From Desulfonauticus submarinus (lineage in GTDB: Bacteria; Desulfobacterota; Desulfovibrionia; Desulfovibrionales; Desulfonatronovibrionaceae): DNA of 35,209 nucleotides. The notes beneath the pieces were generated by a model that did no database searches, was not told the origin of the DNA, and saw only the letters and a list, made by a program, of their open reading frames with translations. The translations under genes were made by a program, and so were the position numbers. Location: contig NZ_FNIN01000017.1 of assembly GCF_900104045.1 (NCBI RefSeq), forward strand, positions 1 through 35,209, read 5' to 3'. Below are positions 1 through 35,209 of the stretch, one piece after another; the first letter of the stretch is position 1, and every line of letters begins with the position of its first letter.

Positions 1-296
1 CTTCTCAGAGTAACTACAAGGAATTGAAACTTTTTAGGATCTCTCACCAAAGCAATTCTCCGTTTTACTTCTCAGAGTAACTACAAGGAATTGAAACACG
101 AACTTTTATCAACGTTTTGGCATATTTATTTAACTTCTCAGAGTAACTACAAGGAATTGAAACATTAAGAAATTGTGTTGTGCTATCTACTTGGTCATCA
201 CTTCTCAGAGTAACTACAAGGAATTGAAACACAGTAACATCTTTAATATTAACTTCATTTCCTGATCTTCTCAGAGTAACTACAAGGAATTGAAAC
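1..296 (+). CRISPR. CRISPR array, left part: five repeats and four complete spacers
   Basis: Five identical 30-nt repeats lie at 1-30, 68-97, 134-163, 201-230 and 267-296. Each begins CTTCTCAGAG and ends GGAATTGAAAC. The spacers at 31-67, 98-133, 164-200 and 231-266 are 37, 36, 37 and 36 nt. A repeat ending in ATTGAAAC is characteristic of type I-A/I-B and type III arrays read on this strand, so the leader should lie to the left, outside the window. No cas gene is present. An open frame on the minus strand across 65-298 is only an artefact of the repeats. The fifth spacer begins at 297 and is cut by the prophage. Confidence 0.97.
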
Positions 297-313
297 ACAT
301 TTTCTGCGATGGG
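297..313 (+). repeat. Left half of the interrupted CRISPR spacer, including the 5-bp target duplication ATGGG (309-313)
   Basis: The spacer after the fifth repeat runs 17 nt and ends ATGGG at 309-313. The same five bases occur at 34952-34956, directly after the right end of the prophage. Joining 297-313 to 34957-34976 gives a 37-nt spacer, matching the 36-37 nt of the others. A 5-bp duplication is what Mu-type transposition leaves. Confidence 0.93.
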
Positions 314-319
314 TGTGGG

Positions 320-510
320 GTGTTATTTATTTTGAGAAAAAGGAAAGAAGGGATTTGGGGTGGGTCAAATGTGAGACAAATATAGAACTGGTGCGGGATG
401 AGAGGATTTTAATCTCGGAGAAATAGTGAAATTTTAATTTGAGAAAAATTGCGAAATTTTAACAAAAATTTGCATGTATTTTGAGAAATTTGCACATAGT
501 TTGAGAAATT
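320..510 (+). promoter_or_regulatory. Left-end motif cluster (likely transposase-binding sites, attL)
   Basis: A ~22-bp motif whose best copy reads TTTGCACATAGTTTGAGAAA occurs in degrees of fit at 320-341, 427-448, 469-490 and 489-510. All share TTTGAGAAA at the same offset. The last two are closest to consensus and lie 20 bp apart. Similar sites in inverted orientation occupy the right end. In Mu, MuA binds three ~22-bp sites at each end, so these are read as transposase sites by analogy. They could also bind the repressor. The rest of the 257-bp gap between the array and the first gene (297-554) shows no gene. Confidence 0.7.
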
Positions 511-554
511 ATTAACACAATAAATTAAACATTTAGGGGATCCACCAATGGTGA

Positions 555-2354
555 TTAAAACTCTCCTAATAATTTTTTACTTGGTGTCAAAACTAATATA
601 GCTTCTTGTTCTATTTTTTCATTTGTTAAAACATCCATATTCCCAAATTCTTCTGTTAATGTGCCCTCTTGATTATATGTTATTATATATTGAAAATAAT
701 CATCTTTACTATTGGCTTCTGAAAGTTTTTTTTGTAAATACATGTACAGATGAACAAAATGAGCTTTATCAACTCCATCAAAAATTCCATCATGGACTAA
801 AAATCTTGGTGCTTTTAGGTTATTATCAATTGAATTAAACAAAATGGCTAAATCATATATTAAGGTTCGGCCTTGATTTTTCCCCTTACCAAACATCATT
901 GTAGTATTTAAAAGGCTTATTTCTATTTTTGATTCTTTTTGTGGAACTGAATTTATATCGAAGATTGGCAATGTATCGCTATATTCTGGATAAATTGCAT
1001 TATATATCTCCTCAATTAATACTGCTATTCTGTTCTTTTTTTCTTCTATTGATACTTCAAAATCAATAATTTCACCTTCTATTTTTTTTATTTCTTGTTC
1101 AATTTTATTTTTTTCTTTTTGTAATTCTCTAAATATATCTACTTTGTTTTTTAATTCTGCTAAGTGCATTTTTTTCTCACTTAATTGGTAGTATGCTTCC
1201 GATAAATCATCTATTGCTTTTTTGTTTGATAGATATTTAAAAATCCTTCCTCTTTTTGTTGCTAATTCATTGATTAATTTTTTTCTTTCCTCAATTCTAT
1301 TCTGTATTTTTTTGATTTCATCTTTTAAAAATTCCTTTCTAGACAAAATTAATTCTTTTTTAAAATTTATTGCTTCATCAAGAGTCTTTTTTATTCTCTC
1401 TCCTAAGAGTTGATTAAATTCACTATAGAGTTTTTCTATTCGCCAAGTTTGAAGTTTAATATCATCAAAAGATATACTATTTTGGTATGCTTCTATTCTT
1501 TTTTTATCAGTATAATTTTGAAACCATAATTTTTTTATTTGCTCGGTTAATTTATTAGCTTCTATTTCATTGATTTCATAATTTTTGTGCAATTGAAAAG
1601 AGGATATAAAATTCTCTAATTCCTTTACTTCTTTTTCTAAGGCTCTTATTTGGCTACTTATGTAAGCTTGTCTGTTTTCAGATAAATTTAAATCATATCT
1701 TTCTTCAAAAAAATTTTTTATTTCTTTAATAGCTGGTTCAATCTTTTTTAATTTTGTTTGAAATAAGAAATTTCTATGTGCAATATCATTATTAATATCC
1801 ATTAAAAATAAATGATATTGGATTAATTCTGTTTCTGTAGATTCTTTAATATATTTGATAGGATCAACAAAAGCCTCCTTTTTGTGTTTATGTATTTTTA
1901 AATAAAACGGAATTAATTTTCTTAACCAAGTGTTTGAATAGTATCCTTCATAATTTTCTCTTCTAAAAAGTAAATTACACAGCTCCAATTTTAGTTCTGA
2001 TAAAGTATAGGGAGCTAATTTTTTATTCTTTAAACCAAATAGTATATTGTTATTTGGTTTATCAAAAGAACGCTTTATAACATAAATTTGATTTTTGAAT
2101 TCAAGCTCCAAAATCACTGATTTCCCTTTTAGTATACCTTTTTGGTAAGCACTATACAATCTTTTATTGTATATATTAAAACTTGATAAAAGAGCAAAGT
2201 CAATTAAATCAAGAAACGTAGATTTCCCGATATTGTTTAAGGATTTTTTTGAGTCTGTTAATTTTTCTTTTTTTCCGTATATAAAATTAATTCCAGGTTT
2301 AAATTCAACAGGTTCAAAAGTAATAGGTTCTGTATATATCTTTTTCAAATACAT
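555..2354 (-). CDS. DUF2326-type SMC-like ABC ATPase of an ABC-three-component system
   Basis: A 599-residue protein built like an SMC/RecN ATPase. The N-terminal part has GINFIYGKK, then a spacer and NNIGKST, which together form the split P-loop typical of DUF2326 (YydD-like) ATPases. Residues ~210-450 are highly charged coiled coil. The C-terminal part has the signature-like KGKNQGRTLIYDLAIL and a Walker B-like FLVHDGIFDG, in which the usual catalytic Glu is Gly, as is common in this family. It is the last gene of the minus-strand operon, 3 bp after the middle component. In ABC-3C systems (Krishnan, Burroughs, Iyer and Aravind 2020) such ATPases are thought to sense invading nucleoprotein and gate an effector. 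The assignment rests on motifs and neighbours; the trigger and target are unknown. Confidence 0.85.
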   Translation of the reverse strand: MYLKKIYTEPITFEPVEFKPGINFIYGKKEKLTDSKKSLNNIGKSTFLDLIDFALLSSFNIYNKRLYSAYQKGILKGKSVILELEFKNQIYVIKRSFDKPNNNILFGLKNKKLAPYTLSELKLELCNLLFRRENYEGYYSNTWLRKLIPFYLKIHKHKKEAFVDPIKYIKESTETELIQYHLFLMDINNDIAHRNFLFQTKLKKIEPAIKEIKNFFEERYDLNLSENRQAYISSQIRALEKEVKELENFISSFQLHKNYEINEIEANKLTEQIKKLWFQNYTDKKRIEAYQNSISFDDIKLQTWRIEKLYSEFNQLLGERIKKTLDEAINFKKELILSRKEFLKDEIKKIQNRIEERKKLINELATKRGRIFKYLSNKKAIDDLSEAYYQLSEKKMHLAELKNKVDIFRELQKEKNKIEQEIKKIEGEIIDFEVSIEEKKNRIAVLIEEIYNAIYPEYSDTLPIFDINSVPQKESKIEISLLNTTMMFGKGKNQGRTLIYDLAILFNSIDNNLKAPRFLVHDGIFDGVDKAHFVHLYMYLQKKLSEANSKDDYFQYIITYNQEGTLTEEFGNMDVLTNEKIEQEAILVLTPSKKLLGEF

Positions 2355-2357
2355 AGT

Positions 2358-2591
2358 CTATTTCTCTTTTTTACGCAAAAAAATTTGATATTTCTCTCTT
2401 TCAACAATATCTGCTAACCACAAAAAAGTTATTGTATCATAAAAAAGGTCCAAGCTAATATTTACGTCCTTTTTTATTTTTTGATATAATTTATCTATAT
2501 TATAAGGTTGTTTCATCAATTCTTTTGTTATCTTATATCCTATTACCGCTATACTTTTATTTATATTGTCATATTTTGTAGGTATCAACAT
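2358..2591 (-). CDS. ABC-3C middle component (MC6-like) small protein
   Basis: A 77-residue protein starting MLIPTKYDNINKSIAVIG, predicted to be helical and winged-helix-like. Its size, its opening (an IP-x-K stretch followed by a helix ending in ...IGYKITKEL) and its place between a SMEK-domain gene and a DUF2326 ATPase fit the middle components of ABC-three-component systems, most likely the MC6 type. Such proteins are thought to bridge the ATPase and the effector. It begins 7 bp after the SMEK gene ends and stops 3 bp before the ATPase start, so the three are co-transcribed. There is no strong ribosome site, which suggests translational coupling. The family call relies partly on context. 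Confidence 0.75.
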   Translation of the reverse strand: MLIPTKYDNINKSIAVIGYKITKELMKQPYNIDKLYQKIKKDVNISLDLFYDTITFLWLADIVEREKYQIFLRKKEK

Positions 2592-2597
2592 AATTTT

Positions 2598-3608
2598 TTA
2601 ATCAAATAAACTAATCTGTTTATTTTTTTGTTCTTCAACTGTTTTTTTGCCTATTTCACATTGTTCAAAAAAGTATAATACAATTAGTTGAGCATTAAAA
2701 ATATATTCTGGATCTTTTTTAGGCGTTAATTTTTCTGCAATTTTTTTAAAAACTAAAACATCTTTTATTTTTTCATTTGGATTGTTTATTCCCTGTATTT
2801 CACAATACTCTGTTCTAATTATATTTAATAAACCATCAATCCTGAATGGATTTTCTTGTTCTGCTTCAATAAATTCCCTAATCAAATATTCATATTTAAA
2901 ATAATCATCAAACAATTTATTAACAATCTCTTCTTGTTCCTTTGAGAAATTTAATGGTATTTTCTTTTTTAAATGTGTTAAGTCTTTACTATTTTGAAAC
3001 TTATTGCTTTGCTCAAAGTTATAATTATCAAATATATATTTAAAAATCTCAGCTAAAATGTCTCTATTTGCTTCTTGTGTAGAATTAGCGAAAATTGGAA
3101 TATAATTTAATTCTTTCTCTAAAAATTCAAGAATATACTTTAATTTATCAGCACTAAATGAGTTAAATTTATCTATTATATCTTGAATATCAATAATATC
3201 CCTATCTTTATCAAACTTATATTTTCCGTTTTTAGTAAAATCAGTTTTTGAATAATTTGGCTTTGATCGGCCTATTAATAAAATTATAATTCTTTCTAGA
3301 TTAGGATAATTTTTATAAAATCCTTCAATTGTATTATGTATTTTTCTAGTATCAGTTCTTGATGTTACTTGAATTGCCAATTTATTTTCTTCATCTATTA
3401 AGTCAATACTTTCTGCATTTGGATAATCTTCATTGGCATTTTTTAAATTTATGAAATCATCCTCATAGAAAGCTAATAAGTCTTTAAAAAAATCTTCTGC
3501 CTTTTTGTTTGTATCAAATAATTTTAACCCATTAATAGATATTACATACTCTTTATAACTATTTAATAAAAAGCTGATTCGTTTTATGTATTCTTCCCTA
3601 TTCAACAT
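2598..3608 (-). CDS. SMEK-domain protein, probable effector of the ABC-3C system
   Basis: About 336 residues from ATG at 3608. A TTG at 3632, in frame and overlapping the upstream gene, would add eight residues; neither start has a good ribosome site. The N-terminal ~150 residues contain SIDLIDEENKLAIQVTSRTD followed by a helix and the strand RIIILLIG. This Asp...Gln-Val-Thr-Ser pattern matches the SMEK domain, which resembles a degenerate restriction-endonuclease fold and is found in ABC-3C systems. The C-terminal half (~200-336) is helical and charged and probably contacts the other two components. The next two genes downstream are the middle component and the ATPase. Nuclease activity is not proven: the canonical ExK is replaced by QVT. 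Confidence 0.8.
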   Translation of the reverse strand: MLNREEYIKRISFLLNSYKEYVISINGLKLFDTNKKAEDFFKDLLAFYEDDFINLKNANEDYPNAESIDLIDEENKLAIQVTSRTDTRKIHNTIEGFYKNYPNLERIIILLIGRSKPNYSKTDFTKNGKYKFDKDRDIIDIQDIIDKFNSFSADKLKYILEFLEKELNYIPIFANSTQEANRDILAEIFKYIFDNYNFEQSNKFQNSKDLTHLKKKIPLNFSKEQEEIVNKLFDDYFKYEYLIREFIEAEQENPFRIDGLLNIIRTEYCEIQGINNPNEKIKDVLVFKKIAEKLTPKKDPEYIFNAQLIVLYFFEQCEIGKKTVEEQKNKQISLFD

Positions 3609-3610
3609 TT

Positions 3611-4003
3611 TTATGTGTTTTTTATTATCCAAGTTTTAATTGGCAATTTACATTTTTTAATCACAGTATTTAATCTTATCCAATACTTATAATCCTTTTC
3701 GTGCTCTAAAATCAAGACTATTCCAGGTTTCTTCCCTGTTTGTAGAGCATAATAGAGAGCCTGTCCAATTGCTTCTGCCCATTTAGGTGCAAAGTCAAAC
3801 TCAATTGCATATTCGTCAGTAATACAGTCACATCTGGTTCCATCAGGCATAACTACTTCAGTTTTTCCAGTATGTCCCTTACACCATTTGTTTTGATAAT
3901 ATTTTTCTTTATGGAGATGTTTTGCAAAAGATATAGAACAAAGTCCAAATATGATTAAAAAAATAAAAAAAATTTTTCTTAGTCTATTTCTCTTCCCATC
4001 CAT
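3611..4003 (-). CDS. Exported PD-(D/E)XK nuclease-like protein
   Basis: A 130-residue protein with a basic N-terminus, a hydrophobic stretch (IFFIFLIIFGLCSISFA) and a likely signal peptidase I site after SFA at about residue 27. The mature part contains EVVMPDGTRCDCIT, then YAIEFDFAPKWAEAIGQALY and GIVLILEHE. The order Glu, Asp, then Glu-x-Asp followed by an alpha helix resembles the PD-(D/E)XK nuclease core. Similar small secreted proteins occur in many bacteria without an assigned function. It lies between the lipoprotein and SMEK genes in the repressor operon. If secreted, a nuclease in the periplasm could degrade incoming phage DNA, but this is a guess. It has paired cysteines that could form disulphides. 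Confidence 0.6.
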   Translation of the reverse strand: MDGKRNRLRKIFFIFLIIFGLCSISFAKHLHKEKYYQNKWCKGHTGKTEVVMPDGTRCDCITDEYAIEFDFAPKWAEAIGQALYYALQTGKKPGIVLILEHEKDYKYWIRLNTVIKKCKLPIKTWIIKNT

Positions 4004-4015
4004 TTTTTTTTCTCT

Positions 4016-4747
4016 TCAAAAGCAATATAATTTTTTATTAATAAATTCACGCCTTTCTTTAACATCCATTATACTTATCCGATAACATTCTTCAGTGCCT
4101 CCATAAAAAATACAAACTTTTTCTTTGTTTTTTGAATAAATTTTAATCTTCGTTACCTTCGGAGACAATAATTCCTCATAAACAAGATCTGAAGTACAAA
4201 ATGCATCAAGTATTCCTAAAGCAATTAAAGGAGTTAGTAGATTGCTATTATTTATTATTTTTATTTCATAGATACCATCCAGAATCTCATGTAGATCATA
4301 CTGCTTTTTTAATTTTTCAAAAACTTCTTCTTTTTTACCTTCTGTAGATAAAATTTTTCTTGTTTTAGATAATATAAAATTAGGTTGCTTGTATAAAGGC
4401 AATTTGCTAAGATATAAAATATCTTCTGGAGTTGCTGTAAAAATATATAGGTTTTCTTTTAAATCTACAACTTGAATTTTATTTAATTGACCACTAAACC
4501 ATCCTGCTTTATCAATTAACATCTTACATACGGCAAGCACAATAGTTACATAGTCTTCTTCTGTTATAGAAGATTTGTTAACTTTAATTTCAATAACATT
4601 TTTACCAAAATGTACATCTTTAATATCCATAAATGCAAAATGGTCTTTTATGTAATGTTTTACTTTATTAATATTTATAATTTCTATTGCCCAACAACAA
4701 GAAGCTAATGTCATTAATATACTAATAAAAAAAGCAACCCTTTTCAT
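4016..4747 (-). CDS. Predicted lipoprotein of unknown function in the lysogeny operon
   Basis: A 243-residue protein. It starts MKRVAFFISILMTLASCCW, a signal peptide with the lipobox Leu-Ala-Ser-Cys, so acylation at Cys17 and membrane anchoring are likely. The rest is soluble, mixed alpha/beta and Lys/Ile-rich, and I recognise no family. The start at 4747 has GAAGGGA about 9 bp upstream. It follows the repressor gene by 29 bp and is followed 12 bp later by a second exported protein. Prophage lipoproteins expressed in lysogens are often superinfection-exclusion factors or other lysogenic-conversion proteins; that role is inferred only from position and export signal. Confidence 0.65.
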   Translation of the reverse strand: MKRVAFFISILMTLASCCWAIEIININKVKHYIKDHFAFMDIKDVHFGKNVIEIKVNKSSITEEDYVTIVLAVCKMLIDKAGWFSGQLNKIQVVDLKENLYIFTATPEDILYLSKLPLYKQPNFILSKTRKILSTEGKKEEVFEKLKKQYDLHEILDGIYEIKIINNSNLLTPLIALGILDAFCTSDLVYEELLSPKVTKIKIYSKNKEKVCIFYGGTEECYRISIMDVKERREFINKKLYCF

Positions 4748-4776
4748 AATACTTTATCCCTTCAAAGCCAATTAAC

Positions 4777-5172
4777 TCATCCCACCTTTGCTATTTTCTC
4801 CTCTAATTCCTTAATTTTTTTTTGCATTTTTTTTAACTGTTTAATCTTTTCAATATATTTTAACACATCGTCTTTCCCTTCTTCATCTAACATTTCAAAC
4901 ATTTTTAGCACTTTTTCAGTTCTAGGATTAAGGTTCTGGATTTCTATTCCTCCCCCCTGCTTCACTTCTCCGTGAAACATCGGCCCATCTCCAGTTAGGA
5001 GCCAGTTGATATTTACGCCAATTTTTGCGTATTTATTAATGACTGACGATTTTATGTCAACGTTCTCCTGCTCTAACCTTTGATAAGTTCTTAGAGGCAT
5101 TCCAAGCAGTTTAGCCATTTTGTTTTGAGAGAGTTCCATTTTTTCTCTAATTTTTTTTATTCTGTTTTTCAT
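4777..5172 (-). CDS. Prophage repressor, XRE-family helix-turn-helix
   Basis: A 131-residue protein. Residues ~3-60 form an XRE/Cro-C1 helix-turn-helix (SQNKMAKLLGMPLRTYQRLE), followed by INWLLTGDGPMF, a stretch common after the HTH in phage repressors. The last ~50 residues are a Lys/Glu coiled coil, probably for oligomerisation. No LexA-type peptidase domain is present, so induction would not use RecA-driven self-cleavage. It is divergent from the Ner-like gene with a 79-bp operator region between them, the standard arrangement of a Mu-like early switch. It heads the minus-strand operon carrying the exported proteins and the ABC-3C genes, so those are probably expressed in the lysogen under its own promoter. 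Confidence 0.9.
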   Translation of the reverse strand: MKNRIKKIREKMELSQNKMAKLLGMPLRTYQRLEQENVDIKSSVINKYAKIGVNINWLLTGDGPMFHGEVKQGGGIEIQNLNPRTEKVLKMFEMLDEEGKDDVLKYIEKIKQLKKMQKKIKELEEKIAKVG

Positions 5173-5251
5173 ATTCTCGCCATTTTTTGCTTGACTTTTT
5201 TCGCCAAAATTGGCTAAATTCTATTAAAAACTTTCATAAAGGATATGCAAA
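5173..5251. promoter_or_regulatory. Divergent early operator/promoter region
   Basis: This 79-bp gap separates the repressor (minus) from the Ner-like gene (plus). On the plus strand TTGACT (5191-5196) and TAAATT (5215-5220), 18 bp apart, make a plausible early promoter. Between them lies the dyad GCCAAAATTGGC, and a related half-site CGCCATTTT lies upstream. Repressor or Ner-like protein bound to the dyad would block the promoter. AAAGGA at 5238-5243 is the ribosome site for the Ner-like gene. On the minus strand TAGAAT is a candidate -10 for the repressor, with no clear -35. Confidence 0.6.
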
Positions 5252-5446
5252 ATGAGTAAAAATCGCAAGAGTAAAGATATAAGGAAGCAAATTTGGGAAA
5301 AATTTGGCTGGTCCATGAGGGTTTGGGCTAGCCGTAGAGGCTTAAAACCACATGATCTCTACAATTTTCTTTATGGCAAAGCAGGCAGAAAAACTAGCAA
5401 GCGAATTGTAGAAATGCTCCAAAAAGATGGAATTTCCAGGAGCTAA
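5252..5446 (+). CDS. ner: Ner-like early regulator (small HTH protein)
   Basis: A 64-residue basic protein whose centre (MRVWASRRGLKPHDLYNFLY) fits a helix-turn-helix with a following recognition helix. Its size, its place as the first gene opposite the repressor and its position 2 bp before the transposase gene match Mu Ner, the Cro-like protein that turns down repressor and early transcription. ATG at 5252 has AAAGGA 8 bp upstream. Sequence similarity to Ner itself cannot be judged by eye, so the name rests on context. Confidence 0.7.
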   Translation: MSKNRKSKDIRKQIWEKFGWSMRVWASRRGLKPHDLYNFLYGKAGRKTSKRIVEMLQKDGISRS

Positions 5447-5448
5447 AT

Positions 5449-7701
5449 ATGAGGCTTCTAAGTGTAAAAGAAGTTGCAAAAATTTTAGATGTTAGTGAGA
5501 GGACAGTAAGGCGCTATATACGGCGAGGGTTAGAGGTTGCTGAATGGCGAACTGTAAAAGGAGGCAAAACTCCTTATTTTACTAGAGAGGCGGTGGAACA
5601 GTTTCTTCTACAAAAGTCGGACAAGTCGGACAGCAAAGTCGGACAGGTCGGACAAGTTGGACAGAGAAAGTCGGACAACTCGGACACCGTCCCAAATTCC
5701 CTTATCCCACAAGACTTTTCTGGTGAAAAAGAGTCATTTTCACTGGCAACTGCCAATTTTTTATGTCGTAATATTTTTAATAACAATAGTAACACGGATT
5801 GCACTACAAGCGCATTACAGACCTTACGACCAGCCTTTATATCAAAGCCCAAAAAAGTAATTGACACTGAGGTTCCCTTCTGGGCCCAGGAGGTTGCCCT
5901 GGCAAGATTTGAGCTGGTGAGGGAGTTTGCTTCAAAGAAGAGCGTAAAAGAAAAAGAAGAGTTTGTAGAGGCATATAATACAGGTGAGCTGTTTCCAAAG
6001 ATATATAAAAAGTTGGGTAAAGTTTCTTTAAAGACTCTCTATAGGTGGCAAAAAACATTAAATGAATATGGCAATGATTTTTTAGCCCTTGCTCCTGATT
6101 GGGGAAGGGCAAAAAGAGGCAAAACAAAGGTTACTGATGAGGAAGCAAAGGTTCTTTTAAGCCAGCTTCTTCATCAAAATAGATTTAAGATAGCTCAGGC
6201 AATAAAGATTACAAAGTACATTTTAAAGGAAAAAGGCATACCTTCTCCTTCATCACATGCAACCCTTAGAAGGTTCGCAAAGTCCTTTCAAAAGGCGCAC
6301 TATGACATCTGGGTTTTAGCTCGTGAAGGAGAAAAAGCCCTAATAGACTAGGTCCTTCCACACCTTGAGCGGGATGCTGATGTTTTAAAAACAGGAGATC
6401 TCCTAGTAGCAGACGGCCATAAATGCAATTTCCAAGTGATAAATCCTTACACAGGCAAACCTACACGCCCAACTTTAATCGCATTTTATGACTGGTCCAG
6501 CAGGGATGTAGCTGGATACTGCATAATGGTAACTGAAAACATACAGGCAATACACCTTGCCTTATATCGTGCAATTCTACGCATAGGCCGTATTCCCACA
6601 GTAGTCTATCTGGATAATGGCAAGGCATTTAGGGCAAAGGTCTTTACTGGGATAAAAGATTTCAGGGAAGAGGGAATAGTTGGTTTATACGCAAGACTAG
6701 GCATTCATACCATCTTTGCTCGCCCCTACAATGCAAAGGCAAAGCCAGTGGAGCGGTTCTTCTCAACTCTGGATAGTTTTGAAAGGATGCTTCCTTCTTT
6801 TGTTGGTGCAAATATACAAGACAAGCCAGCTAGACTCCTTAGAAATGAGAAATTTATGCAGTATATTTCTATAAATTATACTCCAACTATAAAGGAAGCT
6901 GAAGAGTGGTTTGAGAAGTGGCTTGATTTTTATCGCTCTCAGCCAAGCAAAGCATTAAATGGCCTTTGTCCAAAGGATGTATTCAGACCAGGGCCTGGAG
7001 TTGATCCGAAAGAATTGTACATGCTGATGCTATGCGAAAAAGAAGTAAAACTCTACAGAAACGGCATAAGACTTTTTGGATCTTGGTACTGGAACGAAGC
7101 TCTATACGGCCTAAAAGAGAAAGTTAGCATTAGATATGACCTGCACGATCTAACATCTGTTCTTGTTTTTACTCAAGATGGTGAGTTTCTATGCGAGGCA
7201 AAGAGGCTTGAGAAGGTGCATCCTGCAGCAGCTATTATGGGAGATGAGAAGAGTTATACAGAGATAAAGAAAAGGCTTTCTGAGCACAGAAAGTTAAAAA
7301 GACTAACAAAAAAGCTCGTGGAAATGGGCATAAAAGCAGATATAAACTGGCAGGATGTGGCAGACAAAGTTCCTGAAGTCATAGATAAGCTTGAGAAGAG
7401 CAGGGCCAAAGCAGTTAATGCTTTAAAGGCAAAAACAGACGATGTTTTGGTTATAGACGATGCTGAAATAGAAAATATTTCTCTTCCAGAGCCAGACAAG
7501 AAACCAGATAGGCCAGTTTTTAAAAACGAAACAGACAAATACTTCCATCTTATGGATCTTAAAAGCAAAGGTGAAACTTTAACAGAGGAAGACGAGGAAT
7601 TTATAAAGGAATATGAAGAAGACCCTTTAAATAAAGCAGTGGTGAGCCTCGTCAGGTCTCAAAATCGCCCTTTAGACCATGACGAGGCAATAAACTCATA
7701 G
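5449..7701 (+). pseudogene. A: MuA-like DDE transposase interrupted by an in-frame TAG codon
   Basis: The reading frame runs unbroken from ATG 5449 to 7701 (751 codons including the final stop) except for TAG at 6349-6351. The N-terminal 300 residues hold an excisionase-like HTH (LLSVKEVAKILDVSERTVRR), a repeat-encoded linker and the sequence-specific DNA-binding domains. The downstream part holds the catalytic core: Asp in LLVADGH (codon 6412-6414), Asp in VYLDNGKA, and Glu in KPVERFF, the DDE triad of Mu A. The C-terminus is acidic, like the MuB/ClpX-interacting domain III. No ATG, GTG or TTG lies in frame between the TAG and the first catalytic Asp. The first restart (GTG 6436) would miss that Asp, so only readthrough could make an active enzyme. 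Other prophage genes end in TAG, so the codon is a real stop. The likely origin is a single substitution; a sequencing error is possible. Confidence 0.9.
5616..5687 (+). repeat. Tandem 9-bp repeats GTCGGACAR in the transposase gene
   Basis: Seven units of GTCGGACAA/G, two of them with one or two changes, occur at 5616, 5625, 5638, 5647, 5656, 5670 and 5679, separated by short A-rich inserts. The inserts shift the frame, so the same DNA unit is translated first as Lys-Ser-Asp, then as Val-Gly-Gln, then again as Lys-Ser-Asp/Asn-Ser-Asp. All give a hydrophilic linker after the N-terminal HTH. Confidence 0.85.
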
Positions 7702-7711
7702 GAGGTTATAT

Positions 7712-8413
7712 ATGAAAAGTGTATTTGCGGTAACCAAAAATGTCAAGAAATTCTTAGCTGGCGTGGACAATCTGATGCGCAGACAAAAGACGATTCCTGG
7801 AATGATGCTTGTTTTTGGAGAGCCTGGCACAGGCAAGACCAGGACAGCTCTTTGGTGGAAGATTCAGAATGGGAATGGGGAAAACAGGGTGCCGTATGTG
7901 AGGGCAACAAGAGTGATGACTCCAAGAGCCCTGCTTGAGCAAATTTTATATGAACTTGGCGAGACTCCAATGTGGAAGACATCTCAGATTTTACAACAGA
8001 TAAAAGACCATCTTCTATCAAATCCTCGTCCAATAGTAGTTGATGAAGTGGATTATCTTTGCAGGGACGCATTTGTTGAGGTGCTGAGAGACATACACGA
8101 TCTTACAGATGTTCCTGTGATAATGATTGGCATGGCTGAGGCAGATAAAAAGCTAATGCGATTTAGACATCTTTATGACCGCATAAGCGTAATTGTGCCT
8201 TTTAAACTTCTTGATTTTGAAGATGTGAAATCCTTGTCCACTCAAATGTTAGATGTTGTTCTTGAGGATGATCTTCTAAAATACATTGTGGAAAAATCTC
8301 GTGGGAAGCTAAGACGGATAGTAACAATGTTTTACAAGGCAGAGCGAATTGCAAAGGCAAGCAAGGCAAAAAGGGTCTCTTTAAAAATGTTTCAAGGAGG
8401 CAGTGATGAATAA
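7712..8413 (+). CDS. B: MuB-like transposition ATPase
   Basis: A 233-residue AAA+ ATPase with Walker A GEPGTGKT (residues 36-43) and Walker B PIVVDEVDYL (~107-116), followed by a conserved arginine-rich segment and a C-terminal lid (KLRRIVTMFYKAERIA). MuB binds target DNA, delivers it to MuA and stimulates strand transfer. It is shorter than Mu B (312 residues) because it lacks the N-terminal HTH domain; the small winged-helix protein encoded next might supply DNA binding. AGGAGG lies just upstream of ATG 7712, directly after the transposase stop. Intact, in contrast to the transposase. Confidence 0.9.
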   Translation: MKSVFAVTKNVKKFLAGVDNLMRRQKTIPGMMLVFGEPGTGKTRTALWWKIQNGNGENRVPYVRATRVMTPRALLEQILYELGETPMWKTSQILQQIKDHLLSNPRPIVVDEVDYLCRDAFVEVLRDIHDLTDVPVIMIGMAEADKKLMRFRHLYDRISVIVPFKLLDFEDVKSLSTQMLDVVLEDDLLKYIVEKSRGKLRRIVTMFYKAERIAKASKAKRVSLKMFQGGSDE

Positions 8414-8717
8414 ATATAGGAAAAATAGCGCAAGGGTAAAGATGTGGGAAGCAATAAGGGGCCTTAGCAGATTCACTGCCTTTGATGTGTGCCAGTTATC
8501 AGGAGCAAGTTATCAAAATGTAAAAAGGTATCTACGAGCTTTAGAGCTTGCAGGATACATAGAAACAAGAGGTAAAAACGGTAGATGGAAAATATATAAG
8601 TTAATAAAAGATACAGGATTCCGTGCCCCTATACAAAAAGAAATAAGGTGTCTTTTTGATCCAAATACAGGGGAGCTGTGGGTACAAGGATATTCGTATC
8701 AAGGAGAGAAAAGATGA
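8406..8717 (+). CDS. Winged-helix DNA-binding protein of the early operon
   Basis: About 103 residues from ATG 8406, chosen because AAGGAGG lies 6 bp upstream; a GTG at 8403 is too close to it. It overlaps the end of the B gene. Residues ~15-60 (FTAFDVCQLSGASYQNVKRY, then LELAGYIETRG) form a MarR/ArsR-like winged helix with a wing at GKNGRWKIYKL. The C-terminal tail is short. Similar proteins are common early genes in Mu-like phages, with function unassigned; partnering the short MuB is possible. The stop overlaps the next start as ATGA. Confidence 0.7.
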   Translation: MNKYRKNSARVKMWEAIRGLSRFTAFDVCQLSGASYQNVKRYLRALELAGYIETRGKNGRWKIYKLIKDTGFRAPIQKEIRCLFDPNTGELWVQGYSYQGEKR

Positions 8718-9130
8718 AAAAATATAACAGAAAATCCCTACTTGCAAAAATCCACATTGCCAAGAAACAGCTTGGCCTTTCAGATGACATATATAGAGGG
8801 GTTTTAGCTGAAAGATACGGGGTGCGCTCTGCAAAGGAGCTTAAAAATTTTGAGCTTATAGACCTTTGCAGACATTTTGAGAAACTGGGATTTGAACCAA
8901 AGCCGCCTAAAAAACGTCCCTCTGCTGTGCCTGCAAGGACAGCTTTGGTAAAAAAAATAGTGGCTATGAGTTACAGCCTAAATGTTCCTATTCCTGAATA
9001 TGCAAATGGCATAGCAAAGAGGATGTTTGGCATAGACGATTTTTCCTGGTGCACGCCAGATCAACTACACAAGATAGTTGCAGCTTTAACTTATCATCAA
9101 AAACGAAAGGAGGTAAACCATGCTGTATGA
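8714..9130 (+). CDS. gemA: GemA-family protein (Mu gp16-like, DUF1018)
   Basis: A 138-residue protein from ATG 8714, which follows AAGGAGAG and overlaps the previous stop as ATGA; a longer frame from 8678 has no reason to be used. Features typical of the GemA/gp16 family are LLAKIHIAKKQLGLSDDIYR near the N-terminus, GVRSAKELKNFELIDLCRHF in the middle and a C-terminal domain with LHKIVAALTYHQKRK. In Mu, GemA modulates host gene expression and gyrase-dependent supercoiling. The next gene starts inside its 3' end (9120). Confidence 0.85.
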   Translation: MKKYNRKSLLAKIHIAKKQLGLSDDIYRGVLAERYGVRSAKELKNFELIDLCRHFEKLGFEPKPPKKRPSAVPARTALVKKIVAMSYSLNVPIPEYANGIAKRMFGIDDFSWCTPDQLHKIVAALTYHQKRKEVNHAV

Positions 9131-9398
9131 GAAAATAATGTCTGTACACAATGCACTTGGTGTTCTGTCCCATAGAGTGGATAAAGAAACCTGGGCAGTA
9201 ATAAAGATTGCAAGATCCGAGCTTATGGACGCAGCAGACATGGCCCAGGAGCTGACCGAGCACCTGACATGCCCACGCAAACCTTGCGATAAAAGCAATG
9301 ATAAAACAAGGGATGTCAGGTGCTCGGCTCTTGGTTTTGGCAAATTCGTAAGAACAAACTCTGTATCTGCCAAACAGGAGCATGACAATGAAAAATAA
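9120..9398 (+). CDS. Small hypothetical early protein carrying a long inverted repeat
   Basis: A 92-residue protein with a good AAAGGAGG site before ATG 9120, which overlaps the end of gemA. The first ~45 residues are a regular amphipathic helix (VIKIARSELMDAADMAQELT). The second half is encoded by a perfect 15-bp inverted repeat and its loop (9256-9327) and looks unlike a folded domain (four cysteines, many charged residues). The original gene may have ended sooner and been extended by the inserted repeat. I recognise no family. Confidence 0.55.
   Translation: MLYEKIMSVHNALGVLSHRVDKETWAVIKIARSELMDAADMAQELTEHLTCPRKPCDKSNDKTRDVRCSALGFGKFVRTNSVSAKQEHDNEK
9256..9327. repeat. Long hairpin-forming inverted repeat with AGGTGCTCGGCT right arm
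   Basis: CCGAGCACCTGACAT (9256-9270) and its exact complement ATGTCAGGTGCTCGG (9313-9327) flank a 42-nt loop that itself contains the small hairpin CGCAAACCTTGCG and a GCCC/GGG stem extension. The right arm shares AGGTGCTCGGCT with the inverted repeat at 20021-20086. It has no following T-run, so it is not an ordinary terminator. Confidence 0.8.
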
Positions 9399-9765
9399 AA
9401 CATCTGAAAAGGACATATTAAAAAACAAGGTGCTTGTTGAACTCATGCATAGGGTTGGCAAACAAAACGCAATCTCTATGCAGGAGCTGCACAGGCTTGT
9501 CTTTGGTCAGGAACCACAACATGACGTGCACGGAACCAGAAGGCTGAGGGAAATAATAACAGACCTTAGAAAGGAAGGGGTTCCAATTGCATCAACCACG
9601 CAAAGAGGTCATGGGGGTTATTACATTCCTGTTGGTTCTGAAAAAGACGAATATTGCAGAAATATCAGAAACAGGGCCTTAAAACTCCTCATGCTTGAGG
9701 CAAAAATAAAGAAAGTACCACTGCATTCTGTAATCCGTGAAATATCACTATCACTTGGGGGATAA
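9388..9765 (+). CDS. Helix-turn-helix early protein
   Basis: About 125 residues from ATG 9388, which has AGGAG 7 bp upstream; the ATG at 9382 lies only 1 bp from it. It overlaps the end of the previous gene. Residues ~20-85 read as a winged helix: AISMQELHRLVFGQ, then TRRLREIITDLRKEGVPIAS, then the wing QRGHGGYYIPV. The C-terminal ~45 residues are helical. Such proteins occur in the early operons of Mu-like phages without a defined role. A local DNA-binding or regulatory role is likely. Confidence 0.65.
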   Translation: MKNKTSEKDILKNKVLVELMHRVGKQNAISMQELHRLVFGQEPQHDVHGTRRLREIITDLRKEGVPIASTTQRGHGGYYIPVGSEKDEYCRNIRNRALKLLMLEAKIKKVPLHSVIREISLSLGG

Positions 9766-9767
9766 CA

Positions 9768-10211
9768 ATGTTTGTTTTTGAAGAAATAGAAAAGATTTTA
9801 TCTGAGATAGCCCATCTAAAGTCCCAGGCTCAAGGGGTCAAAGATGCCTGGGATAGGGCCATCTCAGAGTTAGAAAAGCAGTACGGTTCAAAATTAAACG
9901 AGTGCAAGGCAAAAATCAAACAAAAAGAAAAAGAGTTAATTAAACTTGCAAAATCAAATCAAAAGGTAGTTTTTGATTGTGGAGATAAAAGGGAATTTAC
10001 AAACGGAACCTTATACTTTGCGATTTCAGAGAAAGTAAAACGGGCAAGGGGTGTAACTCCTAAGAAACTCAAAGAGCTTGGATACCTAGACGCAATAAAG
10101 GTAATAGAGAAGGTAAACTGGGACACAATAGAAAAATGGCCAGATGAAAAGCTCATTGCAATTGGCACAGAGAGGATAAGGAAGGAGGAAATAAAATATG
10201 AAACAAGATAA
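9768..10211 (+). CDS. gam: Gam-like host-nuclease inhibitor (Ku-like DNA end-binding)
   Basis: A 147-residue protein in the Mu Gam family. The N-terminal ~65 residues are a long coiled coil (ISELEKQYGSKLNECKAKIK), followed by the compact part VVFDCGDKREFTNGTLYFAI and LGYLDAIKVIEKVNWDTIEK. Gam binds DNA ends and shields them from RecBCD and other exonucleases; it is related to Ku. It is a little shorter than Mu Gam (174 residues). GGGGGATAACA precedes ATG 9768, 2 bp after the previous stop. Confidence 0.88.
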   Translation: MFVFEEIEKILSEIAHLKSQAQGVKDAWDRAISELEKQYGSKLNECKAKIKQKEKELIKLAKSNQKVVFDCGDKREFTNGTLYFAISEKVKRARGVTPKKLKELGYLDAIKVIEKVNWDTIEKWPDEKLIAIGTERIRKEEIKYETR

Positions 10212-10386
10212 AGATCTGTGCCCTGAGTGTTTGCATTTGGTTAGGTTTGAAATTGATGAAGATGACTTTTTTGAAACAGATGAAGGCGAGACTATTACAG
10301 AGCTTAAGTGTCCTAATTGCGGCGCTGATTTGGAAGTCTTTTTTGAACTCAGGGCGGTGTTATGTCTAAGGCCCAGGGAGGAATAG
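10198..10386 (+). CDS. Small zinc-ribbon protein
   Basis: A 62-residue acidic protein with two cysteine pairs, CPEC near the N-terminus and CPNC about 30 residues later, which form a rubredoxin-like zinc ribbon. AAGGAGG lies just upstream of ATG 10198, inside the end of gam. The pair spacing and small size suggest a structural zinc site; it may bind nucleic acid or a protein. No specific family is recognised. Confidence 0.65.
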   Translation: MKQDKDLCPECLHLVRFEIDEDDFFETDEGETITELKCPNCGADLEVFFELRAVLCLRPREE

Positions 10387-10833
10387 ATGGCAAGAAAAGA
10401 CCAAATCAAACTGTTTTTCTGTGCTTGCATAGATGAAGATCCTTTTGTGGTAATGTTAAAAGAGGCAAAGATTTCAATAAAATATTGGCCGTATATAAAT
10501 GCCTTAAGGAGATGGAGAGATAAACTAAGAGACCTGGTGTTGGTAGGGGTAAAAAATCAAGAAAAACAGACAAAAACAGCAATAAACAAGGCAATAGAAC
10601 TGTTTAAACGGATTCCTGCAGATGAAATAACAATTGAATTTTATTTGAATTTCTGTCTTGCCTTAGCTGAGGATATTTTAGAGCGAGTGAGGAATAAGTC
10701 AGAAAAGCACATATGGGATAAGATTATAGAAAATATGTTTAAGTTATATAGTCTGTTTGATCCTGGACTGGAGAAGGATAGAGACATGGAACAGGCAATA
10801 GAAGTGAACAAATTGGTGCAGGAGGTGTTTTAG
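10387..10833 (+). CDS. Hypothetical early protein, all-helical
   Basis: A 148-residue protein with a GGGAGGA site 4 bp before ATG 10387, starting immediately after the zinc-ribbon gene. It is predominantly helical and basic in the middle (WPYINALRRWRDKLRDLVLV) and acidic at the C-terminus. No motif is recognised. It belongs to the early operon between gam and the late activator, where Mu-like phages carry variable accessory genes, including host-takeover and anti-defence proteins. Confidence 0.55.
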   Translation: MARKDQIKLFFCACIDEDPFVVMLKEAKISIKYWPYINALRRWRDKLRDLVLVGVKNQEKQTKTAINKAIELFKRIPADEITIEFYLNFCLALAEDILERVRNKSEKHIWDKIIENMFKLYSLFDPGLEKDRDMEQAIEVNKLVQEVF

Positions 10834-10835
10834 AG

Positions 10836-11381
10836 ATGAAACTCACCTGCCCTGCGTGCGGATACTACGGAGCTTTAGAAGGATTTCTGGCCATAGAGGA
10901 TTACAAAAAGGCCCTGTCTATTATCTGCTCTTTGCCTGGGGATTTACCAACTTTGTTTATTCGTTATCTTGGGCTGTTCAGAAAGCCAGGCTCAGACAGG
11001 GCCCTGACTGGCTCTCGTATCTTAAAAATTTGCACACAAATTGAGAAATTAATAAATAACAAAGAGTTGCAGTGGAAAAACAAGCGCATTTTAGAAAATA
11101 ATCCAAGATATTGGGCAGAAGCCATAAATATCTTACTCACAAAGGACGAGGAAGGAAGGCTCAAAAGGCCACTGACCAATAATAACCTTCTTTGTGCAAT
11201 AGCGTATGACATTGCTGAGAGGGAATTTGAAGAAAAGGCAAGACAAAAAGAAGAGAGCCTGCGTTCAGGTTACAGGGATAATCAAGTTGTTTTTCCAGAG
11301 GCAAGCCTGACAGGCGTCCTGCCTCCAGAGGAGCAGCTTAAAAGAATACAGGAAATCCGCAAAAAATTGGGGATGGTATAA
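10836..11381 (+). CDS. Hypothetical early protein with N-terminal zinc knuckle
   Basis: A 181-residue protein starting MKLTCPACGYYGALEGFLAI. CPACG gives two metal ligands, with no second pair nearby, so it may need a partner or a remote Cys/His. A similar opening occurs in Mu-like phage proteins next to the Mor-like activator, with no known function. The C-terminal ~50 residues are charged helix (QLKRIQEIRKKLG). AGGAGG is ~10 bp before ATG 10836. Its coding sequence contains an internal copy of the prophage end motif (11029-11050). Confidence 0.6.
   Translation: MKLTCPACGYYGALEGFLAIEDYKKALSIICSLPGDLPTLFIRYLGLFRKPGSDRALTGSRILKICTQIEKLINNKELQWKNKRILENNPRYWAEAINILLTKDEEGRLKRPLTNNNLLCAIAYDIAEREFEEKARQKEESLRSGYRDNQVVFPEASLTGVLPPEEQLKRIQEIRKKLGMV
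11029..11050 (+). promoter_or_regulatory. Internal copy of the prophage end motif inside a coding gene
   Basis: The stretch TTTGCACACAAATTGAGAAA (followed by TT) matches the best left-end copy (489-510) at 19 of 22 positions, in the left-end orientation. It lies inside the gene at 10836-11381. It may be an accessory site for transposase or regulator, or may be chance in AT-rich DNA; the precise fit argues against chance. Confidence 0.5.
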
Positions 11382-11382
11382 T

Positions 11383-11601
11383 ATGGACTTGTTTGAAATG
11401 TTATATACAGATATAAAAGAGGGAATGTCTATCAATCAAATTTGTGAAAAATATGGTGGTTTTCAGGTTTATATCCCTCTCCCAAAAAGGTATATAAAAT
11501 ACAAAATAAAAAAAGAATTTAATGGAACAAACCACAAAGAATTAGCAAGGAAATATGGATTAAGTGTGAGGCAAGTGTACCGCATATTGGGGGGAAGATA
11601 A
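11383..11601 (+). CDS. mor: Mor/C-family transcription activator
   Basis: A 72-residue protein with the Mor-family pattern: GGFQVYIPLPKRYIKYKI (the beta-strand/dimer segment) followed by the HTH NHKELARKYGLSVRQVYRIL. Mor and C activate the middle and late promoters of Mu, binding as dimers. It is shorter than Mu Mor (129 residues) because the N-terminal dimerisation helices are reduced. Its place at the end of the early operon, before the structural genes, fits a late switch. The divergent region 16997-17137 is the likely target, though I see no clear Mor-type dyad there. Confidence 0.85.
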   Translation: MDLFEMLYTDIKEGMSINQICEKYGGFQVYIPLPKRYIKYKIKKEFNGTNHKELARKYGLSVRQVYRILGGR

Positions 11602-11612
11602 TGGAGGTGATT

Positions 11613-11909
11613 ATGGAAACTATCTTTGACCACAATTTAACAGAAGAAGAGTTCAAATATTTCTTTAGCAAAAAGGTAGATTTAGAGAATCAGAGAATTG
11701 TTCCATATACAAAAGAAGAGGCAATGGAAAAGGTAAAAAATATGTCCCAGGATGAGAATTATGCATATCTGGCTGATCTATATTGCCTCAGGATGGATAA
11801 GAAAAAGATGGATGAATACATAGATAAAATAAAAGATCCATTTCTGCAGCAGGATACTGCCCATTCTGTGTATCACGAGTATTATTTTCGGCTTTCCAAA
11901 CTAAAGTAG
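11613..11909 (+). CDS. Hypothetical protein, last gene of the early operon
   Basis: About 98 residues from ATG 11613, which has GGAGG 6 bp upstream; ATG 11601 would add four residues. It is acidic with a helical repeat character (EEAMEKVKNMSQDENYAYLA). Its stop (TAG 11907-11909) overlaps the stop of the convergent head-morphogenesis gene (11901-11903), leaving no room for a terminator between operons. The function is unknown. As a small acidic protein in a variable slot it could be an anti-defence protein, but nothing in the sequence shows this. Confidence 0.6.
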   Translation: METIFDHNLTEEEFKYFFSKKVDLENQRIVPYTKEEAMEKVKNMSQDENYAYLADLYCLRMDKKKMDEYIDKIKDPFLQQDTAHSVYHEYYFRLSKLK

Positions 11910-13241
11910 TAAATGTAGATATATAAGATTTAAGATCCCTGTTTTGTTTCCATTTGTCTTTTCTGCCAGAATCTCTGCCAACTTTTCTGGATATAAATCT
12001 ATTGATGTGGAATGTATCATTTCTTCAATATCTAAGAGCACATCTTTGTCTTTAATATTAATGTTTGTTAATAATTCATCCAATCTTGAAACCATATTTG
12101 AATAACCGTATCCCTCTTTTATTATGCGTTCTTGATGTTCAGGAGTAAAATTACCAAGTTTTTTCAACAAGTTTGGATAAGTCCTCCTTGCATACCATTG
12201 GGTGACTGTTTCTACTACTGATTTTTCATATCTGCCTGCAAATATCTGTTTATTATGCACAATTTCATGCCAGAGAGCTTCCAGTGCATACTCTTCATTA
12301 AAACTCAATTTTTCCTTCCCAAGTTTATTAAAAGCATTCATTAAGTCATTTAAAGGCGAAAAATTATTTAAGCGTGGAAACTTTTTGGAAGATATAAATA
12401 AGCCCCCATTGGATGGATCAGTGGCCATAAAATATTTTTCATTAACTGCCACTGTTCCACTGTATCCATTTTTAAACTCATCTGCCAGCTTTGTTTTAAT
12501 AACTTTGTCAATATCCTGCACTGACTTAATTTTCCCAAACTCATCTTGCAGTGTTTTTCTCAAATTATCTGCAAATTTTTTTGGATATTTTTTTATTTTG
12601 TCTTGAAATATATTTTCCAGAGATCCAAAATAGTCCTTTGCTGGATTGGTTCCAAACCCAGGATCAGGTTCCTGCGGTGGCATATCTTTACTGATTCTGT
12701 TTGGTGGGACATCATCTCTAAGAGGAATAACAGAGCACCTGCAATTGTAGCCATTTGGAGGATACCATCTACTCCAGAAAGGATGATCTGCTGGGTATAT
12801 TTTCTCATCCATCATGGCATGTGTGGGTCTTGTGCGTGAGTCATTTACTGCATCATACATCCACAGAGGAAACCTCTGTTTTACTTTCATCATTTGTCTG
12901 TATCTTCCAACTTGGTAAGACGTCTGAATATTTGTCCTGAATACTACTTCTGTATGCCAGGGACTGGTGATTATATCTTGAATTTGCTTTTTGAATTGTT
13001 TTAGAGTTATGCCTTCATCTAAGGCTTTTTGCAGAGCTTTGTGAACTGCGTTTAATTCATCTGCTGTATATAGTTTTGCAGCAGTAAAGGCATGCACTCT
13101 TTTTTCTTCATCAAGCTGATAAAACTCAAATGGCGTGAGCAATATTTTATCTTTCCAAAAATTTAAGGCTTCTTCAGGAGGAAGGGGTTCAAGGGTTATT
13201 TCTGCAAATTCCAGTTTTTTTTTACGCTGTATCTTCCCCAC
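11901..13241 (-). CDS. Mu gpF-like head morphogenesis protein with C-terminal HExxH metallopeptidase-like domain
   Basis: A 446-residue protein from GTG 13241. Residues ~20-180 are the phage Mu F / SPP1 gp7-like domain with its hallmark NDSRTRPTHAMMDEKIYP and PPNGYNCRC. Residues ~240-446 are an extra domain carrying LWHEIVHNK (HExxH at 325-329) and a Glu in SVVETV 15 residues later, the ligand set of a zinc peptidase. Fusions of ADP-ribosyltransferases and other toxins to gp7/F domains are known; they may be carried in the capsid and injected. The start overlaps the portal gene by 46 bp and has no strong ribosome site, which implies coupling. The protein joins portal to capsid in the early head. 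Confidence 0.85.
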   Translation of the reverse strand: MGKIQRKKKLEFAEITLEPLPPEEALNFWKDKILLTPFEFYQLDEEKRVHAFTAAKLYTADELNAVHKALQKALDEGITLKQFKKQIQDIITSPWHTEVVFRTNIQTSYQVGRYRQMMKVKQRFPLWMYDAVNDSRTRPTHAMMDEKIYPADHPFWSRWYPPNGYNCRCSVIPLRDDVPPNRISKDMPPQEPDPGFGTNPAKDYFGSLENIFQDKIKKYPKKFADNLRKTLQDEFGKIKSVQDIDKVIKTKLADEFKNGYSGTVAVNEKYFMATDPSNGGLFISSKKFPRLNNFSPLNDLMNAFNKLGKEKLSFNEEYALEALWHEIVHNKQIFAGRYEKSVVETVTQWYARRTYPNLLKKLGNFTPEHQERIIKEGYGYSNMVSRLDELLTNINIKDKDVLLDIEEMIHSTSIDLYPEKLAEILAEKTNGNKTGILNLIYLHLLL

Positions 13242-14653
13242 AAATCACTTGCTATGAGGCATCGCTTAAGCAACTCTTCAAACTTTTCTGTAGGCACATC
13301 TTTAACAATTTCTGCAAGGGTCATCTCTATTTCTGAGAAGGAGTTAGCTTTTTTTACGGCATTCACTATAAAATCTTTGTGATCTGATAAGTCTAAATCT
13401 TCCAGGGCACGGCCTATGAGATCTTCAATAACTTGTTGTTCAGGGGTAAATTTTTGTTCAGAGAATGTATGTTCTTTAAATCCTATTTCCTGCTTTACTT
13501 CAAAGTCATCATCTTCTAAGTGATAGCGCTTTTGATAATATTTCTTTGTAAATGTTATCTGCTTGCTTAAAATATCATCTCTTTCTGCCCACTCAGTTTG
13601 AGGATCATCTTCTTCAATAAACTTAAATTCAGGGGGTTCAGAGTTAAAATTAAGTTCGCAAATCCACTTGATAAGTGTGTTAAATGCCTTTTTTATTAGC
13701 ATTTTATCTGCAATAATTAAATCTTCTCTCACTGTCTGGTGAACTTGTGCAGCAGCACGGGATCCTTCCCTCACTTCAGTGGTTAAGTTTTGTCCCAGGA
13801 TTGAGATGGAAATCTCTGCATTGAGCTCCTTTAAAAATTCAGAAAACAGAGAAGAGTTTCCTTTTCCCTGGGTAGATAAGATGTCTATGGAAGAGTTTTC
13901 TTCAATAACAGCCACAGCGTCCATGACCATCTTTGACAGGCTTGATAAAAGCTCGTTCTTTTTATCATCAGATGTGCCTACAGGCACCTTTCCAATTAGG
14001 TATGGGAGGCCATATTTTTCCAGAAAGGTTATCCAGAACTTATAACCACCTCTTTTAAAGGTAACAGGCCAGAACACCTCTGAAAGCAAAGGTTTTCCGT
14101 AAGGATTCTCATAAGAGGCTTCAGATGTCACAAGGAGCAATTTTTTCTCAGGTACTTCCTCTCCCTGCATGGGAGCATCTTTTGATAGAAATCTTATTTT
14201 TCCATCTTCATCAAATCCAAACCACCTTTGAGGAAGTCCTATAATATCTTTTGGCAGGATAAATTTTCCCCTGTCCCATATTATCTCTAAAGGTTTGTAC
14301 CCAAAGAGCACTCCATCAAGCATTTCAGACATGATACGATATATATCAAGGTCTTTAAAATACGCAGAAATTTCCTTTCTTGCCCTGGACGTTCCACCAT
14401 CTAAAAACCACTCCAGCTTGAGTATGCCAGCTTTTCTGGACCGAACACATCCTCCTACTCTACTATCAATCAACAGGTCCTTGTAAACAGATATGTCTAT
14501 GCTTTTCTTTTTCAGCACAGGATCAGGATTTGGCAAAAGGCCCATAACAGTCTGAAAATCCATAGAGCGTGAGCGTGTAAATAGAACATCAGTTAAAGAA
14601 TCATCTTGAAATGCTATAAACTCTCCATTTGGCAAATATATTCCCTTTTTCAT
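13196..14653 (-). CDS. Portal protein (Mu gp29-like, DUF935)
   Basis: About 485 residues from ATG 14653, preceded by AAGGA and overlapping the terminase stop as ATGA; an in-frame TTG at 14659 is less likely. Family features are SRVGGCVRSRKAGILKLEW near the N-terminus, EMLDGVLFGYKPLEIIWDRG, and SILGQNLTTEVREGSRAAAQVH in the core, which match the DUF935 portal of Mu. It forms the dodecameric ring through which DNA enters and leaves the head. The last 45 bp overlap the gpF-like gene. Confidence 0.93.
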   Translation of the reverse strand: MKKGIYLPNGEFIAFQDDSLTDVLFTRSRSMDFQTVMGLLPNPDPVLKKKSIDISVYKDLLIDSRVGGCVRSRKAGILKLEWFLDGGTSRARKEISAYFKDLDIYRIMSEMLDGVLFGYKPLEIIWDRGKFILPKDIIGLPQRWFGFDEDGKIRFLSKDAPMQGEEVPEKKLLLVTSEASYENPYGKPLLSEVFWPVTFKRGGYKFWITFLEKYGLPYLIGKVPVGTSDDKKNELLSSLSKMVMDAVAVIEENSSIDILSTQGKGNSSLFSEFLKELNAEISISILGQNLTTEVREGSRAAAQVHQTVREDLIIADKMLIKKAFNTLIKWICELNFNSEPPEFKFIEEDDPQTEWAERDDILSKQITFTKKYYQKRYHLEDDDFEVKQEIGFKEHTFSEQKFTPEQQVIEDLIGRALEDLDLSDHKDFIVNAVKKANSFSEIEMTLAEIVKDVPTEKFEELLKRCLIASDLWGRYSVKKNWNLQK

Positions 14654-16284
14654 GTCCAATATCCTTGAAGAAGGTTTTTAGATTCTCTTTTTTTGGCTGA
14701 TTTTACAGAAGACATAGAAAAAGTGACTGCTTGAGAAAATGCCATCTCCAGGCCATCAGGCCCATCTTTGTACATTGCCTTTGGATAGTTTTTTAGCTGG
14801 TGCCAGAGATTTAGAGGATTGTCTCTTCCAGCCTTCATTTTTCTGGGAAGCCTGATGATGCCATTTGCAAGGTATGGTTGAAGGCTTTGAATGCGGATGT
14901 CTTTATCTGCTTTGGGCCTTATCTCGTTTATTGGAAAAGGCACGCCTTTTTTCCCAGCTTCTAAGATTAGTCTATCTTTTAGGTATTCCTGAAGTTGCAC
15001 CACTTCAAATGCCCAGTTTATGCATTTATAAGAGAGCTGATATTCAATTAAATCCTCTATGATCTGGTCTGGATGTCTTTTTTTTATGTCTGCAACTATC
15101 ACATAGCAGGTTGGAGAAGAGATTTCTTTTCCCAGAATAATGATCGCAGATGGTGCTCCAAATTTTTTACCCATAGACGGGTCACAAGAAGCAAAAAAGA
15201 TCAGGTTTTTGCCAAGTATATCAGCTTCTTCATAAGCCCACTTTTCAAGCCACTCTTCAGAAAACATTGAGGACTCAGATGGGTCGTTTTGCTTTGCACA
15301 GTCAAAGGCATGTGGACCAATGTCCTGCCTTAAGCACATTAAGGTATAGTAGTCTTCCTTTTCAGGCCACAGGACCTTTGTTCCTTTTAGCATTTCTTGT
15401 TTGTGCTTTTCAAAAAAGTCTCTGGCTTTTTGCTTGTTCTCACTCTGGTCCTGTGTATATATTTCTTCCCACCTCTCCCACAGAGGCGAGGTGGACCACT
15501 TGATTACTGACTTAAAAATTTTCCCCCCAAAGCGGCTTATTAGTTTTTTAAGCAGGCAATCTTCGTGATGTATGGTGCCAACAGCTATGTGATCAGTGTA
15601 TGACACATCCCCAATATTAAATGCTTTATCAAAGAACCACTTTTCTGTTTTTTTGCGATTTTCAGGATTTAAAACCTCTTCTGGATCCTCCAGGTCGTCA
15701 TATATACAGAGATCAGGTCTATACTGGAGATGCCTTGCGCCAAGCAGTTTTTGCCGAACTCCCCAGGCTTTGAGTTTTACCATGTTGTTTGTAATGATGT
15801 GTCCAAACTGCCATGTAGGGCCTTCACCTGTTATTTCAGAGAAATCGTGTTTTAAGCGTGCATTTGCTTCCAGCTCTGCTTTCACGAATTCTAAAAACTC
15901 TGCTGCTTGGGTAAAAGAGTTTGAAAATATGGCTATAAAATGCTTGTATCCGTAGCAGATGCACCAGATAGGCAGAATAAGTGATGTTATTGTTGATTTT
16001 GCGTTGCCTCTTGGTGCTGCAACAGCAAATCTTTTTGGTGTGCTGGAGAGAATAATTTGCACATAATTTGAGAAAAGATATTCATGGAGTTTGTTAGATT
16101 TATGGCTAAGGTAATGTGGAAAATAAGTCCTGGCAAATTCTTCTAAGTCTTGTGCACAATTCTTTTTTCTCTGTCTTTGTTTTTGTATTGTATCATCTTC
16201 AAAGGGCAGAACTTCCTGGGCGATTTTCTTTTTTAGCTCTTCAATTCCAGCAAGCAGAGTTTTTTTATCCAACTTAATCTTCAT
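14650..16284 (-). CDS. Terminase large subunit (Mu gp28-like)
   Basis: A 544-residue packaging motor. The ATPase domain has the P-loop AVAAPRGNAKST (~88-99) and Walker B LCIYDDLEDPEE. The nuclease domain starts with ASCDPSMGKK, the first metal-binding Asp of the RNase H-like fold, and continues to KADKDIRIQSL. It cuts host-linked prophage DNA during headful packaging. It begins directly after the small subunit stop (TAAATG) and overlaps the portal start by ATGA. An antisense copy of the 22-bp end motif lies within codons ~67-76. Confidence 0.95.
   Translation of the reverse strand: MKIKLDKKTLLAGIEELKKKIAQEVLPFEDDTIQKQRQRKKNCAQDLEEFARTYFPHYLSHKSNKLHEYLFSNYVQIILSSTPKRFAVAAPRGNAKSTITSLILPIWCICYGYKHFIAIFSNSFTQAAEFLEFVKAELEANARLKHDFSEITGEGPTWQFGHIITNNMVKLKAWGVRQKLLGARHLQYRPDLCIYDDLEDPEEVLNPENRKKTEKWFFDKAFNIGDVSYTDHIAVGTIHHEDCLLKKLISRFGGKIFKSVIKWSTSPLWERWEEIYTQDQSENKQKARDFFEKHKQEMLKGTKVLWPEKEDYYTLMCLRQDIGPHAFDCAKQNDPSESSMFSEEWLEKWAYEEADILGKNLIFFASCDPSMGKKFGAPSAIIILGKEISSPTCYVIVADIKKRHPDQIIEDLIEYQLSYKCINWAFEVVQLQEYLKDRLILEAGKKGVPFPINEIRPKADKDIRIQSLQPYLANGIIRLPRKMKAGRDNPLNLWHQLKNYPKAMYKDGPDGLEMAFSQAVTFSMSSVKSAKKRESKNLLQGYWT
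16056..16077 (+). promoter_or_regulatory. Internal copy of the prophage end motif inside the terminase gene
   Basis: The stretch TTTGCACATAATTTGAGAAA (followed by AG) matches the left-end copy at 489-510 at 19 of 22 positions and the right-end inner copy about as well. It lies antisense within the large terminase gene, roughly in the middle of the prophage. Its role is unknown. Mu carries a central gyrase site that helps synapsis, and this could be an analogous internal landmark, but that is inference. Confidence 0.5.
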
Positions 16285-16779
16285 TTATGCAAACTCTTTT
16301 GTAATTCTTTGATTGATTGCATCAAGATACTTTGAAAGCTCTGTTGTGATTTCCTGATCTTCTTTGATTACATCAAAGACTATTTCAAGCACCTTCAAAG
16401 CCACATCTGCCACAGCCACCTCAGGAGTGGTCTTTTTCATTGCAGAGACCATCTTGTTAAAGGTATCGCCTAAAGAGGCCAGGGCTTTTACCTTTTCCTG
16501 CGGATCTAAATCAGGTAAGGTCTGCACTTCCTGGATGGTTGTGTTTAAGATGTCCAGGAATTTTGTAAGTATTTGTTTGTTTATGGACTCAACAGAGTCT
16601 TCAGACAGAGAATTTGTGTATCTCAGCCTATCCCAATCGTAGATGGTGCTCTTATCCTTTGTCTTCCATCTCCTGAGCGTTGCTTCACTAATATTTAATT
16701 TTTTTGACAAAATGGCAAAAGACAGTCCATCTGCGTAGAGTTTTCTTGCCTGTTCAATGATCTCTTTTTTATATGCCAT
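16285..16779 (-). CDS. Terminase small subunit (Mu gp27-like)
   Basis: A 164-residue protein. The N-terminal ~45 residues are a helix-turn-helix (ARKLYADGLSFAILSKKLNI, then SEATLRRWK), as in small terminase subunits that bind the packaging start. The remainder is helical, with an oligomerisation-like segment (LDPQEKVKALASLGDTFNKM). It lies directly upstream of the large subunit in the same minus-strand operon. Similar HTH-first proteins precede the large terminase in other Mu-like phages. Confidence 0.85.
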   Translation of the reverse strand: MAYKKEIIEQARKLYADGLSFAILSKKLNISEATLRRWKTKDKSTIYDWDRLRYTNSLSEDSVESINKQILTKFLDILNTTIQEVQTLPDLDPQEKVKALASLGDTFNKMVSAMKKTTPEVAVADVALKVLEIVFDVIKEDQEITTELSKYLDAINQRITKEFA

Positions 16780-16780
16780 A

Positions 16781-16996
16781 TTAAGATTTTATTCCAAAAA
16801 ACTGCATTCCTGCGTTGATAATAGTTGATATAATTGCGCCAGATATTAGACCATTTTTGGCGGATTTTATTTCAACCTCTCTGAGCCTATCATCTATTGT
16901 ATTTAGTTTTTGTGTATGAGAATTAAGAGTATTTTGTATTCCCTGCAATATTCCTGTGTGCTCTCCTAACTTCTCCAGGAGATCTTTTTCTGCCAT
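16781..16996 (-). CDS. Small coiled-coil protein with C-terminal membrane segment (XhlA-like)
   Basis: A 71-residue protein. Residues ~5-45 form an amphipathic coil (LGEHTGILQGIQNTLNSHTQ) and the end is a hydrophobic segment (LISGAIISTIINAGMQFF). This plan matches XhlA/holin-accessory proteins, so a lysis role at the membrane is plausible. It is the first gene of the minus-strand packaging operon, with AAGGAGGACAAT before ATG 16996. The last codons closely resemble a spacer in the right CRISPR half (35156-35176). Confidence 0.6.
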   Translation of the reverse strand: MAEKDLLEKLGEHTGILQGIQNTLNSHTQKLNTIDDRLREVEIKSAKNGLISGAIISTIINAGMQFFGIKS

Positions 16997-17137
16997 ATTG
17001 TCCTCCTTTTATAAGGCTGTTTTAGGTGCTTGGTTTTTTTAATTTTATAATACAAGGTTGCTGTTTATTTTTTTGAAAAATGTCAAAAAAAAATATCTTA
17101 TAATTTTGTTATATTTTCCCAAAAAAAGGAGGTTTTT
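16997..17137. promoter_or_regulatory. Divergent late-promoter region with a dispersed 23-bp repeat
   Basis: A 141-bp AT-rich gap between two divergent late operons; both need promoters here, possibly Mor-activated. The repeat ATAAGGCTGTTTTAGGTGCT with TGG following (17011-17033) is the complement of 20018-20040 with one mismatch in 23. On the plus strand TTGAAA (17073) and TATAAT (17099-17104) are 20 bp apart, too far for a normal promoter, so an activator may be required. AAAGGAGG at the right edge serves the small gene at 17138. Confidence 0.5.
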
Positions 17138-17311
17138 ATGAAAATAGGTTTTTTTAGCGTTTTAGGGCTTATTGGCGTGTTGGCAGAAGAATTAACAAAA
17201 GCTGCCAGTGATGGGAAAATTACTGCATCTGAAGGCTTACATATAGTGGAAAAAGTGTGCGAACAACTTGGTATAAAATTGGAGATAGATATGGGCAACA
17301 GGGAGGAATAG
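17138..17311 (+). CDS. Small 57-residue protein, first gene of the plus-strand head operon
   Basis: ATG 17138 follows the strong site AAAAAAAGGAGG, and the frame ends with TAG 17309-17311 just before the gpI start. The product begins MKIGFFSVLGLIGVLAEELT and continues with KITASEGLHIVEKVCEQLGI. Similar short helical proteins (a helix, then a DGKIT-x-SEGL turn and second helix) are found in many phages with no known function. Its own strong ribosome site, and its stop overlapping the next gene's upstream region, support it being real. Confidence 0.65.
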   Translation: MKIGFFSVLGLIGVLAEELTKAASDGKITASEGLHIVEKVCEQLGIKLEIDMGNREE

Positions 17312-18574
17312 ATGTGGATCCCAGTGTTTAAAAAGGGAAAATGGACAGATTTAAGCGGAAACACAAAAGAGTGGACAGATAAAGACCTAGAAACAATAGT
17401 TGAGAAGTATAACTCCCAGAATGAGCATGAAGCACCTGTTGTTCTTGGACATCCAAAGGATGATTCCCCTGCCTATGGTTGGGTTGAAAAGCTAAAAAAA
17501 GAAGGGGATCTCATTTATGCAAAGCTCAAAGATGTATCAAAGGAATTTGTGGATTGGGTAAAAAAAGGCTTTTATAAGAAACGCTCAATTGCCTTATATC
17601 CTGACCTTTTGCTCAGACACGTGGGTTTTTTGGGTGGAACTCCGCCAGCAGTAAAGGGCCTTCCAGATGTGAGCTTTTCCAGTTCTGATTTTGTTTCATT
17701 AGAGTTTTCTGAAGCTGATCTTGCGGAAAAAATAAGTATAATTGGGGAGTTATTTCAAAAAATAAGAGAATTTTTTATTGAAAAGTATGGAAAAGAAGAG
17801 GTGGATAAAGTTGTTCCATCCTGGGATGTGGACATTTTGAAAAATACCCCTCAAGAGTCCACTCAGCTATCTGAAGGCCAAATAAAGTTAAATAAACAGG
17901 GATATAATCATGCAAAAGAGCTTATAGCAAAAGGTAAAATAAATAAAACAGATAAGTGGTCCTTTGATGCTGAAGATGAAAATAAAATCTTAGGAGATCC
18001 CCCAGACTGGAAGGAGTACAAAAAATGGTTTCTGGCAGAAGAGACTGGGCAAGGGGAGGAAACAAAGCAAAGGTATAAATATCCCTTTGGCAAAAACGGC
18101 AAAGTATATCGCTCAGCTTTAATTGCAATAAGGCAAAGGGCAGCACAACAAAAGCAGGATAATATTTTTGAAGCAGCAGGCAAACTTTTAGAGCAAATAG
18201 ATAAGGAGGACAAAAAGATGCAGGAGTTTGAGGAAATAAAAAAGAAATATGATGAACTGGAAAAAAAGAATAGACAAATGCAAGAACAATTAAAAAAACA
18301 AGAAATTCAGGGATTTTTAGATAAACTTTCAAGTGAAAACAAACTGCCCCCCAAATTTTTAGAGATGGGAATTGGAGAATTTATATCAAGTCTAGATTCT
18401 GAACAGGAGATAGAATTTTCTGAAGGAGAGAAAAAAAGCCCTAAACAATGGTTTATGGAGTTTCTGGAAAAGCTCCCAGAAGCAGTCCCTCTGGGACAAA
18501 ATTTTAAAGAAGGCAAAGATAAATCCTTAGATGAAGAAGTAAAACTAGGCAAAGAAATAGCCAATTCTTTGTAA
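17312..18574 (+). CDS. I: Mu gpI-like head maturation protease and scaffold
   Basis: A 420-residue protein. The N-terminal protease part has VVLGHPKDDSPAYGWVEKL (His47) and YKKRSIALYPDLL (Ser92), then VGFLGGTPPAVKGLP, all typical of Mu I. Residues ~170-295 hold an inserted domain (KGKINKTDKWSF ... KYPFGKNGKVYRSALIAIRQ) of a kind also seen in other phage head proteases. The C-terminal part is coiled coil (EFEEIKKKYDELEKKN) and should act as scaffold, as in Mu, where the Z scaffold is produced from the same gene. It precedes the decoration and capsid genes. Confidence 0.9.
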   Translation: MWIPVFKKGKWTDLSGNTKEWTDKDLETIVEKYNSQNEHEAPVVLGHPKDDSPAYGWVEKLKKEGDLIYAKLKDVSKEFVDWVKKGFYKKRSIALYPDLLLRHVGFLGGTPPAVKGLPDVSFSSSDFVSLEFSEADLAEKISIIGELFQKIREFFIEKYGKEEVDKVVPSWDVDILKNTPQESTQLSEGQIKLNKQGYNHAKELIAKGKINKTDKWSFDAEDENKILGDPPDWKEYKKWFLAEETGQGEETKQRYKYPFGKNGKVYRSALIAIRQRAAQQKQDNIFEAAGKLLEQIDKEDKKMQEFEEIKKKYDELEKKNRQMQEQLKKQEIQGFLDKLSSENKLPPKFLEMGIGEFISSLDSEQEIEFSEGEKKSPKQWFMEFLEKLPEAVPLGQNFKEGKDKSLDEEVKLGKEIANSL

Positions 18575-18590
18575 AAACAAGGAGGAAAAT

Positions 18591-18971
18591 ATGGCAGGGA
18601 TACTTGGCGTAGAAGAACATGAACAGCCTGCATATGATCTCGTTGCAGGCAAAACATTTGAAACAAAAAAAATAACGATTTCTTCTGGAGCAGGAAAGTT
18701 AGTTAGGGGCACGGTTCTCGGAATGGATCGTGTTTCTTGTAAATATAAACAGCTTAATCCTTCTGCTTCAGACGGGACTCATGTGGCCTGGGCAATACTT
18801 GCTGAAGATGTGGATGCGACAAACTCTGATGTTAAGACTATTGCTTATTTTTTAGGCAAATACAGGTTGTCAGGTCTTATATGGCCGCCTTCTATAACAG
18901 ATCAAGAGAAAAAAGCTGCCCTGCGCCAGCTCCAGACTAAAGGTATAATTGTTGATGAAGATTGGTCATAA
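18591..18971 (+). CDS. Head decoration protein (lambda gpD-like)
   Basis: A 126-residue protein with a strong AGGAGG before ATG 18591. The pattern of a small beta-rich protein (TISSGAGKLVRGTVLGMD, THVAWAILAEDVDA, KTIAYFLGKYRLSGLIW) placed between the protease and an E-type capsid fits the head decoration family of lambda D. Such proteins bind the expanded capsid as trimers and stabilise it. Confidence 0.85.
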   Translation: MAGILGVEEHEQPAYDLVAGKTFETKKITISSGAGKLVRGTVLGMDRVSCKYKQLNPSASDGTHVAWAILAEDVDATNSDVKTIAYFLGKYRLSGLIWPPSITDQEKKAALRQLQTKGIIVDEDWS

Positions 18972-19009
18972 GGCTCTAAAAATTAAAAATAAATCTCTGG
19001 AGGAATAGT

Positions 19010-20017
19010 ATGGACGATTTTTTTAAGCCAACGGTTTTAACTGCATCCATAAATGAGATGCAAAGCCCACAGATGGTTATATACAACAGAATTTTTAAGG
19101 GAAAGGAGAAGTTTAATCCAACAGACAAACTGGAGTTTGAGGTTCTTTCTGGTTCTGAATCTATTTTGAGGAATTTGACTGTTTTTGAACCAGCGCAGGT
19201 TACAGGCAAAACTGGCAGAAAGGTGGTAATCGTAAAGGCTCCAAGACTTGCAGACAAAAAATTTATCCATACAGCAGAACTAAATGGACTAAGGGCCTAT
19301 GGAGAACAGCTTGGGTTTGAGCTTTTTAAACAAAGAATTGCAAGGGAGCAAAAAGACATAAGAAATATAATTGATCGCACAATAGAATACTGGTCTGCAA
19401 ATGCTCTGAAGGGCAAAATTTTGGATTCAGATTATTCAACTGTGCTTGTTGATTACAACCTTCCAGCAACCCATAAATTAACCTTATCTGGCACAGATCT
19501 CTGGACAGATCCAGACTCTGATCCCCTTGCAGACATAAGAGAATTTAAGAGAACAATAGAAGAAGATTCAGGAGCGGCAATTACATCTTGGGTGGCATTT
19601 ATCGGCTATAAGGTGATGGATGCGCTTTTAAACCATGAGGGGGTAAGAGACTTTCTTAAATATGATCGTGGTTCTCAAATGGCAGAAAGCGGGAGAATAC
19701 AAAGGCTCGCAGAGGTGGAGCTAATTGAATATAACGTATCTTTTGTAGATAGCACTGGCACAAAAAGAAGATTTATAGACCCAGAGGAATTTTTGCTTGT
19801 TGGCGAATGTGAAGATGTTGTGTCTGTTCCCTTTGCTCCCATTGTAGATAAAAACGCTCCTGGTGGAGTAGGAAATGTAGTCTCAGGAAAGCCTGTAATG
19901 TACTTCTCAAAATCATGGGATGTAGAGGATCCTGACGGCAGATGGATAAAGGCGGAGTCAAGACCTCTGCCAGCCCTGCAAAGACCAGGAGCAGTTGTGG
20001 ACGCAATAGTTGTATAA
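19010..20017 (+). CDS. Major capsid protein (lambda gpE-like, HK97 fold)
   Basis: A 335-residue protein following TGGAGGAATAGT. The phage E family shows an N-terminal segment (DDFFKPTVLTASINEMQSP), the core with APRLADKKFIHTAELNGLRA, the helix RTIEYWSANALKGKI and the C-terminal YFSKSWDVEDPDGRWIKAES, followed by RPLPALQRP. It makes the icosahedral shell. Mu gpT is a different capsid family, so the head module is of the siphovirus/lambda-like type found in B3/D3112-like transposable phages. Confidence 0.93.
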   Translation: MDDFFKPTVLTASINEMQSPQMVIYNRIFKGKEKFNPTDKLEFEVLSGSESILRNLTVFEPAQVTGKTGRKVVIVKAPRLADKKFIHTAELNGLRAYGEQLGFELFKQRIAREQKDIRNIIDRTIEYWSANALKGKILDSDYSTVLVDYNLPATHKLTLSGTDLWTDPDSDPLADIREFKRTIEEDSGAAITSWVAFIGYKVMDALLNHEGVRDFLKYDRGSQMAESGRIQRLAEVELIEYNVSFVDSTGTKRRFIDPEEFLLVGECEDVVSVPFAPIVDKNAPGGVGNVVSGKPVMYFSKSWDVEDPDGRWIKAESRPLPALQRPGAVVDAIVV

Positions 20018-20020
20018 CCA

Positions 20021-20086
20021 AGCACCTAAAACGGCCTTATAATCCTTTGCTCGTATCGCCTGGTTTGGCTGGCCGTTTTAGGTGCT
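20021..20086. repeat. 16-bp perfect inverted repeat after the capsid gene
   Basis: AGCACCTAAAACGGCC (20021-20036) and GGCCGTTTTAGGTGCT (20071-20086) form a 16-bp stem with a 34-nt loop. The left part (20018-20040) repeats, in inverse orientation, 17011-17033 in the late-promoter region. The right arm shares AGGTGCTCGGCT with the inverted repeat at 9256-9327. It could limit read-through from the heavily expressed capsid gene, but no T-run follows. Confidence 0.8.
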
Positions 20087-20109
20087 CGGCTGCCCATAAG
20101 GAGGAATAA

Positions 20110-20292
20110 ATGTTGGTAAAAGTTATTTCAGACTACAGCGTAAGATATAAAGGAAAACTTTTTTCAAAGGGCGAAGTCGTTAATATGGACAAAGAGATAG
20201 CACATGCTCTTTTAAAAAGAGGTTTTGTGGAAAAAGTAAAAAAGGAACAAGAGCAAGAACAGAAGCAAGAACCTCAAGGTGAGGACAACTAA
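20110..20292 (+). CDS. Small head-operon protein
   Basis: A 60-residue protein after AAGGAGGAATAA. It has a beta core (KVISDYSVRYKGKLFSKGEV), a short helix (MDKEIAHALLKRGFVE) and a Glu/Gln-rich tail. Short proteins of this plan often lie between the capsid gene and the gp36-like gene in Mu-like and related phages. The function is unknown. Confidence 0.6.
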   Translation: MLVKVISDYSVRYKGKLFSKGEVVNMDKEIAHALLKRGFVEKVKKEQEQEQKQEPQGEDN

Positions 20293-20706
20293 ATGGGATA
20301 CTGCACAAAGGACGATCTCCTCACAAAGATCCCAGAAGAATATCTCTTAGATCTCGCAGACGATGATGGAGATGGCAATCTGGATGAAACTGTTGTGAAT
20401 AATGCAATAGAGCAGGCAACAGCAGAAATAGACGCATATCTGGGGAGTAAATATTCTACTCCCCTGTCTTCTGTTCCGCAAATCATAAAGAAACTTTGCA
20501 TTGAGCTTACTATTTACAATCTCCACCTGCGTTCAGACAAAGTTACAGACGCATGGAAAGATGTTTATAAGAACGATGTGGCGCTTTTAAAAGCTATATC
20601 AAAAGGAGATCTGACAATTGGCGTGGAAACTGAAACAGAATCCACAGGCTTTAAAATATCTGCAAGAGAGAAGGTTTTCGGGAATATATTTGAGGAGATG
20701 GTATGA
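20293..20706 (+). CDS. Mu gp36-like protein (DUF1320), head-tail connection
   Basis: A 137-residue protein starting MGYCTKDDLLTKIPEEYLLD, with NNAIEQATAEIDAYLGSKYS in the centre and a helical segment IKKLCIELTIYNLHLR. This is the gp36/DUF1320 pattern, related to the head-tail adaptors of the gp6/gp15 group, so a connector role is likely. It overlaps the next gene by ATGA at 20703. Confidence 0.85.
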   Translation: MGYCTKDDLLTKIPEEYLLDLADDDGDGNLDETVVNNAIEQATAEIDAYLGSKYSTPLSSVPQIIKKLCIELTIYNLHLRSDKVTDAWKDVYKNDVALLKAISKGDLTIGVETETESTGFKISAREKVFGNIFEEMV

Positions 20707-21236
20707 GATTTATAGTTACAGTTGATGATAGTGAAATAAAAAGACTGGAGCGACTCTCAGATCTTAATCTCAAAGATGCCCTGGAAGATGTTGGGGAATA
20801 TCTGCTTCAGAGAATAGCCCTTTGTTTTAGATTTGAAAGAGATCCTAAAGGCAACAGATGGCCAGATCTTAGGAAAACCACAAAGAAAAACAGACGGGGG
20901 GAATCGTATCACATCTTAAGAGACTCTGGAAGGCTTAAAGACTCATTCACAAAAGAGGTTTCAAAAAATAGGGTAATGGTTGGAACATCTGTAAAGTACG
21001 CAAAAACCCACCAATTTGGGGCCAAAAAAGGTCAGTTTGGTACTGTAGAGGCAAAAGTAAGAGAGCACATAAGAAACTACAAAGGCAGAGAAGTGAAAGT
21101 AAGGGAGCATACAAGAAAAATAACCATTCCCTGGGGAGACATTCCACCAAGACCTTTTATGGGAATCACAGAAAAAGATAAAAAAGAGATTATGGACATA
21201 ATTTTAAATAGCATCAGGAGGCGCATAATTGGTTGA
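20703..21236 (+). CDS. G: Phage virion morphogenesis protein (Mu gpG-like)
   Basis: A 177-residue protein of the virion-morphogenesis family. It has FERDPKGNRWPDLRKTTKKN, HILRDSGRLKDSFT, VKYAKTHQFGAKKGQFG and IPPRPFMGITEKDK, all of which are characteristic. In Mu, gpG is needed for tail or head-tail assembly. The start overlaps the previous stop. The last codons overlap the next gene, which begins with TTG. Confidence 0.9.
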   Translation: MRFIVTVDDSEIKRLERLSDLNLKDALEDVGEYLLQRIALCFRFERDPKGNRWPDLRKTTKKNRRGESYHILRDSGRLKDSFTKEVSKNRVMVGTSVKYAKTHQFGAKKGQFGTVEAKVREHIRNYKGREVKVREHTRKITIPWGDIPPRPFMGITEKDKKEIMDIILNSIRRRIIG

Positions 21237-21669
21237 TTTTAGCGTTTTAGAAGAAAAGATAATACAAAGCCTATCAGAGCTCAAAAACGAGGGAATACGG
21301 ACCTGTGAGAGCTATTCAGGGCAACTTGAGGGAAAGATACCAGAAGTAACAAAAAGATTTCCTGCTGTATATGTAATGTGTGATGGGGCAAAGTACACGC
21401 AACGAAATCAGCTAACAGAGAGTGAAGTGTCTTTTTTGATTTTGTGCGCAGACAGATCTTTGCGTGCAAAATCAAAAGAGGCACTTGCTGGCGTTTCGTC
21501 TTTAGTAAGAAGAGTTAGAGAACTCCTGCACGGAAAGAGGATTTTGGGCGATCCTTTTACTCCTCTTTTCGTGCAGGAAGAAAAAGTTCTGGTCTTTGAA
21601 CCAGAACTTGGAGTTGCAGTATTTTCTGCAAGATACTTCTCAAAGGCAATGTTTAGAATTGGGGGCTGA
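21229..21669 (+). CDS. Mu gp37-like protein (DUF1834)
   Basis: A 146-residue protein from TTG 21229, which has AGGAGG at the proper distance; no ATG is available nearby. It shows the DUF1834 pattern: KRFPAVYVMCDGAK near the centre, VSFLILCADRSLRAKSKEAL, and LLHGKRILGDPFTPLFVQ. In Mu-like phages this gene lies between gpG and the tail genes and probably encodes a tail terminator/completion factor. Confidence 0.8.
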   Translation: MVDFSVLEEKIIQSLSELKNEGIRTCESYSGQLEGKIPEVTKRFPAVYVMCDGAKYTQRNQLTESEVSFLILCADRSLRAKSKEALAGVSSLVRRVRELLHGKRILGDPFTPLFVQEEKVLVFEPELGVAVFSARYFSKAMFRIGG

Positions 21670-21670
21670 T

Positions 21671-22033
21671 ATGAATTGGGAAAATATAAGACATTTTAAA
21701 CCACATGAGTTTAAATGTCCTTGTTGTGGAAGATGTGAAATTAAGGAAGAGGCGATTTTGGCCCTAGATATGGCAAGGGAAATGGCAGGTGTTCCTTTTA
21801 GGATTACTTCTGGTTTTAGATGCGAAAAACATAATAGGGAAGTTGGTGGTAAGCCTGATTCTGCACATCTAGGAGGATGGGCAGTTGATATACGAGCAAC
21901 CAATTCAAAAGCAAGATACAAAATCATAACTGCCCTTATAAATTGTGGATTTACCAGAATAGGTATTGGGAAAAATTTTATACACGCAGACAAAGACCCA
22001 GAGAAGGTCCAAAATGTAGTGTGGGTGTATTAA
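21671..22033 (+). CDS. M15-family peptidase, likely endolysin
   Basis: A 120-residue protein from ATG 21671, close behind the previous gene; an upstream in-frame extension to 21596 lies inside that gene and is unlikely. It carries the M15A zinc signature: SAHLGGWAVDI (His66, Asp73) and FIHAD (His105), with TSGFRCEKHN before it. Such enzymes cleave peptidoglycan cross-bridges or the D,D peptide. Its place inside the head-tail operon suggests it acts as the endolysin or helps the tail penetrate. CPCC near the N-terminus may bind a further metal. Confidence 0.88.
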   Translation: MNWENIRHFKPHEFKCPCCGRCEIKEEAILALDMAREMAGVPFRITSGFRCEKHNREVGGKPDSAHLGGWAVDIRATNSKARYKIITALINCGFTRIGIGKNFIHADKDPEKVQNVVWVY

Positions 22034-22061
22034 GAAACAGTAAACTATAAGGAGGACATAA

Positions 22062-22799
22062 ATGGCAGGATTTCTTGGCAAAGGAGACGTTTACATAGAC
22101 AGAGACCTAAAAGGCCAGTTTAAACTTTTAGGCAACACAACCAAATTTGCAATAGCAGAAACAGAGGCAGATGTTAAGGAGAGAGTGTCAAAAATGCGGG
22201 ACACCTATGGCTCTGCCCTGGATACGGTTATCATCCCAAAGCCAGCAAAGATAAGTCTGGAATTAAACGATATTGACGCAGAAAATATGGCCCTTGCACT
22301 GAGAGGTTTGATTGAGGTTATAGATGTTTCTTCTGGCTCTGTAAGCGGAAAGGAAATGGAAGTTTCTGAGCTGGATGTGTGGTTGGATATAGGACATACA
22401 AATATCTCAAATCTTGTGATCAAAAGTCAGGATGAATCCACAACTTACGACGAAAACGAAGACTATGTTGTAAATGCAAGGCTTGGACTCATAAAGTTTT
22501 TATCATCCTCTGAGAATGTGTCCAAAGGCGATACTGTAAAACTCTCTTATGATTATGGAGCTGTAACAGGCAAACGCATCAAGGCTGGGAGAGTGACGGA
22601 GATAGAATGTGCTCTCCTTCTGGACGGTCAAAATATGACAAATGGCAAAGATTGCACTGTTAGAGTGTTTAAGTGCAAGCTCAGGCCGTCTTCTGAGGTG
22701 GACTTCCTTATGGACGATTTTCAAAATCTCTCTTTGGAAGGCACTCTGGTTGTGCCTGAAGGAAGAACTGAAGCATATCATGTGGAGTATATAGATTAA
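22062..22799 (+). CDS. Major tail tube protein (siphovirus type)
   Basis: A 245-residue protein after AAGGAGGACATAA. It is beta-rich with an immunoglobulin-like middle (YDENEDYVVNARLGLIKFLS, VSKGDTVKLSYDY) and a C-terminal LSLEGTLVVPEGR typical of tube proteins. The following tail-chaperone frameshift and long tape-measure gene confirm a non-contractile tail, as in D3112-like rather than Mu-type phages; no sheath gene exists here. The 103-bp gap after it has no gene. Confidence 0.8.
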   Translation: MAGFLGKGDVYIDRDLKGQFKLLGNTTKFAIAETEADVKERVSKMRDTYGSALDTVIIPKPAKISLELNDIDAENMALALRGLIEVIDVSSGSVSGKEMEVSELDVWLDIGHTNISNLVIKSQDESTTYDENEDYVVNARLGLIKFLSSSENVSKGDTVKLSYDYGAVTGKRIKAGRVTEIECALLLDGQNMTNGKDCTVRVFKCKLRPSSEVDFLMDDFQNLSLEGTLVVPEGRTEAYHVEYID

Positions 22800-22902
22800 A
22801 TGATAATTTACTGCCTAAACCCAAACCTTAATAACAAAAACAGTTCGAGTTCGACCTAAAAACATAAGAGTTAATTGGATAATAAAATTTTAGGAGGCTT
22901 TT

Positions 22903-23211
22903 ATGATTAGAGAGTACAAAGAAATAAAAAAAGATGACAAAACTATAGTTGTTAAAGAAATGACCGTTGAAGAAATAGAAATGCTTATTCCTTTGTTTGA
23001 AGAGATAGTAGAATTGGAAGAAGAGATTCCAGATAAAGAAATGGTAAAATTTATCCAAGAGCATTTTGGTATTTTTAAAGATGTTTTAAAAAGGTGTGTA
23101 GAACCAGATATTTCTGAAATAGGCGTATCTTCTATGCTGGAAGTTATTAAAATTTTCTGGGAGGTAAATAAAAATTTTTTCGTGCAAATAAAAAATCTTC
23201 TTCCAACTTAA
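22903..23211 (+). CDS. Tail assembly chaperone, short form (lambda G-like)
   Basis: A 102-residue acidic protein after AGGAGG, with ATG at 22903. It is mostly helical (EEIEMLIPLFEEIVELEEEI) and lies between the tail tube and tape-measure genes, where lambda-type phages encode gpG. Near the 3' end are two possible -1 slippery sites (AAATTTT at 23172-23178 and AAAAAAT at 23190-23196); slipping gives the longer GT form ending at 23342. The chaperone wraps the tape measure during tube assembly and is absent from the virion. Confidence 0.75.
   Translation: MIREYKEIKKDDKTIVVKEMTVEEIEMLIPLFEEIVELEEEIPDKEMVKFIQEHFGIFKDVLKRCVEPDISEIGVSSMLEVIKIFWEVNKNFFVQIKNLLPT
23172..23196 (+). promoter_or_regulatory. 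Probable -1 ribosomal frameshift site
   Basis: Heptamer AAATTTT (23172-23178) fits X-XXY-YYZ in the zero frame (A AAT TTT); AAAAAAT (23190-23196) is a second candidate. The zero-frame stop lies at 23209. Both permit re-pairing in the -1 frame, which then stays open to 23340. No strong downstream pseudoknot is obvious by eye. Confidence 0.6.
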
Positions 23212-23342
23212 GCTCTAATTTCAGAAAGGAGCTTGCTAAAGCATGTTGTTTTTTACTCATGTATGGGCATCAAAGTGTTTATCAGTATGGATGGAGTTGG
23301 TTTTTGGAGAGCTTAGAAGCCGTGAAAGAATTGTTAGGATGA
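23193..23342 (+). CDS. Frameshifted C-terminal extension of the tail chaperone (lambda T-like)
   Basis: In the -1 frame, translation from the slip region continues for about 49 codons past the zero-frame stop at 23209-23211 and stops at TGA 23340-23342. The extension reads SSSNLSSNFRKELAK, then FLLMYGHQSVYQYGWSWF and LESLEAVKELLG. This helical, aromatic-rich ending is typical of T-like extensions, and no start codon is needed. Position and length fit the rule that tail chaperones use programmed frameshifting. Confidence 0.65.
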   Translation, partial: KSSSNLSSNFRKELAKACCFLLMYGHQSVYQYGWSWFLESLEAVKELLG

Positions 23343-23511
23343 CAATTGCAAGAATTATAATAACTGGGGCAAGAAGAATAGAAAGGAAAAATAAATCTGT
23401 AATGGCTTTAGCCCATATAACTCCTCTATCTGCCAGATAGCCAAAAAGCAAAAGAAAAATTATAGCAAATTTTTTCCAGTGTTTAGAAATGAAAGATTTA
23501 AACTTATCCAT
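23257..23511 (-). CDS. Possible antisense two-helix membrane protein
   Basis: An 84-residue frame on the minus strand from ATG 23511, overlapping the tail-chaperone extension and the start of the tape measure gene. It has a basic N-terminus (MDKFKSFISKHWKKFAIIFL) and two hydrophobic stretches (FAIIFLLLFGYLADRG and SILLAPVIIILAIVILTI), like a holin. No ribosome site is seen, and it would run against the tail operon. It explains the otherwise empty 23343-23488 gap but may be chance. Low confidence. Confidence 0.25.
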   Translation of the reverse strand: MDKFKSFISKHWKKFAIIFLLLFGYLADRGVIWAKAITDLFFLSILLAPVIIILAIVILTILSRLLSSPKTNSIHTDKHFDAHT

Positions 23512-26500
23512 AAAAATAGATATAGACGCTAAAGAAGGCCAAGTCAATCTGGCTTCAATAAAAAAATCCTTTTCTGATTTTTCAAAAGAAATAAAAAAAA
23601 TCAAAAAGGATCAGATAGCAAATTCCAGGGATTTACTTGGCGTTAGGCCTCATTCTGAAATTTTTAAAGATATAGAGAGTTTAAAAAGAGCTTACAAAGA
23701 CTTAAGCAAGTCAGGAAAGCTTTCTTTAAAGGAACTTGCTCAAGCAAAAGTAAAACTAAACCAGAAAACAAAGGAACTTAAAGCATCCACAAATGGATGG
23801 GTTCAGGCACTTGGCATGGCCAGAGCAGAACTTGTGGAAATAGGCGCTGCTGTAGCTTCTCTTACAATTAGCATTAGAGAGGCAGTTAGATTTGAATCTG
23901 CAATGGCGGATGTTAGAAAAACGGTGGATGCTACTCAGGAACAGTTTAAAAATTTGAGAAAAGAGATTTTAGAGCTTGGCCGTGTTATACCTCTGTCACA
24001 CCAGGAACTGGCCAAAATCGCTGCTCTGGGCGGTCAGCTTGGCATCCCTCTTGAAGATATAGCAAAATTTACTGAAATTACGGCTAAAATGGCCACTGCC
24101 TTTGACATGATAGCAGAAGAGTCAGGCACGGCAATAGGCAAGCTGAAAAATGTATTCGACCTTTCTATTAAAGAAATAGAATCTCTTGGAGATACTATAG
24201 ACCGTCTTGGGAATACTACAGCAGCTAGAGAAAAAGATATTATTGAAGTTCTACTTAGGATTGGAGGCTCCGCCAGACAATTTGACATTACCAAAGAACA
24301 AGCAGCAGCTTTGGCGGATACAATGCTTGCACTAGGTAAAACTCCAGAGGTTGCAGCAACTTCCATAAATGCTTTTTTAAATCGACTGCAAGGCATTGAA
24401 ACATTAACTCCCAAAGCAAAACAGGCACTTACAACTCTTGGCTACACTACTGAGAGTTTGGCTAAACAGATTAGAGAAAATCCGCAAAAGGCAATTTTGG
24501 ACTTTTTAAATTCCTTAAAGAGACTGGATAAAGAATCACGAACTATAATCATAACAGAGATTTTTGGCAGAGAATTTCAGGACGATATTGCCCTTTTGGT
24601 AAATGGAATGAATGCCTATAAAAAGGCCCTTTCTGAGATAGCAGACAAAAGCAAATATGCAGGGGCCATGCAAAGCGAATTTGCAACCAGGGCGGCTACT
24701 ACTGAAAAACAGTTCCAGCTGCTCAAAAACGCTGCTGCAGAAATAGGCGTTCAATTGGGCAGTGTTTTTTTACCAGGGCTGATCAAAGGAATGGAAGTAT
24801 TGCGCAACATGGCTACGGCCATTTCTGACCTGGTTCAGCTAAATCCAGAAGTTGCAAGCCTGATTTTGACAATAACCTCCCTGGCCCTGCTTAGCCCTTC
24901 TTTAGGCAGGTTATTCGACATCTTGAAACTGGGCATAGCAGGTCTTGGCTCTCTTTCTGAGCTACAGACAACAACTGCTCAGGTGGGTTTGTTAAAGGCT
25001 GAAATTGTTTCTCTCAGCCAAGCCTTAAGTGTAGTTGGCGCAATAGGGGCAGCAGCATTTATCGGTTGGAATATCGGGAAGGTTATTGCTGAAATAAAAG
25101 TAGGCAAACGCACAATCGGGGATTGGGGAGCATATTTTATGGGCTGGATTATGGATATTGTGGCAGGACTTAAACTGCTTGCTGGATTGTGGTGGGATCT
25201 TAGCTCTTTTAACTGGGGCAATTTTAAAAACAGATTAAACGACTTTAAGACAGAACTAGAATTAAACAAACAGATAAGAGAAATGGCCTTAAAGGGAGAA
25301 AGGGATATTCAATCAGAGAAAAAAAAGACCATCGCAGAGATCAAAAGAGAAATGAGTTTAAAACAGCAAAAAATAAACTTAAAGCAAGAGCTTGCAAGAT
25401 GGCAGTCAGAACTGAGCAGATTAGAAACAAAACGCAAAATGATGTCAGAGGAAGCAACAAAGGCAGAAATACAGGGGATTAAAGAGATAATAAAAGGGCT
25501 TGAGGAAAGAAAACGCAAAACAGAAGCTCTATTAAATGAGTCTTTGCGAAAAGAGAGAGAATATGCAGAAGAGGTAAAAAGGCAGCAGCAGGAGATCTTA
25601 AATGTCCAGCAAACAACAGAAGACAAGATAAGAGAAATTAGACGCAGGAGCATGACCGAAGCGGAGTTAGAAGCTGATAAGGAAAAAGAATATTTTGAGA
25701 AACTAGAAAAAGCCAAAGAAGCGTACTTTCAGAAAAATTATGCCTTAGCATTAAAATATGCCAGGCAGGCTCAAGACGTTGCTGCTGGTTTTAAGGACCA
25801 GGAAGAAGCAATAGATAAAGTTAAAGGATCTGGCGAATTATTAAAGGAGATCCACGAAAAGATAAAAGAAAAGGCAGAAGAAAATTTGCAATTGCAACAA
25901 GAAAAGACAAGAGAGCTCAAAAAAAACATGGCATCTTTAGATAAAACGCTTTCAGAATATCATGCAAAATTAGAAAAACTTAATGCTGAGCTTAAAAAGA
26001 TATCAGAGAAACCAACAATAACGCAGATTGACGCTAATATAGAAAAGGCAAAAGAAAAAATAGAGGAACTTAAAAAACAATTAGCACAAATTAAGGATAA
26101 GACAGTAACAATAACTGTACAGCAAAAAACAATAGAAACCCACCAAACAGGCGGGCTGGCTGGCTGGTCAAGAATAATTGGCAAACTTTCTGGCTTTGGC
26201 GGTGGAGACAGAATAAAGGCTCTTTTAGAGGCTGGCGAGTTTGTAGTTAGAAAAGAGGCTGTGAGAAAATACGGCGTTGGGCTTTTATCCGCAATTAACA
26301 ATATGCGCTTTAATTTCCCATCTATTCCACTTCCAGATGTAAGACAATTAACCACACATTTAAAATCACCTTTAAATACTGAGACTTATCGCAAGTTTGA
26401 AATCAATCTTGGCGGAGCCAGATTGGAAGGCTTTGCCATGAAAGATATAATAGACGAATTTGAAATGTATCTTAGGAGGAGAAAGTTATGCGGAGCATAG
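23489..26500 (+). CDS. Tail tape measure protein
   Basis: A 1003-residue protein, the longest gene. Residues ~130-440 match the TP901 tape-measure core (FESAMADVRKTVDATQEQFK, then LGRVIPLSHQELAKIAALGG and TSINAFLNRLQG). Residues ~440-560 include hydrophobic helices that may act in DNA entry (LILTITSLALLSPSLG, ALSVVGAIGAAAFIGW). Residues ~620-890 are long coiled coil. The end is Gly-rich (RIIGKLSGFGGGDRIKALLE). The start ATG lacks a strong ribosome site. The length should set the tail length. It overlaps the next gene. Confidence 0.93.
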   Translation: MKDLNLSIKIDIDAKEGQVNLASIKKSFSDFSKEIKKIKKDQIANSRDLLGVRPHSEIFKDIESLKRAYKDLSKSGKLSLKELAQAKVKLNQKTKELKASTNGWVQALGMARAELVEIGAAVASLTISIREAVRFESAMADVRKTVDATQEQFKNLRKEILELGRVIPLSHQELAKIAALGGQLGIPLEDIAKFTEITAKMATAFDMIAEESGTAIGKLKNVFDLSIKEIESLGDTIDRLGNTTAAREKDIIEVLLRIGGSARQFDITKEQAAALADTMLALGKTPEVAATSINAFLNRLQGIETLTPKAKQALTTLGYTTESLAKQIRENPQKAILDFLNSLKRLDKESRTIIITEIFGREFQDDIALLVNGMNAYKKALSEIADKSKYAGAMQSEFATRAATTEKQFQLLKNAAAEIGVQLGSVFLPGLIKGMEVLRNMATAISDLVQLNPEVASLILTITSLALLSPSLGRLFDILKLGIAGLGSLSELQTTTAQVGLLKAEIVSLSQALSVVGAIGAAAFIGWNIGKVIAEIKVGKRTIGDWGAYFMGWIMDIVAGLKLLAGLWWDLSSFNWGNFKNRLNDFKTELELNKQIREMALKGERDIQSEKKKTIAEIKREMSLKQQKINLKQELARWQSELSRLETKRKMMSEEATKAEIQGIKEIIKGLEERKRKTEALLNESLRKEREYAEEVKRQQQEILNVQQTTEDKIREIRRRSMTEAELEADKEKEYFEKLEKAKEAYFQKNYALALKYARQAQDVAAGFKDQEEAIDKVKGSGELLKEIHEKIKEKAEENLQLQQEKTRELKKNMASLDKTLSEYHAKLEKLNAELKKISEKPTITQIDANIEKAKEKIEELKKQLAQIKDKTVTITVQQKTIETHQTGGLAGWSRIIGKLSGFGGGDRIKALLEAGEFVVRKEAVRKYGVGLLSAINNMRFNFPSIPLPDVRQLTTHLKSPLNTETYRKFEINLGGARLEGFAMKDIIDEFEMYLRRRKLCGA

Positions 26501-26709
26501 TTAGATATGATTGTAAAAGAAAAAATGAAATAACTTTATTTTTAAACAATAAAGATGAAGTTATAGGAGCTTCCTTATTTTTAGAAGAACCAATACACAT
26601 ATTAGATTTTAAATTAGAAGATTTAATTAGTGTAAAATTAAACAAAATGCCCAATAATATGTATTATGAAAGCAAGACATATGCACCATGTATAGGGTGT
26701 AATGAATGA
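26488..26709 (+). CDS. Small tail protein after the tape measure
   Basis: A 73-residue protein; its ATG 26488 follows AGGAGGAG inside the end of the tape-measure gene. It is beta-rich with EEPIHILDFKLEDL and ends with two cysteines. It overlaps the next gene as ATGA. It marks the point where base composition becomes visibly more AT-rich. No family recognised; a tail-tip role is inferred from position. Confidence 0.6.
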   Translation: MRSIVRYDCKRKNEITLFLNNKDEVIGASLFLEEPIHILDFKLEDLISVKLNKMPNNMYYESKTYAPCIGCNE

Positions 26710-27074
26710 TAAAATTAGGAAAACTTATCTTACCACCAGATTTAATTATGAAAGAGGACATTTGTCCTATTATCGCAAACAAAGAGATTGCAGTAGATGG
26801 GACAGAAGTTATATTTTTACAACAAAACTATAATAAAAAAATTGATTTAATTGCAACAAAAGAAAGTGGCTGGATAGATTCATTTCAAAAAAAACAATTG
26901 GAACAATTGGCAAAAAAAGTAGAACAGTACGAACTTATTTTTTATCAGAAAAAAATGATGGTGCGTTTTCGATATGAGGATCCGCCCTGCCTTGACTTAG
27001 AGCCAATAACTCCAATTGTAGATGCTCCACAATTGGAGAAATATTTCGGCATAATTAAGCTAAAGGAGGTTTAA
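26706..27074 (+). CDS. Tail-tip protein, possibly Dit-like
   Basis: A 122-residue protein, ATGA-coupled to the previous gene. It begins IKLGKLILPPDLIM, has GTEVIFLQQNYNKKIDLIA, and later MVRFRYEDPPCLDLEPI. Compact beta-rich proteins of this plan follow the tape measure in B3/D3112-like phages and other siphoviruses, where they link tube and baseplate. The exact family is uncertain. Confidence 0.55.
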   Translation: MIKLGKLILPPDLIMKEDICPIIANKEIAVDGTEVIFLQQNYNKKIDLIATKESGWIDSFQKKQLEQLAKKVEQYELIFYQKKMMVRFRYEDPPCLDLEPITPIVDAPQLEKYFGIIKLKEV

Positions 27075-28283
27075 ATGGCCTTAGAGATAGAAGACATAAA
27101 ATTTTTTAGGTCTCAAACAGTAACAGATACATCTGAAAATGGCGGCAGAATGGATGAATTGTCAGAAGTTATAGATAATGTAAAATATAATCTTTTTCCT
27201 CGAGTCTCTTATAAAGAAAGAATAGAGGGAATTATTCGGTACAGAAAAGAGTTTATAGCCAATAGAAATGAAGAAAATGAACAGGCATATAATCTTCTTT
27301 ATTGCATCATAAAGCCAAGTAATGGTGGAGATAGATTTTATATAACCAATGGCTCTTACCTAGATACACAAGAAGAAATTGGCAAAAAAACTGATTGGTA
27401 TGGTGCAGGGAAAGTACAGGAAAATATTCAAGCTGGAGCCACTCAAATAAAAATTTTGTTTGAAGCTGATGATTTTTCTATTAAACAACCAGGAATTATT
27501 TGCATAACAGATGATAATAATATTTGTTTTGTAAAAACAAAAGAAAATAAATTTAATACAGAAATATATCCCAACAACAAAAATGCTTCTTTTAATTTAC
27601 AAAACAAAATTCTTCCGAATATAAAATTAACATATACTATTAACAATGAAACTTATAGCATTCGAAATTCAGGAGATAAATTTATAGGTCCTGAAATACA
27701 AAGCAGTGAAATAAATTTTTCCGAAGGAACAGGAGAAATAGTCTTTTCTTCTGTTCCACAATCTCCAATTTTTTTAGAATACTTCATTCCTTGTTTTTTT
27801 TGGGAAGGCAATAGTTGTACAATTGATCTTGCAGAACAAATTCCCTTTAACTTTAATAAAGAAAATTCTTATGCAGGTATGTGTTTAGAGCTTGGAGACT
27901 TGAAGCCTGAAATATTAGAATTAAATGTCATATCAGCAAATGGGAATCTTGATAAAAATAAAATAGAAGTATCAAATTTTTGTGTTTATGACGAATGGCA
28001 AATAGTATTTAGAGATTCCTTAAATTTTTCTTGTGTTGGAGCTTACGAAGGGACACTTATTCAGGGAAATATTAATATCGACTACTCCCCTATCAACCCA
28101 AAGAGTCAAAAACCTTTTTTTACTATAAAAAAAGAAGCATGGTCGGGTAGCTTTCAAGCAGGAGATAAAATAAATTTTTGTACAAAACCTGCTGCTGCAG
28201 CAGTTTGGTGGAAAGAAGTAGTCCCTGCAAATACACCAAGAGAACCTCAAAACATTGTTGTTGCAGAACTCTATTTAGAATAA
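27075..28283 (+). CDS. Tail-tip protein of unknown family
   Basis: A 402-residue protein after AAAGGAGGTTTAA. It is beta-rich, with segments such as GFEITNGSYLDT-like strands (actual RFYITNGSYLDTQEEIG), and is low in charge toward the centre. No motif is recognised. Position between likely Dit-like and hub genes suggests a structural tail-tip or side-fibre protein. Many Asn/Ile codons reflect the AT-rich DNA. Confidence 0.5.
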   Translation: MALEIEDIKFFRSQTVTDTSENGGRMDELSEVIDNVKYNLFPRVSYKERIEGIIRYRKEFIANRNEENEQAYNLLYCIIKPSNGGDRFYITNGSYLDTQEEIGKKTDWYGAGKVQENIQAGATQIKILFEADDFSIKQPGIICITDDNNICFVKTKENKFNTEIYPNNKNASFNLQNKILPNIKLTYTINNETYSIRNSGDKFIGPEIQSSEINFSEGTGEIVFSSVPQSPIFLEYFIPCFFWEGNSCTIDLAEQIPFNFNKENSYAGMCLELGDLKPEILELNVISANGNLDKNKIEVSNFCVYDEWQIVFRDSLNFSCVGAYEGTLIQGNINIDYSPINPKSQKPFFTIKKEAWSGSFQAGDKINFCTKPAAAAVWWKEVVPANTPREPQNIVVAELYLE

Positions 28284-28300
28284 CAGAAAAGGAGGGAAAA

Positions 28301-28813
28301 ATGGAATTGACATCTTTTAAAGTTAAAACAGTAGAAGAAGGAGAAGATTTTGTAGTTTCCAGTATACAGCAAGGTAAAATACAATGCGTTAAAACCTTTA
28401 TTCCCATTAAATTACACCAAGAAAATCTTAGTATTCCTATAAATGAGAACTCCCAAGAAATAAAAAATATTAATATATATGCAATACCTCAAATAACTTT
28501 GTTATTGTTTTCTCCAATAATTGATTCACCAGATACTAATTTTAGTGGGTCTTTAGAGATAAATGCTTTTATAGAAAGTAAAATTGCAGTAAAGAGGAAT
28601 ATAGATATATTTTGGGAAGAAAAAAGACCATTCGACAACACAAAAAATAGCTTTATAATTTATAAGTATAATTTTATAAATGACTATCTAGATAGCATTG
28701 ATCTGAAAATAACAATAAATAATAAAACAGGCAACTCACAACCTTTAAGTTTATTTTTAGTTGGAAACATTAATCCAGTTTTTTCTAGTATTGATCCTTC
28801 TGTAGGATACTAA
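28301..28813 (+). CDS. Hypothetical tail-tip protein
   Basis: About 170 residues from ATG 28301, after AAAAGGAGGG; an upstream in-frame extension to 28178 lies within the preceding gene and has no ribosome site. It is beta-rich (FDNTKNSFIIYKYNFINDYL), contains no cysteine cluster except one near the start, and has no recognisable family. It belongs to the tail-tip operon. Confidence 0.55.
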   Translation: MELTSFKVKTVEEGEDFVVSSIQQGKIQCVKTFIPIKLHQENLSIPINENSQEIKNINIYAIPQITLLLFSPIIDSPDTNFSGSLEINAFIESKIAVKRNIDIFWEEKRPFDNTKNSFIIYKYNFINDYLDSIDLKITINNKTGNSQPLSLFLVGNINPVFSSIDPSVGY

Positions 28814-28826
28814 GGAGATATATATT

Positions 28827-29261
28827 ATGCTTATTCCTATTTTAAATAACTATAACCAAGAAATTCCTAATTTTAATTCTGTTTTACACATACAGGACAG
28901 TTTTACTAAAAAGCATATACCAGTTGGCGGAATAAAAATAGATAAAACTTATGTGCAAGCAGTTAGATTCCAAACAGGACCTTTGTTTTTTATAGATATA
29001 GGTTCAAAAGAAAAAATTTTTATTAATCAGGCAAGTAAAGTCTTAATTAGTACGTTGTTAAATTCTTCTAGCTCCACAACAATTTTTATTGTATTAGAAG
29101 ATTATAAGAAACAAAAAGCAGTTTTAAAGAAAGAAATAGTGCCGATTTTATTTGAAGATGTTTTTTACGGAGAGTTAATAGAAGTTGATACTTATGGAGC
29201 ATATAAATTATGTATTATAGCAGAAGAAAATGTTAAAAGAATAAAAATTTCTTTAGTATGA
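28827..29261 (+). CDS. Hypothetical tail-tip protein
   Basis: A 144-residue protein after AAGGAGATATATATT. It reads as a beta-sandwich-like protein (VLHIQDSFTKKHIPVGGIKI, TIFIVLEDYKKQKAVLK). Its stop overlaps the start of the next, larger gene as ATGA. No family is recognised. Confidence 0.55.
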   Translation: MLIPILNNYNQEIPNFNSVLHIQDSFTKKHIPVGGIKIDKTYVQAVRFQTGPLFFIDIGSKEKIFINQASKVLISTLLNSSSSTTIFIVLEDYKKQKAVLKKEIVPILFEDVFYGELIEVDTYGAYKLCIIAEENVKRIKISLV

Positions 29262-30862
29262 CAGTAGTTCTTTTTAAGTCAAAACTTAAAATTAAAGACA
29301 AATATATATTTACTTCTATAGGAGAAAGTTTAAAAAGTTTTTCTAGCGAATTATCTTTAGGGGTTAGTAAAGAAAAATATATAAATTTAAGAATAGGTAA
29401 GAAATATATACATCATACTATTTGTTTATCATTAAGCTTAAATTTTTTAAAAAAAATAAAAACAACATTTCCTTATTATATTGAAGTAAATAAAGAAACA
29501 AAGCTTGCAGATTGTCTTTTAGAAAAATTTTTTAAGAAAAATACAATAGAAAATAAAAATTTTATAAAACAGAAAATAGTAAATACTATTCAATTTAGTA
29601 CTTATAAAGAAATACAAAAAATAAACTCTATAGAATCTACTTTTTTTTATAAAGAAAATATAAAAATATTTTTAGATGACATAGAAATAACCAATATAGT
29701 AAAAGAAGGTAAAATAACTTTATTTGATCAAAATTATATTTTATCAAATATAGAAATTACGCTTTTGAAACCAGTAAACTCAAAAGGAAAAATAATAAAA
29801 ATATTTTTAGATGGTTTAGAATTTAGTTTTTTAATTGAAGAAATAAAAATAAATAAAAATTTGATAACCATATGGGGCAGAACCGAACTTGCTAAATATT
29901 TTAAGCCTTTTGCTAAAAAAAATCTTTTTTGTTTTAAAAATTTGTTAGCTTCGCAATTAGCTTCTAAAGTTGCTAAAGTAAATTTCTTAATAGATGACTT
30001 TTTTATTCCCTTTTTTCAACAAGAAACATATCCGTTAGAAGTTTTAAAATTTATAGCTAGTGTCGCAGGAGGACAGGTTAGATGTTCTAAAAACAATTTT
30101 GAGATTTATTATCCATATAAAAAAAAGACTCCAATAAAAATAGTAAATATTTTATCAATAGCATATAATGAGAGTTTCGATAAAATCGATACAATACAAA
30201 TAATAGATGATAACAAAATGAATGAAACTATTGTAATTGAAGCAAATAAAACGGAAGTAAAACCAAATGAATTTATAACAATAAAAATTTATTGTTTTAA
30301 TAAATATAAGATAAAATGTAATACAGACGTTTGTATATTAAAAGAAAAAGGGACTTTAGAAGAAATAGAAGAAGATGTTGTTTGTGAAAATGGAGAGGGA
30401 ACAATAAGTAAGCCAATATTAAATATTGTTTCTATATCGGAAACGAAAAAAATAAAAATTAATGGACAAAAAATATTAACAGATGAATGTAAAATAGTAA
30501 GAGTTAAATATATTACAAAGTATGACAAATGGGTTGTAACAAATTATAAAGAAGCAAAAAAACTATTTTGCTGTGTTCAAACAGATAGTTCTTTTATTTA
30601 TAAAAAAGGGAATACAGGAATTATTAAAAGAGTGAATACTTGTATATTTAATAAATATCTAGCTAAGCAAATAGCAGAAAAAGAATTCGCTGAACAAAAA
30701 CCTTTTTTAAATATAACAGTTCCTTTTTCTAGAGAATATTGCCAACCACAAACAGTAGAAACTCCGTATGGTTTGGGGCAAATTGTAGGCTCAGAAATAA
30801 TTTTTACTTCAAACCCCCTTACTATTTATAATAACTTGAAGGTGTTATTATGTCATCAGTAG
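29258..30862 (+). CDS. Putative tail hub protein
   Basis: A 534-residue protein ATGA-coupled to the previous gene. The N-terminal half has repeated strand-turn-strand units (IKIFLDDIEITNIVKEGKI, NIEITLLKPVNSKGKIIKIF) like the gp27/GpD-type hub fold, and LEVLKFIASVAGGQVRCSKN matches the typical wall of such hubs. The C-terminal half is beta-rich with GYGLGQIVG-like turn (actual TPYGLGQIVGSEI). Siphovirus hubs follow the distal tail protein, as here. The call is by architecture and position. Confidence 0.55.
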   Translation: MTVVLFKSKLKIKDKYIFTSIGESLKSFSSELSLGVSKEKYINLRIGKKYIHHTICLSLSLNFLKKIKTTFPYYIEVNKETKLADCLLEKFFKKNTIENKNFIKQKIVNTIQFSTYKEIQKINSIESTFFYKENIKIFLDDIEITNIVKEGKITLFDQNYILSNIEITLLKPVNSKGKIIKIFLDGLEFSFLIEEIKINKNLITIWGRTELAKYFKPFAKKNLFCFKNLLASQLASKVAKVNFLIDDFFIPFFQQETYPLEVLKFIASVAGGQVRCSKNNFEIYYPYKKKTPIKIVNILSIAYNESFDKIDTIQIIDDNKMNETIVIEANKTEVKPNEFITIKIYCFNKYKIKCNTDVCILKEKGTLEEIEEDVVCENGEGTISKPILNIVSISETKKIKINGQKILTDECKIVRVKYITKYDKWVVTNYKEAKKLFCCVQTDSSFIYKKGNTGIIKRVNTCIFNKYLAKQIAEKEFAEQKPFLNITVPFSREYCQPQTVETPYGLGQIVGSEIIFTSNPLTIYNNLKVLLCHQ

Positions 30863-31575
30863 TATTAAATTTTAGAGAAACATTAAAAAATGGTAATGAA
30901 AAAAGCTTTTATCTTGAATTAGATGAAGAAAAAAATCTTAATAAATTTAGATTTAACTTAAATGAAGATGCTTTTATTCGTATTTATCCAGCGGTAATTC
31001 CTAAAATTAGAACAAACAAAGGAACAATAAAATTTGTTGCCTATAATATTACTAAGAAAATACAACAAACATTTACTTTTACAAGACAAAAAACTGCATA
31101 TTTAAGTTATCCATGTCATAAAATTTTAAAATATTTTTGGGACGGAAAAGTGTTTCCATCTATTCCAACAATACAATTTTTAGAAGATCAAATAATATTA
31201 AACCAAGAAACAAGCGGAATACTCACTATAAACTACTTAACAACGTACAATATTTTAAGTGTAAATTCTAAAGAAGAAGGTAAAATACTTTTAGAAGCGA
31301 TGTCTGAAAATAGATATGGTAGCATAGTAATAGATTATATAACAGAGAGAAAACCAGTATATTTAACTGTAAAGGACGCTTGTACAAGAACGGTAATTCC
31401 TAATGCTTCTGTATTTTTAGGTAAAGAATTTATAGGTTTTACAGATAAAAGCGGGAATATTTTTTTAGGAGACTTAAAAGTTGGTCAAAGATATGATTTG
31501 AAAATCAAGGCTGAGGGGTATCAAGATACTGACAAAGATAATATAGCAAACGATTTTTTTATTGTTGAAAAATGA
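30850..31575 (+). CDS. Tail protein with C-terminal carboxypeptidase-regulatory-like domain
   Basis: A 241-residue protein. The N-terminal ~160 residues are beta-rich and unrecognised. Residues ~168-225 (VYLTVKDACTRTVIPNASVF, then GFTDKSGNIFLGDLKVGQRY and KIKAEGYQ) match the CarboxypepD_reg/PEGA-like beta sandwich, which in phage tail and secreted proteins often binds sugars or surfaces. It is ATGA-coupled to the next gene. A role in surface attachment is inferred. Confidence 0.6.
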   Translation: MSSVVLNFRETLKNGNEKSFYLELDEEKNLNKFRFNLNEDAFIRIYPAVIPKIRTNKGTIKFVAYNITKKIQQTFTFTRQKTAYLSYPCHKILKYFWDGKVFPSIPTIQFLEDQIILNQETSGILTINYLTTYNILSVNSKEEGKILLEAMSENRYGSIVIDYITERKPVYLTVKDACTRTVIPNASVFLGKEFIGFTDKSGNIFLGDLKVGQRYDLKIKAEGYQDTDKDNIANDFFIVEK

Positions 31576-33056
31576 CAAGCAATATAACCGCCTATATTTG
31601 TCCTCAAAAATGGAAGCCCACGGCTGTCTGTAAAAAAAAGTCGATAAATTATTTACAACAACAAAAAAATAAAATTACTGCATTTTTATGTCCATCTGGA
31701 TACAAATGTAATGGAGAAGAAATAACCACTTATTTATTACCTAAAAAAAGTGGCGTCGAATGTTTTTTGTGTGTTCCTGCCTGTGAAGAACCGCAACAAA
31801 AAAATACTTTGGAAAATTTTAGGCTAAAATTGATAGAAAAAATAAATCATGCCAGAAAAACACATCCTACTGAATGTGAAGATCCTGCAAATTTAAAACA
31901 AAACAGAATATTAAATGCTGTAGCTCAATATATGGCTACAGATATGGCAAAAAGAGATTCGTTAGATAGTATAGACAGTTTTAAACGAGGAGTATTATCA
32001 CGTATAAATTCGTTTGGATTATCTGTTTCAGTTGCAAGAGAAAACAGAATTATGTTGAAAGATATAGCAACAGTAGACTATTTAGCTCAACAATGTTTAG
32101 AAGCATGGATGCAACAAGCTGAAACTAGAGCGAATCTCTTTGATCCCAGCATGAATATGGTTGGGATAGGGATGAAAAAAAAAGACAATAAAATTTACAT
32201 TTGTCTTGATTTAGTAGAAATAAAAGAATTGATAGATCCTCCAGACCCAAGTTTAAATTGTTCTATCACGTGTAAGGAAAAAATTACATGGACACAAACA
32301 TATATTTTAGAAACTTTCTATGATCATTCAGGAGATATTCCTGTACAAAAAACAAAAAAAATTCCTGGAGATAAAATACGTTTTTTTGTGTCTCTTCCAA
32401 AAACCTGCCTTTTAGAAAAAGCTAGGCTAAGATTTGAAGTGTCCCCCTGTACATGGGAATTAATTCCTACAAAAGATAAAGAGATGATAAGCATAGAACG
32501 GGAATTAATTTGGCTTGGAAAACAAGCTGGAAATTCTCATACTTTTATCAATGAGGACGGACAATTGTGTGTAGAGTTTTCTTTATCCTCTGCTTGCTTT
32601 ATCCCAGGAGAGTGGATAGCTTTAGAAGTATGGCTGCGTGGATATACAAATTGTCGTCCGATAATTTGGGCTTCTAGTTGGTTTGAGACAAAATGTTTTA
32701 CTAGCGGATTTATTCAAGGAGCAGGACTACTAGAAAATGGACAGCTTATAGAAGGCGGCTATTTACATCATTTTCAAGACAATTGGATAGGCGATAAACG
32801 TCTGCATTGGTATGTATGGTTTAAAGGGAAGCTTTATTGGCTACAAGCCAGCGATTTTAATAGATATTCTTTAGGAGAAAGGTGTTTTATTTTTAAAAAT
32901 GGTAAAGGAATTTTAAACAACGGGTTGATAACAACGCATGGATGTAGATGGCCAACAATTGATAGCGAAGGAGAAATAGCTTCTAGCCAAAATGTTAGTT
33001 ACAACTTAGATACAGAAAATGACATTATTGTACCTTTTAGTTTTATAAAGCAATGA
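31572..33056 (+). CDS. Tail protein with CAP/SCP-like domain and cysteine-rich N-terminus
   Basis: A 494-residue protein. Residues 1-70 contain spaced cysteines (ICPQKW, FLCPSGYKCNG, CFLCVPACEEP). Residues ~80-222 resemble a CAP (SCP/TAPS) domain: LRLIEKINHAR-like opening (actual LKLIEKINHARKTHP), LNAVAQYMATDMAKRDSLD, and NMVGIGMKKKDNKIYICLDL near the end; the usual active-site histidines are partly replaced. The rest (~225-494) is beta-rich with many Trp/Tyr (HFQDNWIGDKRLHWYVWFKG). CAP proteins are secreted in bacteria but unusual in phage tails; it may bind the host surface. Confidence 0.65.
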   Translation: MTSNITAYICPQKWKPTAVCKKKSINYLQQQKNKITAFLCPSGYKCNGEEITTYLLPKKSGVECFLCVPACEEPQQKNTLENFRLKLIEKINHARKTHPTECEDPANLKQNRILNAVAQYMATDMAKRDSLDSIDSFKRGVLSRINSFGLSVSVARENRIMLKDIATVDYLAQQCLEAWMQQAETRANLFDPSMNMVGIGMKKKDNKIYICLDLVEIKELIDPPDPSLNCSITCKEKITWTQTYILETFYDHSGDIPVQKTKKIPGDKIRFFVSLPKTCLLEKARLRFEVSPCTWELIPTKDKEMISIERELIWLGKQAGNSHTFINEDGQLCVEFSLSSACFIPGEWIALEVWLRGYTNCRPIIWASSWFETKCFTSGFIQGAGLLENGQLIEGGYLHHFQDNWIGDKRLHWYVWFKGKLYWLQASDFNRYSLGERCFIFKNGKGILNNGLITTHGCRWPTIDSEGEIASSQNVSYNLDTENDIIVPFSFIKQ

Positions 33057-34795
33057 ATATAGCAGAAAAAGATGGTACATACTTAAAAAATGCATATTTT
33101 AAGTATGCAATTATATTAGACATAGATAGACAGAAAGAAACAGCTTCTATAAAGTTAATAGATACAAATGAAATAATAAATGATGTCCCATTTTTTTTTC
33201 ATTGTAAACCAGATAGTGAACAACTACCAAATGGAGGGTTAAAAAATGGCTCTACAGCTTTTTTAACAGGAGATAAAGTAGCAGTCTATACAAAAAATAA
33301 TAACTATTTTATAATAGCCAATTTAACAGAAAAAAGACAATGCTATCAAATAAGGCTTGTATTAGGGGATAAAGTTTATTTATTTGACTATTCATTTAAT
33401 TTACAAGGTATAGAAAAAAATAATATTTGCAAAAAACAAAAAATAATTCAATATGATGAAATTATAATATTTGAAACAGATAGGTTTTATCCTTACCCTT
33501 GTAGGGATAGATATAAAATAGCTTTAAGACATTCACTAGAAGATGTTTTTACATCTTGTCATGCATATGAAATAGTAGGAAAGAAAAAAATTAATGTTGT
33601 TCATGCTTATAGAAAAATAAACGATCCAGATAGAGTTATTATAAATATTGCACAATACAATTTTTCTGATCCAAATGATGTAAAATATACCTTATTAAAA
33701 TCTTATGATATTTATGTCCGTTCTGACCACGAATTTTATATTAGATGTTTAAAAGGATTAAAAGTTTTATTTGAAATAGTTCCCTCTCGTTTTAATAAAA
33801 CAACAACATTGTATACCTGTTATGACTTAGAAACAAGACATCGAGCATTTTTACTCAGTCTCGAAAAAGATTCTTTACATTATGAATGTCCGAATGCCAC
33901 AGATTTCTCATGGGTCAATCAGGGAGAAAATACATTTTCTTATTTTCAGTCTACTTTTGGGAATTTTTTGGGTTTATCTGCCCGCCGATTTTATGGCGAA
34001 CAAGATGGGAATATTTTAAAAGAAGTAGAACAAAAAATGAGAAAAGAAAATCTTGAAACATATCAATATAAATTTAATGTTATTAAAAATTACGGACAGA
34101 AACAAACAAAAGATGAATATAATTTACTTTTTAGGATTAATCAGGATAATGTTTTAACATGGGATGTAATTGAAGCGAAAGGATACACAAAAGTAAAAGA
34201 GGAGAACAGTTATGAAAAGAAGGTGATTTTACCAGTAAATATTAAACGTAAAATTTTTTTTAAAGAAGTCCTCACATCACAAAGTGATGATCCAGGCGTA
34301 TCATATAGTAATATTTTTCAATCTACTGTAACTTTTTATAGGACTGTAAATGTTGAAATAAGTGGTACTTATAAAGAACAGATAGACTTAGAAGGGGAAA
34401 CAGTAGCAGTTAATGAACAACAATATGAAAATAAAACAGAAGGTTGGGGTAAAAAATATATAGAGGATCCGATGGCAAGAGGAGAATATGTCCCCCCTCC
34501 AGATCTAAGTAACTATGAATATTGTAAAAAAATAGATTTTTGGAATTATCCTGTTCCTCGTTTTCATCCGTTAATGTGTAATGGATATGGAAGATTTGTT
34601 CGTGATTTTTTTGACATTACTGCAAGTGTCTCTCAAGAAAAAAAAATAGTTATTATAAGAGCAAATAATTATATAAAAATACTAAAAAAATTTGAAAATG
34701 ACTCAAATTGGATTGACATAACTCAAACAGTTTTAGACCAAATCAACAATTTTAATTTTAACATAGATTCATCATTTGGAGTAATTATTAATTAA
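33053..34795 (+). CDS. Large tail-tip protein with OB-fold-like N-terminus
   Basis: A 580-residue protein ATGA-coupled to the previous gene. Residues ~15-105 (YAIILDIDRQKETASIKLID ... LKNGSTAFLTGDKVAVYT ... YFIIANL) resemble the OB-fold of baseplate spike/gpV-type proteins. The remainder is beta-rich and unrecognised, with a C-terminal helix (IIIRANNYIKILKKF). It is the last phage gene before the right end. It may be the host-binding tip. No clear terminator follows, so transcription could run into the right CRISPR half. Confidence 0.55.
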   Translation: MNIAEKDGTYLKNAYFKYAIILDIDRQKETASIKLIDTNEIINDVPFFFHCKPDSEQLPNGGLKNGSTAFLTGDKVAVYTKNNNYFIIANLTEKRQCYQIRLVLGDKVYLFDYSFNLQGIEKNNICKKQKIIQYDEIIIFETDRFYPYPCRDRYKIALRHSLEDVFTSCHAYEIVGKKKINVVHAYRKINDPDRVIINIAQYNFSDPNDVKYTLLKSYDIYVRSDHEFYIRCLKGLKVLFEIVPSRFNKTTTLYTCYDLETRHRAFLLSLEKDSLHYECPNATDFSWVNQGENTFSYFQSTFGNFLGLSARRFYGEQDGNILKEVEQKMRKENLETYQYKFNVIKNYGQKQTKDEYNLLFRINQDNVLTWDVIEAKGYTKVKEENSYEKKVILPVNIKRKIFFKEVLTSQSDDPGVSYSNIFQSTVTFYRTVNVEISGTYKEQIDLEGETVAVNEQQYENKTEGWGKKYIEDPMARGEYVPPPDLSNYEYCKKIDFWNYPVPRFHPLMCNGYGRFVRDFFDITASVSQEKKIVIIRANNYIKILKKFENDSNWIDITQTVLDQINNFNFNIDSSFGVIIN

Positions 34796-34901
34796 AGCTT
34801 TATCGGTTTATAGGTATCAATAACACAATAAATCATATTCTTAACACTTTATAATACACAAAGTTGACTCCCTTTCTAATTTCCTTTAAATTTTTAAAAA
34901 A

Positions 34902-34945
34902 ATTTTCTCAAATTATGTGAAAATTTTTCTTAAACTAAGTGCCAA
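34902..34945 (-). promoter_or_regulatory. Right-end motif pair (likely transposase-binding sites, attR)
   Basis: Two copies of the end motif lie on the minus strand at 34924-34945 (containing CACTTAGTTTAAGAAA) and 34902-34923 (containing CACATAATTTGAGAAAA). They face inward, opposite to the left-end copies, with the outer one 6 bp from the terminus. The stretch 34796-34901 between the last gene and these sites is AT-rich and shows no gene and no convincing hairpin terminator. Confidence 0.7.
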
Positions 34946-34951
34946 ATTACA

Positions 34952-34976
34952 ATGGGCTTTGAGAAGGGCCTGGCTG
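34952..34976 (+). repeat. Target duplication ATGGG (34952-34956) and right half of the interrupted spacer
   Basis: ATGGG directly follows the CA terminus of the prophage and repeats 309-313. The next 20 nt (34957-34976) complete the 37-nt spacer and abut the next repeat at 34977. Confidence 0.93.
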
Positions 34977-35206
34977 CTTCTCAGAGTAACTACAAGGAAT
35001 TGAAACAATAGAGTTTAATAAAATATTATTTAAACTTAAAAATCTTCTCAGAGTAACTACAAGGAATTGAAACAGTGTCGGATGATCCTTGCTTCGTTTG
35101 GAAAGCGGACTTCTCAGAGTAACTACAAGGAATTGAAACTCAATTACTTTTTCAACAGGAATGTTTTTTGGAATAACTTCTCAGAGTAACTACAAGGAAT
35201 TGAAAC
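34977..35206 (+). CRISPR. CRISPR array, right part: four repeats and three complete spacers
   Basis: The same 30-nt repeat, in the same orientation, occurs at 34977-35006, 35044-35073, 35110-35139 and 35177-35206. The spacers at 35007-35043, 35074-35109 and 35140-35176 are 37, 36 and 37 nt. The array continues past the window, with TGC after the last repeat. Repeat sequence, orientation and spacer lengths are identical in kind to the left part, so the two are halves of one array split by the prophage. This half is leader-distal. Confidence 0.97.
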
Positions 35207-35209
35207 TGC

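Follow-up and report, generated by a model that had tools for sequence, protein, structure and literature searches.

An in-frame TAG codon interrupts the transposase frame of a Mu-like prophage that splits a spacer of a type I-B CRISPR array in Desulfonauticus submarinus

Results

Prophage and CRISPR array in the window

The window, i.e. the whole stretch of 35,209 nucleotides of Desulfonauticus submarinus that was analyzed (contig NZ_FNIN01000017.1), is occupied almost throughout by a complete-looking Mu-like prophage, with CRISPR repeats and spacers at both ends (Table 1). The prophage starts with TGTGGGG and finishes with TTACA. Five of the 11 exact copies of TTTGAGAAA in the window lie within the prophage ends. 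Together with the flanking duplication and the family matches, these ends indicate that the element was inserted by transposition. Tailed-phage structural families (terminase, portal, protease, capsid and tail tape measure) were found. The initial annotation had described the MuB, Gam and structural genes as intact, which holds: their family matches are present and unbroken, all prophage frames except that of the transposase are intact, and no frameshifts were seen elsewhere in the 35 kb.

Table 1. Coordinates of features in the window
Feature	Position	Strand	Evidence
CRISPR array, left part: 5 repeats, 4 whole spacers and half of the split spacer	1..308	+	repeat CTTCTCAGAGTAACTACAAGGAATTGAAAC, spacers 36-37 nt
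5-bp target-site duplication ATGGG, left copy	309..313	.	
Complete-looking Mu-like transposable prophage, TG...CA ends	314..34951	.	ends TGTGGGGTGTTATTT / TGTAATTTGGCAC, flanking duplication, family matches
Left-end TTTGAGAAA cluster (331, 438, 480, 500), candidate transposase binding sites	331..508	+	exact motif count
Phage repressor-like HTH regulator	4777..5172	-	PHROG 8 and 2328
Transposase N-terminal part (300 aa), HTH_17 and Mu end-binding (I gamma) domains	5449..6348	+	Pfam HTH_17, HTH_Tnp_Mu_2
In-frame TAG stop, codon 301	6349..6351	+	translation
Remaining transposase frame (449 aa), DDE core and Mu-transpos_C	6352..7701	+	Pfam DDE_2, Mu-transpos_C
MuB-like AAA ATPase, adjoins transposase	7712..8413	+	PHROG 296, E 7.8e-52; Pfam AAA_22/TniB
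Mu Gam-like end protection protein	9768..10211	+	PHROG 491
Right-end inverted TTTGAGAAA copies (34904 exact, 34926 one mismatch)	34904..34934	-	
5-bp target-site duplication ATGGG, right copy	34952..34956	.	
Other half of split spacer and CRISPR array continuation, 4 repeats	34957..35209	+	

Two further features of the prophage were observed. At its left end (555-3632) lies a three-gene ABC-3C-like module encoding a DUF2326 protein, an MC6 middle component and a SMEK-domain protein; PADLOC matches to PDC-M68B, LmuB and Aga_REase make this module candidate defence cargo. Near the tail end, the protein encoded at 31572-33056 contains a CAP (cysteine-rich secretory protein) domain.

When the flanks are joined minus one ATGGG, the product is a 37-nt spacer of the same size as its neighbours. 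The prophage splits one spacer of the host type I-B CRISPR array, and the placement of the element in an array, proposed from the sequence in the initial annotation, is thereby borne out. The array continues on two further contigs: one (C5, L287) carries the type I-B Cas5b, Cas3, Cas4, Cas1b and Cas2 genes followed by 12 repeats on the leader side, and the other (C3, L288) holds a distal segment whose repeats are degenerate. Their orientation suggests the order C5-window-C3. In this array, which has cas genes beside it, the prophage separates the leader-side part from the distal part by 34.6 kb, and the insertion probably silences the distal spacers. A comparison of the array spacers with the prophage gave no sign of self-targeting, only short matching runs. 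Spacer 7 of the cas-bearing contig has a 16-nt exact run in common with prophage positions 34584-34599, and spacers 3 and 10 of the same contig have the same 36-nt sequence, one being a base longer. A simple repeat scan of relatives' loci, most of which stop short of the phage ends, found no other CRISPR-embedded relatives.

Transposase frame and its internal stop

The transposase frame (5449-7701) comprises 751 codons and contains, in translation, a single internal stop; its own terminator, at the end of 7701, is likewise TAG. The two parts on either side of the stop match PHROG 310 (transposase), the N-terminal part at profile positions 97-258 and the C-terminal part at 263-677. Because these matches are contiguous across the stop, the two parts together run colinear with an intact transposase, and the report of one in-frame TAG breaking a MuA-family frame is upheld. 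GC3 is nearly equal before and after the TAG (0.363 and 0.361). A 449-codon open frame with homologues aligning on both sides of the stop lies far beyond what chance would give.

The family profile of the C-terminal part matches the solved MuA structures 4fcy and 1bcm in the PDB. The DDE triad, i.e. Asp (VADGH), Asp (YLDNGK) and Glu (VERFF), is invariant in an alignment with seven relatives. The other MuA features are kept, as had been claimed, with the end-binding domain, the triad and Mu-transpos_C all present. The gene encodes a MuA-family transposase with a DDE core (PHROG 310 at 5e-75), although the stop interrupts its frame. The absence of a start codon between the TAG and the first catalytic Asp was also verified: ATG, GTG and TTG are missing from the in-frame codons 6352 to 6412, and the first candidate start after the TAG is GTG at 6436, past the catalytic Asp codon (GAC, 6412).

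Comparison with related transposases

In eight other genomes of the order, the related transposases are open (about 705-819 aa) and have no stop inside. A further 160 relatives were gathered with an alignment as query, and the initial annotation had proposed asking which amino acid related prophages have at the stop. Among the 152 relatives whose frame is open over the region, the codon-301 column holds Lys in 117 and a stop in none; nearly all others have Glu, Gln, Asp, Asn, Leu, Arg or His.

The frame is shortened in eight of the 160 further relatives. Two of these (L169 and L230) have in-frame stops elsewhere, four look frameshifted, and the rest are partial or cut at a contig edge. A class-wide PHROG 310 search flagged about ten other genes as having one stop inside. 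A recurrent TAG among relatives was considered on this basis and rejected, the flagged stops being nearly all the gene's own end or a frame boundary before the start. The search also gave a probable frameshift (G059) and one true in-frame TAG at another position, in the transposase N-terminal domain, in a genome of the same order (L111, G196:C12). Broken Mu-type transposases make up a few percent of relatives, with breaks at scattered positions, as chance inactivation would predict.

Searches of viral and genome databases with single proteins turned up no close relative, and an exact-match query of IMG/VR with a 24-mer from next to the stop revealed no further copy of the phage. A second Mu-type transposase was not found in the host genome.

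Discussion

Probable recent inactivation of the transposase gene

It is probable that a recent nonsense mutation has made a pseudogene of the transposase and stranded an otherwise intact Mu-like prophage in the CRISPR array. This reading had been put forward in the initial annotation and fits every test run. The prophage would have jumped into a spacer of the host type I-B array by means of a working transposase, and a later single base change would have turned codon 301 into TAG. The exact ends and the perfect 5-bp duplication argue for insertion by an active transposase, or with help in trans; a helper transposase may have acted at that time. Since no other Mu-type transposase is found in the genome, the simplest history is insertion first and stop later, and we infer this order of events. 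The unbroken state of every other prophage gene is consistent with a recent change. Translation would now stop after the DNA-binding half of the protein, leaving no DDE catalytic core, and a prophage lacking this core would neither replicate by transposition nor exit. Loss of transposase activity and of mobility is a prediction, made from the coding sequence.

Alternative explanations of the TAG codon

In the main rival reading, the organism itself has an intact gene, and the TAG arose as an error in sequencing or in the consensus, or comes from a minority variant in the culture. The assembly is a draft in 23 contigs, an open gene is only one base away, and the rest of the gene and all other prophage frames are intact, all of which would suit an error. 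However, no specific sign of an error was seen: there is no homopolymer at 6349-6351, the 35 kb is free of visible frameshifts elsewhere, and broken transposases occur in relatives too. We regard an error as unlikely, although it deserves more weight than any other alternative. Far less credible is the idea of an active transposase reassembled from two polypeptides, one spanning 5449-6348 and the other restarting at 6436 or farther downstream; this is the least probable of the explanations weighed here. GTG 6436 does open a 421-aa frame, but the first catalytic Asp codon would be in neither piece, no ATG, GTG or TTG is nearer, and no ribosome-binding sequence was seen by eye just upstream of 6436.

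Readthrough of the TAG, by a suppressor tRNA or a programmed signal, would hold the transposase at a low level. A low level would suit a lysogen, and the frame beyond the stop is open and conserved. Both forms had been named as alternatives in the initial annotation, and neither found support. Each of the 53 host tRNA genes found with the Rfam model was assigned an anticodon, and none has CUA in this 98.6% complete genome; in the same genome, the best PylS match scores 25.9 bits against a cut-off of 178, and RF1 is present at 577 bits, over its cut-off. The prophage has no tRNA or other Rfam matches, and the window likewise lacks a CUA tRNA. TAG terminates eight of the 44 prophage reading frames, including those of the transposase and the tape measure protein, so general suppression would lengthen those products too. 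Recoding of TAG by a suppressor or by pyrrolysine is not supported. A programmed signal is also disfavoured by the relatives, none of which (neither the 152 aligned nor those of the order) has a stop at this position. The RNA 3' of the stop is less structured than shuffled sequence (fold z-score +1.67), and the context UAG-GUC does not fit CARYYA, the leaky readthrough motif that follows a stop. We consider readthrough very unlikely. Basal misreading of the stop could give traces of full-length transposase; that such traces keep the CRISPR-embedded prophage at a very low, selected mobility seems a shade more improbable still. Among host tRNAs, the one unusual gene is that for tRNA-Sec (UCA; G000:C8:11500-11588), which serves UGA, so some host genes may decode UGA as selenocysteine.

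The TAG most likely represents an ordinary kind of transposase inactivation, not unusual decoding. A recent nonsense mutation at codon 301 would provide a clear example of transposable phage fixation, in which a mobile prophage becomes a permanent insertion through a single stop in its transposase. The exact insertion into a CRISPR spacer is more notable than the broken transposase. Mu targets near-randomly, and such targeting also explains a precise insertion of this kind. No prophage inside a CRISPR array is described in the parts of the prophage and CRISPR literature examined, and no report of the exact arrangement appears in the titles and abstracts consulted, whose partial coverage has little bearing on novelty. 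Both the stop and the CRISPR insertion leave current understanding of Mu and the genetic code unchanged.

Comparison with known Mu-type phages

In phage Mu, amber mutants of gene A carry a stop in the transposase gene that is expected to block transposition and replication. Here too a stop interrupts a Mu-type transposase gene; the present case differs in being a natural sequence, in a host with no known suppressor, and in that the phenotype is predicted. The element has in common with Mu and Mu-like phages the MuA-family DDE transposase, MuB-like ATPase and Gam (PHROG 310 and PHROG 296 for the first two), as well as TG...CA ends, a 5-bp target duplication and repeated motifs at both ends. In contrast, its transposase is interrupted, has an HTH_17-type N-terminus and is only about 23-31% identical to those of named phages, the best match being Fusobacterium phage phiRTG5 (31%). 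The closest transposases found are those of two uncultivated Mu-like prophages, IMGVR_UViG_3300033755_000092 (L207) and IMGVR_UViG_2523231030_000003 (L209), which are 53% and 51% identical over the catalytic part. Unlike the present gene, both have open transposase frames in which a sense codon occupies the position of codon 301.
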